Shown piece after piece: positions 1-64,000 of a DNA stretch of 64,000 nt. The stretch is taken from contig NZ_NRRD01000001.1 in the NCBI RefSeq assembly GCF_020023995.1, positions 248,001-312,000 on the forward strand, read 5' to 3'. The DNA comes from Rhodobacter sp. TJ_12. Lineage in GTDB: Bacteria; Pseudomonadota; Alphaproteobacteria; Rhodobacterales; Rhodobacteraceae. The translations under genes and the position numbers were made by a program. Each line of letters opens with the position of its first letter. The stretch's first letter is position 1. The notes under the pieces are model-generated. The model saw only the letters and a program-made list of their open reading frames with translations, had not been told where the DNA came from and did not search any database.

Positions 1-298
1 GGGGCGGGTCTTCGGCATGGGCCCATTCCATCGGGCGCGCCCAAAGATCGCCCTGTGGATCGGGCGGCAGGATTTCCAGCACTGTCACTGGTGGCAGGCT
101 GTCTTTGTCATGGTAATGGCGCTTGCGGCGCTGGATCTTCCCCTCAGCCGCCAATTCTTTCAAAAGCCGCTTCAGCTCGATCTTCGCGGTGCCCTTAAGC
201 CCAAAGGCCTTGGCCAAATCGCGTTTCGCCCCATGCTCGGGGTTGTCGGCAAGCCAAGCGAGGATCTGTTCTTTGGTGGGGATCGGGTTGTGTGTCAT
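1..298 (-). CDS. rnr: Ribonuclease R, N-terminal part (runs off the window)
   Basis: Reading leftwards from an ATG at 298, an open frame of 99 codons continues past the window edge. It begins MTHNPIPTKEQILAWL and continues through KRDLAKAFGLKG and ELKRLLKELAAEGKI, a winged-helix-like N-terminal segment, followed by a basic stretch (RRKRHYHDKD) and then PPVTVLEILPPDPQGDLWARP. This is the N-terminal layout of RNase R (VacB), a processive 3'-5' exoribonuclease that degrades structured RNA. The catalytic RNB and S1 domains would lie outside the window, so activity cannot be judged. It follows the hydroxybutyryl-CoA dehydrogenase gene on the same strand after 41 bases. Confidence 0.75.
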   Translation of the reverse strand, partial: MTHNPIPTKEQILAWLADNPEHGAKRDLAKAFGLKGTAKIELKRLLKELAAEGKIQRRKRHYHDKDSLPPVTVLEILPPDPQGDLWARPMEWAHAEDPP

Positions 299-339
299 GA
301 CCCTGCCTAGCACGCGCAAGCAGGGCCGTTAAGCCACGA

Positions 340-1215
340 TCAGCGTGTCGGCACCGGGGTTTCGCCACGATAGTCGTAGAAGCCGCGCCCGGTCTTGCGG
401 CCCAGCCAGCCAGCTTCGACATATTTCGTCAAAAGCGGGCAGGGGCGATATTTGGTATCCGCCAGCCCGTCATGCAGCACGTTCATGATTGCCAAGCAGG
501 TATCAAGCCCGATGAAATCGGCCAGTTCCAGCGGCCCCATCGGATGATTGGCGCCCAGTTTCAACGCCATATCGATGGATTTAACGTTCCCGACACCTTC
601 GTAAAGCGTATAGACCGCCTCGTTGATCATCGGCACCAGCACCCGGTTCACGATAAAGGCCGGGAAATCCTCGGCCGAGGCGGCGGTCTTTCCCAGGGTT
701 TCAATCACCGCCAAAAGCGCCTTGTAGGTGGCTTCATCGGTGGCAATCCCGCGGATCAGTTCCACCAATTGCATCACTGGCACCGGGTTCATGAAATGCA
801 CGCCAAGGAATTTTTCGGGCCGGTCGGTGCGCGAGGCCAGCCGCGTGATCGAGATCGAAGAGGTATTGGTGGCCAGAATGGTTTCGGGCTTCAGATGCGG
901 CAGCAGGCTGTCGAAGATGCTCTGTTTGACCGATTCGCGTTCGGTTGCAGCCTCGATCACCAGATCGCATTGCCCCAGTTGTGCAATGTCGAGTGTGGTG
1001 CCGATCCGCGCAAGCGCCGCATCCTTGGCCTCGGCGCTGATCTTTTCGCGGCTTACCTGACGGTCGAGGTTCTTAGTGATCGTGGCCATCGCTCTTTCAA
1101 GGCTTTCGGGGGCCACATCCATCAAGGTCACGCCATAGCCCGACAAAGCGAACACATGGGCTATCCCGTTGCCCATTTGCCCCGCGCCCACGACACCCAC
1201 GGTTTCGATCGTCAT
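340..1215 (-). CDS. 3-hydroxybutyryl-CoA dehydrogenase
   Basis: This 291-residue protein matches the usual length of bacterial NAD(P)-dependent 3-hydroxyacyl-CoA dehydrogenases of the Hbd/PaaH type. The N-terminus carries the Rossmann signature GVVGAGQMGNGIAHV. NTSSISIT and the HFMNPVPVMQLVE catalytic-histidine motif follow near residues 115-150, and the helical dimerisation half holds FIVNRVLVPMINEA. It interconverts 3-hydroxybutyryl-CoA and acetoacetyl-CoA in short-chain fatty-acid or polyhydroxybutyrate-related metabolism. The etfBA genes nearby on the same strand fit a beta-oxidation context, but a DUF6473 gene on the opposite strand separates them, so they are not one operon. A promoter-like sequence lies just upstream (1243-1271). 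Confidence 0.9.
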   Translation of the reverse strand: MTIETVGVVGAGQMGNGIAHVFALSGYGVTLMDVAPESLERAMATITKNLDRQVSREKISAEAKDAALARIGTTLDIAQLGQCDLVIEAATERESVKQSIFDSLLPHLKPETILATNTSSISITRLASRTDRPEKFLGVHFMNPVPVMQLVELIRGIATDEATYKALLAVIETLGKTAASAEDFPAFIVNRVLVPMINEAVYTLYEGVGNVKSIDMALKLGANHPMGPLELADFIGLDTCLAIMNVLHDGLADTKYRPCPLLTKYVEAGWLGRKTGRGFYDYRGETPVPTR

Positions 1216-1242
1216 TTTCGTTCCTTCTCTCGGATTGGAAAA

Positions 1243-1271
1243 ATCCTAAGCGCGATGCTGCACTGCGGCAA
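1243..1271 (-). promoter_or_regulatory. Predicted promoter of the hydroxybutyryl-CoA dehydrogenase gene
   Basis: On the minus strand a -35-like TTGCCG and a -10-like TAGGAT are separated by exactly 17 bases. The -10 lies about 28 bases upstream of the ATG at 1215, leaving a short leader that contains GAAGGAAC as ribosome binding site. The arrangement resembles several other putative promoters in this window. Prediction by eye only. Confidence 0.45.
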
Positions 1272-1365
1272 GCCCTATTCGAATTGTGTCAATTTTCCCT
1301 TTAGCTCTTTCGCAAGGCTTTCGGGCCACCCTGCCGGTGGGTGAGTCGAAAACAAGGTGGGATGA

Positions 1366-2190
1366 ATGGCCTTCGAATATGCGGGCAGTGGTGCCCTTGA
1401 CTATTTTCCGTGCCGCTATGGCAAATCTAAACTTCTGTTTCGGGGGCCACGCCGTGATCTGACCAAACCCTTCGTGGGGGCGTTTGGGGGTACGGAAACC
1501 TATGGCAAGTTCATTGCCGATCCGTGGCCCGCACTTTTGGAAGATCGGTTGGAGTTCCCGGTGGTGAACTTTGGCTATCTCAATGCCGGGATCGATGTAT
1601 TTTACAGCGAACCGCAGGTGCCCGAGATCACCAAAGCGTCCAATCTGACGGTGATCCAGCTTTTGGGGGCGCCGAATATGTCGAACCGGTTTTATGCCGT
1701 GCATCCGCGCCGCAATGACCGGTTTTTGCGGGCGTCGAACCTGATGCGCGCGGTCTTTGACGATGTCGATTTCACCGAATTCAACTTTACCCGGCACATG
1801 CTGACCTCGTTGCAGGAATATGCGCCGGATCGGTTCGATACGCTGGTGACAGAGTTGCGCACGGCTTGGGTGGCGCGGATGCGGGGCCTTTTGGAAAAGG
1901 TGGCCGGGCCGAAGCTGCTTTTGTGGGTGGCCGATTACCATGCGCCGCTGGAATCCGACCCTTTGGGCCCCGAGCCGCTTTTGGTCAACAAGGATATGGT
2001 GGCCGAAATCGCGCCTTTGGCCGATGGCTTGGTCAAGGTGAACCCCTCGACGATGGCGCGCTCCACCGGCACGGTGGGGATGCATTATGGTCCGATGGAA
2101 GAGCCTGCCGCGCAAACCATGCCGGGCCCGATCGTGCATCAAGAAATTGCCGAAGCGCTGGCCCCAGAGGTCAGGAAATTCATCGGCTAA
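1366..2190 (+). CDS. DUF6473-type conserved protein
   Basis: A 274-residue soluble protein without signal peptide or membrane segment. The N-terminus (DYFPCRYGKSKLLFRGPRRD, then GAFGGTETYGKF and NFGYLNAGIDVF) has the look of the DUF6473 family, common in Rhodobacteraceae and of unknown function. I recognise it from pattern memory only. It is transcribed alone, convergent with etfA, and a strong bidirectional terminator hairpin follows its stop. The start ATG at 1366 was chosen because the conserved-looking sequence begins immediately after it. No catalytic motif is evident, and I assign no function. Confidence 0.6.
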   Translation: MAFEYAGSGALDYFPCRYGKSKLLFRGPRRDLTKPFVGAFGGTETYGKFIADPWPALLEDRLEFPVVNFGYLNAGIDVFYSEPQVPEITKASNLTVIQLLGAPNMSNRFYAVHPRRNDRFLRASNLMRAVFDDVDFTEFNFTRHMLTSLQEYAPDRFDTLVTELRTAWVARMRGLLEKVAGPKLLLWVADYHAPLESDPLGPEPLLVNKDMVAEIAPLADGLVKVNPSTMARSTGTVGMHYGPMEEPAAQTMPGPIVHQEIAEALAPEVRKFIG

Positions 2191-2192
2191 AC

Positions 2193-2222
2193 AAAAAGCC
2201 CCGCCGTTTGGCGGGGCTTTTC
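2193..2222. terminator. Bidirectional intrinsic terminator between the DUF6473 gene and etfA
   Basis: AAAAAGCCCCGCC, a TTT loop region and GGCGGGGCTTTT form a perfect GC-rich stem flanked by A and T runs on either side. It can terminate both the plus-strand gene ending at 2190 and the minus-strand etfA ending at 2239. Confidence 0.8.
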
Positions 2223-2238
2223 AATTCTGGGGACGCGC

Positions 2239-3165
2239 TTAAAGCTTGTCGGTCAGTTCCGGCACGGCGGCGAACAGATCGGCGACAAGGCCGTAATCCG
2301 CCACTTGGAAGATCGGCGCTTCTTCGTCTTTGTTGATCGCGACGATGACCTTGGAATCCTTCATCCCGGCAAGGTGCTGAATCGCCCCCGAGATGCCCAC
2401 GGCCACGTAAAGTTCCGGCGCGACGACTTTGCCGGTCTGGCCCACCTGCCAGTCGTTCGGCGCAAAGCCACTGTCGACCGCGGCGCGCGAGGCGCCCACG
2501 GCAGCACCCAGCTTGTCAGCCAGTTTTTCGATCAGCGCGAAATCTTCTTCCGAGCCAACGCCACGGCCACCCGAAACCACGATTTTCGCCGAGGTGAGTT
2601 CGGGGCGGTCGGATTCGGCCACCTTGTCCTCGACCCAAGTCGACAGACCTTTGTCGCCCGCCGCCGCCACGGCTTCCACTGCGGCAGAGCCGCCAGCGCC
2701 GGTCGCCTCGAAGGAGGCGGTACGGATCGTGGCAATTTTCACCGGATCGGCGGATTTCACCGTTTGCATCGCGTTGCCCGCGTAGATCGGGCGCTCGAAC
2801 GTGTCGGCATCGACAACGCCGGTGATGTCCGACAGCACCATCACGTCCAAAAGCGCGGCGATGCGCGGCAGGGCGTTCTTGGCCGCAGCGGTCGAGGGGG
2901 CGAGTATATGGGTGTAGCCCGACGCGATCGAGACAACCAGATCGGCCAGCGGCTCGGCCAGACCATGCGCATAGGCCGCATCATCGGCGGTCAGCACTTT
3001 TTCGACGCCATCCAGCGCAGCAGCGGCCGCCGCCGCATCGGCAATGCCCGCGCCCGCGACCAGCACCGTCACCGGGCCCATTTGTTTCGCAGCGCTCAGC
3101 GCCTTGGCGGTAGCATCGGTGGCCAGCGCCGCGCCATGAAGTTCAGCAATCAGGAGAACGGACAT
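2239..3165 (-). CDS. etfA: Electron transfer flavoprotein subunit alpha
   Basis: At 308 residues this is normal for EtfA. The C-terminal FAD-binding domain is clear: [14 protein letters not shown] near residue 195, [20 protein letters not shown] and then [16 protein letters not shown] near 250-275, ending with [15 protein letters not shown]. With EtfB it forms the heterodimer that carries electrons from acyl-CoA and other flavin dehydrogenases to ETF-ubiquinone oxidoreductase. It is translationally coupled to etfB: the etfB stop and etfA start overlap as TAATG at 3165. A bidirectional terminator follows the gene. Confidence 0.96.
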
Positions 3166-3923
3166 TAGAGCACCCCCGCATCTTTGAGTTTGCCGACAAG
3201 CTCATCGACCGAGCCCACGGTGATCCCGGCGGCGCGGCCCGCCGGCTCGGCGGTTTTCACGACGGTCAGGCGCGGGGTCACATCGACGCCGTAATCGGCG
3301 GCGGTTTTCTCGGCCAGTTCTTTTTTCTTCGCTTTCATGATGTTGGGAAGCGAAGCATAGCGCGGCTCGTTCAGGCGCAGGTCAGCCGTGATGACCGCGG
3401 GCAGCTTGACCGAGATCGTTTGCAGACCGCCATCGACTTCGCGCGTCACCTTGGCGGAATCTCCGTCGACGGTGACTTCGCTGGCGAAGGTCGCTTGGCT
3501 CCAACCCAGAAGCGCCGAAAGCATCTGCCCGGTGGCGTTCATGTCGTTGTCGATCGCTTGTTTGCCCGCGATGATCATGCCGGGCTGCTCTTCCTCGGCG
3601 ACTTTCGCCAGAATTTTCGCAACGGCGAGCGGCTCGATGTCGGTATGCACATCCTCGGCGGCGACGACGAGGATCGCCCGATCCGCCCCCATTGCCAGCG
3701 CGGTGCGCAGCGTTTCTTGCGCCTGTTTCACGCCGATCGACACCACGACAATCTCGGAAACCACGCCTTTTTCTTTCAGGCGGATCGCTTCTTCGACGGC
3801 GATTTCGTCGAAGGGGTTCATCGACATTTTCACATTCGCCAGATCGACCCCGCTGCCATCCGCTTTCACGCGGACTTTCACGTTATAGTCGATCACGCGC
3901 TTCACAGGCACGAGGACCTTCAT
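3165..3923 (-). CDS. etfB: Electron transfer flavoprotein subunit beta
   Basis: A 252-residue EtfB. Visible family marks are [13 protein letters not shown] followed by [15 protein letters not shown] (nucleotide-domain strand and helix), [15 protein letters not shown] in the AMP-binding region, and [13 protein letters not shown], the recognition loop with the leucine anchor used to dock partner dehydrogenases. It is the first gene of the etfBA operon, read leftwards, and its stop overlaps the start of etfA. The 166-base gap upstream (3924-4089) should hold its promoter, but I found no convincing -35/-10 pair there. Confidence 0.96.
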
Positions 3924-4089
3924 CGGCGGTGTCTCCCTAGTTTATTGCGCCGCCCCAAGCGGGGCGGATTCCCGTTTCGGCAATTTTGTTACAATGCGCC
4001 TGCAGCAAAAGACAGATGAAAAACGACCCCCTGCTGTGTCGCTACGTCACGTCGCGACATCTGTTTGCGCTAAAAACGCGCCCGATGCC

Positions 4090-4929
4090 TCAGGCCTTTG
4101 AAAAGAGCCAGTCCTGCGCGGGCAGCGGCAGGATGCGCCGTGCCACGGCGGCCAGATAGGTGGCATTGGTGACGTAGTAATGCGATTTGGGGCGGGCATC
4201 CGTCAGCGCGCGCAGAAGCTTCTCGGTCACGGCGGAACAGGGCATCTCAAACGTGTCGGGCTTGCCCGGCGGGTTATATAGCCGCCTAAGCAAAGAGCTT
4301 TCATATTGCGCGCGTCGGGCAGAGGCTTTCCAGTCAACCCATTTTTCGAAGTGCGGGATCGAATTGACCCGGATTTTGGTCGGGATCGGGCCGGGGTTGA
4401 GCGTGATGATATGAATGCCGGTGTCGCGCATTTCCCGGCGCAGCACCTCGGTCAGGCCTTCCAGAGCGAATTTGGTCGAGACATAGGCCCCGCGCCAGCG
4501 AATGCCGACAAGGCCCAACACGGACGAGCATTGCACGATCCGGCCTTCGCCGTTTTCGCCCTGTGCCCGCATCACCTTGATCGCGCGGGTGGTCAGATCG
4601 TGCAGGCCGAAAAGGTTGGTCTCAAAAATTTCGCGCAGTGCATCGGCGGGCAGATCTTCCACCGCGCCGGGGCAGGCAAAGGCGGCATTGTTGTAAACCG
4701 CATCCAGCCGCCCACGCCCGCGCGCCAAAGCTTCGTTGAAACCTGCCTCGATCGAACTCGGGTCGGCCATGTCCAATTGAAAGGAGGTCAACCCCTCGCT
4801 GCGCAGCCGGTCACAATCCTCTTCGTGCCGACAGGTGGCAAAGACCTTCCAGCCCGCTTTTTGCAGCCCATGCGCCGCATCATAGCCGATACCGGACGAG
4901 CAGCCGGTGATCAGGATCGTCTTTGCCAT
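4090..4929 (-). CDS. SDR family NAD(P)-dependent oxidoreductase
   Basis: This 279-residue classical short-chain dehydrogenase has the cofactor motif TGCSSGIG near residues 8-15, an NNAAFA motif near 85, and the catalytic serine plus YVSTK pair (QCSSVLG, then AYVSTKFALEGL). The ATG at 4929 is preferred to the more upstream one at 5004: the Rossmann strand MAKTILITG begins immediately after it and a G-rich Shine-Dalgarno precedes it. The substrate is unknown. TCRHEEDCDRL after the second strand, with Arg at its start, slightly favours NADP(H). It stands 92 bases upstream (in genome order) of the SH3-type gene, both on the minus strand. Confidence 0.85.
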   Translation of the reverse strand: MAKTILITGCSSGIGYDAAHGLQKAGWKVFATCRHEEDCDRLRSEGLTSFQLDMADPSSIEAGFNEALARGRGRLDAVYNNAAFACPGAVEDLPADALREIFETNLFGLHDLTTRAIKVMRAQGENGEGRIVQCSSVLGLVGIRWRGAYVSTKFALEGLTEVLRREMRDTGIHIITLNPGPIPTKIRVNSIPHFEKWVDWKASARRAQYESSLLRRLYNPPGKPDTFEMPCSAVTEKLLRALTDARPKSHYYVTNATYLAAVARRILPLPAQDWLFSKA

Positions 4930-5021
4930 GCGGCACCCCCCGTTGGTTCCCCATTGGGATACGGGAACCCGGGGCAGGGGGCAACATTCTTGACCCGGCC
5001 GCAAAGACCATGGCGCTCCGT

Positions 5022-5534
5022 TTAGGAGTTAGGTCGCAGAAGGCTTTTGGCCATCCAGCCATCCACCCCGTCGCCTTCGATGCGGACCTGCACCCACCCA
5101 TCGCCGGGGTCGGCGACCACGCGCACCTCTTCGCCCCGCTCTAGGCTGCCGATGACCGGATGCGTGGTGCCGCGCCCGCCGCGCACATTGGCTCGGTTGA
5201 CACGCACCGCAAAGACCCGACCGGGGCCCGCGGTCATGATGTCATCCTTCACGCGATATTCGGGCGAGGGGCGCAGCGCCGGACCCGGCATCGGCGCAAG
5301 CCGTGCGGGCACGATGCGTGGCGCTTGGTCTTGTGTGGTGCGGACCGCCGCCTGAACCAGCATGTCATCTTGCATAAGCGCCGCATCGGCTTTGGCCAGC
5401 AGGCTGGTTTTTGGCGGTTCTGCCGCCGCCACCTTTGACGGGGCAAGGGCCAAGCCATCGGTTTCCACTGATCGTCCCACGATGGTTAGAACAAGATAAA
5501 GAGCAACAAGTGTCAAAAAAGTCATTCGGATCAT
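5022..5534 (-). CDS. SH3-domain protein with N-terminal membrane anchor or signal
   Basis: A 170-residue protein starting MIRMTFLTLVALYLVLTIVG, a hydrophobic segment that is either an uncleaved anchor or a signal peptide. A low-complexity linker follows, and the C-terminal 65 residues resemble a bacterial SH3 (SH3b) fold: VNRANVRGGRGTTHPVIGSL, then GEEVRVVADPGDGWVQVRI and GWMAKSLL. Such domains often bind cell-wall peptides in the periplasm, so I infer a periplasmic envelope role. The start at 5534 was chosen over 5558 because a GGGGGAGG ribosome binding site sits five bases upstream of it. It is divergent from parC. Confidence 0.75.
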   Translation of the reverse strand: MIRMTFLTLVALYLVLTIVGRSVETDGLALAPSKVAAAEPPKTSLLAKADAALMQDDMLVQAAVRTTQDQAPRIVPARLAPMPGPALRPSPEYRVKDDIMTAGPGRVFAVRVNRANVRGGRGTTHPVIGSLERGEEVRVVADPGDGWVQVRIEGDGVDGWMAKSLLRPNS

Positions 5535-5704
5535 GATACCCTCCCCCAAGGGACTCACTCACATAAAGGTTACATTACCCTGTCCAACATGTCGCACCCC
5601 CGCGAGTCAACTAAAGCGTTAACTGTTCTTGCGGGGTCGCGCCCGCTTGAGAGGGTTGATTTTTCGTGCTGGACCGACGCTCGGTCCCGATTTACACGGC
5701 TCAC

Positions 5705-7963
5705 ATGAGCAGCGACGACGAGACCCCGACCCATTCGACCCAGGCCGAACCGCTGGTGCGCGCCATCGGCGAGCGCTACCTGACCTATGCGCTGTCCACC
5801 ATCATGCACCGTGCGCTGCCCGATGCGCGTGACGGGCTCAAGCCCGTGCATCGGCGCATCCTCTACGCGATGCGGGAGCTGAAACTGTCCTCGACCGGGG
5901 GGTTCCGGAAATCGGCCAAGATTTCGGGCGATGTGATGGGGAACTACCACCCCCATGGCGATGCGGCGATCTATGATGCGATGGCGCGGCTCGCCCAAGA
6001 TTTCGCGATGCGCTATCCGCTGGTCGATGGTCAGGGCAACTACGGCAATATCGACGGCGATGGCCCGGCGGCGAGCCGGTATACCGAGGCGCGCATGGCC
6101 GCCCCTGCCGAGGCGCTTTTGGAAGGGCTGGCCGAAGACGCGGTTGATTTTCGCCCGAACTATGATGGCACGCTGACCGAACCGGTGGTGCTGCCCGCAG
6201 CCTTCCCGAACCTTTTGGCCAATGGCGCGTCCGGCATTGCGGTGGGTATGGCGACCAACATCCCGCCCCACAACCTTGATGAACTGGTCGAGGGCTGTTT
6301 GGCGCTGATTCGTGATCCAGATACGACGGATGAAGCCTTGGTCGATCTGATCCCGGGGCCGGATTTCCCCACCGGCGGCGTGATCGTGGAGCCCAAGGCG
6401 AATATCGTTGAAGCCTATCGCACCGGGCGCGGCGCGTTCCGGCTGCGTGCGCGCTGGGAAGTCGAAGACCTTGGCCGGGGCCAATGGCAGATCGTTGTCA
6501 CCGAGATCCCCTATCAGGTGCAAAAGGCCAAGCTGATCGAGCGGCTGGCGGAGTTGATCGAGACGAAAAAGGTCCCCGCCCTGGCCGATGTGCGCGATGA
6601 AAGCGCCGAGGATGTGCGGATCGTGCTGGAGCCGCGCGCCCGCACGGTCGAAGCCAGCCAGTTGATGGGCATGCTGTTTCGCAACTCGGAGCTTGAGATT
6701 CGCTTCTCGCTCAACATGAACGTGCTGATCGATGGGCGGGTGCCGAAAGTGTGCAGCCTCAAAGAGGTTCTGCGCGCCTTCCTCGACCATCGCCGCGATG
6801 TGCTGTGCCGCCGTTCCCGCCACCGGCTCGAAAAGATCGCCAACCGGCTTGAGGTGCTTGAGGGCTATATCATCGCCTTCCTCAACCTTGATCGGGTAAT
6901 CGAGATCATCCGCACCGAAGATGACCCGAAGGCCGCGTTGATCGCGGAAAACTGGGCGACGGATGCTGGCCCGCCGGTGCATCTGACCGAGGTGCAGGCC
7001 GAGGCAATTTTGAACATGCGCCTGCGCAGCCTGCGCAAGCTGGAAGAAATGGAATTGCGCGCCGAACGCGATGCGCTGCTGAAAGAGCAAGAAGGTCTTG
7101 AGGCACTTTTGGCCTCGGACAAGGCGCAGTGGAAAAAGATCACCTCGGAGTTGAACGCGGTTCGCAAAGCCTATGGCAAAGACACGAAGGCCGGGGCGCG
7201 ACGCAGTGACTTTGCCGAAGCGGGCGAAGTGGCCGAAGTGCCGATTGAGGCGATGATCGAGCGCGAGCCGATCACCGTGATCTTGTCGAAAATGGGGTGG
7301 GTCCGGGCGATGAAGGGGCATCAGCCGCTGGATGCCGAAGTGAAGTTCAAAGACGGCGACGGGCTGGCCTTTGCGCTGCATGCCGAAACCACCGACCGGA
7401 TCGTGCTGATGGGGTCAAACGGGCGGGCGTGGACGCTGTTGGGCGCCAACCTGCCCGGCGGGCGCGGCATGGGCGAGCCCGTGCGGCTGATGGTCGATCT
7501 GCCCAACGAGGTGGAAATCACCCATGTTTTGCTGCCCAAGGCGGGGCAGAAATATCTGCTCGCGTCCTCTGGCGGCGATGGGTTCGTGGCGCCGGGTGAG
7601 GAACTGATTGCCTCCACCCGGACGGGCAAACAGGTGCTGAACATGGCCGAGGGCGTGCGCACCCGGGTGTGCCGACTGGTGGCGGGCGATACGGTCGCTT
7701 GCGTGGGCGAAAACCGTAAAATGCTTGTTTTCGCGCTTGAGGAATTGCCCGAAATGGCGCGCGGCAAGGGGGTGCGGCTGCAAAAATACAAAGACGGCGG
7801 GTTAAGCGATGCGATCACCTTCCGCCTGGCCGACGGGCTGAGCTGGAAAGACCCGGCGGGCCGGACCCGGACCGAGGCCGATCTAACGGAATGGACGGCC
7901 AAACGCGCCAGCGCCGGGCGCATGGCTCCGCGCGGATTCCCGCGCGACAATCGCTTCACCTGA
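5705..7963 (+). CDS. parC: DNA topoisomerase IV subunit A
   Basis: About 752 residues, the length of ParC rather than GyrA. The winged-helix core is evident: [20 protein letters not shown], then [35 protein letters not shown] and the catalytic tyrosine in [10 protein letters not shown] near residue 120. C-terminal beta-pinwheel repeats follow (for example [14 protein letters not shown]). With ParE it decatenates daughter chromosomes. An in-frame GTG at 5666 would add 13 residues and has a GAGAGGG upstream. I prefer the ATG at 5705 because the added residues do not look conserved. No strong Shine-Dalgarno precedes 5705, so the start is uncertain. It is transcribed alone. Confidence 0.93.
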
Positions 7964-8016
7964 CCGCGTGACGTGACGGGAAGGGCGGGACCGCGCCCGA
8001 CCCGACCGCGGCCGCG

Positions 8017-8823
8017 TCAGGCGTAAAGCTTGGCGACGCCAAGTCGTTCGTGGATCTGGTTCACTTCGGCAGGCTGCAAGTTCAGCGCGCTGGCCAGCCC
8101 GTGCAGATATTGCGCCTCGGTCTGATTATCGAGATCGATTGCCATCAGCGACACGGTGTAGGCTTGCGCCTCGAGGCCTTCGGGGATCAGCTTCACCAAA
8201 GCCTCGGTGTCGATCGGCGCGGCGAGTTCCGCCTGAACGAAGGCCTTTTCCTCGGCGTCGATATCGCCAAGCGCTTGCATCAGCTTACCCTGTTCGCCCG
8301 CATCGATCTGACCGTCGCATTTCGCGGCCTGGATCATGGCCTTGAGCAATACCGCCGCCGCCAGTTCTTGTTCGGGGGCGGGCGGCATTGCGGGTTCGCC
8401 GCCATTGGCGAAGGCCGAATTCAGCGTGGCCCCCAACCCACCGTCGCCGGCGAGCATCCCGCCCATAAAGGCCCCGACACCGCCCACAGATCCTGCGCCC
8501 GCCAGCACGCCTGCCAAATCGCCCAAGCCGCCGGTGCTTTTGGCACCGCCAAGCTGGCCCAGAAGGCCCGCAAGATCGGGCGCGTTGGTGCGCGGCGCGG
8601 CGGTGCGCATCCCCGCCAATTCGTCAAACAGCCCGCCAAGTCCGCCGATGACGCCGCCTGCGCCCGATCCGGCGACCACGCCCGGGCTGGCGCCCAGAAG
8701 TCCGCCCATCATATCGGCCAAACTGCCCGAACCTTCGCCGCTGCGCCGTTTTGCCAAGCTTGAGACGCCCTTGGCCATTGCCACTCCAAGCGCCACTTTC
8801 GCCAAAGTTCCCATAAAAGACAT
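8017..8823 (-). CDS. DUF533 / TerB-like domain protein
   Basis: A 268-residue protein in two parts. The first half is glycine-rich and low in complexity (GGLLGASPGVVAG, then GGVIGGLGGLFDELAGM and repeated LGG/AGG blocks). The second half, from about residue 155, is helical and acidic: AAVLLKAMIQAAKCDGQIDAGEQGKLMQALGDID, spread over several helices, the pattern of the TerB/DUF533 fold (compare E. coli YebE). No enzymatic role is established for the family. It reads leftwards with tuf1 divergent to its right, and the 53-base gap to parC on its left is convergent. The call is confident at domain level only. Confidence 0.75.
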   Translation of the reverse strand: MSFMGTLAKVALGVAMAKGVSSLAKRRSGEGSGSLADMMGGLLGASPGVVAGSGAGGVIGGLGGLFDELAGMRTAAPRTNAPDLAGLLGQLGGAKSTGGLGDLAGVLAGAGSVGGVGAFMGGMLAGDGGLGATLNSAFANGGEPAMPPAPEQELAAAVLLKAMIQAAKCDGQIDAGEQGKLMQALGDIDAEEKAFVQAELAAPIDTEALVKLIPEGLEAQAYTVSLMAIDLDNQTEAQYLHGLASALNLQPAEVNQIHERLGVAKLYA

Positions 8824-8931
8824 ATCCGCTCCCTTGCCGCGCGTGAATGTGCCCGAAGCTTACCCGGCGAGGCCTTGCATTCCGAGGGAAAATTTCTGCT
8901 TTTCGTCGCAGTTTGCCCCCACGAACCGGGC

Positions 8932-8960
8932 TTGATTTTTCCGCGTTTCGGCAATAGGGA
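8932..8960 (+). promoter_or_regulatory. Predicted promoter of tuf1
   Basis: TTGATT and TAGGGA are separated by 17 bases, about 55 bases upstream of the tuf1 ATG at 9015. The divergent DUF533 gene starts at 8823, so this 191-base gap must serve both directions. Confidence 0.5.
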
Positions 8961-9014
8961 ACGCGCCATATCACACTGGGCCGACGCCGGCCCCCGAACC
9001 AGAGGCGCCCGGAA

Positions 9015-10190
9015 ATGGCAAAGGCAAAGTTTGAACGGAACAAACCGCACGTCAACATCGGCACGATCGGTCACGTTGACCACGGCAAGACGACGCTGAC
9101 GGCTGCGATCACGAAATACTACGGCGAATTCAAAGCCTACGACCAGATCGACGGGGCGCCGGAAGAGAAAGCGCGTGGGATCACGATCTCGACGGCGCAC
9201 GTTGAATACGAGACGGAAACCCGTCACTACGCGCACGTGGACTGCCCCGGCCACGCGGACTATGTGAAGAACATGATCACCGGCGCGGCGCAGATGGACG
9301 GTGCGATCCTCGTGGTTGCGTCGTCGGATGGCCCGATGCCGCAAACGCGTGAGCACATCTTGCTGGGCCGTCAGGTCGGCATTCCTTACATCACGGTCTA
9401 CATGAACAAAGTGGACCTCGTGGATGACGAGGAACTGCTTGAGCTGGTGGAAATGGAAGTTCGCGAACTTCTGTCGGACTACGAATACCCGGGCGACGAC
9501 ACGCCGATCATCAAAGGCTCGGCGCACCAAGCGCTGATGGGCGAGATGAAAGAGATCGGCGAGGATTCGATCCACGCGCTGATGAAGGCTGTTGACGAAT
9601 ACATCCCGACCCCGGCGCGTGCGGTTGACCAACCGTTCCTGATGCCGATCGAAGACGTGTTCTCGATCTCGGGCCGCGGCACGGTTGTGACCGGCCGTGT
9701 GGAACGTGGCGTGATCAACGTGGGTGACGAGCTGGAAATCGTCGGCATCCGTCCGACGAAGAAAACCACCTGCACCGGCGTTGAAATGTTCCGCAAGCTG
9801 CTGGATCGCGGCGAAGCGGGCGACAACATCGGCGCGCTGCTGCGCGGGATCGACCGTGACGGCGTTGAGCGCGGTCAAGTTCTGTCGAAGCCGGGTTCGG
9901 TGACGCCGCACACCAAGTTCGAAGCCGAAGCCTACATCCTGACGAAGGAAGAAGGCGGCCGTCACACGCCGTTCTTTGCGAACTACCGTCCGCAGTTCTA
10001 CTTCCGCACCACCGACGTGACCGGCACGGTGAACCTGCCGGAAGGCACTGAGATGGTGATGCCGGGCGACAACCTGAAGTTCGAAGTCGAACTGATCGCG
10101 CCGATCGCGATGGAAGAAAAACTGCGCTTCGCCATCCGCGAAGGCGGCCGCACCGTCGGCGCCGGCGTCGTCTCCAAAATCATCGAGTAA
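9015..10190 (+). CDS. tuf: Elongation factor Tu, copy 1
   Basis: 391 residues, full length. GTPase motifs are in order: GHVDHGKTT (G1, near residue 18), the [10 protein letters not shown] switch region, [12 protein letters not shown] (G3), NKVDLVDD (G4) and SAHQAL (G5). Domains II and III follow ([39 protein letters not shown]). It delivers aminoacyl-tRNA to the ribosome. The predicted protein is identical to copy 2 at 30236-31411, 21.2 kb away in the same orientation. This copy stands alone upstream of tRNA-Trp-secE-nusG, a common bacterial arrangement, and ends in a strong terminator. Confidence 0.98.
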
Positions 10191-10212
10191 TCTTTCCCTT
10201 GCCGGAAGATAG

Positions 10213-10241
10213 AAGGGCCGCCCTTGGGCGGCCCTTTTCTT
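10213..10241 (+). terminator. Intrinsic terminator of tuf1
   Basis: AAGGGCCGCCC and GGGCGGCCCTT pair perfectly (11 bp) around a two-base loop, which would open to about four in practice, followed by TTCTTT. It starts 22 bases after the tuf1 stop. Confidence 0.85.
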
Positions 10242-10307
10242 TGCGCGTGCTTTGCGCCACGCTGTGCGGACCCGGACGCCCCGTCCGCCCACGAACGAGC
10301 CCGCCGC

Positions 10308-10967
10308 ATGACCCAGCCCAACGCCTTCCCCGCGCCGCAAACGCGCTACCCGCTGACGCTGCCCGACGGGCAGGTGCATGAGCAAACGGTGTTTTTGCGC
10401 GCTGCGCTGGATCATCCGAATATCGAAGCGGGCGATTACAGCTATTGCACCGATTTCGATACCGCGCCCGCGCTGGCCCAGCGTCTGGCGCCGTATCTTT
10501 ACCCCGGCGCGCCCGAGCATCTGCGCATCGGGCGGTTTTGCGCGCTGGCACATGGGGTGCGGTTCATCACCGCTTCGGCCATGCATCCGATGCAGGGCCT
10601 GTCCAGCTATCCGTTTCGGATTTTTAGCGGGATGGATCTGGCGCCTTATGTGCAAGAGGCTGGCGCGCATGGCGATACCGTGGTCGGGCACGATGTCTGG
10701 CTGGGCTACGAGGCGCGGGTGATGCCAGGCGTCACGATTGGCAATGGTGCGATCGTTGCCAGTTGCGCCGTGGTTAGCCGCGATGTGCCGCCCTATGCGG
10801 TGGTGGCGGGCAACCCCGCGCGGGTGGTGCGACTGCGCTTTGCCCCAGAGGTTGTCGCGCGTTTGCAAAAACTGGCTTGGTGGCACTGGCCGGTGGCGGC
10901 AATCATGGCTGCATTGCCCGCGATTGAGGCCGGGGATGTGGCTGCGCTGGAGCGTTCTGCACCTTGA
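10308..10967 (+). CDS. CatB-type hexapeptide-repeat O-acetyltransferase
   Basis: A 219-residue left-handed beta-helix acetyltransferase of the CatB / xenobiotic acetyltransferase group. Typical stretches are IGRFCALAHGVRFITA, then GDTVVGHDVWLGYEARVMPGV, the run IGNGAIVASCAVVSRDVPPYAVVAGNPA (given across its repeats) and RLRFAPEVVARLQ. Members use acetyl-CoA to acetylate hydroxyl groups on antibiotics, sugars or other small molecules; the acceptor here is unknown. The ATG at 10308 is preferred to 10224, which would place the start inside the tuf1 terminator. It is a single-gene unit between the tuf1 terminator and tRNA-Trp. Confidence 0.85.
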   Translation: MTQPNAFPAPQTRYPLTLPDGQVHEQTVFLRAALDHPNIEAGDYSYCTDFDTAPALAQRLAPYLYPGAPEHLRIGRFCALAHGVRFITASAMHPMQGLSSYPFRIFSGMDLAPYVQEAGAHGDTVVGHDVWLGYEARVMPGVTIGNGAIVASCAVVSRDVPPYAVVAGNPARVVRLRFAPEVVARLQKLAWWHWPVAAIMAALPAIEAGDVAALERSAP

Positions 10968-10991
10968 GCGCAGATTGCGACCAAATCGCTC

Positions 10992-11020
10992 TTGATTTCC
11001 CCGCCCGCCTGCCTTAGCAC
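10992..11020 (+). promoter_or_regulatory. Predicted promoter of tRNA-Trp (and possibly secE-nusG)
   Basis: TTGATT and TAGCAC are 17 bases apart, and the -10 ends 14 bases before the first tRNA nucleotide, a suitable distance for a short tRNA leader. No other convincing promoter was seen between the tRNA and secE, so they may be cotranscribed. Confidence 0.45.
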
Positions 11021-11034
11021 CCCGCATACGGCCT

Positions 11035-11110
11035 AGGGGTATAGCTCAGTTGGTAGAGCATCGGTCTCCAAAACCGAGGGTCGCGGGTTCGAGCCCTGCT
11101 GCCCCTGCCA
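11035..11110 (+). tRNA. trnW: tRNA-Trp (anticodon CCA)
   Basis: The cloverleaf can be drawn by hand. The acceptor arm AGGGGTA pairs with TGCCCCT (one G-T pair). The D-arm region is TAGCTCAGTTGGTAGAGCA. The anticodon stem TCGGT/ACCGA encloses loop CTCCAAA, with anticodon CCA at 11068-11070. The T-arm contains GGTTCGAGCCC, the discriminator base is G, and CCA is encoded. It is the tryptophan tRNA that commonly precedes secE and nusG in bacteria. Confidence 0.96.
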
Positions 11111-11224
11111 GCCGTTTTTCGCACATTGCAACACGTTTCCGCCTTTGGCGGTGCCGTCGCGCGAAGCGCTTGAATTCCGCGTCGCCAGCGCGTATCTGGG
11201 CGCGGTCGCAAGGAAGGAAGCATC

Positions 11225-11407
11225 ATGGCGAACCCGATCCAGTTCATGCAGCAGGTCCGCTCCGAAGTGGGCAAGGTCACTTGGCCGACGCGCCGCGAGG
11301 TTCTGTTGACCACGGCGATGGTCTTTGTGCTGGCCGCGCTGACCGCGCTGTTCTTCTCTTTGGTCGATTGGGTGATCCGTTTCGGGGTTGGTCAAATTCT
11401 GGGCTGA
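11225..11407 (+). CDS. secE: Preprotein translocase subunit SecE
   Basis: A 60-residue single-span SecE, the short form typical of alphaproteobacteria. It opens with the amphipathic segment QFMQQVRSEVGKVTWPTRRE, with the conserved KVTWPTR clamp motif, followed by one transmembrane helix (TTAMVFVLAALTALFFSLVD). It braces SecY in the inner-membrane translocon. The gene lies 114 bases after tRNA-Trp and 177 bases before nusG; a GGAAGGAAGC ribosome binding site precedes the ATG. Confidence 0.95.
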   Translation: MANPIQFMQQVRSEVGKVTWPTRREVLLTTAMVFVLAALTALFFSLVDWVIRFGVGQILG

Positions 11408-11584
11408 AACCCGGCGAAGGCCTTGAAAAGCGGCCCTTTGGCGGCTAAAGGGGCAACAGACTTCGGAACCGGCGTGCATCGATTCGCAAGATGCGCGCCG
11501 TCTTGTTTTCCGAAAAGAACGGTCAAACCGTTGTAACGACAGGATTTTCGGTGCTTTGCGCCGAGCAAAAGGGGCAGGCTGGGC

Positions 11585-12124
11585 ATGGCGAAGCGTTGGT
11601 ATTCGGTTTCCGTTCTCTCGAATTTCGAGAAGAAGGTCGCCGAGCAAATCCGTCAGGCCGTGATCGACAAAGGGCTCGAGGACGAGATCGAAGAAGTGCT
11701 CGTCCCCACCGAAGAGGTGATCGAGATCCGGCGCGGCAAAAAGGTGACCTCTGAGCGTCGCTTCATGCCGGGCTATGTGCTGGTGCGGATGGATATGAGC
11801 GATCGCGGTTATCACGCGATCACCTCTATCAACCGGGTGACCGGTTTCCTTGGCCCGCAAGGCAAGCCGACGCCGATGCGCGACGCAGAGGTGAACCAGA
11901 TCCTGAACCGCGAAGGTCCGACAGGTGAAGCAGCCGCGCCGCGCAACCTGATCCGGTTCGACGTGGGCGAGAATGTGTCGGTCACCGATGGCCCGTTCGA
12001 GGGGTTCTCGGGCATGGTCGAGGAAGTGGACGACGTCGCCGGGCGCTTGAAAGTGACCGTGTCGATCTTTGGTCGGCCGACGCCGGTCGAGTTGGAATTC
12101 ACGCAGGTGGCGAAAACCGCCTGA
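11585..12124 (+). CDS. nusG: Transcription termination/antitermination factor NusG
   Basis: 179 residues with the NGN domain (KRWYSVSVLSNFEKKVAEQI; RRFMPGYVLVRMDM) and a C-terminal KOW domain (FDVGENVSVTDGPFEGFSG; VSIFGRPTPVELEF). It binds RNA polymerase, suppresses pausing and couples to Rho or to ribosomal protein S10. It follows secE after a 177-base gap for which I found no clear promoter, and precedes rplK by 99 bases. This is the classical secE-nusG-rplKAJL-rpoBC order. Confidence 0.97.
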   Translation: MAKRWYSVSVLSNFEKKVAEQIRQAVIDKGLEDEIEEVLVPTEEVIEIRRGKKVTSERRFMPGYVLVRMDMSDRGYHAITSINRVTGFLGPQGKPTPMRDAEVNQILNREGPTGEAAAPRNLIRFDVGENVSVTDGPFEGFSGMVEEVDDVAGRLKVTVSIFGRPTPVELEFTQVAKTA

Positions 12125-12223
12125 CGTGCATCTGTGGGAGGCGAGGGGCAACCCAGACCGGACCACTAAACTTCGCCTTTCCGAATGGTTCGGAGCGGGC
12201 GGCAGTGAAAAGGAGAGGGCCAC

Positions 12224-12676
12224 ATGGCCAAGAAAGTTGTTGGGCAGCTCAAGCTGCAAATCAAGGCGGGGGCGGCGAACCCCTCTCCGCCGGTCGGTCC
12301 GGCGCTGGGTCAGCGCGGGATCAACATCATGGAATTCTGCAAGGCGTTCAACGCCCGCACGCAAGAAATGGAAGCCGGTTCGCCGATTCCGTGCGTGATC
12401 ACCTACTATGCCGACAAGTCGTTCACCTTCGAGACGAAGACCGCGCCGGCCTCCTACATGCTGAAAAAGGCCGCTGGCCTAAAGCCGGTGGGCAAGCGTA
12501 ACCGCCCGAAAGGGTCGGAAAAGCCGGGCCGCGAATCGGTCGGTTCGGTGACCGCCGCGCAAGTGCGCGAAATCGCTGAAGCGAAGATGAAGGACCTCAA
12601 CGCCAATGACGTTGAAGGTGCGATGAAGATCATCCTCGGCTCCGCGAAGTCGATCGGTCTGGACGTGAAAGGGTAA
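12224..12676 (+). CDS. rplK: 50S ribosomal protein L11
   Basis: The [16 protein letters not shown] opening with [19 protein letters not shown] (the proline-rich linker and thiostrepton-site region) and the C-terminal RNA-binding domain (KSIGLDVKG end) identify L11, slightly longer than the E. coli protein at 150 residues. It binds the GTPase-associated centre of 23S rRNA. A GAAAAGGAGAGG ribosome binding site precedes it, and it is three bases from rplA. Confidence 0.97.
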
Positions 12677-12679
12677 GCA

Positions 12680-13378
12680 ATGGCCAAGCTCGGAAAACGT
12701 TCGGTCGCTGCGCGCGCCGCTTTCGAAGGCAAAGACAATCTCTCGGTTGAAGAGGCTGTCAAGCTGATCAAATCCACGGCCTCGGCGAAATTCGACGAGA
12801 CGCTGGAAATCGCGATGAACCTGGGTGTTGACCCGCGTCACGCCGACCAAATGGTCCGCGGTGTTGTCCGTCTGCCCAACGGCACCGGCAAAACCGTGCG
12901 CGTGGCGGTTTTCGCCCGTGGCGCGAAAGCCGATGAGGCCAAAGAAGCCGGGGCCGATATCGTCGGCGCCGAAGACCTGATGGAAGCGATCCAAGGCGGC
13001 AAGATCGATTTCGATCGCTGCATCGCCACCCCGGACATGATGCCGATCGTCGGTCGTCTGGGCAAAATCCTTGGCCCGCGCAACCTGATGCCGAACCCCA
13101 AAGTCGGCACCGTGACGATGGACGTGAAAGCGGCTGTCGAAGCGGCCAAAGGCGGCGAAGTCCAGTTCAAGGTCGAAAAAGCCGGCGTGATCCACGGCGG
13201 GATCGGCAAAGTTTCCTTCACCGAAGAGAAACTGGCCGAAAACGTCCGCGCTTTCGTGGATGCCGTGACCAAGGCGAAACCCGCCGGGGCCAAAGGCACC
13301 TATGTAAAGAAAGTGTCGCTGTCCTCGACCATGGGTCCGGGCGTCGCGCTGGATCTGGCCACGACGGCCGCGCAATAA
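12680..13378 (+). CDS. rplA: 50S ribosomal protein L1
   Basis: 232 residues beginning [17 protein letters not shown], with [20 protein letters not shown], then [14 protein letters not shown] and [16 protein letters not shown], all L1 hallmarks. L1 forms the mobile stalk at the ribosomal E site and in many bacteria represses its own L11-L1 operon by binding the mRNA leader. It follows rplK directly. A 221-base leader region then separates it from rplJ. Confidence 0.97.
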
Positions 13379-13599
13379 GAATTTGCCGGGAAACCGGCGA
13401 ATGGCGGGGCGGAGACGCCCCGTCCTGTCCGAGACGGAGGGTGCCGGGGTTCCCGGCTTAATGTCCTTCCTGAGATGGGGAACGAGAATTACCGGGGTGT
13501 AGCCTCGGGCGATCTCGGGAACCGATCGGACCCGACCTGCGGGCAGCCGCCCGTGGGAAATGAGAGCCGGGGGGAAACCCCCAACCTTGGAGTGTAACC
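13379..13599 (+). promoter_or_regulatory. Candidate L10 leader region between rplA and rplJ
   Basis: This 221-base gap is rich in short inverted repeats, including GCCGG/CCGGC just after rplA, GGGGCG/CGCCCC near 13404-13423 and CCGGGG/CCCCGG-type arms further on, ending in a GGAG before a GTG start. In many bacteria the rplJL leader folds into the binding site for L10-L12 and represses translation. Position and structure fit that role here, but no consensus was matched. Confidence 0.4.
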
Positions 13600-14115
13600 G
13601 TGGATAGAGCCCAAAAAGAGAAAGTGGTCGAGGAACTCGGCCAAATCTTCGACAGCTCTGGCGTCGTGGTGGTTGCCCACTACGAAGGCATGACGGTTGC
13701 TCAGATGCAGGACCTGCGCGCGAAAATGCGTGAAGTTGGTGGGTCCGTCCGCGTTGCCAAGAACACGCTCACCAAGATCGCCCTGGAAGGCAAGCCCTGC
13801 GCCAGCATGGCCGAACTTCTGTCGGGTATGACCGTTCTCGCCTATTCCGAAGACCCGGTCGCTGCGGCCAAGGTCGCGGACGCCTATGCCAAGACGAACG
13901 ACAAGTTCGCTATCCTTGGCGGGTCGATGGGCGGGGAGGCTCTGGATCCGGCCGGTGTCAAAGCCGTCGCCTCTATGCCGTCGCGCGAAGAGCTTATCGC
14001 TCAAATCGCGTCGTGCATCGGTGCGCCTGCTTCGAACATCGCCGGCGCCATTGGTGCGCCTGCTTCCAACATCGCGAGCATCCTCAAAACCATTGAGGAG
14101 CGGGAAGCCGCCTGA
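13600..14115 (+). CDS. rplJ: 50S ribosomal protein L10
   Basis: 171 residues beginning at a GTG codon (13600) preceded by TTGGAGTG. The N-terminal RNA-binding globule ([46 protein letters not shown]) and the C-terminal helix that docks L7/L12 dimers ([16 protein letters not shown]) are intact. The C-terminal part contains a near-tandem repeat of IGAPASNIA. It anchors the L7/L12 stalk. The GTG start is consistent with tight translational control of rplJL. Confidence 0.96.
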
Positions 14116-14183
14116 AGCAACAAGACGCCTTCGTCGGGATAACCTGACGTCGGAAAAACCCTATATCAGAATGGAACGGAAAA

Positions 14184-14558
14184 ATGGCCGATCTGAAAGC
14201 CCTCGCCGAGCAAATCGTCAACCTGACGCTGCTTGAAGCCCAAGAACTGAAAACCATCCTCAAAGACGAATACGGCATCGAGCCGGCTGCCGGTGGCGCC
14301 GTCATGATGGCCGGCCCCGCCGCTGGCGGTGAGGAAGCTGCCGAAGAAAAAACCGAATTCGACGTCGTCCTGACCGAAGCCGGTGCGAACAAAATCAACG
14401 TGATTAAAGAAGTTCGCGGCATCACCGGTCTGGGCCTGAAAGAAGCCAAAGAGCTCGTCGAAGCCGGTGGCAAAGTGAAAGAAGGCGCGGCGAAAGCCGA
14501 AGCCGAAGAAATCAAGAAAAAGCTCGAAGAAGCCGGCGCGAAAGTCGAGCTCAAGTAA
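14184..14558 (+). CDS. rplL: 50S ribosomal protein L7/L12
   Basis: 124 residues: the N-terminal dimerisation helices ([20 protein letters not shown]), an alanine/glycine-rich hinge ([17 protein letters not shown]) and the C-terminal factor-binding domain ([38 protein letters not shown]). It is the flexible stalk protein that recruits translation factors. It lies 68 bases after rplJ and is followed by three hairpins before rpoB. Confidence 0.97.
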
Positions 14559-14564
14559 TCGGGC

Positions 14565-14665
14565 CGGATGCGTTCGCATCCGCTTTGAAAAACGGGCTGG
14601 GTTCGGGGGCTTCCCGAGCCCAGCCGCTCCTGTCTCGGAAAGGGCTTTACTGAGAAGCCCTTTCC
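14565..14665 (+). promoter_or_regulatory. Three consecutive hairpins between rplL and rpoB
   Basis: The stems are CGGATGCG/CGCATCCG (14565-14582), GGCTGGG/CCCAGCC (14595-14625) and GGAAAGGGCTT/AAGCCCTTTCC (14637-14665). None is followed by a T run. They are therefore better explained as processing or attenuation structures that lower rpoBC relative to rplJL than as a full terminator; in E. coli an attenuator and an RNase III site occupy this gap. Confidence 0.6.
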
Positions 14666-14718
14666 AAGGCAGGGTCGGTTCGGGAGCCTTCCGGTGGGAC
14701 GGAGGGCAGGTATGGAAC

Positions 14719-14748
14719 TTGACCCCCCATTCGCCTGCGACGTGTATC
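14719..14748 (+). promoter_or_regulatory. Possible internal promoter upstream of rpoB
   Basis: TTGACC is followed 18 bases later by TGTATC (or GTGTAT at 17). A 7-bp inverted repeat, TGTATCG/CGATACA, overlaps the -10 region (14743-14764). This is weak evidence for a secondary rpoBC promoter; the inverted repeat could be an operator or an RNA hairpin. Confidence 0.3.
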
Positions 14749-14795
14749 GGGCCCCGACGATACACGCTTGCTACAGACGAAAGGTCACGACGAGC

Positions 14796-17700
14796 ATGGC
14801 TCAAGCTTACGTTGGTCAAAAACGCATCCGCCGCTACTACGGCAAAATCCGTGAAGTTCTGGAGATGCCCAACCTCATCGAGGTGCAGAAGGCATCCTAC
14901 GACCTGTTCCTGCGCTCGGGCGATGCGCCCAAACCGCTCGACGGCGAAGGCATCCAAGGGGTGTTCCAATCGGTCTTCCCGATCAAAGACTTCAACGACA
15001 ATGCGATCCTCGAATTCGTGAAATACGAACTCGAGCGGGCGAAGTATGACGTTGACGAATGCATGAGCCGCGACCTGACCTATTCGGCGCCGCTCAAGGT
15101 CACGCTGCGCCTGATCGTGTTCGATGTCGATGAGACCACCGGGGCGCGGTCTGTCAAGGATATCAAGGAACAAGACGTGTTCATGGGTGATATGCCGCTC
15201 ATGACGCCCAATGGCACCTTCATCGTCAACGGCACCGAGCGGGTCATCGTTTCCCAGATGCACCGTTCGCCCGGCGTGTTCTTTGACCATGACCGCGGTA
15301 AGACGCACAGCTCGGGTAAGCTGCTGTTCGCCTGCCGGATCATTCCCTATCGCGGGTCGTGGCTTGATTTCGAATTCGACGCCAAAGACCTTGTGTTCGC
15401 GCGCATCGACCGTCGCCGCAAACTGCCGGTGACCACGCTGCTTTATGCGCTGGGGCTCGATCAAGAAGGCATCATGGATGCCTATTACAGCACCGTGAAC
15501 TTCCGCGCCGAGGGCAAACGCGGCTGGGTCACCAAATTCTTCCCCGAGCGCGTGCGCGGCACCCGCCCGGCCTATGACCTGATCGATGCGGCTTCGGGTG
15601 AGGTGATCTTGCAAGCGGGCGAAAAAGCCACGCCGCGCATGGTCAAAAAATGGATCGACGATGCGGCGATCACCGAACTTTTGGTGCCGTTCGATCACAT
15701 CCTTGGCCGGTTCTGCGCCAAGGACATCATCAATGAAGAGACCGGCTTCATCTATATCGAAGCGGGTGACGAGCTGACGGCGGAATACGACCGCGATGGC
15801 CAGCTTGTGGGTGGCTCGATCAAGACGCTTTTGGACAACGGCGTGACCGATATCCCGGTGCTGGACATCGATAACGTCAACGTCGGCCCCTACATCCGCA
15901 ACACGATGGCGGCGGACAAGAACATGAACCGCGATCAGGCGCTGATGGATATCTATCGCGTCATGCGTCCGGGTGAACCGCCGACTGTGGAAGCCGCCTC
16001 GGCCATGTTCGACACGCTGTTCTTCGATAGCGAGCGCTATGACCTGAGCGCCGTGGGCCGCGTGAAAATGAACATGCGCCTCGACCTTGACGCGCCCGAT
16101 ACCCAGCGCACCCTGCGCCGCGAAGACATCATCGCCTGTATCAAAGGCTTGGTGGAACTGCGCGACGGCAAAGGCGAGATCGACGATATCGACCACCTCG
16201 GCAACCGTCGGGTGCGCTCGGTCGGCGAGCTGATGGAAAACCAATATCGCGTTGGCCTGCTGCGCATGGAACGCGCGATCAAGGAACGCATGTCCTCGGT
16301 CGAAATCGACACCGTGATGCCGCAAGACCTGATCAACGCGAAACCGGCTGCTGCTGCGGTGCGCGAATTCTTCGGCTCCTCGCAGCTGTCGCAGTTCATG
16401 GACCAAACCAACCCGCTGTCGGAAGTCACGCACAAGCGGCGTTTGTCGGCGCTTGGGCCGGGGGGTCTGACCCGCGAGCGTGCGGGCTTTGAGGTCCGCG
16501 ACGTGCACCCGACCCACTATGGCCGGATGTGCCCGATTGAAACGCCCGAAGGTCAGAACATCGGTCTGATCAACTCGCTCGCCACGTTTGCGCGGGTGAA
16601 CAAATATGGCTTCATTGAAACCCCTTATCGCCGTGTGCAAGAGGGTCAGGTGACCGATGAGGTCATCTACATGTCGGCCACCGAAGAGATGCGCCACACC
16701 ATCGCTCAGGCGAACGCCACGCTCGATGAAGACGGCCGTTTCGTGAATGATCTTGTGTCGACCCGTCAGGCGGGCGAATTCATGCTCAACCCGGTCGAGG
16801 CCGTGGATTTGATCGACGTGTCGCCGAAACAGCTTGTGTCGGTCGCTGCGGCGCTTATCCCGTTCTTGGAAAACGACGACGCCAACCGCGCGCTGATGGG
16901 CTCGAACATGCAACGGCAAGCCGTGCCGCTGCTGCGCAACGAAGCCCCCTTCGTGGGCACCGGCATGGAAGCCACCGTGGCGCGCGATTCGGGCGCCGCG
17001 ATCATGGCGCGTCGGGGCGGCGTTGTGGATCAGGTCGATGCCTCGCGGATCGTTGTGCGGGCCAATGAGGACCTTGGCATGGGCGATGCGGGCGTGGACA
17101 TCTACCGTCTGCGCAAGTTCAAACGCTCCAACCAATCCTCGACGATCAACCAGCGTCCGATCGTGAAAGTGGGCGATATCGTCACCAAGGGCCAAGTTGT
17201 GGCTGACGGTCCTTCGACCGATCAGGGCGAATTGGCGCTGGGTCGCAACGTGGTCGTCGCCTTCATGCCGTGGAACGGCTACAACTACGAAGACTCCATC
17301 CTGATTTCGGAACGCATCCACCGCGATGACGTGTTCACCTCGATCCATATCGAGGAATACGAAGTGGCTGCGCGCGACACGAAACTGGGCCCGGAAGAGA
17401 TCACCCGCGATATCCCGAACGTCGGCGAGGAAGCTTTGCGCAACCTTGACGAGGCGGGCATCGTCTACATTGGGGCCGAAGTCGGCCCGGGCGATATTCT
17501 GGTGGGTAAGATCACGCCGAAGGGCGAAAGCCCGATGACGCCGGAAGAAAAACTTCTGCGCGCCATCTTCGGCGAAAAAGCGTCTGACGTGCGCGATACC
17601 TCGCTGCGCTTGCCGCCGGGGGCCTATGGCACGATCGTCGAAGTGCGGGTTTTCAACCGCCACGGCGTCGATAAAGACGAACGCGCGCTGCAAATCGAGC

Positions 17701-18932
17701 GCGAAGAAGTCGAACGTCTGGCCCGTGACCGTGACGACGAAATGGCGATCTTGGAGCGCAACATCTACGCGCGTCTGAAAACGCTGATCCTTGGCAAAGT
17801 CGCGGTGAAAGGCCCCAAAGGCATCAAAGCCGGGTCGGAAATCACCGAAGAGCTGCTGGGCACGCTGAGCCGTGGTCAATGGTGGCAGCTTGCCCTTGAA
17901 AACGAAGCCGATGCCAAGGAAGTGGAAGCGCTGAACGACCAGTTCGACGCGCAGAAACGTGCCCTTGAGCACCGCTTCGAAGACAAGGTCGAGAAGGTCC
18001 GCCAAGGTGACGACCTGCCTCCGGGCGTGATGAAGATGGTCAAGGTCTTTGTTGCCGTGAAGCGCAAGCTGCAAGCGGGCGACAAGATGGCCGGTCGTCA
18101 CGGCAACAAAGGTGTTGTGTCGAAAGTCGTGCCGATGGAAGACATGCCCTTCTTGGCCGATGGCACCCCGGTTGATCTGGTGCTGAACCCGCTCGGCGTG
18201 CCGTCGCGGATGAACGTCGGGCAGATCCTTGAAACCCACATGGGTTGGGCCTCGCGCGGTCTGGGCATCCAGATCGACGAAGCTGTGCGCGAATACAAAC
18301 GCTCGGGCGATCTGACCCCGGTGCGGGACGCGATGCGCCACGGCTACGGCGACGAGACCTATGAGGCCGCCTTCGCCGAGATGGAGGAAGAACGCTTCCT
18401 TGAATGTGCCGAGCATGTCCGCAATGGCGTGCCGATCGCCACGCCGGTCTTTGACGGCGCGAAAGAGGCCGATGTGAACGATGCGCTGATCCGCGCGGGC
18501 TTCGATAAATCGGGCCAATCGCGTGTCTTCGACGGCCGCACCGGCGAAATGTTCGCGCGTCCGGTTACGGTTGGGGTGAAATACTTCCTCAAGCTTCACC
18601 ACCTTGTCGACGACAAGATGCACGCCCGTTCGACCGGCCCGTATTCGCTTGTCACCCAGCAGCCGCTGGGCGGTAAGGCGCAATTCGGTGGTCAGCGTCT
18701 TGGGGAGATGGAGGTCTGGGCCCTGGAAGCTTACGGCGCCGCCTACACCCTGCAAGAGATGCTGACGGTGAAGTCGGACGACGTGGCTGGCCGGACCAAG
18801 GTCTACGAAAGCATCGTCAAGGGCGAAGACAACTTCGAAGCCGGCGTGCCGGAATCGTTCAACGTTCTCGTCAAGGAAGTGCGTGGCCTCGGCCTCAACA
18901 TGGAACTCCTGGATACGGAGGAAGACGAGTGA
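14796..18932 (+). CDS. rpoB: DNA-directed RNA polymerase subunit beta
   Basis: 1378 residues, full length. The start at 14796 ([17 protein letters not shown]) is preferred to the ATG/GTG options further upstream because the conserved sequence begins there. The rifampicin-pocket segment near residues 525-555 ([31 protein letters not shown]) carries Asp, His and Ser at the three classical resistance positions, so a rifampicin-sensitive enzyme is expected. Later marks include [12 protein letters not shown] and the C-terminal [18 protein letters not shown]. With RpoC it forms the catalytic core. A GAAAGG ribosome binding site lies upstream, and rpoC follows after 51 bases. Confidence 0.98.
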
Positions 18933-18980
18933 GGGCGTAACCGCCCTCCTCCCCTTTCCCGACCTCATTCAAGGACATAA

Positions 18981-23219
<4,239 letters not shown>

Positions 23220-23240
23220 TATTTGCGATCCACTAAGACA

Positions 23241-23275
23241 AGCCCCCGCGCAACACGCTTGCGCGGGGGCTTTTC
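23241..23275 (+). terminator. Intrinsic terminator after rpoC
   Basis: AGCCCCCGCGCAA pairs with TTGCGCGGGGGCT (13 bp) around a five-base loop and is followed by TTTCTTTT. It lies 21 bases after the rpoC stop. Confidence 0.9.
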
Positions 23276-23373
23276 TTTTGGGCGGAAGGCTGGATTGATG
23301 CCAAGGCGCGGTTCTGGTATCGCCAAGTCACCAGAACGCCGGGTCCACGGCGCTGGGTTCCGAAAGAAAAAGG

Positions 23374-23622
23374 ATGACGTTTGCGCGTTTGGCGGCCTAT
23401 GAGCAGCCGTTGAAATGGTTCGCCCTTACCTTGGGTCTGTGCAGCACCATTTCCATTGTCCAGAACTGGCAATTGGCCGCGATGCTGTTTGGGTTGCCGT
23501 TCTGTTTGATCTGGATTTTCTGTGCTTGGCTGCACGGTGAACGCCAACTCAAATATATCAATATCGTATTTTCCGGGCTTTACGTTTACGGCATCGCGCG
23601 TTTCTTTTGGCTTGTGAGCTGA
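23374..23622 (+). CDS. Small hypothetical membrane protein
   Basis: An 82-residue protein with two to three likely membrane segments (WFALTLGLCSTISIVQNW; AAMLFGLPFCLIWIFCAWL; YINIVFSGLYVYGIARFF) and a short positively charged GERQLK loop. I do not recognise a family. It follows the rpoC terminator, and a GAAAGAAAAAGG precedes the ATG. Its position at the head of a glycolipid cassette, 117 bases before the GT2 gene, suggests but does not prove a role in that pathway. Confidence 0.6.
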   Translation: MTFARLAAYEQPLKWFALTLGLCSTISIVQNWQLAAMLFGLPFCLIWIFCAWLHGERQLKYINIVFSGLYVYGIARFFWLVS

Positions 23623-23739
23623 GACGTTGGCCTTGCGCGCGCTATGCGTTGCCTGCGCCGGGCCTGCGGCACTTTGTTTACAAGCGCGGGGCCGGGCTGT
23701 ATCAGGAGCCGAGCCGCCCTTGGCACAAAGGCCCTTGCC

Positions 23740-24462
23740 ATGACCGACATTTCCATCGTTATCCCCGCCCGCAACGAGGCAGAGAATATTGCCGCGCTGC
23801 TTGATGGGATCGATGCGGCGCTGTTAGGGCAAGATTACGAGGTGATCGTGATTGATGATGCCTCTGACGATGGGATGGAGGGTATTTTGCGCGCGCGCAT
23901 GGCGCAGGCGCCGCAGTTGCGCGTGCTGCGCAATCGCCGCGCAGGCGGACAATCGGCGGCGGTGCATTCGGGGGTGCAGGTGGCGCGCGGCGCGATTTGT
24001 GCCACGTTGGATGGCGATGGCCAGAACCCGCCCGAAGAATTGCCCAAGCTGATCGCGCCTTTGCAAGCCGCCGGTTCCGAAAAGATCGGTCTGGTCGCCG
24101 GGCAGCGGGTTGACCGGCAAGATACGCTTTCGAAGAAGCTGGCGTCGCGCGCGGCCAATGCCCTGCGGTCGTGGGTGCTGAAGGATGGCACGCGCGATAC
24201 CGGCTGCGGGCTCAAGGCATTTCGGCGCGCGCCCTTTCTTGAGTTGCCCTATTTCGACCATATGCACCGCTACCTGCCTGCGCTTTTTGCGCGCGACGGC
24301 TGGGGGGTCGCGCATGTCGATGTTTCGCATCGCGCCCGCGGGGGCGGGCGGTCACATTATTCCAACCTGCAACGCGCGCTGGTGGGGGCTGTCGATCTTT
24401 TGGCTGTGGCGTGGCTGATCCGGCGGCGCAAAAAATCGCGCCCCACCGAGGTGACGCAATGA
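23740..24462 (+). CDS. Glycosyltransferase family 2, polyprenyl-phosphate type
   Basis: A 240-residue GT2 enzyme of the dolichol-phosphate-mannose-synthase-like group. It starts MTDISIVIPARNEAENI. The nucleotide-sugar site is visible as VIDDASDDG near residue 40 and the metal site as ATLDGDGQNPPEEL near residues 88-101; a DTGCGLKAFRR acceptor-side motif and one C-terminal hydrophobic segment (AVDLLAVAWLI) follow. Relatives load a sugar from a nucleotide donor onto undecaprenyl phosphate. The ATG at 23740 was chosen over 23644 because the catalytic fold begins immediately after it. Its stop overlaps the next start as ATGA, indicating coupled translation with the LABN-domain gene. Confidence 0.87.
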   Translation: MTDISIVIPARNEAENIAALLDGIDAALLGQDYEVIVIDDASDDGMEGILRARMAQAPQLRVLRNRRAGGQSAAVHSGVQVARGAICATLDGDGQNPPEELPKLIAPLQAAGSEKIGLVAGQRVDRQDTLSKKLASRAANALRSWVLKDGTRDTGCGLKAFRRAPFLELPYFDHMHRYLPALFARDGWGVAHVDVSHRARGGGRSHYSNLQRALVGAVDLLAVAWLIRRRKKSRPTEVTQ

Positions 24463-24770
24463 CCGGATGGTTGGAAAAACTGCTGCATGTCGACAGCACG
24501 ATCGAGCTTTGGTGGGTGATCTTTGGCTTTGCCGCGCAGGCGATGTTCACGATGCGCTTTTTGGTGCAATGGATCGCGTCGGAGCGCGCCAAGGATTCCG
24601 TCATGCCAGTGGCCTTTTGGTATTTCTCGCTTGCGGGGGGGCTGATGCTGCTGGCCTATGCGCTTTACCGCGCCGATCCAGTTTTCATTCTGGGCCAAGC
24701 CCTGGGGGTGATTATCTATTTCCGCAACCTGACGCTGATCCGCCGTGCCAAACGCCGCCCCGAACTCTAA
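24459..24770 (+). CDS. Lipid-A-disaccharide synthase N-terminal-domain (LABN) membrane protein
   Basis: A 103-residue protein of about three transmembrane helices: WWVIFGFAAQAMFTMRFLVQWI, AFWYFSLAGGLMLLAYALYR and PVFILGQALGVIIYFRNL. The RFLVQWIASERAKDSVMPVAFW pattern (split here across helix ends) belongs to the LABN family, usually found beside DPM-type GT2 and ArnT-like genes. The family may help present or flip the polyprenyl-linked sugar. It is coupled to the gene on each side: ATGA overlap upstream and a 26-base overlap with the GT39 gene downstream. Confidence 0.82.
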   Translation: MTGWLEKLLHVDSTIELWWVIFGFAAQAMFTMRFLVQWIASERAKDSVMPVAFWYFSLAGGLMLLAYALYRADPVFILGQALGVIIYFRNLTLIRRAKRRPEL

Positions 24771-26208
24771 GCCGCTGTCTGAGACGCGAGGCTGGTTTGC
24801 CCCGGCGCTGGCGCTGGTTGCAGCCCTTGTGGCGCTGCGGCTTTTGGCGCTGGCCTTCGACCACACCGATATTTTCGTCGATGAGGCGCAATATTGGTTT
24901 TGGGGGCAAAACCTCGATTTCGGTTATTATTCCAAACCGCCGCTGATCGGCTGGCTGTTGCGCGCGGTGACCGATCTGGCCGGGTCAAGCGATCCGTTTT
25001 GGCTGCGCTTGCCGGGGACCTTTTTGCATGCGGCGACGGCGCTGATCTTGGGGGCGCTGGCCGCGCGTATCGGCGGCGCGCGGGCGGGCTTTGCTGCCGC
25101 TGCGGTGTATATCACGGCACCGATGGCGGCTTTGGGGTCTTGGCAGATTTCCACCGATACGGTGATGGCGCCGTTTTTCGCCGCCGCGCTTTTGTATTTC
25201 TGGCGCGCGGGCGAAAGCCGATCTGCGACCCATGGCGCGCTGGCGGGGCTGTTCATCGGTTGCGCCTTCATGGCGAAATATGCTGCGATCTATTTCTGGG
25301 GCGGCGCACTCTTGGCGATGCTGTTTGTGCCCGCGCGGCGGATCGGCTGGCCGGCCTTCGCCGCGATGGTGGGGCTTTTCGCGCTGGTGATTGCGCCCAA
25401 TGTGGTGTGGAACCTGACCCACAAGCTGACCACGGTGCAGCACACGCTGGACAATGTCGGCTGGGTGCGGGCCGGGGCAGGGGCCAATCTGGCCTCGATG
25501 GCGGAATTCTTTGGCTCGCAATTTGCGGTCTTTGGGCCGGTCAGCTTTGCGGCGCTTTTGTGGGGTTATACGCGCTTGGGCGCGCCGCAAAAACGGGCTT
25601 TGATGGCGCTTTCTATCCTGCCGCTGATGGCCGTGACGGCGCAGGCCTATCTGGGCAAGGCGCAAGCGAATTGGGCTGTCGCGGCCTATTTCGCGGGCGC
25701 TGTGCTGGTGGCGCTGGTGCTGCCGCGCCGGGGGCTGTGGCTGGCGCTTGGTTTGAATATGATTGCCTGTCTGGCGGTGCCGGTTTTGATTGTTGCCGCG
25801 CCGTGGCTGGGGCCCGATGAGGCCCCCTGGATGAAGCGCTATCTGGGCCGGGCAGAGCTGTCCACCCGTATCCTTGCCTTGGCCCAGGCCGAGGGGGTGT
25901 CCGTCTATGCGCAAAACCGCGATATTTTGGCCGATCTGTTCCTGACCGGGCGTGAGGTTGTTGGCCAGCCTGAGGGCGTGACCGTTTATGCGCCCCGTGT
26001 TGTGGGGCGGGCGCATAACTACTACGAACAGAATTACGCGCTCCCGCCAGAGTATCGCGGCAAGCTTTTGGTGATCCGTGCGGCGCCGATGGTTTGCGCC
26101 GGCGTCCCGGTGCCGCCAGCGGGGGTGTTGAACGGATCGGGGCATTGGGCGGGCAAGCAGATCACGCCTTATCTTGTGGATGCGGAGTGTCTGGATGCCG
26201 AAACTTGA
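24745..26208 (+). CDS. ArnT-like glycosyltransferase family 39 protein
   Basis: A 487-residue polytopic protein with about ten membrane segments. The first periplasmic loop holds the GT-C signature HTDIFVDEAQYWFWGQNL, with Asp-Glu acting in catalysis, followed by DFGYYSKPPLIGW. ArnT-type enzymes move a sugar from undecaprenyl phosphate to lipid A or another glycan on the periplasmic face. The GTG at 24745 gives MPNAAPNSKPLSETRG and overlaps the LABN gene by 26 bases; a later start is possible because no strong Shine-Dalgarno is seen. With the GT2 and LABN genes it forms a complete load-and-transfer set. The sugar is unknown. Confidence 0.85.
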   Translation: MPNAAPNSKPLSETRGWFAPALALVAALVALRLLALAFDHTDIFVDEAQYWFWGQNLDFGYYSKPPLIGWLLRAVTDLAGSSDPFWLRLPGTFLHAATALILGALAARIGGARAGFAAAAVYITAPMAALGSWQISTDTVMAPFFAAALLYFWRAGESRSATHGALAGLFIGCAFMAKYAAIYFWGGALLAMLFVPARRIGWPAFAAMVGLFALVIAPNVVWNLTHKLTTVQHTLDNVGWVRAGAGANLASMAEFFGSQFAVFGPVSFAALLWGYTRLGAPQKRALMALSILPLMAVTAQAYLGKAQANWAVAAYFAGAVLVALVLPRRGLWLALGLNMIACLAVPVLIVAAPWLGPDEAPWMKRYLGRAELSTRILALAQAEGVSVYAQNRDILADLFLTGREVVGQPEGVTVYAPRVVGRAHNYYEQNYALPPEYRGKLLVIRAAPMVCAGVPVPPAGVLNGSGHWAGKQITPYLVDAECLDAET

Positions 26209-26920
26209 CCTGATCCATTGGGGCTATTGGCTGACGTTCGGCTGGCTTTTTTCCATCGTGCTGTTTCGCCATTTCACGAGCGTTGATCCGGCGATCACGG
26301 GGCTGTTCTATTCCCCGGATGCGGGCTTTCCGCTGGGCGATAATGCGCTTTTGAACCTTCTGCGCGAATGGATTTGGGATGGCGCTATTGTGGTGTTCCT
26401 GGTCGCGGGGCTGGCATGGTTTTGGGTGGCGCGGCGGCGCAGCCTGTGGGGCCGTGGCTTTGGGGGCGGCACGCTTGCCGGGTTGTCGAACACAGGGTGG
26501 CGCGCGATTTTTGGGACCTTCCTGCTGGGGCCGGGGCTGATCGTGAATGGCTGGCTGAAAAGCTTTTCCGGGCGTGCCCGGCCCGCCAACACCACGCTTT
26601 TTGGGGGCGATAAGCAGTTTTCCCTCGCCGGTGACTTCACCGATCAATGCGCTTCGAATTGTTCCTTCGTTTCGGGGGAGGTGGCGGCGGGCACGGCGCT
26701 GGCGGTCACGGTTTGGTTTGTGACGGCGGCTGTCCCCTATGCTTGGCTGCGCGCCAGCCTACGCGGGCTGGGCCTGTTGGTCCCGGCCTTCGTGATCTTT
26801 CAGAGAGTCGCCACGGGGCGGCATTTCCCCTCCGATGCTGTCTTTGCGGTTTTGATCACCGCGACCATCGCTTGGGCCTTTGCGGTGGCGCATCATGTGG
26901 TGCGCGCCACGCAGAAGTGA
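26195..26920 (+). CDS. PAP2-family phosphatase, possibly acting on lipid A or polyprenyl phosphates
   Basis: A 241-residue membrane phosphatase with about six hydrophobic segments. The PAP2 motifs are visible: K122-x6-RP130 (KSFSGRARP), a central FVSGEVA at 159-165 where most members have PSGH, and R204-x5-H210 with D214 (RVATGRHFPSD). The outer motifs are intact; the SGE variant occurs in some alphaproteobacterial members by memory. It overlaps the GT39 gene by 14 bases and has a GGAG eight bases before the ATG. In this context it may remove a phosphate from lipid A, as LpxE or LpxF do, or recycle undecaprenyl pyrophosphate. Confidence 0.8.
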   Translation: MPKLDLIHWGYWLTFGWLFSIVLFRHFTSVDPAITGLFYSPDAGFPLGDNALLNLLREWIWDGAIVVFLVAGLAWFWVARRRSLWGRGFGGGTLAGLSNTGWRAIFGTFLLGPGLIVNGWLKSFSGRARPANTTLFGGDKQFSLAGDFTDQCASNCSFVSGEVAAGTALAVTVWFVTAAVPYAWLRASLRGLGLLVPAFVIFQRVATGRHFPSDAVFAVLITATIAWAFAVAHHVVRATQK

Positions 26921-26951
26921 GGCTGTCATCACCCGCAGCTTGCGGTTGCGG

Positions 26952-26980
26952 TTGACTCTCGTCCCGGCGGCCCCTATAGC
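26952..26980 (+). promoter_or_regulatory. Predicted promoter of the str operon (rpsL-rpsG-fusA-tuf2)
   Basis: TTGACT and TATAGC are separated by 17 bases, the closest match to sigma-70 consensus in the window. The -10 lies about 200 bases upstream of the rpsL ATG, implying a long leader (26990-27178) that could host S7 or other autoregulation. Confidence 0.65.
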
Positions 26981-27178
26981 GCGCCCATCCAGCGCCGCCG
27001 CTCGAATCCGTTCGGGGGGATGGCTTGGGGCCCCATAGCCTCGATCCTCTGGATATCGACCGTTCGGCCTTCTTCGGAGGGACGGGCGGATTTGGTGTTT
27101 TGTGATGGGCACAAGGCACCGTCGAGAAGCGGCGCACCCCGGTGGGTGCGAGTATTGACAAGCAGAACGGGGAACCGA

Positions 27179-27550
27179 ATGCCGACGATCCAGCAGCTGA
27201 TCCGCAAACCGCGGCAGCCCAAGGTGAAGCGCTCCAAGTCGCAACACCTTCAAGAATGCCCGCAAAAGCGTGGCGTTTGCACGCGCGTCTACACCACGAC
27301 GCCGAAGAAACCGAACTCCGCTATGCGTAAGGTGGCCAAAGTCCGCCTGACGAATGGCTTCGAGGTCATCTCCTACATCCCGGGCGAAAAGCACAACCTG
27401 CAAGAGCACTCTGTCGTGCTCATCCGCGGCGGCCGTGTGAAAGACCTTCCGGGTGTCCGTTACCACATCCTGCGCGGTGTGCTGGATACCCAAGGTGTCA
27501 AAGACCGTCGTCAGCGTCGTTCGAAATACGGCGCCAAGCGTCCGAAATAA
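27179..27550 (+). CDS. rpsL: 30S ribosomal protein S12
   Basis: 123 residues from [12 protein letters not shown]. The decoding-centre loops [18 protein letters not shown] (with the lysine equivalent to K43) and [11 protein letters not shown] (K88 and P91 equivalents) are unchanged, so a streptomycin-sensitive ribosome is expected. The GGAACCGA before ATG 27179 supports this start over the long upstream extension in frame. First gene of the str operon, 12 bases before rpsG. Confidence 0.97.
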
Positions 27551-27562
27551 GGAGATCACCAG

Positions 27563-28033
27563 ATGTCTCGTCGTCACGCAGCTGAAAAGCGCGAAGTGCT
27601 GCCCGACGCCAAATATGGCGATCGCGTGCTGACCAAATTCATGAACAACCTGATGATCGACGGCAAAAAATCGGTTGCCGAACGTATCGTCTACAACGCG
27701 CTCGACCGCGTCGAAAGCCGCGCCAAGCGTGAGCCGGTGGAAGTGTTCCACGAAGCGCTCGACAACGTGAAACCCGCTGTCGAAGTCCGCTCGCGTCGCG
27801 TTGGTGGTGCCACCTATCAGGTGCCGGTCGAAGTGCGCCCGACGCGCCGTGAAGCGCTGGCGATCCGCTGGCTCATCACCGCCGCGAAAAACCGCAATGA
27901 GAATACCATGGAAGAGCGCCTCGCTGGCGAGCTGCTTGATGCCATGAACTCGCGCGGGTCTGCGGTGAAAAAGCGCGAAGACACCCACAAGATGGCCGAC
28001 GCGAACAAAGCGTTTAGCCATTACCGCTGGTAA
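27563..28033 (+). CDS. rpsG: 30S ribosomal protein S7
   Basis: 156 residues from [20 protein letters not shown], with [19 protein letters not shown] and the beta-hairpin region [14 protein letters not shown], ending [13 protein letters not shown]. It nucleates assembly of the 30S head and in E. coli represses the str operon. An AAGGAGATCACC ribosome binding site precedes it; 15 bases separate it from fusA. Confidence 0.97.
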
Positions 28034-28048
28034 CAGGAGCCCTTTTCC

Positions 28049-30172
<2,124 letters not shown>

Positions 30173-30178
30173 TGCGTG

Positions 30179-30203
30179 CGGGGCCCGGGTTTTCCGGGCC
30201 CCG
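30179..30203 (+). promoter_or_regulatory. Hairpin between fusA and tuf2
   Basis: CGGGGCCCGG and CCGGGCCCCG pair over 10 bp around a GTTTT loop. The following bases (TCCCGCGCAG) contain no T run, so it probably slows or processes the transcript rather than ending it. Confidence 0.45.
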
Positions 30204-30235
30204 TCCCGCGCAGGATCAACGACTAGGAGGCCATC

Positions 30236-31411
30236 ATGGCAAAGGCAAAGTTTGAACGGAACAAACCGCACGTCAACATCGGCACGATCGGTCACGTTGA
30301 CCACGGCAAGACGACGCTGACGGCTGCGATCACGAAATACTACGGCGAATTCAAAGCCTACGACCAGATCGACGGGGCGCCGGAAGAGAAAGCGCGTGGG
30401 ATCACGATCTCGACGGCGCACGTTGAGTACGAGACGGAAACCCGTCACTACGCGCACGTGGACTGCCCCGGCCACGCGGACTATGTGAAGAACATGATCA
30501 CCGGCGCGGCGCAGATGGACGGTGCGATCTTGGTGGTGGCGTCGTCGGATGGCCCGATGCCGCAAACGCGTGAGCACATCTTGCTGGGCCGTCAGGTCGG
30601 CATTCCTTACATCACGGTCTACATGAACAAAGTGGACCTCGTGGATGACGAGGAACTGCTTGAGCTGGTGGAAATGGAAGTTCGCGAACTTCTGTCGGAC
30701 TACGAATACCCGGGCGACGACACGCCGATCATCAAAGGCTCGGCGCACCAAGCGCTGATGGGCGAGATGAAAGAGATCGGCGAGGATTCGATCCACGCGC
30801 TGATGAAGGCTGTTGACGAATACATCCCGACCCCGGCGCGTGCGGTTGACCAACCGTTCCTGATGCCGATCGAAGACGTGTTCTCGATCTCGGGCCGCGG
30901 CACGGTTGTGACCGGCCGTGTGGAACGTGGCGTGATCAACGTGGGTGACGAGCTGGAAATCGTCGGCATCCGTCCGACGAAGAAAACCACCTGCACCGGC
31001 GTTGAAATGTTCCGCAAGCTGCTGGATCGCGGCGAAGCAGGCGACAACATCGGCGCGCTGCTGCGCGGGATCGACCGTGACGGCGTTGAGCGTGGCCAGG
31101 TTCTGTCGAAGCCGGGTTCGGTGACGCCGCACACCAAGTTCGAAGCCGAAGCCTACATCCTGACGAAGGAAGAAGGCGGCCGTCACACGCCGTTCTTTGC
31201 GAACTACCGTCCGCAGTTCTACTTCCGCACCACCGACGTGACCGGCACGGTGAACCTGCCGGAAGGCACTGAGATGGTGATGCCGGGCGACAACCTGAAG
31301 TTCGAAGTCGAACTGATCGCGCCGATCGCGATGGAAGAAAAACTGCGCTTCGCCATCCGCGAAGGCGGCCGCACCGTCGGCGCCGGCGTCGTCTCCAAAA
31401 TCATCGAGTAA
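30236..31411 (+). CDS. tuf: Elongation factor Tu, copy 2
   Basis: 391 residues with a predicted protein identical to the copy at 9015-10190. By eye I count eight nucleotide differences across the 1176 bases, all synonymous and falling in the stretches around 30428, 30528-30537, 31040 and 31094-31103. This copy ends the str operon, 63 bases after fusA and with a clear AGGAGG before the start. Such near identity between copies is the known result of gene conversion. Confidence 0.98.
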
Positions 31412-31465
31412 TCGATGTTTTGCCCCGGCGGGCCTGCCCGCCGGGTGTGAAAACCAGGAATTCGG

Positions 31466-31493
31466 AAGGTGCGCCGTAAGGCGCGCCTTTTGT
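31466..31493 (+). terminator. Intrinsic terminator of the str operon
   Basis: AAGGTGCGCC and GGCGCGCCTT form a 10-bp stem (one G-T pair) with a GTAA loop, followed by TTTGTT. A second strong hairpin (CCGGCGGG/CCCGCCGG) lies closer to tuf2 near 31425-31445 without a T run. The predicted rpsJ promoter begins right after the T run. Confidence 0.8.
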
Positions 31494-31495
31494 TC

Positions 31496-31524
31496 TTGAC
31501 AGACTCAGGCCAGCCGCATATCCG
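31496..31524 (+). promoter_or_regulatory. Predicted promoter of the S10 operon
   Basis: TTGACA (perfect -35) and TATCCG are 17 bases apart, immediately downstream of the str terminator and about 95 bases upstream of rpsJ. Confidence 0.65.
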
Positions 31525-31619
31525 GCGCGCCTGATCTGTAAAGATTGCGGTTCGATGCTGGCACCACATTCGGTGTTGTCAGCCTCTCAACCTGAATAGC
31601 CCTGCGAAAAGGGAAAACC

Positions 31620-31928
31620 ATGTCTGGTCAAAACATTCGCATCCGGCTCAAGGCGTTCGATTACCGCGTGCTGGACGCCAGCACCCAGGAAATCGTCAAC
31701 ACCGCGAAGCGTACGGGTGCACAGGTCCGCGGGCCGATCCCGCTGCCCAACAAAATCGAGAAATTCACGGTTCTCCGTGGTCCGCACATCGACAAGAAGT
31801 CGCGCGACCAGTGGGAAATCCGCACGCATAAGCGTCTTCTCGACATCGTCGATCCGACCCCGCAAACCGTGGACGCGCTGATGAAGCTCGACCTCGCGGC
31901 TGGCGTGGATGTCGAGATCAAAGTCTGA
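31620..31928 (+). CDS. rpsJ: 30S ribosomal protein S10
   Basis: 102 residues from [19 protein letters not shown], with [19 protein letters not shown] and the C-terminal DVEIKV strand. S10 also serves as NusE in antitermination and binds the NusG KOW domain. First gene of the first S10 sub-block rpsJ-rplC-rplD-rplW; 11 bases from rplC. Confidence 0.97.
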
Positions 31929-31939
31929 GGAGTTAGCAC

Positions 31940-32665
31940 ATGCGTTCTGGTGTTATCGCCAAGAAGCTGGGCATGACCCGGCTGTTCCTCGAAGATGGCA
32001 AACAGGTTCCGGTGACCGTGCTGCAACTCGACAACCTGCAAGTTGTCGCGCAGCGCACCGTCGAAACCGATGGCTACACGGCTGTGCAACTCGGTGCGGG
32101 CGAGGCGAAAGCCAAGCGCGTTTCGGGTGCGATGCGTGGTCACTTCGCGAAAGCGAATGTGGCGCCCAAGCGCAAGCTGGCCGAGTTCCGTGTTTCGCCC
32201 GAAAACCTGATCGAAGTTGGCGCCGAAATCTCGGCCGAGCATTACCTTGCCGGTCAGCATGTCGACATCGCCGGCACCTCGATCGGTAAGGGCTTTGCCG
32301 GTGCCATGAAGCGTCACAACTTCGGTGGTCTGCGCGCCTCGCACGGTGTGTCGATCTCGCACCGTTCGCACGGTTCGACCGGTCAGTGCCAAGACCCGGG
32401 TAAGGTCTTCAAAGGCAAGAAAATGGCGGGTCATCTTGGTGCCGTTCGCGTCACCACGCAGAACCTGCAAGTGGTCCGCACCGACGCCGAGCGTGGCCTG
32501 ATCATGGTCAAAGGGTCGGTTCCGGGCGCCAAAGGCGGCTGGGTGACGATCAAAGACGCCGTGAAAAAACCGGCTCCGGCGGATCTGCCGATGCCGGCCG
32601 CGCTGAAATCCGCGGCGGCTGCCGCTCCGGCCGAAGAAGCTCCGGTCGAAGGGGGTGAAGCATGA
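31940..32665 (+). CDS. rplC: 50S ribosomal protein L3
   Basis: 241 residues, longer than E. coli L3 through an alanine/glutamate-rich C-terminal tail ([16 protein letters not shown]). The family core is visible: [35 protein letters not shown] and [18 protein letters not shown], which includes the loop reaching the peptidyl transferase centre. Its stop overlaps the rplD start (ATGA at 32662), giving translational coupling. Confidence 0.97.
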
Positions 32666-33282
32666 AACTCGACGTGATCAAGCTCGACGGCGGCAAAGCC
32701 GGTTCGATCGATCTCAATGAGTCGCTGTTCGGCCTCGAGCCGCGCGCCGACATCCTGCATCGCGTCGTGCGCTGGCAGCGTGCGAAGGCGCAGGCTGGCA
32801 CCCACTCGGTGCTCGGCAAGTCGGAGGTCAGCTACTCGACCAAGAAGATCTACCGCCAAAAAGGCACCGGTGGCGCGCGTCACGGGTCCAAAAAGGCGCC
32901 GATCTTCCGTCATGGTGGTGTCTACAAAGGGCCGACCCCGCGCAGCCACGCCCATGAGCTGACCAAGAAGTTCCGCGCGCTTGGCCTGCGTCATGCGCTG
33001 TCGGCCAAAGCGAAAGCGGGCAACCTCGTGGTCGTCGAATCGGCGGAAATGGCCGAAGCGAAAACCTCGATGCTTGCGAAAACCGCCAAAGAGCTGGGCT
33101 GGAAAAAAGTCTTGGTCATTGACGGTGCTGCCGTGAACGAGAACTTCGCGCTCGCCGCGCGCAACATCGATGGCATCGACGTGCTGCCCTCGATGGGCGC
33201 CAACGTCTATGACATCCTCAAGCGTGACACGCTCGTGATCACCAAAGCGGGTGTCGAAGCTCTGGAGGCTCGCCTGAAATGA
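32662..33282 (+). CDS. rplD: 50S ribosomal protein L4
   Basis: 206 residues with [21 protein letters not shown], the exit-tunnel loop, and [18 protein letters not shown] near the C-terminus. In E. coli L4 autoregulates the S10 operon; whether it does so here is unknown, and here that operon ends two genes later at a terminator. It overlaps both rplC and rplW by four bases. Confidence 0.97.
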
Positions 33283-33575
33283 GTGCGAAACCCGAACATT
33301 ACGACGTGATCGTGAAGCCCGTCATCACCGAGAAAGCCACTATGGCCTCGGAAGCTGGCGCGGTGGTGTTCCAAGTCGCCAAGACGGCGACCAAACCGGC
33401 GATCAAAGAGGCTGTCGAAGCGCTCTTCGGTGTGAAGGTGAAGGCGGTCAACACCACCATCACCAAAGGCAAGGTGAAACGTTTCCGCGGGGCCCTTGGT
33501 CAACGCTCGGACGTGAAAAAAGCCTATGTCACGCTCGAAGACGGTCAAACCATCGACGTCTCGACCGGCCTTTAA
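33279..33575 (+). CDS. rplW: 50S ribosomal protein L23
   Basis: 98 residues from [20 protein letters not shown], with [20 protein letters not shown] and [14 protein letters not shown]. It lies at the tunnel exit and docks trigger factor and SRP. It is the last gene of the first S10 sub-block: a strong terminator follows 18 bases later instead of the usual rplB. Confidence 0.97.
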
Positions 33576-33592
33576 GGCCAGGCACATGAAAA

Positions 33593-33622
33593 GAAGGCCC
33601 TCGCGCAAGCGGGGGCCTTTTC
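33593..33622 (+). terminator. Intrinsic terminator after rplW, inside the S10 cluster
   Basis: AGGCCCTCGC and GCGGGGGCCT pair over 10 bp (one G-T) around a GCAA tetraloop and are followed by TTTTCTGTTT. It separates rpsJ-rplC-rplD-rplW from the rest of the S10 genes. Confidence 0.85.
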
Positions 33623-33665
33623 TGTTTCTGTGGCGTAAAAGGGAAGGTGCGGTTTGTTGGCCGAT

Positions 33666-34469
33666 TCAGCAGGTATATCCGAAGCGATTCCAGACGCCCT
33701 CACCGTAGCGCGTCCCTCCATGGGCAGCGATGTATTTGCCATTCATATTGACCAGCTTTTGGTGACGCGCCTCAATTTCGAGATGTTCTGTGCGTGGTGT
33801 AAGGTTCAGAAATTGGCCCAGCCGCTCTAGTTCTGTTTCAGAATGGTCAATAAGATCCTCGTAGCGCACAGTGATGCAGTCGCTTTCGTCGAAATCCTCA
33901 AGCGCTTGGCTGTAAGCCACGTTCCAATGCATCATCAGTTCCGGCAGCGTCGTCATCGACCATTTCTGTGTCGCGCCGGCAACCGCGCGCGGATCACGCG
34001 TCATGATGATAAACTGACTGCCTGGGAAAACCTTCCGCAGCCAAGGGATTTTGGTCAGGTTCGGCGGTGATTTTTCGACGAGGGTCGGGCTGTCGCCCAC
34101 GACAAAGGGGCGCCACGCGTCCAAGATCGCCGCGCGATGGGCCGGGTAATCGTCAAGACGGTTCAGTTCCTCCAGAGCCTCGGTGCTGAAAGCAAACCGC
34201 CCGGCGCCGCCGAATCTGAGGGCTGCGGTGAAGACCGACTGAATGTGCTCGCCTTCGCTTTCGGGGGTCGAGGCCCGCAGGCAGGACAGCTCATATTTTG
34301 AGACAAGTAGTCGCTCTAAAAGTGTGGTGCCGCTGCGTTGAAGTCCGCAAATGAAAATGAAACGGTCAATATCGGCGGTATCGTTATACTTCACATCGGG
34401 CAGGCGCTTGGCCCGAACTATCTTGTATTTGCGAAGTCGCGCCTTAAGAGTTCGCCAAGCTATTAACAT
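33666..34469 (-). CDS. Sulfotransferase inserted between rplW and rplB
   Basis: A 267-residue sulfotransferase-fold protein on the opposite strand to the ribosomal genes. The 5'-phosphosulfate loop is FICGLQRSGTTLLERLL near residue 38, and the 3'-phosphate site is QFIIMTRDPRAVAGATQKW near residues 150-170; RYEDLIDH follows. Members transfer sulfate from PAPS to carbohydrates, lipids or proteins. Here a surface polysaccharide or lipid acceptor is likely but unproven. The start ATG at 34469 has a perfect AGGAGG seven bases upstream. Codon composition, especially near the start, looks AT-richer than the flanking ribosomal genes, suggesting horizontal acquisition. Confidence 0.85.
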   Translation of the reverse strand: MLIAWRTLKARLRKYKIVRAKRLPDVKYNDTADIDRFIFICGLQRSGTTLLERLLVSKYELSCLRASTPESEGEHIQSVFTAALRFGGAGRFAFSTEALEELNRLDDYPAHRAAILDAWRPFVVGDSPTLVEKSPPNLTKIPWLRKVFPGSQFIIMTRDPRAVAGATQKWSMTTLPELMMHWNVAYSQALEDFDESDCITVRYEDLIDHSETELERLGQFLNLTPRTEHLEIEARHQKLVNMNGKYIAAHGGTRYGEGVWNRFGYTC

Positions 34470-34670
34470 GCCTATACCTCCTGATTTTCCGGTCTTCCCG
34501 TTAGCAGGATGCCTGAGTGTTAGTTGTCACGGGCCGTCACTGAATGCAACCTTGGGTTGCTGTTCGGTGCAAGTCATTTTGATGCTTGGCTAATTTTCGC
34601 CGCAGTTGCATTCGTTCTGACCAAAACGAAGTCATCGGCACGATCGGGGTGCGCCGGAGCACCTTCTGTG

Positions 34671-34699
34671 TGGACAGGTCGATGCATCCCTGTTATGTC
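34671..34699 (+). promoter_or_regulatory. Candidate promoter of the rplB-rpsS-rplV-rpsC-rplP block
   Basis: TGGACA and TATGTC are 17 bases apart, about 110 bases upstream of rplB. The match is modest. A promoter is needed in this region because a terminator and an oppositely oriented gene separate rplB from rplW. Confidence 0.4.
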
Positions 34700-34712
34700 C
34701 CGCCAATCGCTC

Positions 34713-34742
34713 GGCCCCGGATTCGTCCGGGGTCTGTGATTT
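34713..34742 (+). terminator. Possible leader attenuator upstream of rplB
   Basis: GGCCCCGGA and TCCGGGGTC form a 9-bp stem with a TTCG tetraloop, followed after TGTGA by TTTTT. Lying just downstream of the candidate promoter, it could terminate or attenuate transcription in the rplB leader, or simply be an old terminator remnant. Confidence 0.45.
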
Positions 34743-34812
34743 TTGCACTCGGGGAGCTACGGCGCCCCTTACGTAACGGACCTATGGTCCAGAGCAACGG
34801 AAGACAGAGAGC

Positions 34813-35652
34813 ATGGCACTCAAGTCGTATAAACCGACGACGCCTGGCCAGCGCGGGCTGGTTCTGATCGACCGTTCGGAGCTTTGGAAAGGTCGTCCCG
34901 TCAAAGCCCTCACGCAGGGTTTGACCAAGACGGGCGGCCGGAACAACACCGGACGCGTCACGATGTGGCACAAGGGTGGTGGGGCAAAACGCCTTTACCG
35001 CATCGTCGATTTCAAGCGTCGCAAGTTCGACGTTCCGGCCACGGTCGAGCGGATCGAATATGACCCGAACCGCACCGCCTTCATCGCGCTGATCAAATAC
35101 AGCGACGGCGAACAGGCCTATATCCTCGCGCCGCAACGCCTTGCGGTGGGTGACACCGTCATCTCGGGCGCGAAACAAGACATCAAACCGGGCAACGCGA
35201 TGCCGTTCTCGGGTATGCCGATCGGTACGATCGTCCACAATGTCGAGCTGAAGCCCGGCAAAGGTGGCCAGATCGCGCGCGCCGCGGGCACCTATGCCCA
35301 GTTCGTCGGCCGTGACGGCGGCTATGCCCAGCTGCGTTTGTCCTCGGGCGAGCTGCGCCTTGTCCGTCAGGAATGCTTGGCGACCATCGGCGCCGTTTCG
35401 AACGCCGATCACAGCAACCAAAACCTCGGCAAAGCCGGTCGTAAGCGTCACATGGGCGTGCGTCCGACCGTTCGCGGTGTTGCGATGAACCCGATCGACC
35501 ACCCGCACGGTGGTGGTGAAGGCCGCACCTCCGGTGGCCGTACCCCGGTTACCCCGTGGGGCAAGGACACCAAGGGCAAGCGCACCCGTTCGAACAAGCA
35601 GACCGACAAGTACATCTTGCGGTCGCGTCACGCCAAGAAGAAGGGTCGCTAA
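34813..35652 (+). CDS. rplB: 50S ribosomal protein L2
   Basis: 279 residues with [20 protein letters not shown] near the start and the conserved [18 protein letters not shown] near residue 220, including the histidine important for peptidyl transferase function. First gene of the second S10 sub-block, which here must have its own promoter because the gene before it lies on the other strand. Confidence 0.97.
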
Positions 35653-35655
35653 GAT

Positions 35656-35934
35656 ATGGCACGTTCTCTCTGGAAAGGCCCTTTCGTTGACGCTTATCTG
35701 CTGAAAAAAGCAGAAAAAGCGCGCGCCTCGGGCAAATCCGACGTCATCAAAATCTGGTCGCGTCGTTCCACCATCCTGCCGCAATTCGTCGGCCTCACCT
35801 TCGGCGTCTACAACGGGCAGAAGCACATCCCGGTGAACGTCACCGAAGAGATGATCGGCCAGAAGTTCGGCGAATATTCGCCGACCCGGACCTATTACGG
35901 TCACGCCGCCGACAAGAAAGCGAAGAGGAAGTAA
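35656..35934 (+). CDS. rpsS: 30S ribosomal protein S19
   Basis: 92 residues from [20 protein letters not shown], with [20 protein letters not shown] and a basic tail (DKKAKRK). It binds the 30S head next to S13. It lies three bases after rplB and three before rplV. Confidence 0.97.
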
Positions 35935-35937
35935 GCC

Positions 35938-36318
35938 ATGGGTAAGGAACAGAATCCGCGCCGCGTGGCGGATAACGAAGCCTTCGCGAAAGCGAAGATG
36001 CTTCGTACCTCGCCGCAGAAACTCAACCTCGTTGCCGCGCTGATCCGTGGCAAGAAGGTGGACAAGGCCCTTATGGACCTCACCTTCTCGAAAAAACGGA
36101 TCGCCGAAGACGTGCGCAAGTGCCTGCAATCGGCCATTGCCAATGCTGAAAACAACCATGGTCTCGACGTCGATAACCTGATCGTCGCCGAAGCTTGGGT
36201 TGGCAAAAACCTCGTCATGAAACGCGGTCGTCCGCGGGCCCGTGGCCGGTTTGGCAAGATCATGAAGCCGTTTTCGGAAATCACCATCAAGGTGCGTCAG
36301 ATCGAGGAGCGCGCGTAA
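35938..36318 (+). CDS. rplV: 50S ribosomal protein L22
   Basis: 126 residues with [20 protein letters not shown] and the tunnel hairpin RAEAW-like segment [19 protein letters not shown]. The hairpin lines the exit tunnel at the macrolide site and looks unaltered. Its stop overlaps the rpsC start as TAATG. Confidence 0.97.
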
Positions 36319-37034
36319 TGGGTCAGAAGGTCAACCCCATCGGGATGCGTCTTCAGGTCAACCGCACCTGGGACAGCCGCTGGTTCGCTGAGTCGAAAGA
36401 TTATGGCGATCTGCTTTTGGAAGATCTCCGCATGCGCGAGTTCATCCACAAAGAAGCCAAACAAGCTGGCATTGCCCGCGTGATCATCGAGCGCCCGCAC
36501 AAAAAGTGCCGCGTCACGATCCACGCCGCGCGTCCGGGTGTCATCATCGGCAAAAAAGGCGCCGATATTGAAACCCTGCGCAAGAAGCTGGCGAACTACA
36601 CCGACTCGGAACTGCACCTCAACATCGTTGAAGTCCGCAAGCCCGAGTTGGACGCCCAGCTTGTGGCCGAGTCGATCTGCCAGCAGCTCGAGCGCCGTGT
36701 TTCGTTCCGTCGCGCCATGAAGCGCTCGGTGCAAAACGCGATGCGTATGGGCGCCCTTGGCATCCGTGTGAACGTCGCTGGCCGTCTGGGCGGTGCCGAG
36801 ATCGCGCGGACCGAGTGGTATCGTGAAGGCCGTGTGCCGCTGCACACCCTGCGTGCCGACATCGACTACGCGCTGGACGAAGCCATGACGCCCTATGGGA
36901 TCATTGGTGTGAAGGTCTGGATCTTCAAAGGCGAGATCATGGAACATGATCCGCAAGCCCGTGATCGCAAAGCTGCCGAAGCCCAAGACGGCCCGGCGCC
37001 GCGCGGTCCGCGTCGCGACCGCGACGCTCGCTGA
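36318..37034 (+). CDS. rpsC: 30S ribosomal protein S3
   Basis: 238 residues from [19 protein letters not shown], with the KH-domain [18 protein letters not shown] and the C-terminal half containing [20 protein letters not shown]. The mRNA-entry helicase surface is intact. The ATG at 36318 overlaps the rplV stop; upstream in-frame extensions are rejected because they overlap rplV extensively. Confidence 0.97.
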
Positions 37035-37047
37035 GGAGTGACTTGAG

Positions 37048-37461
37048 ATGCTGCAACCGAAACGGACGAAATTCCGCAAACAGCACAAGGGCCGCATCCA
37101 CGGCGAAGCCAAGGGTGGGTTCAACCTGAACTTCGGCTCCTTCGCGCTGAAGGCCACCGAGCCCGAGCGTGTGACGGCCCGTCAGATCGAAGCGGCGCGC
37201 CGCGCGATCACCCGCCACATGAAGCGTCAAGGCCGCGTCTGGATCCGCATCTTCCCGGATGTGCCGGTCTCGTCGAAACCCACCGAGGTTCGGATGGGTA
37301 AAGGTAAAGGCTCTGTCGATTATTGGGCGGCGAAGGTCAAACCCGGCCGCATCATGTTCGAAATCGACGGCGTGCCGGAGCCGATCGCGCGTGAGGCCCT
37401 GCGCCTTGGTGCGAACAAGCTGCCGCTGATGAGCCGCATCGTCGCCCGCGAAGACTGGTAA
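37048..37461 (+). CDS. rplP: 50S ribosomal protein L16
   Basis: 137 residues: [20 protein letters not shown], then [20 protein letters not shown] and [20 protein letters not shown], with the arginine that is hydroxylated in some bacteria lying in this loop. Last gene of the second S10 sub-block; a terminator follows instead of rpmC. Confidence 0.97.
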
Positions 37462-37483
37462 GTTTCGCAAGCGAAGATACGAA

Positions 37484-37512
37484 AAGACCCCCGCTTCGGC
37501 GGGGGTTTTGTT
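37484..37512 (+). terminator. Intrinsic terminator after rplP, inside the S10 cluster
   Basis: ACCCCCGC and GCGGGGGT pair around a TTCG tetraloop, preceded by GAAAAG and followed by TTTGTTTT. It closes the block rplB-rpsS-rplV-rpsC-rplP. Confidence 0.85.
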
Positions 37513-37556
37513 TTGCGCGCAGGCGCCGCCTTGCCGCGCCGGTCCCGGTTGGGGCG

Positions 37557-38276
37557 TCAGGCTTTCGATTTCAGTTCCACAATCATCAATTTGCAGCGGT
37601 CCTTGCGGTCGGGGAACATCGTGCGCGTCATCACATGGTTTTCGACATCAAGGTAGGAACAGACCAGATCGGCGCGGTCTTCGGTGATAATATCGTCGAA
37701 CACCAAAAGCGCACCCGGTGCAGCCAGTTCGGCGATTTTGGGCAGGTGGCGATGAATTTCAGCGTCGTCATGAGTGGCGTCGCAAAAGATCATCCCGTAG
37801 CTGCGCGCCAGCGGGCATTCTAAGAAATCGCCCCGGATAACATTGGTGACATAGGGCAGCAGGCCGTTGGCCTTGAGGTTCTTGATCAACACCGCAATCG
37901 TGCCGCCGGGGTGGTAGACGGCTTCGGCAACACGCCCTTGGTCTTTATCCAGCCGGAACCGCTCGTTGAATCGCGCCACCCATTCCTCGGCAGAGGTGAT
38001 GCCGAAATCGATCATGTCATAGGCGACCGGCTCATGCCCGTCCTCGTCGATGCGGGCGCGCAGGCCGGTGGCGATGGCCGAAGACGACCGTCCGAGCCAC
38101 GGGCCGATTTCCAGCACCGGGCCCGCGGTGCGCCGTGCCGCATTATGCAAGACAGTCAAATCTTTCGCCGACATCCAACCGTTCGGGTAGCCAAGCGGCA
38201 GGCGCGGCGGGGCATGGGTGAAAAAGCTGGCCCCGAAATCGGCCGCCGACGGTTTAGAAAAATTGGGGGTGTCCAT
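37557..38276 (-). CDS. Class I SAM-dependent methyltransferase inserted between rplP and rpmC
   Basis: A 239-residue protein on the minus strand. Residues 54-62 (VLEIGPWLG) are the AdoMet-binding loop, followed by an acidic strand end (YDMIDF near 86-91). CDATHDDAEIHRHL at 165-178 and LLVFDDI resemble the Methyltransf_24 / macrocin O-methyltransferase group, which methylates sugars and small molecules. The ATG at 38276 has AGAGG eight bases upstream and is preferred to 38348. The neighbourhood suggests a surface polysaccharide target. No relation to ribosome methylation is visible. Confidence 0.78.
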   Translation of the reverse strand: MDTPNFSKPSAADFGASFFTHAPPRLPLGYPNGWMSAKDLTVLHNAARRTAGPVLEIGPWLGRSSSAIATGLRARIDEDGHEPVAYDMIDFGITSAEEWVARFNERFRLDKDQGRVAEAVYHPGGTIAVLIKNLKANGLLPYVTNVIRGDFLECPLARSYGMIFCDATHDDAEIHRHLPKIAELAAPGALLVFDDIITEDRADLVCSYLDVENHVMTRTMFPDRKDRCKLMIVELKSKA

Positions 38277-38542
38277 CAAAACCTCTGCTCGATTGGTGCG
38301 CCCGTCGCCGCGCGCCGGGGCGCAGGGTGCGGGTGCGCGCTGCGGCACAATAGGAAAAGTGAATCAGCTTTCGCGGGGTGAAACAATAGAAATCCGGGGG
38401 GCTTGGCGCGCGCGCCGACGCCGCTGTGAAAGCGGGTCTCGCCAGAATGTGACACATTAATGACGGTTAGGGATTGTGCTTGCGCGTGAGCGGGGGCAAC
38501 AGACGCAGTCGTGACACATGCCTGATATCTTTGAGTGGACAG

Positions 38543-39220
38543 ATGCCGGTTCGGATCGAAAAAGCTGCGGTGAATGGGGTGCCCGGGTGGCGCAAATGGG
38601 TGGAAGATAGCTCGTTGCGGCAACGGTTACAGAAGGGCAACCCGCGCCGCCTCTTCGAAGCAGAGCGCGAAAACTACCATCAGGTGGCCCGCGCCGGGCT
38701 GCCTTTTGCGCGCTTGATCGACGAGGGGAGATCCTATTTCGTCGTCGCGGATGCCGGCGTTACAGTGCGCGCTTTGGCGCGGGCAGGGGCTGCGCAATCC
38801 GCCGAGTTTCGGGTCGCGTTGGAAGCCGCAGCCCGCACATTGGCGCGGCTACACAAGGCCGGGTTCAGCCATGGTCGGCCCAACCTGTGCGATATTTGTT
38901 GGGCGGACAATAAGATCACCTTCATTGATCTGGAAAACTTTGGTCCCAAGCATAATAGCGCCGATGGCCATGCGCGGGATGTGTTGATTTTCTTCTTTGA
39001 CATTTTGGCAGAGCGCGGTGGCGTGGATGACGTGGTTTTGGCGGCTGCTAAGGCCTATCGCGCGGAAGATTACAGCGGAACCTGGGCGCGGGCGCAGGCG
39101 CGGCTTAGACGTTTGCGCCCCTTTGCGCCTGCGTTGCTTTGGCTGACGCGCCCGGTTGCCCATAAGCGGGATTTCCGCGGTATTCCGGGTTTTTTGGCGC
39201 TTTTTGAGATGGACCTTTAA
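38543..39220 (+). CDS. Kinase-like protein of the lipopolysaccharide-kinase (InaA/WaaP) type
   Basis: A 225-residue protein with a protein-kinase-like C-lobe: LARLHKAGFSHGRPNLCDICW (given in two parts: helix, then residues 110-120) and ITFIDLENFG at 125-134, matching the catalytic-loop and metal-binding regions of InaA/Kdo-kinase relatives. The canonical catalytic Asp of the HGD motif is Arg112 here and the usual Asn is Asp117, while the DFG-equivalent Asp129 is kept, so activity is uncertain. Start at 38543 is preferred over 38474. It is divergent from the methyltransferase and reads with the ribosomal genes. Confidence 0.65.
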   Translation: MPVRIEKAAVNGVPGWRKWVEDSSLRQRLQKGNPRRLFEAERENYHQVARAGLPFARLIDEGRSYFVVADAGVTVRALARAGAAQSAEFRVALEAAARTLARLHKAGFSHGRPNLCDICWADNKITFIDLENFGPKHNSADGHARDVLIFFFDILAERGGVDDVVLAAAKAYRAEDYSGTWARAQARLRRLRPFAPALLWLTRPVAHKRDFRGIPGFLALFEMDL

Positions 39221-39247
39221 GGGGCGGGACATTCGGCAAACTTGGGG

Positions 39248-39276
39248 TTGCCCCGAAGGGCGCTTTCCTGTAGGTG
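39248..39276 (+). promoter_or_regulatory. Predicted promoter of the rpmC-rpsQ-rplN-...-rpmD block
   Basis: TTGCCC and TAGGTG are 17 bases apart. The -10 is nearly the same as that of the predicted rpsM promoter (TAGGTC). It lies about 130 bases upstream of rpmC; a 12-bp palindrome GTGCAATTGCAC at 39354-39365 lies in the leader. Confidence 0.5.
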
Positions 39277-39404
39277 ACGGCATCCGCGCCTCCGGTCCCT
39301 TTGGGAATCGGGCGTGGGAGACATAACCCACCGGGCCACAGGTCACCCCAAGCGTGCAATTGCACCCAAGCGGGGCCTTCCGGTGCCAGTAAAGGAACCA
39401 TGGG

Positions 39405-39605
39405 ATGAACGCCCAAGAACTCAAGGCGAAAACGCCTGACGAGCTCCGCGACGCGCTTGTCGCGCTGAAAAAGGAAGCCTTCAACCTTCGCTTCCAGCAA
39501 GCCACCAACCAGCTTGAGAACACCGCCCGCATGCGCGCCGTCCGTCGTGACGTTGCCCGTGTGAAAACGGTGCTCAATCAAAAAGCTGCTGAAGCTGCGA
39601 AGTAA
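39405..39605 (+). CDS. rpmC: 50S ribosomal protein L29
   Basis: 66 residues: [20 protein letters not shown], then [18 protein letters not shown] and [18 protein letters not shown]. It lies at the tunnel exit near L23. First gene of the third block; an AAAGGA sits about eight bases before the ATG. Confidence 0.96.
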
Positions 39606-39616
39606 GGAGACTTCCG

Positions 39617-39850
39617 ATGCCCAAACGTATTCTGCAAGGTGTCGTGACCTCGGATAAGAACGATCAAACCGTGACCGTTCTCGTGGAGCGCCGCTTCAAG
39701 CACCCGGTCATGAAAAAGACCGTGCGTAGCACCAAGAAATACCGCGCGCATGACGCGCTCAACACTTTCAAGACCGGCGACATGGTCCGCATCGAGGAAT
39801 GTGCGCCGATCTCGAAAACGAAGCGCTGGCAGGTCGTCGTCGAAGCCTGA
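39617..39850 (+). CDS. rpsQ: 30S ribosomal protein S17
   Basis: 77 residues: [37 protein letters not shown] and [19 protein letters not shown] short S17 of the usual bacterial type, an early assembly protein of the 30S body. GTAAGGAGAC precedes it; 87 bases separate it from rplN. Confidence 0.96.
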
Positions 39851-39937
39851 TTTTTCAGGCCCGGCGATGGATGACAGTCCATCGAAACCCTGGGACGGCA
39901 AACTGCATAGCTGTTCCCAAAGGTCGGGAGTAACCCA

Positions 39938-40306
39938 ATGATCCAGATGCAGACCAATCTGGATGTTGCTGACAACTCTGGCGCTCGCCGAGTTCAGTGC
40001 ATCAAGGTTTTGGGCGGTTCGCACCGCCGTTACGCATCCGTGGGCGACATCATCGTGGTGTCGGTCAAGGAAGCGATTCCGAAAGGCCGCGTGAAAAAAG
40101 GCGACGTGCGTAAAGCCGTTGTCGTGCGCACCGCCAAGGAAGTCCGTCGCGAAGATGGCACCGCCATCCGCTTCGACCGCAACGCCGCCGTCATCCTGAA
40201 CAACCAGGGCGAACCGGTCGGCACCCGTATCTTCGGGCCGGTCGTGCGCGAGCTGCGCGGCAAGAACTTCATGAAGATCATCTCGCTTGCGCCGGAGGTG
40301 CTGTGA
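39938..40306 (+). CDS. rplN: 50S ribosomal protein L14
   Basis: 122 residues: [40 protein letters not shown], ending [16 protein letters not shown]. It contacts 16S rRNA at bridge B8 and is the docking site of the silencing factor RsfS. Its stop overlaps the rplX start. Confidence 0.97.
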
Positions 40307-40611
40307 TGGCTGCGAAACTCCGCAAAGGCGACAAGGTTGTCGTGCTGACTGGCAAGGACAAGGGCAAGCAAGGTGAAATCTCCACCGTCATGCCCAAGGA
40401 CAACAAGGCCATTGTCGACGGTCTGAACATGGCGATCCGCCATCAGCGTCAAACGCAAACCGCCCAAGGCGGCCGCGTGTCGAAGCCGATGCCGATCGAT
40501 CTGTCGAACCTCGCGCTTGTTGATGCGAACGGCAAAGCGACCCGTGTCGGCTTCCGCTTCGAAGACGGCAAAAAGGTGCGTTACGCCAAGACCACCGGGG
40601 AGGCGATCTGA
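40306..40611 (+). CDS. rplX: 50S ribosomal protein L24
   Basis: 101 residues: [20 protein letters not shown] with the KOW motif, then [24 protein letters not shown] one codon earlier (40303) is also in frame. ATG 40306 is chosen because it forms TGATG with the rplN stop and gives the standard N-terminus. Its own stop overlaps the rplE start. Confidence 0.96.
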
Positions 40612-41168
40612 TGCTCGACCAAGCCACCTATACCCCGCGTCTGAAAGCGCTCTACGCCAGCACCATCCGTGCGGCGATGAAAGAGCAATTCGGCTACAAA
40701 AACGACATGCAGATCCCCAAGCTTGAGAAAATCGTTCTCAACATGGGTGTCGGCGAAGCCGTTAAAGACACCAAGAAAGTCAAGCAAGCCGCTGACGAGC
40801 TGTCGCTCATCGCCGGTCAAAAGGCTGTCATCACCAAGGCCAAGAAATCGATCGCTGGTTTCCGCGTCCGTGAAGAGATGCCGCTTGGCTGCAAGGTCAC
40901 CCTCCGTGGCGACCAGATGTATGAATTCCTCGACCGTCTGATCAACATCGCTATGCCGCGCGTGCGCGACTTCCGCGGTGTGAAACCGAGCTTCGACGGC
41001 CGCGGCAACTTCGCCATGGGTCTCAAAGAGCACATCGTGTTCCCCGAGATCGATTTCGACAAAGTCGACGAAGTTCTCGGCATGGACATCATCATCTGCA
41101 CCTCCACCAACGTGGATGCGGAAGCGAAGGCGCTGTTGAAAGCTTTCAACATGCCTTTCAACGCCTGA
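40611..41168 (+). CDS. rplE: 50S ribosomal protein L5
   Basis: 185 residues with [39 protein letters not shown] and [19 protein letters not shown]. It carries 5S rRNA into the central protuberance. It starts by TGATG overlap with rplX. Confidence 0.97.
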
Positions 41169-41184
41169 TCGCGGAGAGAATTTA

Positions 41185-41490
41185 ATGGCCAAGAAATCCA
41201 TGGTTGAACGCGAAGTGAAGCGCGCGAAGCTGGTGAAGAAATACGCCAACAAACGCGCCTCGCTCAAAGCGATCATCGAAGACCAGAACCTGCCGATGGA
41301 AGAGCGCTTCAAAGCGACTCTGAAACTGGCGGAACTGCCCCGTAACTCGTCGGCCGTGCGTCTGCACAACCGTTGCCAGCTCACCGGTCGTCCCCATGCT
41401 TACTACCGTAAGCTCAAACTCTCGCGGATCATGCTGCGTGACCTGGCCTCGTTCGGCCAGATCCCCGGCATGGTGAAGTCGAGCTGGTAA
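41185..41490 (+). CDS. rpsN: 30S ribosomal protein S14, zinc-free long form
   Basis: 101 residues, the long form without the two CxxC zinc motifs. [19 protein letters not shown] opens the protein and [20 protein letters not shown] with [19 protein letters not shown] closes the fold. A 30S head protein. GCGGAGAG precedes the ATG; 12 bases before rpsH. Confidence 0.97.
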
Positions 41491-41502
41491 GGAGGTCAGG
41501 GA

Positions 41503-41901
41503 ATGTCCGTGAACGATCCCCTCGGCGATATGCTGACCCGCATCCGCAACGCGCAGATGCGCGGCAAGTCCACCGTCCGTACCCCGGCTTCGAAGCTTCG
41601 CGCTTGGGTTCTCGACGTGCTTGCGGCGGAAGGCTACATCCGTGGCTATGAGAAAACGACCTCGGCGACCGGCAAGCCGGAACTCGAGATCAGCCTGAAG
41701 TATTTCGAAGGCACCCCGGTGATCCGCGAGATTGCGCGCGTTTCCACCCCGGGCCGTCGTGTTTATGCTTCGGTCAAGGAAATCCCCTCGGTCCGTCAAG
41801 GCCTGGGTGTTTCGATCGTCTCCACGCCGAAAGGCGTCATGACGGACGCGGCCGCACGCACTGCCAACGTTGGCGGTGAAGTGCTCTGCACCGTGTTCTA
41901 A
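41503..41901 (+). CDS. rpsH: 30S ribosomal protein S8
   Basis: 132 residues: [19 protein letters not shown] at the start and [19 protein letters not shown] near the end. S8 binds the 16S central domain and in E. coli is the translational repressor of the spc operon. AAGGAGG precedes it; 10 bases before rplF. Confidence 0.97.
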
Positions 41902-41911
41902 GGAGGGCCCG

Positions 41912-42445
41912 ATGTCTCGTATTGGTAAAAAACCGGTCGAACTGCCCAGCGGCGTTACCGCCACGCTGAACGGCCAGACCGTTGAAGTGAAAGGGCCGAA
42001 AGGCTCCCGTAGCTTCACCGCCACCGACGATGTGACGATCACGATGGACGGCAACACCGTCACCGTGACGCCGCGCGGCACCTCCAAACGTGCCCGTCAG
42101 CAGTGGGGCATGACCCGCTCGATGATCGAAAACCTCGGCGTCGGCGTCTCCACTGGCTTCAAGAAAGAGCTCGAAATTCAAGGCGTCGGTTACCGCGCCG
42201 CGATGCAGGGCAATGTTCTGAAGCTGTCGCTGGGCTATTCGCACGAAGTCAATTTCGAGGTGCCCGCCGGCGTGACCGTCGCGTGCCCGAAACAGACCGA
42301 GATCACCGTGGAAGGCATCGACCAACAGCTGGTCGGCCAAGTCGCGGCGAATATCCGTGAGTGGCGTCGCCCCGAGCCCTACAAGGGCAAAGGGATCCGC
42401 TACAAGGGCGAGTTCATCTTCCGTAAGGAAGGCAAGAAGAAGTAA
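41912..42445 (+). CDS. rplF: 50S ribosomal protein L6
   Basis: 177 residues from [20 protein letters not shown], with [19 protein letters not shown] and the C-terminal [19 protein letters not shown]. It lies near the GTPase-associated region. The ATG at 41912 follows AAGGAGGGCCCG; the longer frame from 41870 would overlap rpsH. Confidence 0.97.
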
Positions 42446-42456
42446 GGGGCGCGAAA

Positions 42457-42816
42457 ATGGCGAACAACAAAAGAGAGCTGTTCCTCAAGCGCCGCCTGCG
42501 CGTCCGGAACAAAATCAAGGCGATGGCCAATGGCCGCGCCCGTCTGTCGGTGCACCGCTCGTCGAAAAACATCAGCGTTCAGCTGATCGACGACGTCAAA
42601 GGTGTGACGATTGCTTCGGCTTCGACTCTGGAAAAAGAGTTCGGCGTCGTCGGCAAGAACAACGTCGAAGCCGCCACCAAAATTGGTGCGGCGATCGCCG
42701 AGCGGGCCAAGAAAGCCGGTGTCGAAGAGTGCTTCTTCGACCGTGGTGGCTTCTTGTTCCACGGCAAAATCAAGGCGCTTGCCGAAGCAGCCCGCGAAGG
42801 CGGTCTGAAATTCTAA
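42457..42816 (+). CDS. rplR: 50S ribosomal protein L18
   Basis: 119 residues: [36 protein letters not shown] and [20 protein letters not shown]. It binds 5S rRNA together with L5. A 112-base gap with a GGGGGGCG/CGCCCTCCC hairpin separates it from rpsE. Confidence 0.97.
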
Positions 42817-42928
42817 TAGGTGGGGGGCGTTCGCGCCCTCCCGATGATCCGGGGGCCGTGCTTGGCGCGGCCCACTTGGATTGGACCAAACAGGCGTGAC
42901 ACCACGCCGTTCACGAAAGGAATGCCTT

Positions 42929-43489
42929 ATGGCAGAACGTGATAACCGCCGGGGCCGCCGCGAAGAGCGCGAAGAAACCCCGGAATTCGCCGATCGTCTG
43001 GTTGCGATCAACCGCGTGTCGAAAACCGTGAAGGGTGGTAAGCGCTTCGGGTTTGCCGCGCTCGTCGTGGTTGGTGACCAGCGTGGTCGCGTCGGCTTCG
43101 GCAAAGGCAAAGCCAAAGAAGTTCCGGAAGCGATCCGCAAGGCCACCGAGCAAGCGAAACGCTCGCTGATCCGCGTGCCGCTCAAAGATGGCCGCACCCT
43201 GCACCACGACGTGTCGGGCCGTCACGGCGCTGGCAAAGTGGTGATGCGCACCGCGCCGGCCGGGACCGGGATCATCGCCGGTGGTCCGATGCGTGCCGTG
43301 TTCGAAATGCTGGGCGTTCAGGACGTTGTTGCGAAGTCGATTGGCTCGCAAAACCCCTACAACATGATCCGCGCGACCCTCGACGGTCTGAAGCTGGAAG
43401 CCTCGCCGCGTTCCGTTGCCGCTCGTCGTGGCAAAAAGGTCGCCGACATCCTGCCGAAAACCGACGCTGAAGCGCCGGCCGAAGCCTGA
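42929..43489 (+). CDS. rpsE: 30S ribosomal protein S5
   Basis: 186 residues: acidic and basic N-terminal tail [16 protein letters not shown], then [20 protein letters not shown] and [20 protein letters not shown], with an alanine-rich tail. It shapes the mRNA entry and decoding accuracy; the loop where spectinomycin resistance arises (KTVKGGKRF) looks wild type. The start at 42929 follows GAAAGGAATGCC. Confidence 0.97.
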
Positions 43490-43501
43490 GGAGACTGAGA
43501 G

Positions 43502-43693
43502 ATGGCGAAAAAAACCATCGTCGTGCAACAGGTGGCTTCGGCTGCCCGCCGCCCGGCCATCCAGACCGCGACCCTCAAGGGCCTTGGCCTGAACAAGATC
43601 CGCCGCACCCGTGAGCTGGAAGATACCCCGGCTGTCCGCGGCATGGTCAACAAGATCTCGCACCTTGTGAAGATCATCGAAGAGCGCGGCTAA
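43502..43693 (+). CDS. rpmD: 50S ribosomal protein L30
   Basis: 63 residues: [38 protein letters not shown], ending VKIIEERG. Last gene of the third block; a terminator follows instead of the usual rplO. Confidence 0.96.
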
Positions 43694-43716
43694 GCCCGGC
43701 CTTTATGTGCATTGAG

Positions 43717-43747
43717 AAACGCCCCGGCTTGGTCCGGGGCGTTTTTC
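43717..43747 (+). terminator. Intrinsic terminator after rpmD, inside the spc cluster
   Basis: ACGCCCCGG and CCGGGGCGT pair over 9 bp around a CTTGGT loop, followed by TTTTCGTT. It separates rpmC-...-rpmD from rplO-secY-adk. Confidence 0.85.
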
Positions 43748-43781
43748 GTTGGATACTGCCAGCGCCAGACAGGAGGCCGCG

Positions 43782-44114
43782 ATGGATATGAAGCAGCAAA
43801 AAGCCGAGACCGAGCAGATCTTTGCCGAGATTGCTAAGATGGAAGACCTGCCCGCGCGCGCGGTCGTGGCCTTTCAATTCGTGCCCGAAGATGGCAGCGC
43901 CGATTGGGATGCGTTCACCGAGGCGCTTGAGGCGCAGGGCTATGGGGTGGAGTGGTATGAGGCAGAGGATGACGAGGATGAAGACTGCCTTGAAATCACC
44001 ACCCCCGAAATGGCGCTGAACGTGGAGGCGCTTTGGGCCGAGGAAGAAAAGCTGACCGTGCAAGGCGCGGTGCATGGGTTCTTGGCCGACGGCTGGGGAT
44101 TTATGGGAGAATAG
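43782..44114 (+). CDS. RraB-like ribonuclease E inhibitor
   Basis: A 110-residue acidic protein with the RraB-type arrangement: KAETEQIFAEIAKMEDLPAR, a central F-W-x-F strand pair (AVVAFQFVPEDG; DWDAFTEALEAQGYGVEWY), a run of Asp/Glu (EAEDDEDEDCLEIT) and the terminal DGWGFMGE. RraB of E. coli binds RNase E and alters which mRNAs it degrades; inhibition here is inferred from family only. The ATG at 43782 has a perfect AGGAGG five bases upstream. It stands between a ribosomal terminator and the AT-rich membrane protein, with which it may be cotranscribed (three-base gap). Confidence 0.7.
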   Translation: MDMKQQKAETEQIFAEIAKMEDLPARAVVAFQFVPEDGSADWDAFTEALEAQGYGVEWYEAEDDEDEDCLEITTPEMALNVEALWAEEEKLTVQGAVHGFLADGWGFMGE

Positions 44115-44117
44115 GTA

Positions 44118-44810
44118 ATGGCGTCCGAGTTCCGTAGAAAGGAAAGCCGTGCGCAAACCGGGAAATATTATGGCAAGGGCGCGTTTATTTTTTCTGTTTC
44201 TGTCGCAATCTTAGTGGGAGCGTTTATCATAATTTTCGAGAGTAATCTCTCGCCCGCATATTCGATAGATAACCTAAAGAATTTCATCGCACCGGCGGTG
44301 ACCGCTCTTGTAGCGAGTGCCTCTCTCGTCGTCTCATTCGTCGCTCTCAAAGAACAGACGAAGATGCGCCAGGCGGGGACAGACCCAGTGCTCATTGCTC
44401 ATCTTGGGGAAGACCCAGATCAACCCTCATTAGTCCGGTTACGAATAACAAATGTAGGGGCAGGGGCAGCAATGAATGTAAGTATGCGTTCGGATATGGA
44501 TTTGTCATCGTCTCCAAAGCGACTTACTGGGAAAACATTTGATACGCCCTTTGTGCGAGGGGAGGCTGTTATTAGAACAATATTGCAGGGCAATTTTGTT
44601 TCGTACAACTTAGGCTTGGGATTTGAGTTGCTTCAGGATCCCGCTCTTCCTCCTTTTAAGGTAAGCTTGAGATATCAGGACATTGAGGGTGTGCAATATA
44701 GCTCATCTCATTTGATTGATGTTACAGAGTTGGCAGGGCAACCTGCAAATGAGCCGCCACTTATGAAAATTTCACGCTCGCTCGAAAAGATCAGCAATAA
44801 GCTGAAGTAA
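44118..44810 (+). CDS. AT-rich hypothetical protein with two membrane segments
   Basis: A 230-residue protein of unknown function. Two transmembrane helices lie near residues 20-38 (GAFIFSVSVAILVGAFIII) and 55-78 (NFIAPAVTALVASASLVVSF), followed by a short coiled stretch (ALKEQTKMRQ). A cytoplasmic or periplasmic beta-rich domain opens TDPVLIAHLGEDPDQPSLVR and contains LRITNVGAGAAMNVSM; the N-x-G-x-G-A-A-x-N-V pattern recurs in many uncharacterised bacterial membrane proteins. The base composition is plainly AT-richer than anything nearby and uses TTA, ATA and AGA codons that the neighbours avoid, indicating recent acquisition. Three bases separate it from the RraB-like gene. Confidence 0.7.
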   Translation: MASEFRRKESRAQTGKYYGKGAFIFSVSVAILVGAFIIIFESNLSPAYSIDNLKNFIAPAVTALVASASLVVSFVALKEQTKMRQAGTDPVLIAHLGEDPDQPSLVRLRITNVGAGAAMNVSMRSDMDLSSSPKRLTGKTFDTPFVRGEAVIRTILQGNFVSYNLGLGFELLQDPALPPFKVSLRYQDIEGVQYSSSHLIDVTELAGQPANEPPLMKISRSLEKISNKLK

Positions 44811-44832
44811 ATAGGTTGCGCCTACTGGCGGC

Positions 44833-44862
44833 TTGACCGCACCACCTCCCGGCGTCTATACG
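44833..44862 (+). promoter_or_regulatory. Predicted promoter of rplO-secY-adk
   Basis: TTGACC and TATACG are separated by 18 bases, immediately downstream of the AT-rich gene and about 98 bases upstream of rplO. This is one of the better promoter matches in the window and lies where normal GC content resumes. Confidence 0.6.
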
Positions 44863-44959
44863 CCCCCGGTGGCCTCTCTCGGGGCTCAGAATCAACAAGA
44901 AATGCCGTGTGTGCTCCGGTTTCGCTTCCGGGGGCATTGTCCGGCAAAGGAGAAGCGAT

Positions 44960-45427
44960 ATGAAACTGAACGAACTGCGCGACAATGCTGGCGCCGCCAC
45001 CAAGAAAAAACGCATCGCCCGTGGCCCGGGCTCGGGCAAGGGCAAGATGGGTGGCCGTGGTATCAAAGGCCAAAAGTCGCGGTCTGGTGTGGCCCTGAAC
45101 GGTTACGAAGGCGGCCAAATGCCGCTCTACCGGCGTTTGCCGAAGCGCGGCTTCAACAAGCCGAACCGCAAGGCCTTCGCCGTTGTGAACCTCGGCCTGA
45201 TCGAGAAATTCATCGGCCTTGGCAAACTCGACGCCTCGGTGGAAATCACCGAAGACGCGCTGGTTGCGGCGGGTCTGACCTCGCGCAAGCTCGATGGCAT
45301 CCGCGTGCTTGCCAAAGGCGAAATCTCCACCAAGGTCACGCTGAACGTGACCGGTGCTTCGAAAGCGGCCATTGAGGCCGTGGAAAAAGCCGGTGGCAAA
45401 CTGACCGTTGCTGCTGCGGCCGAATAA
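44960..45427 (+). CDS. rplO: 50S ribosomal protein L15
   Basis: 155 residues: [20 protein letters not shown], then [10 protein letters not shown]-like [20 protein letters not shown] and [20 protein letters not shown] late assembly protein of the 50S. Start at 44960 follows AAAGGAGAAGCGAT; the longer frame from 44909 is rejected. It precedes secY by 103 bases. Confidence 0.97.
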
Positions 45428-45530
45428 TCGGTTGTGGGCGGGGCCATCCCCGCTTACATAGGCAACAGTTTTCCAGGCGCCGCCGACCGGGAAACGGTCG
45501 CGCGGCGCCTTACGCATGAAAGAGACGGGT

Positions 45531-46898
<1,368 letters not shown>

Positions 46899-46911
46899 GG
46901 GGAGGGGAAGA

Positions 46912-47565
46912 ATGGCCAATATCATCCTGCTGGGACCGCCCGGCGCCGGTAAGGGCACGCAGGCCCGCAAGCTGGTCGAAGACCGCGGTATGGTGCAACT
47001 GTCCACCGGGGATATGTTGCGCGAAGCAAAGACCTCGGGCACCGAGATGGGCCAGCGCGTTGCCGAAGTGATGGACCGCGGCGAGCTTGTGACCGATGAG
47101 ATCGTGATTGGCCTGATCGAAGAAAAACTGGCCACCACCGAGGCCAATGGCTTCATCTTCGATGGCTTCCCCCGCACCTTGCCGCAAGCCGATGCACTGG
47201 GGCGTTTGCTGGCCCGGATGGGGCAAAAGCTGGATGCCGTGATTGAGATGCGCGTGGATGACGAGGCGCTGGTGCGCCGGATCACCGGGCGCTTCACCTG
47301 CGGCAATTGCGGCGAGGTCTACCACGATGAGACCCGCCCGACGAAGGTCGAGGGCACCTGTGATGTTTGCGGCAGCCATGACATGAAGCGGCGCGCCGAC
47401 GACAATGAAGACAGCCTCAAGACCCGGCTGATGGAATACTACAAGAAGACCTCTCCGCTGATCGGGTATTACTACCACGCGGGCGATTTGTTCGCGGTGG
47501 ATGGTCTGGCGCAAATCGATGCCGTGGCCGCATCGATGGCCGCGATTTTGGATCAGCAAGCCTGA
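46912..47565 (+). CDS. adk: Adenylate kinase, zinc-type long form
   Basis: 217 residues. [20 protein letters not shown] carries the P-loop, [12 protein letters not shown] the AMP site and [10 protein letters not shown] the second AMP contact. The LID contains [19 protein letters not shown] with CDVCGSHDM, four cysteines able to bind structural zinc as in Gram-positive and many alphaproteobacterial enzymes. It balances adenine nucleotides. It follows secY by 13 bases, the usual spc order. Confidence 0.97.
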
Positions 47566-47578
47566 TGACGCTTGGCGC

Positions 47579-47607
47579 TTGACGTGGGGGGAAATACCCT
47601 CTAGGTC
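47579..47607 (+). promoter_or_regulatory. Predicted promoter of the alpha operon (rpsM-rpsK-rpoA-rplQ)
   Basis: TTGACG and TAGGTC are 17 bases apart, beginning 14 bases after the adk stop and about 135 bases upstream of rpsM. rpmJ, which follows secY in many bacteria, is absent from this gap. Confidence 0.55.
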
Positions 47608-47741
47608 ACGGCGTCTCGCAAGAGAATCGCCCGAATCTCCGGGGTCCGGAGGTTTGGGCGTTTACGCCGTTCGGGAAAACCTGAACATGTTGTGAAAAAA
47701 GGTTCTGGCGCTACGGAACCGCAACGAAAGGAAAGAACGCT

Positions 47742-48110
47742 TTGGCTCGTATTGCTGGCGTCAACATTCCGACCGGGAAACGCGTCCCGATCGCTCTTCA
47801 ATATATCCACGGCATTGGCCCGATGTTCGCGAAACAAATCGTGGACGCGGTCGGCATCGACACCACCCGCCGTGTGAACGAACTCTCCGACGCCGAAGTG
47901 CTCGCCATCCGCGAATACATCGACTCGCATTTCACCGTCGAAGGTGACCTGCGTCGCGAAGTGTCGATGAACATCAAGCGTCTGATGGACCTTGGTTGCT
48001 ACCGTGGCCTGCGTCACCGCAAGAACCTGCCGGTTCGCGGCCAGCGCACCCACACGAACGCCCGCACCCGCAAGGGCCCGGCGAAACCGATCGCCGGCAA
48101 GAAGAAATAA
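47742..48110 (+). CDS. rpsM: 30S ribosomal protein S13
   Basis: 122 residues: (M)[20 protein letters not shown], then [20 protein letters not shown] and [14 protein letters not shown]. The only start that gives this universal N-terminus is a TTG codon at 47742, preceded by GAAAGGAAAG, so initiation is at a weak codon. S13 forms head bridges to the 50S. 13 bases before rpsK. Confidence 0.97.
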
Positions 48111-48123
48111 GGGAGGGTAGCAC

Positions 48124-48513
48124 ATGGCTCGTGATAAGACTCGCGTTAAACGCAAAGAGCGTAAAAATATCGCCGCTGGCGTGGTGCATGTGAACTCTTC
48201 GTTCAACAACACCAAAATCCTGATCTCGGACGTTCAGGGCAATGCCATTTCGTGGTCCTCGTCGGGCACCATGGGCTTTAAGGGCTCGCGTAAATCGACC
48301 CCCTATGCCGCCCAGATGGCTGCCGAAGACGCCGCCCGTAAGGCGCAAGAACACGGTCTGAAAACCGTGGACGTGGAAGTGCAAGGCCCCGGTTCGGGGC
48401 GCGAGTCGGCGCTGCGCGCGCTGGCCGCGGTTGGTCTCAACATCACCTCGATCCGTGATGTGACGCCGATCGCGCACAACGGCTGCCGTCCGCCCAAGCG
48501 CCGCCGCGTCTAA
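48124..48513 (+). CDS. rpsK: 30S ribosomal protein S11
   Basis: 129 residues: [39 protein letters not shown] and the C-terminal [18 protein letters not shown]. It binds near the platform and the anti-Shine-Dalgarno. rpsD, which stands after it in E. coli, is absent here, as is normal in alphaproteobacteria. Confidence 0.97.
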
Positions 48514-48524
48514 GTGTTTGTTTT

Positions 48525-48572
48525 AAGCCGGGCCGTGCGGAAAGTCGCGCGGCCCGGTTCGTTTCGTTTTTT
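48525..48572 (+). terminator. Terminator-like hairpin between rpsK and rpoA
   Basis: CCGGGCCGTGCG pairs with CGCGCGGCCCGG (one bulge or mismatch), followed by TTCGTTTCGTTTTTT. It lies 14 bases after the rpsK stop and 57 bases before rpoA. It looks able to reduce read-through from S11 into the polymerase subunit gene; complete termination would require another rpoA promoter, which I do not see. Confidence 0.55.
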
Positions 48573-48629
48573 CCTCGGGCGTTCCGGATTTAGGGACATG
48601 GGTCCGGAACAAGAATGGAGGCAGAGCGC

Positions 48630-49646
48630 ATGATCCATAAGAATTGGGCCGAGCTGATCAAGCCGACGCAGCTTGAAATCAAGCCGGGCAACGACCCCCA
48701 ACGTCAAGCCACAGTGATCGCCGAACCGCTCGAACGCGGCTTCGGTCTGACGCTCGGCAACGCGCTGCGCCGCGTGCTGATGAGCTCGCTGCAGGGTGCG
48801 GCCATCACCTCGGTGCAGATCGACAACGTGCTGCACGAGTTTTCCAGCGTGGCTGGTGTGCGCGAAGATGTCACCGACATCATCCTGAACCTGAAGGGCA
48901 TTGCGCTCAAGATGGATGTCGAAGGGCCGAAGCGGCTGTCGATCTCGGCCAAAGGGCCGGGCGTCGTCACCGGCGGCGACATCTCCGAAAGCGCGGGCAT
49001 CGAGGTTCTGAACAAGGACCACGTGATCTGCCACCTCGACGATGGCGCCGATGTGTTCATGGAACTGACCGTGAACACTGGCAAAGGCTATGTGGCCGCC
49101 GACAAAAACCGCCCCGAAGATGCGCCGATTGGCCTGATGCCGATCGATGCGATCTATTCGCCGGTCAAGAAGGTTGCCTACGAAGTCCAGCCCACCCGTG
49201 AAGGTCAGGTGCTTGACTATGACAAGCTGACGATGAAAATCGAAACCGATGGCTCGCTGAGCCCGGAAGATGCCGTGGCCTATGCTGCGCGCATTTTGCA
49301 AGATCAGCTTTCCATCTTCGTCAACTTCGAAGAGCCGGAATCGGCCTCGAAACAGGATTCGGACGACGGGCTGGAATTCAACCCGCTGCTTCTGAAGAAA
49401 GTCGACGAGCTGGAACTGTCGGTCCGTTCGGCCAACTGCCTGAAGAACGACAACATCGTCTACATTGGCGATCTGATCCAGAAAACCGAAGCCGAGATGC
49501 TGCGCACCCCGAACTTCGGCCGCAAGTCGCTCAACGAGATCAAGGAAGTGCTCTCGTCGATGGGTCTGCATCTGGGCATGGAAGTCGAAGACTGGCCGCC
49601 GGAAAACATCGAAGATCTGGCCAAGCGCTTCGAAGACCAGTTCTAA
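48630..49646 (+). CDS. rpoA: DNA-directed RNA polymerase subunit alpha
   Basis: 338 residues. The N-terminal dimerisation domain holds [20 protein letters not shown] and [20 protein letters not shown]; the C-terminal DNA-binding domain holds [19 protein letters not shown] and [20 protein letters not shown]. The start at 48630 ([17 protein letters not shown]) follows GGAGGCAGAGCGC; the ATG at 48615 is rejected because it lies on the ribosome binding site. It assembles core polymerase and contacts UP elements and activators. It follows rpsK after a 116-base gap with a terminator-like hairpin. Confidence 0.98.
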
Positions 49647-49776
49647 GTTTTCGGGGGGCGGCAACGCCCCCCAACCAATGCCCGGACCGCCGGGGAACCT
49701 TGGGCAAATGCCCCAACGACGACCCCTGCTACGCACGGGGGCCAACACAAAGTAAAACGCGACTTAGGAGATTATC

Positions 49777-50196
49777 ATGCGTCACGCTCGCGGTTACCGC
49801 CGTCTGAACCGTACCCACGAACACCGCAAAGCGCTGTTCGCCAACATGTGCGGCTCGCTCATCGAACATGAGCAGATCAAGACCACCCTTCCCAAAGCGA
49901 AGGAGCTGCGTCCGGTCATCGAAAAACTGATCACCCTCGCTAAGCGTGGTGATCTGCATGCCCGCCGTCAGGCTGCGGCAATGCTCAAACAAGACAAAGA
50001 CGTGGCCAAACTCTTCGAAGTGCTCGGCCCGCGCTACAAAGAGCGTAACGGTGGTTACACCCGCGTTCTGAAAGCCGGTTTCCGCTATGGTGACATGGCG
50101 CCGATGGCGTTCATCGAACTGGTGGATCGCGACATCGCCGCCAAAGGCGCCGCTGACAAAGCCCGCCTTGAGGCCGAAGAGGCCGCCGAGGATTGA
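49777..50196 (+). CDS. rplQ: 50S ribosomal protein L17
   Basis: 139 residues: [20 protein letters not shown], the helix [20 protein letters not shown] and [20 protein letters not shown], then [11 protein letters not shown], with an alanine/glutamate-rich tail. Last gene of the alpha operon; a strong terminator follows. A GGGGGGCG/CGCCCCCC hairpin lies between rpoA and rplQ. Confidence 0.97.
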
Positions 50197-50218
50197 TCTT
50201 TCCGTAAGGGAAGTTTCA

Positions 50219-50248
50219 AAGACCCGTCACTGTGTGGCGGGTCTTTTG
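50219..50248 (+). terminator. Intrinsic terminator of the alpha operon
   Basis: AAGACCCGTCAC and GTGGCGGGTCTT pair over 12 bp (one G-T) around a TGT loop, followed by TTGCATTTT. Confidence 0.85.
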
Positions 50249-50313
50249 CATTTTGGCAGCAAAGACAAGCGCTTCTGGGAATGGGGGTGTCGGCGCTGCG
50301 GCACAATTCGGAG

Positions 50314-50342
50314 TTGATATTTTTCGTTACAACCTGTCTAAA
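50314..50342 (+). promoter_or_regulatory. Candidate luxR promoter, possibly leaderless
   Basis: TTGATA and TCTAAA are 17 bases apart. The -10 ends only five bases before the luxR ATG at 50348, so transcription would begin at or next to the start codon. A 16-base element ACCTGTCTAAAAAGGT (50332-50347) with ACCT/AGGT arms overlaps it and vaguely resembles half of a lux box. Confidence 0.35.
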
Positions 50343-50347
50343 AAGGT

Positions 50348-50959
50348 ATGTCTATTCACGCCGAGATCAATAAGTGCCTGCGCGAGCTAAGCCGTCTGTC
50401 CCCAGACGGTTATTTCGTTGGTCTGCACATTCGATTCGCGGCACCGATCATGCAGTTTCAGACCTATCCGGAGGCCTGGAGCGACCATTACACGCGGCAA
50501 GGCTATGCGCTGCGCGATCCAACGATCGCCTGGGGGTTTTCGACCGAAGGTGCCAGCCGCTGGAGCGAATTCACGCTGCCCGACCCGTTTAACATCCTAG
50601 GAGAAGCCAGGAAGTTCGGGTTGGCCTTTGGGGTTACGGTCTCTTGGGGGCCGGTTTCCTCGCGCACCATTGCCTCTTTTACTTCGCGAGAACGCGAATT
50701 CCGGGATGACGAGATTGAAAAAATCTCGCAACTGGTCCGACGCCTGCATGATATCACGCAGCCGCCGGAGGGCCTCACGAAGGCCCAGCTCGAGGCCCTG
50801 CGGTGCATCGCTGCCGGGGATCGACATGCTGCTGCTGCTGCGAAGCTTGGCATCACGCAGTCTGCGTTCAAGGCACGTCTGCTGTCGGCGCGCGAGCGCT
50901 TGATGGCGCGCACGACTGCCGAAGCTATTCAGCGAGCGAAGGAGTATCGGCTGCTGTAG
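50348..50959 (+). CDS. LuxR-family acyl-homoserine-lactone receptor/regulator
   Basis: 203 residues, somewhat shorter than typical. The autoinducer domain keeps the ligand-pocket residues at the right spacing: W, Y+4, D+9, P (EAWSDHYTRQGYALRDP) and the later W 15 residues after the Asp (EGASRWSEF). The C-terminal helix-turn-helix is recognisable but divergent: LTKAQLEALRCIAAGD in place of LTxREXE..W.A.GK, and ITQSAFKARLLSARERL in place of ISxxTVxxHLxxAxxKL. I expect it to bind an AHL; DNA specificity may be unusual or lost. It reads with luxI, 50 bases downstream, in one unit after the rplQ terminator. Confidence 0.85.
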   Translation: MSIHAEINKCLRELSRLSPDGYFVGLHIRFAAPIMQFQTYPEAWSDHYTRQGYALRDPTIAWGFSTEGASRWSEFTLPDPFNILGEARKFGLAFGVTVSWGPVSSRTIASFTSREREFRDDEIEKISQLVRRLHDITQPPEGLTKAQLEALRCIAAGDRHAAAAAKLGITQSAFKARLLSARERLMARTTAEAIQRAKEYRLL

Positions 50960-51009
50960 GTCCCTGCGGCGGTCACTTCCGGGCCCTATTTTCAACCCGG
51001 AGAAGACCA

Positions 51010-51600
51010 ATGCAGACCACCACTCTTTCCTTTGCCAACATGCACAACCATGGCGAGCTTTTTGCAAACCTGTTTCGCGCACGGCGGCAAAGTTTTATTG
51101 TGCAAAAGAACTGGGACCTGCCCGAAGAAATGGGCATGGAATTCGACCAGTATGACACGCCGCAAAGCCGGTGGATCGCGATCCACGATTTGGGGCGTGT
51201 GCTTGCCGGTTTCCGGCTGACCCCGACCACGGCGCGGTGCGGGATTTACAGCTACATGATTCGTGACGCGCAAAAGGGAACGCTTGGCGGGTCGATCCCG
51301 TCTGATCTGCTTTATGCAGAGGCCCCCGTGGACCCGCAGGTTTGGGAAAATTCGCGGGTGTTCGTGTCGCATGACATTCCCCAAAGCCTGCGCCGCAAGG
51401 TGCATTTCCGGATGGTCGAGGCGATGACGGGCGCGGCGCGCGAACTTGGGGCGACACGGTTGATCGCGCTGACGGCGGCCAGCTGGCCGCGCTGGTATGG
51501 CCGCTGTGGGCTTCATGCCGAGGCGATCGGGCGGACCATGTTCATCGACGATGGCGATTACCAGTGCGTCTCCATCGATCTAAGCGGCAAGATGCACTGA
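51010..51600 (+). CDS. LuxI-family acyl-homoserine-lactone synthase
   Basis: 196 residues. All ten or so LuxI positions that I can align are present: R-x3-F-x5-W (RRQSFIVQKNW), E-F-D-x2-D (GMEFDQYDTP), the FRL arginine and the ENSRVFV motif. It makes an AHL signal from S-adenosylmethionine and an acyl-ACP. The start at 51010 follows CCCGGAGAAGACCA. The gene is adjacent to its presumed receptor; no promoter or lux box was seen in the 50-base gap, so cotranscription with luxR is likely. The acyl chain cannot be predicted from sequence. Confidence 0.93.
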   Translation: MQTTTLSFANMHNHGELFANLFRARRQSFIVQKNWDLPEEMGMEFDQYDTPQSRWIAIHDLGRVLAGFRLTPTTARCGIYSYMIRDAQKGTLGGSIPSDLLYAEAPVDPQVWENSRVFVSHDIPQSLRRKVHFRMVEAMTGAARELGATRLIALTAASWPRWYGRCGLHAEAIGRTMFIDDGDYQCVSIDLSGKMH

Positions 51601-51674
51601 TGCCGCTATGACGCTGGTGGCTCCGCTCTTCTGCCCTTCCGCCTCGGGACGGCGGCGGCTAGGGTGGGGCCATC

Positions 51675-52982
51675 ATGCCCGACCTGTTCGATACCCCCAC
51701 CCCCGCCAATGCGGAAGCGCCGCGCCCCCTTGCTGATCGCATCCGCCCCAAGCATCTGTCCGAGGTGATCGGGCAGCGCCATGTTTTGGGCGAAGAGGGG
51801 CCGCTTGGCGCGATGTTGGCGGCGGGTTGGCTGGGATCGGTGGTCTTTTGGGGGCCGCCCGGGGTGGGCAAAACCACGATCGCGCGGCTCTTGGCGCATG
51901 AAACCGACCGCGCCTTCGTGCAGATTTCGGCGATCTTTTCGGGGGTGCCCGAATTGCGCAAGGTGTTCGAGGCGGCAAAACTCCGCTTTGGCCAGGGCAA
52001 AGGCACGCTGTTGTTCGTCGATGAGATTCACCGCTTCAACAAGGCGCAGCAAGACAGTTTCCTTCCGCATATGGAAGATGGCACCATCTTGCTGGTGGGG
52101 GCCACCACGGAAAACCCAAGCTTTGAGCTGAACGCCGCGCTTTTGTCGCGCGCGCAGGTGATCATTCTCGAACGGCTCAGCCTTGCCGATCTGGAGCGCC
52201 TTGCCCAACGCGCCGAGCAGGCTTTGCAAAAGCCCTTGCCGCTGAAGGGCCCGGCACGCGAAGCCCTTTTGGAAATGGCCGATGGCGATGGCCGCGCCGC
52301 GCTAAACCTGATTGAGCAGGTGATGGCATGGAAGGTCGATCAGCCGCTTGACACCAAGGAGCTGTCGACCCGGCTGATGCGCCGCGCCGCGAAATACGAC
52401 AAATCCGGGGATGAGCATTACAATCTGATCTCGGCTTTGCATAAGTCGGTGCGCGGATCAGACCCGGATGCCGCGCTTTACTGGTTTGGCCGGATGCTGG
52501 AGGGCGGTGAAGATCCGCGTTTTTTGGCGCGGCGGCTGACCCGAATGGCGGTGGAAGATATTGGCCTTGCCGATCCGCAGGCGCAAACGCATTGCCTGCA
52601 TGCTTGGGAAACCTACGAGCGGCTTGGTTCACCCGAGGGGGAATTGGCCTTGGCGCAGGCGGTGATTTACCTTGCGCTCGCGCCGAAATCGAATGCGGGC
52701 TACGTGGCCTATAAAGCCGCGCGCGATGCCGCGCGGAAAACCGGCTCGGCCCCGCCGCCGCGCCACATCATCAATGCCCCGACCCGGTTGATGGAGGAGC
52801 AGGGCTTTGGCGCAGGCTATCAATATGACCATGACGCCGAAGACGGGTTCTCGGGGCAGCATTACTTCCCCGATGCGATGAAACGCCCGGTCTTTTACAG
52901 CCCCGTCGAACGAGGCTTCGAGCGCGAGTTGAAAAAGCGCGTCGACTGGTTTGCCAAGCTGCGCGAAAAGCGCGGCGGTTGA
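51675..52982 (+). CDS. rarA: Replication-associated recombination protein A
   Basis: 435 residues, an AAA+ ATPase of the RarA/MgsA (Mgs1/WRNIP1) family. The Walker A is [16 protein letters not shown] near residue 60, Walker [17 protein letters not shown] near 118, and sensor 1 [12 protein letters not shown]. The C-terminal tetramerisation and lid region contains [11 protein letters not shown], then [21 protein letters not shown] and [19 protein letters not shown]. It acts at stalled replication forks with SSB. A TAGGGT-like -10 lies just upstream of the ATG but no good -35 was seen. First gene of a run of five closely spaced genes ending at 55818. Confidence 0.95.
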
Positions 52983-53013
52983 CAATCCGGGCCAAGCGGG
53001 CAAAGGAAACCGC

Positions 53014-53391
53014 ATGATCCAGACCCTCCTTACCGTGGCGGCGGGGGGCGCGCTTGGCGCCTCGCTCCGCTATCTTGTCAATATTAACGTGCCACGGCTT
53101 TTGGGGCATGGCTTCCCTTATGCCACGATGGTGGTCAATGTGCTGGGCAGCTTCCTGATGGGGGTGATGGTCGTGGTGCTGGCCCACAAGGGCGGCACCA
53201 AGATGGCCCCGTTTCTGATGACCGGGGTGCTGGGCGGCTTCACCACCTTTTCGGCCTTTTCGCTTGATGCGGCAAAGCTATACGAATCAGGCGAAATCCT
53301 CAGCGCGGCGGGCTATGTGATCGGAACTGTAGTCATTGCTCTGGCGGCGTTGTTCGCGGGTATGGCCTTTGCGCGAGGGTTCTTCGTATGA
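53014..53391 (+). CDS. crcB: Fluoride efflux channel CrcB/Fluc
   Basis: A 125-residue protein with four transmembrane helices. Hallmarks are GGALGASLRYLVN, the FPYATMVVNVLGSFLMGVM segment and GVLGGFTTFSAFSLDAAKL, the last with the phenylalanine box used to conduct fluoride as a dual-topology dimer. The ATG at 53014 follows AAAGGAAAC. No fluoride riboswitch was recognised upstream (31 bases after rarA). Its stop overlaps the next gene as ATGA. Confidence 0.95.
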   Translation: MIQTLLTVAAGGALGASLRYLVNINVPRLLGHGFPYATMVVNVLGSFLMGVMVVVLAHKGGTKMAPFLMTGVLGGFTTFSAFSLDAAKLYESGEILSAAGYVIGTVVIALAALFAGMAFARGFFV

Positions 53392-54452
53392 GTGGCGTGC
53401 AACTGATCAAGGTCACCGAAGACGAGGGCGAAAGCCGTCTGGACCGCTGGTTGAAGAAAAAGTTTCCGGTGCTGACGCAAGGCGCGGTGGAAAAGATGTG
53501 CCGCACCGGGCAATGCCGGGTGGATGGCGCGCGGGTCAAGGCCAACAGCCGCATCGGTCCGGGCATGGAGGTGCGCGTGCCGCCGCTGCCAGAGGCGGGC
53601 GCGCAGGCCCCCGAAAGCCGGTCTGAGGCGCGGCGCGAGCGCACGACGATTTCGCCTTCCGATGAAAAGATGATCCAAGAGGCGGTTCTGTGGCGTGATG
53701 AACATATCATCGCGCTGAACAAGCCACCGGGCCTGCCAAGCCAAGGCGGCTCGGGGCAGGGGGATCGCCATGTCGATGGGCTGCTGGATGCGCTGAAATT
53801 CGGCTATAAAGACCGGCCGAAAATGGTGCATCGGCTTGATAAGGACACCTCTGGCGTTTTGCTGATTGCCCGCACCGACCGCATCGCGCGGGCGTTGTCC
53901 GAAGCGTTTCGGCTTAAAACCACGCGCAAGATCTATTGGGCGGCGGTGGCCGGTGTGCCGAGCCCGAAAAAGGGCACGATCCGCTATGGGCTGATGAAAG
54001 CGCCGGGCCATGGCCGGGGCGGCGAGGGGGAAAAGATGGTCTGCATCCATCCCGCCAAGATCGCCCAGCACCCCGATGCCAAACGCGCCACGACCGATTT
54101 CGCGGTGATCGAGGCTTTGGGCAGCCGCACCGCGTGGGTCGGTCTGGTGCCGATCACCGGGCGCACGCATCAGCTGCGCGCGCATATGGCCGAGCTGGGG
54201 CATCCGATCATTGGCGACGGCAAATATGGGGGCTCGGGCCAAGAAAACCTTGGCGATGGTTGGGGGGCGCAACTGGGCGGGGAAATCAGCCGCAAGCTGC
54301 ACCTGCATGCGCGCACGATTGCCTTTGATCACCCGATCACCAAGAAACGTATCACCATCACCGCGCCTCTGCCGGGTCATATGGTGCGGACGTGGAAGAC
54401 GCTGGGCTGGGTGGAAGGTGACGCGCCGCTCGACCCGTTCGAGGACGCTTGA
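53388..54452 (+). CDS. RluA-family pseudouridine synthase (RluC/RluD-like)
   Basis: 354 residues: an S4 RNA-binding domain at the N-terminus (DRWLKKKFPVLTQGAVEKMC, then CRVDGARVKANSRI), a linker, and the catalytic domain with MVHRLDKDTSGVLLIAR around residue 146, the Asp being the nucleophile, followed by GRTHQLRAHMAELGHPI. This pattern isomerises uridines in 23S rRNA, as RluC or RluD do; which site cannot be told here. Translationally coupled to crcB upstream and, through TGATG, to the HAD phosphatase gene downstream. Confidence 0.9.
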   Translation: MSGVQLIKVTEDEGESRLDRWLKKKFPVLTQGAVEKMCRTGQCRVDGARVKANSRIGPGMEVRVPPLPEAGAQAPESRSEARRERTTISPSDEKMIQEAVLWRDEHIIALNKPPGLPSQGGSGQGDRHVDGLLDALKFGYKDRPKMVHRLDKDTSGVLLIARTDRIARALSEAFRLKTTRKIYWAAVAGVPSPKKGTIRYGLMKAPGHGRGGEGEKMVCIHPAKIAQHPDAKRATTDFAVIEALGSRTAWVGLVPITGRTHQLRAHMAELGHPIIGDGKYGGSGQENLGDGWGAQLGGEISRKLHLHARTIAFDHPITKKRITITAPLPGHMVRTWKTLGWVEGDAPLDPFEDA

Positions 54453-55108
54453 TGAAACTGGCATTGTTCGATGTGGATGGCACGCTGAGCGATAGCCAAG
54501 CGCATATTCTTGCGGCGATGACACAGGCCTTCGCGGGGCAGGGGCTGGCGGTGCCCAGCCGTGAGCGCGTGCTGTCGATTGTTGGGCTGTCTTTGCCCAT
54601 CGCCATCGCGCAACTCGCGCCCGCGCAAGATGCTGCCACGCAGGCGGCTTTGGTTGAAGGTTACAAGCAAAGCTATTTCACCGGCCGCGCCGCCTCGCCC
54701 GCGCCGCTTTACCCCGGTGCAAAAGACTGCTGCCTGCGGCTCGCTGCGCGCGAAGACATGCTTTTGGGCATGGCCACCGGCAAATCGCGCCGCGGGGTCG
54801 ATGCCCTGATCGCGCATCACGGGCTGGGCGGGCTGTTCGTCACCCAGCAGGTGGCCGATGACAATCCTTCCAAACCGCATCCGGCCATGGTGCTGGCAGC
54901 CTTGCGAGAGGCGGGGGTTGAGCCCAGCGATGCGGTGATGATCGGCGATACCACCTATGATGTGAATATGGCCCATGCGGCGGGGGTGACGGCGATTGGC
55001 GTAAGCTGGGGCTATCACCCGGTGGCAGATCTGGTCGCGGCCGGGGCCGAAAGGATTGTGACCAGCTTTGCCGAACTGGAAGCGGCGATTGCGGAGATGT
55101 TGCCATGA
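54452..55108 (+). CDS. HAD-IA family hydrolase (phosphoglycolate-phosphatase-like)
   Basis: A 218-residue HAD phosphatase. Motif I is LALFDVDGTLSDSQ at residues 4-17, motif II the T of LGMATGKSRRGVD, motif III the Lys of NPSKPHPAM and motif IV the GDTTYDVNMA acidic pair. The cap region fits the Gph/PGP subfamily; the substrate is unknown. A TTG one codon earlier is in frame, but ATG 54452 forms the TGATG overlap with the preceding gene. It overlaps the ATP12 gene by four bases (ATGA). Confidence 0.86.
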   Translation: MKLALFDVDGTLSDSQAHILAAMTQAFAGQGLAVPSRERVLSIVGLSLPIAIAQLAPAQDAATQAALVEGYKQSYFTGRAASPAPLYPGAKDCCLRLAAREDMLLGMATGKSRRGVDALIAHHGLGGLFVTQQVADDNPSKPHPAMVLAALREAGVEPSDAVMIGDTTYDVNMAHAAGVTAIGVSWGYHPVADLVAAGAERIVTSFAELEAAIAEMLP

Positions 55109-55818
55109 GCGGTTGGACAGCCAAGCGGTTTTGGAAAGAAGCCACGGTCGAAGAGGCCGAGGGGGGCTTTACGGTCAAGCTGGATGGGCGCGGCGTGAAA
55201 ACGCCCGCCAAAGCCGCGTTGACGGTGCCAACACGTGCGATGGCAGAGTCGATTGCCGCAGAATGGCAAGCGCAGGGCGAGAAAGTCGACCCGACCACGA
55301 TGCCCGTGACCCGCTCGGCCAATGCGGCGCTGGATAAGGTGGCCGCGCAAAAGGACGAGGTGACCGAACTCATCGCGGCTTATGGGGAAACCGATCTTTT
55401 GTGCTACCGCGCCGAGCAGCCCGAGGCGCTGGTCGCGCGCCAATGCGCCGCTTGGGATCGCTGGCTTGACTGGGCGGAAGAGCGCTATGCCGCGCGGCTT
55501 AAGGTGACGCCCGGGATCGTGCCCGTTTTGCAACCCGCGCCCGCGCTCGTGGCGCTTGGCAAGCGGGTCGAGGCTTGCGACATCTGGGAGCTTGCCGCGC
55601 TGCATGATCTGGTCGGCCTGACCGGATCGTTGGTGTTGGGGTTGGCCGTGGCCGAAGGGGCCTTGGCGGCGGATGCGGCTTGGGATCTGTCGCGCGTCGA
55701 TGAAGATTGGCAAATCGCCCAATGGGGCGAAGATGAAGAGGCTGCCGAACTCGCGGCGCTTAAAAAACAGGCACTTTTGCACGCAGAACGATTCTGGATA
55801 CTGCGGCATACCGCATAA
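55105..55818 (+). CDS. ATP12-family F1-ATPase assembly chaperone
   Basis: 237 residues: WTAKRFWKEATVEEAEGGFT, KLDGRGVKTPAKAALTVPTR, and AAEWQAQGEKVDPTTMPVTR with SANAALDKVA, all typical of the ATP12 family. In mitochondria Atp12 binds the F1 alpha subunit during assembly; the alphaproteobacterial proteins are the ancestral relatives and are thought to do the same. It ends the rarA operon; a hairpin with AAAACGC/GCGTTTT arms follows the stop. Confidence 0.9.
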   Translation: MSGWTAKRFWKEATVEEAEGGFTVKLDGRGVKTPAKAALTVPTRAMAESIAAEWQAQGEKVDPTTMPVTRSANAALDKVAAQKDEVTELIAAYGETDLLCYRAEQPEALVARQCAAWDRWLDWAEERYAARLKVTPGIVPVLQPAPALVALGKRVEACDIWELAALHDLVGLTGSLVLGLAVAEGALAADAAWDLSRVDEDWQIAQWGEDEEAAELAALKKQALLHAERFWILRHTA

Positions 55819-55841
55819 AAACGCTGCCCGCAGGGCGTTTT
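55818..55841 (+). terminator. Terminator-like hairpin after the ATP12 gene
   Basis: AAAACGC and GCGTTTT enclose TGCCCGCAGG and begin at the last base of the stop codon. The T run is short, so termination may be partial. Confidence 0.55.
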
Positions 55842-55862
55842 CGGCGCGCGGGATGCGCGCAA

Positions 55863-55895
55863 TGCGAGCATTTGCCCAAACTGCGAGCGATTGCC
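55863..55895 (+). repeat. Two near-identical 14-base direct repeats upstream of bztA
   Basis: TGCGAGCATTTGCC (55863-55876) and TGCGAGCGATTGCC (55882-55895) are spaced 19 bases apart, about two helical turns. A related inverted copy, read on the minus strand as GAGCGAATGCG, lies within GTTCGCATTCGCTC near 55930-55943. The set looks like operator sites for an unidentified regulator of the bzt transporter. Confidence 0.5.
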
Positions 55896-55918
55896 GTTGC
55901 GAAAACGGCCGGAACGGC

Positions 55919-55947
55919 TTGACCATTTGGTTCGCATTCGCTCAAAC
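55919..55947 (+). promoter_or_regulatory. Candidate bztABCD promoter
   Basis: TTGACC followed 17 bases later by TCAAAC. The -10 is poor; the position just after the direct repeats and about 90 bases before bztA is suitable for an activated promoter. Confidence 0.35.
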
Positions 55948-56038
55948 TCCTGAGGCCGGGGCCCGTGCTCCGCAATATGCCAGACCCGTTAAGGGCGCTC
56001 TCACCGCCGCCAAGGCGGCAACTCAGGAAGAGGTAAAC

Positions 56039-57055
56039 ATGAAAAAATCCGTATTCTTCGGTTCGCTGGTCATGGCCGGCCTTGTGGCCGGTGTCGCCGG
56101 GGCGTCGACCCTTGACGACGTCAAAGCCCGCGGCGAACTGATCTGCGGCGTGAACCCGGGTCTGACCGGCTTTGCCGCGCCGGATGCGAACGGCAATTAT
56201 CAGGGCTTCGACGTCGCCGTCTGCAAGGCCGTTGCCGCCGCCGTGCTCGGTGACCCGATGAAGGTGAAATATGTGCCCCTGACCGGCGAGACCCGCTTCA
56301 CCGGTCTGGCCTCGGGCGAAGTCGACATGCTGTCGCGCAACTCCACCTGGACCTTCTCGCGCGATACTGAGCTCGCACTCGAATTCGTGGCCGTGAACTA
56401 CTACGACGGCCAAGGCTTCATGGTGAACAAGAACCTCGGCGTGTCTTCGGCCAAGGAACTTGATGGCGCCACCGTCTGCATTCAGACTGGCACCACCACC
56501 GAGCTGAACCTGGCCGACTACTTCAAGGCCAACAACATGGAATATACGCCGGTCAACGTGGCTGACGATTCCGAAGGCCAGCAGAAATTCCTTGCCGGGG
56601 CTTGTGACGCCTACACCACCGACGCTTCGGGCCTGGCCGCCTCGCGCGCCACCATGCCGAATGCCGATGAAATCGTCATTTTGCCGGAAATCATCTCTAA
56701 AGAGCCGCTTGGCCCGGCCGTGCGCCAAGGCGACGACAACTGGGGTGACGTGGTCCGCTGGAGCTTCTACGCGTTGGTCGCCGCCGAGGAATACGGTGTG
56801 ACCAAGGCGAACCTTGAAGAAGTGGCCGCCACGACCAAGAACCCGGAAATCCGTCGTCTGCTTGGCCTTGAAGGCGACATGGGCGCCAAGATCGGCCTTG
56901 ACGACGAATTCGCGAAACGGGCGATCCTTGCCGTGGGCAACTACGGTGAAGTGTTCGAGGCCAACATCGGCACCAGCACCTCAATCGGTCTGGCCCGCGG
57001 CCTGAACGCGCAATGGACCCAAGGCGGTCTGATGTACGCGCCGCCGTTCCGCTAA
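56039..57055 (+). CDS. bztA: Amino-acid ABC transporter, periplasmic binding protein (BztA/AapJ type)
   Basis: 338 residues beginning with a Sec signal peptide (MKKSVFFGSLVMAGLVAGVAGA, cleaved after the A-x-A region). It continues RGELICGVNPGLTGFAAPDA, YKGFDVAV-like YQGFDVAVCKAVAAAVLGD and SGEVDMLSRNSTWTFSRDT, characteristic of the general or acidic/amide amino-acid binding proteins. In R. capsulatus the bztABCD system takes up glutamate, glutamine, aspartate and asparagine. The ATG at 56039 follows GAAGAGGTAAAC and precedes the signal peptide exactly. A hairpin after the gene separates it from the permease genes. Confidence 0.9.
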   Translation: MKKSVFFGSLVMAGLVAGVAGASTLDDVKARGELICGVNPGLTGFAAPDANGNYQGFDVAVCKAVAAAVLGDPMKVKYVPLTGETRFTGLASGEVDMLSRNSTWTFSRDTELALEFVAVNYYDGQGFMVNKNLGVSSAKELDGATVCIQTGTTTELNLADYFKANNMEYTPVNVADDSEGQQKFLAGACDAYTTDASGLAASRATMPNADEIVILPEIISKEPLGPAVRQGDDNWGDVVRWSFYALVAAEEYGVTKANLEEVAATTKNPEIRRLLGLEGDMGAKIGLDDEFAKRAILAVGNYGEVFEANIGTSTSIGLARGLNAQWTQGGLMYAPPFR

Positions 57056-57067
57056 GACATGTTTCGG

Positions 57068-57103
57068 TGCGGCCGGGTTTTGTGCCCGGCCGCATTGTCT
57101 TTT
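57068..57103 (+). terminator. Partial terminator or stabiliser between bztA and bztB
   Basis: TGCGGCCGGG and CCCGGCCGCA pair over 10 bp around TTTTGTG, followed by TTGTCTTTT. Such structures after binding-protein genes usually reduce downstream transcription and protect the upstream mRNA. Confidence 0.7.
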
Positions 57104-57183
57104 CAGATCACGGGATCGCCGGGGCGCAAGCCCTTAATAACGTTGGCACAAAGCCACAGAGGCGACCTGGACAGGGGAAAATC

Positions 57184-58464
57184 ATGACGCTCGCGAGTGA
57201 CCCGCCGAAAGAGGGCTTTCGGCTCTCCATGCTCATTTACGACACGCGGTTTCGCTCGATCACCATTCAGGTGGTTGTGCTGCTGCTGTTTCTGGCCGGC
57301 CTGTTCTGGCTGCTTAATAACGCCTATGTGAACCTTGAGGCGAAGGGGAAGGATTTCAACTTCTCTTTCCTGTGGTCGCGGGCGGGCTATGACATTGCCC
57401 AGACGCTGATCCCCTATACGAATGACGACACGCATATGCGCGCGCTGGTCGAGGGGCTGCTCAATACGCTGCTTGTCTCGATCCTTGGCTGTGCGCTGGC
57501 CACCGTGGTGGGCACGGTCGTCGGTGTGTTGCGGCTGTCGCACAACTGGCTTGTGGCGCGGCTGATGACGATTTACGTCGAAACCTTCCGCAATATTCCG
57601 CTTTTGCTGTGGATCTTGCTCATGGGCACGATCTTGGCGGAAACCCGGCCAAGCCCGCGCGACTTTCGGGTGACCGACGCGATGCGCGAGGCCGGGCAAG
57701 CGCCCGAAGCCTCTATGTGGTTGTTTGACACCATCGCCGTAACGAACCGGGGCACCTCGGTCGCGGCGCCGGTCTTTTCTAATTCGCTGGGCAGTGTGGT
57801 CTTGCCCGGCAATATCCCGGTCAGCCTGAATGCGCTGGCGCTGATTTTTGTGATGGCAGCCTCTTTCTATGGCTGGCGGCTGTTGATGCGCCGCGCGAAA
57901 GCGGTGCAAGAGGCCACGGGCGTGCGCCCGACGACCTGGTGGCAATCGACGCTGATCTTGCTGGGGCCGGTGAGCGCTGTTTCGGTCGCCCTGGGGCTGC
58001 ATCTGGAATATCCGACGATCACCCGCTTCGACTTCGAAGGCGGGTTCCAGATGCTGCATTCCTTCACCGCGCTTTTGATCGCGCTGACGGTCTATACCTC
58101 GGCCTTCATCGCCGAGATCGTGCGCGCCGGGATCATGGCGATCTCCAGAGGCCAGACAGAGGCCGCCTATGCATTGGGCCTGCGCCCCAGCCGGACGATG
58201 AACCTTGTGATCTTGCCGCAGGCCTTGCGGGTGATCGTGCCGCCGCTGATTTCGCAATTCCTCAACCTCACCAAGAACTCGTCTTTGGCGATTGCGGTGA
58301 GCTACATGGATTTGCGCGGCACCTTGGGGGGCATCACGCTAAACCAAACCGGGCGCGAGCTGGAATGCATGCTTTTGATGATGCTGATTTACCTGACAAT
58401 CAGCCTTGTGATCTCAAGCGTGATGAACCTTTACAACAAGTCGATCAAGCTGAAGGAGCGCTGA
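57184..58464 (+). CDS. bztB: Amino-acid ABC transporter permease (BztB/AapQ type)
   Basis: 426 residues, larger than simple His/Gln permeases as expected for Bzt/Aap. An N-terminal segment (FRSITIQVVVLLLFLAGLFW) is followed by LVEGLLNTLLVSILGCALA and FRNIPLLLWILLMGTIL, then a large periplasmic insertion, and the C-terminal core SAFIAEIVRAGIMAISRGQ with TEAAYALGLRPSRTM, the EAA-type loop that contacts the ATPase. ATG 57184 follows ACAGGGGAAAATC. It forms the membrane channel with bztC, whose start lies one base after its stop. Confidence 0.9.
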   Translation: MTLASDPPKEGFRLSMLIYDTRFRSITIQVVVLLLFLAGLFWLLNNAYVNLEAKGKDFNFSFLWSRAGYDIAQTLIPYTNDDTHMRALVEGLLNTLLVSILGCALATVVGTVVGVLRLSHNWLVARLMTIYVETFRNIPLLLWILLMGTILAETRPSPRDFRVTDAMREAGQAPEASMWLFDTIAVTNRGTSVAAPVFSNSLGSVVLPGNIPVSLNALALIFVMAASFYGWRLLMRRAKAVQEATGVRPTTWWQSTLILLGPVSAVSVALGLHLEYPTITRFDFEGGFQMLHSFTALLIALTVYTSAFIAEIVRAGIMAISRGQTEAAYALGLRPSRTMNLVILPQALRVIVPPLISQFLNLTKNSSLAIAVSYMDLRGTLGGITLNQTGRELECMLLMMLIYLTISLVISSVMNLYNKSIKLKER

Positions 58465-58465
58465 G

Positions 58466-59770
58466 ATGAGCAATACCTCCTTCGTGCGCAAGGACATGCT
58501 GCCCCCCGCGCCGCCGCCGGTGTCGCAAACCGGGGCCGTGAAATGGCTGCGCGAGAACCTGTTTGCGGGGCCGCTGAACTCGGCGCTGACGGTGTTGGGC
58601 TTTGGCTTTGCGATCTGGCTCATTCAGGCCGCAACGCCGTGGCTTTTGCACTCGGTCTGGGTCGCGGATTCACAGAACGAATGCCGTGCCATCGTGCAAG
58701 AACGCTGGGGGCCGGATGCCACGGGCGCGTGCTGGGCGATCATTCGCGCGCGTTGGCACCAGTTCCTATTCGGCTTCTACCCGATCGATGAATATTGGCG
58801 GCTGTTCGTGACCTTTGCCGGGCTTTTGCTGGCAATCTTGCCTGTCTTGGCCACATCGCTGCCGCGCAAGCTTCTTTGGGGGTCGGTGCTGTATCCGCTG
58901 GTCGCGTTTTGGCTGCTGTGGGGCGGCTCGGTCTGGGGCCCGATCCTGACGCTTGCGGGCTTTGCGCTTTGGGCTGGCGTTTTCTTGGCGCTGCAAGTGC
59001 GCTTGGGCGTGGTCGTGGCGGCAGGCGTTGGCCTTGTGGCGGCCTCGGTCTTCTGGATCTACGCAGTGGAGCCCATTGAAACGGGGCTGCAATCGGTGCT
59101 GCCACTGGCTTTGCCAGAGGTGGATAGCGACCAGTTTGGCGGCTTCCTGTTGGCACTGGTGATCGGGGTGACCGCCATTGTGATCTCTTTGCCTTTGGGC
59201 ATCTTGCTTGCGCTGGGGCGGCAATCGGACATGCTGATCGTGAAATCGCTGTCGGTGGGCTTTATCGAGTTCATCCGGGGCGTGCCGCTGATCACGCTGC
59301 TTTTTACCGCCTCTCTCTTGTTGCAATATTTCCTGCCCTCGGACACCAAATTCGACCTGATCTTGCGGGTGGTGATCTTGGTCACCTTCTTCTCGGCGGC
59401 CTATATCGCCGAGGTGATCCGGGGTGGTTTGGCGGCGCTTCCGCGCGGGCAATATGAGGCGGCGGATGCGCTGGGGCTCGACTACTGGCAGGCGCAGCGG
59501 CTCATCATCATGCCGCAGGCGCTGAAAATCTCGATCCCAGGGATCGTGTCCACCTTCATTGGCCTTTTCAAAGATACCACGCTTGTGGCCTTTGTCGGGC
59601 TTATGGACCCGCTCAAGGGCATCTCCACCGCCGTTCGGGCTGATATTGCTTGGAAGGGTATCTACTGGGAGCCCTACATCTTTGTCGCCGTGATCTTCTT
59701 CATCTTCAACTTCAGCATGTCGCGTTACTCGATGTATCTCGAGCGCAAGCTGAAGCGTGACCACCGTTAA
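58466..59770 (+). CDS. bztC: Amino-acid ABC transporter permease (BztC/AapM type)
   Basis: 434 residues. An N-terminal tail ([19 protein letters not shown]) and several hydrophobic segments precede the core [20 protein letters not shown] and [20 protein letters not shown], with [20 protein letters not shown] as the ATPase-contacting loop. It pairs with BztB. It follows bztB after one base and is 10 bases before the ATPase gene. Confidence 0.9.
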
Positions 59771-59780
59771 GGAGCGCCCC

Positions 59781-60566
59781 ATGTCGGAGCCGAATACCCA
59801 AGCCGCTCGTGCGCAAATGCAGGTCAGCGACGAGATCGCGATCCAGATTTCCAACATGAACAAGTGGTACGGTCAGTTCCACGTTCTGCGCGACATCAAC
59901 CTGACGGTGCAGCGCGGCGAGCGGATCGTGATTGCAGGGCCTTCGGGCTCGGGCAAATCGACGATGATCCGCTGCATCAACCGGTTGGAGGAACACCAAG
60001 CCGGGCAGATCATCGTTGATGGGATCGAACTGACCTCGGACCTCAAGAACATCGACAAGGTGCGCTCGGAAGTGGGGATGGTGTTTCAGCACTTCAACCT
60101 GTTCCCGCATCTGACGATCTTGGAAAACCTTACGCTGGCGCCGATCTGGGTGCGCAAAGTGCCCAAGCGCGAGGCCGAGGAAACGGCGATGTATTTCCTT
60201 GAAAAGGTGAAGATCCCCGAACAGGCCAATAAATACCCCGGCCAGCTTTCGGGTGGTCAGCAGCAGCGGGTGGCGATTGCGCGCAGCCTGTGCATGAAGC
60301 CGCGGATCATGCTGTTCGACGAACCCACCTCCGCACTCGACCCCGAGATGATCAAGGAAGTGCTCGATACGATGATCGAACTGGCCGAAGAAGGCATGAC
60401 CATGCTCTGCGTGACCCACGAAATGGGCTTTGCGCAGGCGGTGGCGAACCGGGTGATCTTCATGGCCGATGGGCAAATTGTTGAGCAAAACAACCCGCAT
60501 GACTTCTTCAACAACCCGCAATCGGAACGCACCCAGCAGTTCTTGAGCCAGATTCTCGGGCACTAA
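59781..60566 (+). CDS. bztD: Amino-acid ABC transporter ATP-binding protein (BztD/AapP type)
   Basis: 261 residues. Walker A is [17 protein letters not shown] near residue 53, the Q-loop [13 protein letters not shown], the signature [17 protein letters not shown] near 159, Walker [16 protein letters not shown] and the H-loop [12 protein letters not shown]. It energises the BztABC system. The ATG at 59781 follows AAGGAGCGCCCC, so this start is preferred to the frame from 59757. Last gene of the operon, followed by a terminator. Confidence 0.94.
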
Positions 60567-60613
60567 GCGGGCAGGGGGCGCTGCCCCTTGGGCAACGCAC
60601 CTACACAAAGTCG

Positions 60614-60646
60614 AAGGGGCCACCGCTTGGGGGCCCCTTTGGTTTT
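60614..60646 (+). terminator. Intrinsic terminator of the bzt operon
   Basis: AAGGGGCC and GGCCCCTT pair over 8 bp around a ten-base loop, followed by TGGTTTT. Convergent with the phosphatase gene that ends at 60666. Confidence 0.7.
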
Positions 60647-60665
60647 GCCGTGACCTTGTTCAGGG

Positions 60666-61187
60666 TCACTTGCCGCGCGTGGCGGGCGTGAAGAAATCGA
60701 GCATCGAGCCCTGACCGGGGGCGAGTTGGCTCCAATCCTCGATCTGGAAATCGATGATCAGCGTCGCACAGGTCGGGTATTTGCGGAAATCCGGGTCGTA
60801 ATTGGGGCGCGCGGGCAGGCTGGCGGCAAAATCGCCGATCCCGGGGTTATGCGCGATCACCATTACCGAAGGCGCCGTCGCTTTGCGCAATTCGGCCAAA
60901 ATCGTATCAGGGGTGGCCTGATAAAGCGCGTCGATGAAATGCACCGGCGGACGGGTTTCAAGCACCGCCGAGGCGACGCCCTCCCATGTTTCCCGGGTGC
61001 GGCGCGCGGTGGAGCACAGCACTTCTTCGGGCTCAAGCCCGCGCGAGGCAAGGAAATCGCCCAATTCGCGCGCCGCAACGCGCCCGCGCGCATTGAGCGG
61101 CCGGTCTTTATCTGCGGTGGTGGGATCGTCCCAGCTTGATTTCGCGTGGCGGGTGAGGATCAGACGGCGGTGTCCGGCGGGGGTCAT
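60666..61187 (-). CDS. SixA-like histidine phosphatase
   Basis: A 173-residue member of the histidine (phosphoglycerate-mutase-like) phosphatase superfamily. The catalytic motif LILTRHAKSSWDDP is at residues 10-23, the second histidine lies in VMVIAHNPGIGDFA, and CSTARRTRETWEG carries the conserved Arg. E. coli SixA removes phosphate from a histidine phosphotransfer or PTS protein; the substrate here is unknown. It reads leftwards, convergent with bztD. The 176 bases between it and argB on the same strand show no strong promoter. Confidence 0.85.
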   Translation of the reverse strand: MTPAGHRRLILTRHAKSSWDDPTTADKDRPLNARGRVAARELGDFLASRGLEPEEVLCSTARRTRETWEGVASAVLETRPPVHFIDALYQATPDTILAELRKATAPSVMVIAHNPGIGDFAASLPARPNYDPDFRKYPTCATLIIDFQIEDWSQLAPGQGSMLDFFTPATRGK

Positions 61188-61363
61188 TTTTTATATTGCC
61201 TCATGTGCCATGCGGGATGAGTGCAGCCTGCCATAGCTTTTACTCCATGGGCAAGCCCGCCGCGCAAAGCATCTGTCATAAAGACAAATTTCTCCTGCAT
61301 TCGGCTGTGCCGCCCCGAAGGCGCGCGGCGCGGCCTTTGGGGCCCGATCGCAGCGAAACCGGC

Positions 61364-62257
61364 TTAGCGATGGCGCGGGCGCACACGCGATTGCGTGGAC
61401 CGGATCATCGAACCCGCCCCATGCTCGGTGAACAGCTCCAGCAAACAGGCATTGGCGACGCGACCATCCAAGATCACCACCGCCCGCACACCTTCGCGCA
61501 CCGCTTGCAATGCGGTTTCCACCTTGGGGATCATCCCGCCCGAGATTGTGCCATCTTCGATCAGCGCGTGGACTTCGTCGGGGGTCATCTGGGTGATCAC
61601 CTCGCCCGAGGTGTTTTTGACCCCCGCCACATCGGTCAGCAGCAACAGACGATCCGCCTGCAAAGCCCCGGCAATCGCGCCAGCCGCGGTATCGCCATTC
61701 ACGTTGAAGGTTTCATTTTCATTCGGGCCGGTGGCAACCGGGGCGATCACCGGAATAAGCCCCGCGCCGTACAGATCGCGCAGGATCTGCACGTTCATTT
61801 CGACCGGTTTGCCGACGAAGCCCAGTTCCGGGTCATCGGCTTCGCAGACCATCAGATCGTCATCCTTGCCCGAAATGCCGACCGCGCGCCCGCCTTGATC
61901 GTTGATCGCTTGCACGATGCGCTTGTTCACAAGGCCCGACAGGATCATTTCAACCACTTCCACCGTGGCCTTATCGGTCACCCGCTTGCCGCGCACCCAT
62001 TCGGATTTGATGCCAAGCTTGCCCAGCATCTCGTTGATCATCGGCCCGCCGCCATGCACCACGACCGGGTTCATGCCGACTTGGCGCATCAGCACGATGT
62101 CGCGGGCAAATTCGGCCATGGCGTCATCGTCGCCCATCGCATTGCCGCCGAATTTCACCACCACAACGGCCCCGGTGTAGCGCTGAAGATAGGGAAGCGC
62201 TTCAGAGAGCGTTTTCGCGGTGGCGATCCAGTCACGGTCCATCGTCTGTTTTCTCAT
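61364..62257 (-). CDS. argB: Acetylglutamate kinase
   Basis: 297 residues. [16 protein letters not shown] near residue 30 carries the catalytic lysine, [12 protein letters not shown] binds substrate, [14 protein letters not shown] and [15 protein letters not shown] form the nucleotide and magnesium site, and [14 protein letters not shown] the second lysine. It performs the second step of arginine synthesis. The start at 62257 ([10 protein letters not shown]) follows CGAGG at eight to nine bases; the alternative at 62242 lacks a comparable site. The stand-alone position is usual for alphaproteobacteria. Confidence 0.95.
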
Positions 62258-62368
62258 CACAAACCTCGGGAAAAGTCGCAACTTTGTTAGAACCATTCGC
62301 GTCTTATGCCAAGGGCATTGCCATTGCCGTGCCGGGGTTTAAGGGTAGGCGAAACGCAGGAGGGCGCC

Positions 62369-63100
62369 ATGGACGGACGCAAGGTGATGCTGTTGACGGG
62401 GGCAAGCCGGGGGATCGGCCATGCCACGGTGAAGCGGTTCGCCCGCGAAGGCTGGCGCATCATTACCTGTTCGCGCCATCCATTCCCCGAGCAATGCCCC
62501 TGGGGCGGCGGGCGCGAAGATCATATCCAAGTCGATCTGGGCGATCCGAATGCGACGATGGAAGCAATCGAAGAGATCAAATCGCGCCTTGATGGGCGTT
62601 TGCATGCGCTGGTCAACAATGCTGGCATTTCGCCCAAGGGGCCGGGGGGCGCGCGGCTCAACACGATTGACACCGATCTGCGCACCTGGGGACAGGTGTT
62701 TCATGTCAATTTCTTCTCGTCGATCGTTTTGGCGCGGGGCCTGCAAGAAGAGCTGTCCGCCGCCAAGGGGGCGGTGGTCAATGTGACCTCGATTGCGGGG
62801 TCGCGGGTGCACCCTTTCGCGGGGGCGGCCTATGCGACCTCCAAGGCCGCGCTGAAAGCGTTGACGCGCGAGATGGCGCATGATTTCGGGCCGATGGGGG
62901 TGCGGGTGAATGCGATTGCACCGGGCGAGATTGAAACCTCGATCCTGTCGCCCGGCACGGAAAAGATCGTCGAGGGCTTGCCGCTGCGCCGCTTGGGCCA
63001 GCCGCGTGAAGTGGCCGATGTGATTTGGTTTTTGTGCTCGGATGCGTCGAGCTATGTCACCGGCACAGAGATCGAGGTCAACGCGGGCCAGCACGTCTAA
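62369..63100 (+). CDS. SDR family oxidoreductase
   Basis: 243 residues with LLTGASRGIGHATVKRF near residue 8, the NNAGISPKG motif near 88, and the catalytic SIAGSRVHPFAGAAYATSKA serine-tyrosine-lysine set near 145-165, ending in GTEIEVNAGQHV. The FabG-like layout suggests reduction of a keto group with NAD(P)H, but the substrate is unknown. ATG 62369 follows GCAGGAGGGCGCC. It is divergent from argB. Confidence 0.88.
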   Translation: MDGRKVMLLTGASRGIGHATVKRFAREGWRIITCSRHPFPEQCPWGGGREDHIQVDLGDPNATMEAIEEIKSRLDGRLHALVNNAGISPKGPGGARLNTIDTDLRTWGQVFHVNFFSSIVLARGLQEELSAAKGAVVNVTSIAGSRVHPFAGAAYATSKAALKALTREMAHDFGPMGVRVNAIAPGEIETSILSPGTEKIVEGLPLRRLGQPREVADVIWFLCSDASSYVTGTEIEVNAGQHV

Positions 63101-63170
63101 GCGCCCGAGGGGGCGGTGCCCCCTCTTGGCCTTATCCGCAATGATTTGTTCGAAAAGCCAAATGCGTCTG

Positions 63171-63821
63171 TCAGGCGAGCGTGGCGATGATCGCGCGCAG
63201 CGTTTCGATGCCTTCGCCTTTCTCGGATGAGGTGACGACGATGTCGGGATAGGCCGCAGGGTGCTTTTGCAGCGCGCCTTTGACCTGTTCGATCACCTTG
63301 TCACGCTCGGTCTTGGAGATTTTATCGACCTTGGTCAGCACCACTTGGAACGTGACCGCCGCACGATCCAGCAGCCCCAGAATCTCGGCATCGACTGGTT
63401 TTACCCCATGGCGCGCATCAATCAGCACGAAGGCGCGGCGCAGCGTGGCCCGGCCCGAGAGATAGCTTTTCAAAAGCGCTTGCCACTTTTTCACCACGGC
63501 CACCGGCGCTTCGGCAAAGCCGTAGCCGGGCAGGTCGACCAAATAGGGGCCGTCTTGCGTGGTGAAGAAGTTGATCTCTTGCGTGCGGCCCGGCGTGTTC
63601 GACGCGCGCGCCAAATTCTTGCGGTTCGTTAGCGCGTTAATCAGCGAGGATTTCCCCACGTTTGAGCGCCCGGCAAAACAAACCTCGATCCTGTCGGCGG
63701 GCGGCAGGCCCGACATCGCCACGACGCCTTTCAGAAACTCCACCGGTGCCGCAAACAACAAACGCCCGCGTTCGCGGCTGGCGTCATCGGGCGCGGGGGC
63801 GAGGGTGAATTGCATCTGCAT
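63171..63821 (-). CDS. engB: Ribosome biogenesis GTP-binding protein YihA/EngB
   Basis: 216 residues. G1 is CFAGRSNVGKSSLINAL near residue 47, G3 YLVDLPGYGFAEAPVAVV, G4 VLTKVDKISK and G5 VVTSSEKGEGIETL. It assists 50S maturation and is essential in many bacteria. The start at 63821 follows GGAGGTTCTTTG and forms TGATG with the upstream stop; an ATG two codons later (63815) is possible. It is coupled to the MOSC-domain gene on its right. Confidence 0.94.
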   Translation of the reverse strand: MQMQFTLAPAPDDASRERGRLLFAAPVEFLKGVVAMSGLPPADRIEVCFAGRSNVGKSSLINALTNRKNLARASNTPGRTQEINFFTTQDGPYLVDLPGYGFAEAPVAVVKKWQALLKSYLSGRATLRRAFVLIDARHGVKPVDAEILGLLDRAAVTFQVVLTKVDKISKTERDKVIEQVKGALQKHPAAYPDIVVTSSEKGEGIETLRAIIATLA

Positions 63822-64000
63822 CAAAGAACCTCCACAGGATCGCCAAGGGCGATGTCGCCACCTTCGATCACCACGGCGTAAAGGCCGAACTGCCAATCGC
63901 CGTTGAGTTTTTCAAGCCATTGCAGCGTGTCGAAATCCTCCGCCCCATTGGCTGGATTGGCGCAAGTCGCGCGGCAGCGGGTGATGGGCATTTCGACCTC
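63821..64000 (-). CDS. MOSC-domain protein, C-terminal part (runs off the window)
   Basis: Reading leftwards from the window edge, 59 codons end at a TGA (63823-63821) overlapping the engB start. The residues include VEMPITRCRATCANPANG, EDFDTLQWLEKLNGDWQF and EGGDIALGDPVEVL, which match the C-terminal end of proteobacterial MOSC (molybdenum cofactor sulfurase C-terminal) proteins; the cysteines lie in the part visible. The N-terminal part is outside the window. Confidence 0.75.
   Translation of the reverse strand, partial: EVEMPITRCRATCANPANGAEDFDTLQWLEKLNGDWQFGLYAVVIEGGDIALGDPVEVL

Follow-up and report, generated by a model that had tools for sequence, protein, structure and literature searches.

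The S10-spc cluster is a textbook example of conserved gene order. In the window, a stretch of 64,000 nucleotides of Rhodobacter DNA, non-ribosomal genes lie within this cluster at three junctions, rplW|rplB, rplP|rpmC and rpmD|rplO. The first-pass annotation had placed a terminator after each of rplW, rplP and rpmD, followed by one or two non-ribosomal genes, and both features were recovered, with predicted terminator hairpins at 33592-33621, 37488-37505 and 43720-43741. The terminator after rplW (33592..33636, plus strand) is the last stretch that the window shares with L081, the nearest relative in the sample, ahead of the cargo, a sulfotransferase gene on the minus strand (33666..34469; PF13469, 3.1e-27). 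Before rplB a promoter-like pair of modest score (7.9), TGGACA-17-TATGTC, was present on the plus strand (34671..34699); R. maris carries TAGACA-17-TATGCC at the identical distance from rplB. A hairpin with a T run, of a kind also held by many empty rplW|rplB junctions, forms the head of the rplB leader (34713..34743, plus strand). The leader RNA (34751..34810, plus strand) precedes the second unit, rplB-rpsS-rplV-rpsC-rplP (34813..37461, plus strand).

The terminator after rplP (37488..37517, plus strand) consists of the hairpin and a T tract, and is common to the window and L081 up to 37517. Two cargo genes follow, one for a Methyltransf_24 protein on the minus strand (37557..38348; PF13578, 1.5e-7) and one for a Kdo/WaaP-kinase-like protein, below the Pfam cut-off, on the plus strand (38474..39220). 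The promoter-like pair before rpmC, TTGCCC-17-TAGGTG (39248..39276, plus strand), has a weak -10 element. It was identified by eye, as a similar pair stands 128-129 nt 5' of rpmC in six relatives (L081-L086); the script itself ranked a different site highest in the window, 218 nt upstream. A leader RNA with a bulged hairpin (39326..39388, plus strand) stands before the third unit, rpmC-rpsQ-rplN-rplX-rplE-rpsN-rpsH-rplF-rplR-rpsE-rpmD (39405..43693, plus strand). All features at the last junction are on the plus strand: a terminator hairpin with a T tract (43720..43750), the gene for RraB (about 43782..44114; PF06877, 1.1e-11), a gene for an uncharacterised 230-aa protein (44118..44810) with a G+C content of 46.8% versus 60.7% for rplB-rplP, a strong predicted promoter, TTGACC-18-TATACG (44833..44862), and a leader RNA (44895..44962) whose hairpin is joined by a pseudoknot with the bases just 5' of the start codon of rplO (44960..45427), the first gene of the fourth unit (rplO-secY-...). 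A plain sigma-70 scan of the window, which accepted only -10 hexamers ending in T, called none of the three promoter-like pairs; it gave 3 promoter-like sites versus 5.1 in shuffled sequences.

Junction widths were determined in 191 non-identical Rhodobacteraceae loci, and a junction of more than 400 nt was counted as open. The rplW|rplB junction was open in 67/176 loci, rplP|rpmC in 100/166 and rpmD|rplO in 79/118, against a single open case among 2996 at the remaining 18 junctions of the rpsJ-secY stretch in the same loci. This pattern changed little with cut-offs of 300-800 nt. All junctions of the rpsJ-secY stretch stayed within 400 nt in the 20 loci sampled from other alphaproteobacterial families, where the widest gap was 287 nt. 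Within the sample, the opening of the string at these three positions was confined to Rhodobacteraceae. The sample included 100 family loci picked by hand from the matches (one per genus, contigs with context being favoured), the 20 loci of other families picked likewise, and 80 named loci that were the best 80 of 584. The description of the junctions as tolerated docking sites, or safe harbours, in the first-pass annotation agrees well with these counts.

Terminators were then scored in a fixed window past each stop codon. They were predicted after rplW in 141/176 loci, after rplP in 156/189 and after rpmD in 128/156 (80-83%), compared with at most 18/171 (≤11%) in the identical window for any of the remaining 18 genes of the rpsJ-rplO stretch. 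Filled junctions had a predicted terminator in 52/52 (rplW|rplB), 60/71 (rplP|rpmC) and 48/54 (rpmD|rplO) cases, for which shuffled sequences gave expectations of 3.2, 2.6 and 1.7, respectively. Junctions of up to 140 nt gave no terminator call in 12/28, 4/10 and 10/14 cases in the same order. Promoter scores of at least 10 were reached in 28/52, 53/71 and 50/54 filled junctions and in 2/31, 14/26 and 10/14 empty ones of 141-400 nt; as the weights were set by hand after the sequences had been inspected, these counts are biased towards the pattern already seen, and short empty gaps offer little space for promoter detection. The shuffled sequences were obtained by Markov sampling, with 20 replicates per locus in the promoter comparison and 10 in the terminator comparison. 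As motifs, the marks of an operon boundary, a putative terminator upstream and a putative promoter downstream, were present at the junctions, with the promoter at rplW|rplB found mainly in filled loci. The earlier claim of a promoter-like restart at each cut is borne out in the window, where candidate pairs precede rplB, rpmC and rplO, with the qualification that among 59 empty rplW|rplB junctions only three scored 10 or more. Since 40 of these 59 have a hairpin and hardly any a promoter, the hairpin there must either allow read-through or work as an attenuator.

The content of the junctions differed between close relatives. Differing junctions were found in 28/51 close pairs at rplW|rplB, 43/64 at rplP|rpmC and 17/27 at rpmD|rplO; these are counts of pairs and not of independent events, and many come from Ruegeria. 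Even sister pairs with 98-99% identity differed in content. On the downstream side the likeness of close pairs extended over a median of 174, 158 and 101 nt 5' of rplB, rpmC and rplO, respectively. On the left side at rplW|rplB it mostly went no further than the stop codon, with a median of 4 nt, which suggests that the terminator is frequently swapped as well; left likeness between the window and R. maris (L082) also stopped at the stop codon at rplP|rpmC. The expectation that the cargo would differ in related genomes while terminator and promoter stay was thus largely borne out, except for the frequent exchange of the terminator at rplW|rplB. On the ribosomal-protein tree at least 27 changes between the empty and the filled state were required at rplW|rplB and at least 14 at each of rplP|rpmC and rpmD|rplO.

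The cargo comprised 432 ORFs from all family loci, including nine repeats of identical loci, which fell into 254 clusters, 205 of them singletons. The purpose-made ORF caller, with a minimum length of 80 aa and a filter on codon-position G+C, missed the AT-rich ORF at 44118-44810. Of 173 cluster representatives of at least 100 aa, 125 were scanned jointly, and ten more, mostly from the largest clusters, separately. The 125 matched 103 Pfam families, each represented by at most two members, and the 25 listed families were varied; no Pfam family found in two members was a transposase or integrase. Among 25 of the 40 matched PHROG families that were listed, there was one transposase and no integrase. 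The junctions were also considered as defence islands, but the 125 representatives matched just 14 PADLOC families, 12 of these in one member. Outside the named set, 165 cargo genes were on the plus and 138 on the minus strand. Many different gene families were found at each site between conserved genes, as in a hotspot.

In 17 genomes of the same genus, neither the sulfotransferase (33666-34469) nor the Methyltransf_24 protein (37557-38348) had a match at E≤1e-20, and the 230-aa protein (44118-44810) had none at E≤1e-5. A 66% relative of the Methyltransf_24 protein occurred at rplP|rpmC in L112, which belongs to another genus, and the Kdo/WaaP-kinase-like gene is common to the window and six near relatives. 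RraB (at rpmD|rplO in 15 tree loci) and a 2OG-Fe(II) oxygenase (at rplP|rpmC in 48 tree loci) are long-term residents; the tree requires at least 7 flips in the orientation of the oxygenase. Shared clusters were confined to one junction in 38/42 cases versus 12.1 expected, a fidelity that descent with loss also predicts.

The rplO and rpmC leader RNAs consistently adjoined the 5' side of their ribosomal protein genes. The rplB leader of the window scored 36.3 bits against RF03142 (L2-Alphaproteobacteria; E 6.8e-6), below the gathering score of 37.8, and is therefore said to resemble this family and not to belong to it; loci of seven relatives, in which RF03142 was the only Rfam family at gathering scores, exceeded that score in four cases. 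For the rpmC and rplO leaders a known family was sought in Rfam up to E 5 across 33400-45600, and no match overlapped them. Both had a conserved structure with compensatory changes. With structures derived from the same alignments as the covariation figures, 94.2% of cells were paired in the rplO leader versus 82.5% after shuffling and 33-49% after sliding, and 104 cells were changed on both sides versus 24.5; the figures for rpmC were 96.8% versus 89.9% and 41-53%, and 77 versus 16.8. The rplO covariance model gave 71 matches in the 100 family loci, one per locus, including 67/67 with rplO located, and one match at E≤0.001 in the genome of the window, while a crude stem pattern found only 59/118 rplO leaders. 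Run against the window, the rpmC model had a single match with E below 0.28. Its alignment contained 70 of the 82 leaders extracted, after removal of 12 that had been cut wrongly, and omits 11 loci with GGAAAAGC, nine of which have another leader type; the remaining two (L116 and L165) have the usual type and were filtered out.

The cargo diversity, the breakpoints between close relatives, the terminator and promoter motifs and the leader covariation make it very probable that in Rhodobacteraceae the S10-spc cluster is split into four units, rpsJ-rplC-rplD-rplW, rplB to rplP, rpmC to rpmD and rplO-secY onwards, and that the three junctions host gain, swap and loss of accessory genes between a terminator and a restart. 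At the junctions the upstream unit would have acquired an intrinsic terminator and the downstream unit a structured leader RNA, joined in many lineages by a promoter at rplP|rpmC and rpmD|rplO, but at rplW|rplB mainly in filled loci. As terminator and promoter flank the spacer, an insert there would leave the ribosomal transcripts intact, and accessory genes could enter, be exchanged and disappear in either orientation. We infer that these terminators and promoters function in the cell, and that the cargo arrives through homologous recombination between the conserved flanking ribosomal genes and not with a mobile element. The leaders probably bind ribosomal proteins and repress translation.

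Several other explanations were weighed. A mobile element with site-specific integration aimed at the three junctions would account for insertions that recur at fixed positions; the near absence of transposases and integrases from the listed PHROG and two-member Pfam families, which single cases may escape, makes it very improbable. An ancestral layout, with identical extra genes fixed in place since the origin of Rhodobacteraceae, had been named beforehand as the ordinary alternative and would suit the wide occurrence of the oxygenase and RraB. It is scarcely tenable given the 254 cargo clusters, most of them singletons, the three of five window cargo genes that were unmatched in the same genus at the thresholds used, and the differing sister pairs. 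The same two residents would fit a cargo retained for a ribosome-linked role (RNase E regulator RraB, 2OG oxygenase, methyltransferase) and sited for co-expression, but cargo on both strands, the variety of the families and the flips of the oxygenase render this quite improbable.

It is also improbable that there are no true cuts, with the hairpins serving as attenuators within a single transcript and the cargo being tolerated through read-through. The empty rplW|rplB junctions, with many hairpins and few promoters, speak for such an arrangement, but cargo on the minus strand and the promoter motifs that most filled loci have ahead of rpmC and rplO speak against it. A generic turnover, in which any boundary with a terminator and promoter acts alike and ribosomal genes are not special, is only somewhat unlikely and is largely a weaker phrasing of the preferred explanation. 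In SAR11 rearrangements cluster at operon boundaries, according to the passages retrieved from PMC2217521, and rpoC|rpsL was open in 5/8 cases. The tuf|rpsJ boundary, with a predicted terminator in 40% (a rate that the method underestimates where the gap spans a few bases), was likewise open in 15/135. Against this reading, tuf|rpsJ (11%), adk|rpsM (4/64) and fusA|tuf (2/66) were open less frequently than the three junctions (38-67%).

A bolder form of the split-cluster explanation is offered tentatively, as possible though likelier to fail than to hold. The four units would be self-contained modules, each equipped with a terminator, a promoter and a leader RNA of its own that represses it. 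The leaders of rplO, with its pseudoknot, and of rpmC, with its bulged hairpin, would represent two undescribed classes. The spacers would act as cassette sites that work without a recombinase, where incoming DNA is exchanged through recombination between near-universal ribosomal genes and is perhaps supplied by the gene transfer agents of the family. The repeated opening of the cluster at exactly three sites offers a natural experiment in operon splitting. As the inserts are located at a terminator and restart, conserved order elsewhere may depend on unbroken transcription more than on position. The spacers are also candidate neutral insertion sites beside highly expressed genes in Rhodobacter, and the rpmC and rplO leaders are two candidate regulatory RNAs.

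Autogenous ribosomal-protein leaders with pseudoknots are known from E. coli, for S4 of the alpha operon and for S15. The leaders described here are likewise structured RNAs 5' of a ribosomal operon, in the case of rplO with a predicted pseudoknot that contacts the ribosome-binding region, but those of rplO and rpmC have structures of their own. RF03142, to which the rplB leader is similar, is a candidate rated '?' in PMC7247131 (Eckert and Weinberg, 2020), and its description in the retrieved passages is given without a link to a junction of variable genes. Among the listed matches from open-licence papers without supplements, none dealt with Rhodobacteraceae S10-spc inserts or with rpmC or rplO leaders there; the retrieved parts of PMC8625941 and PMC2864571 held nothing on the three junctions, and those of PMC3478194 describe islands with ribosomal genes in Bacteroidetes and Shewanella. 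The changes in SAR11 (PMC2217521) are likewise concentrated at operon boundaries, but as presented in the retrieved text this is a general statistical effect in which no ribosomal cluster is split. A further parallel is offered by the integration hotspots flanked by core genes of PMC5635113 (Oliveira et al., 2017), in whose main text the word 'ribosomal' does not occur. As far as the retrieved passages go, these hotspots also combine high gene turnover with a fixed site between core genes, many are without integrases or other mobile elements, and recombination in the flanking genes was proposed for them. In contrast to them, the three sites described here lie in one S10-spc ribosomal cluster, are bounded by a predicted terminator and a predicted promoter with leader, and had their turnover followed mostly between genera.

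In the window, which lies in a 3.58-Mb genome whose nearest named relative among the matches listed was Rhodobacter maris JA276 (L001), the S10-spc ribosomal genes were in the usual order and were interrupted by non-ribosomal genes at rplW|rplB, rplP|rpmC and rpmD|rplO. Each of rplW, rplP and rpmD was followed by a terminator hairpin, and rplO was preceded by a strong promoter-like pair, TTGACC-18-TATACG. The pairs before rplB and rpmC were weaker, and close relatives had similar pairs at equal distance. All three elements that the first-pass annotation had described at these junctions, terminator, foreign gene or genes and promoter restart, were present, the terminators and promoters as sequence motifs. 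A plain promoter scan of the window reported none of the three pairs before rplB, rpmC and rplO; this would be explained by the -10 boxes of Rhodobacter, which commonly lack the final T. Upstream, a Rhodo-rpoB leader RNA (RF03074) was located before rpoB (14677-14767, 70.7 bits), and four non-ribosomal ORFs, one of them glycosyltransferase-like by eye, were present between rpoC and rpsL (23374-26208).

Gaps between genes were measured in 80 named loci (the best 80 of 584), 20 from the window's genus and its neighbouring genera, 100 of the family (one per genus) and 20 of other alphaproteobacterial families. After identical copies were dropped, 191 of 200 Rhodobacteraceae loci remained, in which gaps of more than 400 nt occurred at rplW|rplB in 67/176, at rplP|rpmC in 100/166 and at rpmD|rplO in 79/118. 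The 18 other junctions from rpsJ to secY yielded one such gap in 2996 (418 nt, in locus L160). In the 20 other-family loci the largest rpsJ-secY gap was 287 nt, and the median gaps at the three junctions were 12, 11 and 36 nt. Neighbouring boundaries were less open (tuf|rpsJ 15/135, adk|rpsM 4/64, fusA|tuf 2/66); rpoC|rpsL exceeded 400 nt in 5 of 8 loci, few extending that far. The rplW|rplB gap was just 24-27 nt in loci L142, L145, L154 and L069, as in other alphaproteobacteria, representing either the old state or re-fusion. Longer gaps were also found family-wide at rpsQ|rplN (about 76 nt), rplR|rpsE (about 113 nt) and rplO|secY (about 104 nt), with few terminators and almost no filling; further leaders or promoters may be present there.

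Using an identical fixed window downstream of every stop codon, a terminator was called in the family loci after rplW in 141/176, after rplP in 156/189 and after rpmD in 128/156, compared with 54/135 after tuf, 18/171 after rpsJ and, for the 17 remaining genes of the rplC-rplO stretch, 0-8% each. With promoter weights that were set by hand after inspection of the same sequences, a score of at least 10 was reached in 28/52, 53/71 and 50/54 filled junctions (rplW|rplB, rplP|rpmC and rpmD|rplO, respectively), and in 2/31, 14/26 and 10/14 empty junctions of 141-400 nt. Empty junctions of up to 140 nt, which have little room for a promoter, gave 1/28, 0/10 and 0/14. Against shuffled versions of each stretch, 30/52, 56/71 and 53/54 filled junctions had p<=0.05. 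The restart is thus often present without cargo at rplP|rpmC and rpmD|rplO, while it accompanies cargo at rplW|rplB. A hairpin with a T run, possibly an attenuator, headed the rplB leader in the window (34713-34743) and at many empty rplW|rplB junctions, even where no promoter was called.

The window and its closest sampled relative (L081) shared sequence up to the rplW stop and over a further 61 nt that take in the terminator; an unrelated stretch followed, and likeness came back 125 nt before rplB. At rplP|rpmC likeness stopped 56 nt past the rplP stop and resumed 864 nt before rpmC, so the kinase-like gene is common to both; at rpmD|rplO it extended through RraB, broke, and resumed 108 nt before rplO. 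Comparison with R. maris (L082) gave the same result at rplW|rplB and rpmD|rplO, and at rplP|rpmC likeness stopped at the stop codon. Among close pairs (identity >=93%) the layout differed in 28/51, 43/64 and 17/27. Measured back from the start codons of rplB, rpmC and rplO, the shared right flank had a median length of 174, 158 and 101 nt, so the right breakpoint fits promoter plus leader at all three junctions. The shared left flank (medians of 4, 64 and 419 nt past the rplW, rplP and rpmD stops) agrees with a left breakpoint at the terminator in rplP|rpmC and at the end of RraB in rpmD|rplO, and indicates frequent replacement of the terminator, too, in rplW|rplB. The expectation that the inserted gene differs while terminator and promoter stay largely held, with qualifications at rplW|rplB, where the terminator frequently changes as well and a promoter is seen mainly with cargo.

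Cargo ORFs, predicted with a rough ORF caller, numbered 432 and formed 254 clusters, 205 of them singletons. A Pfam scan of 125 cluster representatives matched 103 families, each in at most two members; defence families were few, and one transposase occurred among 25 listed of 40 matched PHROG families. Strands were mixed (165 plus, 138 minus in loci outside the named set). Singleton cargo averaged 2.4 G+C points below the ribosomal genes, while larger clusters were not poorer. Across a 127-locus tree, at least 27 changes between empty and filled were needed for rplW|rplB and at least 14 for each of the other two. Of 42 clusters present in at least two loci, 38 were confined to one junction (expected 12.1; maximum of 20 in 500 label shuffles), which is consistent either with exchange via the flanking genes or with descent accompanied by loss. 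The window's sulfotransferase, methyltransferase and 230-aa protein had no match in 17 other same-genus genomes at the thresholds used; sulfotransferase relatives (32-34%) were found in two genomes outside the genus, and RraB and the kinase-like gene are also carried by relatives. A PF13759 2OG-Fe(II) oxygenase was a long-term resident of rplP|rpmC near rplP (48 tree loci, e.g. L104:6014-6637), on either strand, with at least seven orientation changes on the tree.

The rplB leader of the window resembled RF03142 (L2-Alphaproteobacteria, rated '?' in PMC7247131) at 36.3 bits, under the 37.8 required (E 6.8e-6); the family scored above gathering in 4/7 relatives' loci. The rplO leader is a predicted hairpin whose loop would pair with the bases immediately before the start codon, and the common rpmC leader a predicted bulged hairpin. 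Pairing was possible in 94.2% of cells for rplO (68 sequences; 82.5% shuffled, 33-49% slid) and 96.8% for rpmC (70 sequences; 89.9% shuffled, 41-53% slid), a partly circular test, as the structures were derived from the same alignments. Stronger evidence comes from the compensatory changes: 104 cells had changes on both sides vs 24.5 for rplO, and 77 vs 16.8 for rpmC. The rplO model gave a single match (E<=0.001) in the genome that contains the window, and matched in 71/100 family loci, including 67/67 with rplO located, and, under strict filters, in 2/114 genomes of a class-wide sample, both Rhodobacteraceae. On the 20 other-family loci the rplO model reached E 0.09 at best, and the rpmC model gave nothing better than E 0.8. 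Five bases complementary to those preceding the rplO start codon were present in 118/118 loci (expected 19.4) and 1/20 of other families. Empty junctions held 27 of the 68 rplO leaders and 19 of the 70 rpmC leaders, filled junctions 41 and 51. A second rpmC leader type, TTGGAAAAGC ... CTTCT then GA or AA, unlike the common one in sequence, occurred in L110, L120, L133, L134, L142, L145, L166, L179 and L180, at junctions of 91-128 nt with no promoter called.

Rhodobacteraceae thus have three family-specific, terminator-marked junctions with leaders, at which unrelated genes turn over between ribosomal units. Transcription would stop and then restart at the junctions, so that inserts would cost little, and a ribosomal protein may tune each unit through the leader. 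Cargo probably enters via recombination between the conserved flanks, and the gene transfer agents of Rhodobacteraceae are a possible route. For other bacteria, PMC5635113 reports recombination at the core genes on either side of hotspots that lack mobile elements. Among the open-licence papers listed by the literature searches, none was found to report hotspot, boundary turnover and leaders combined inside S10-spc; each of the three, gene-turnover hotspots free of mobile elements, turnover at operon boundaries and ribosomal leaders, is a known kind by itself.
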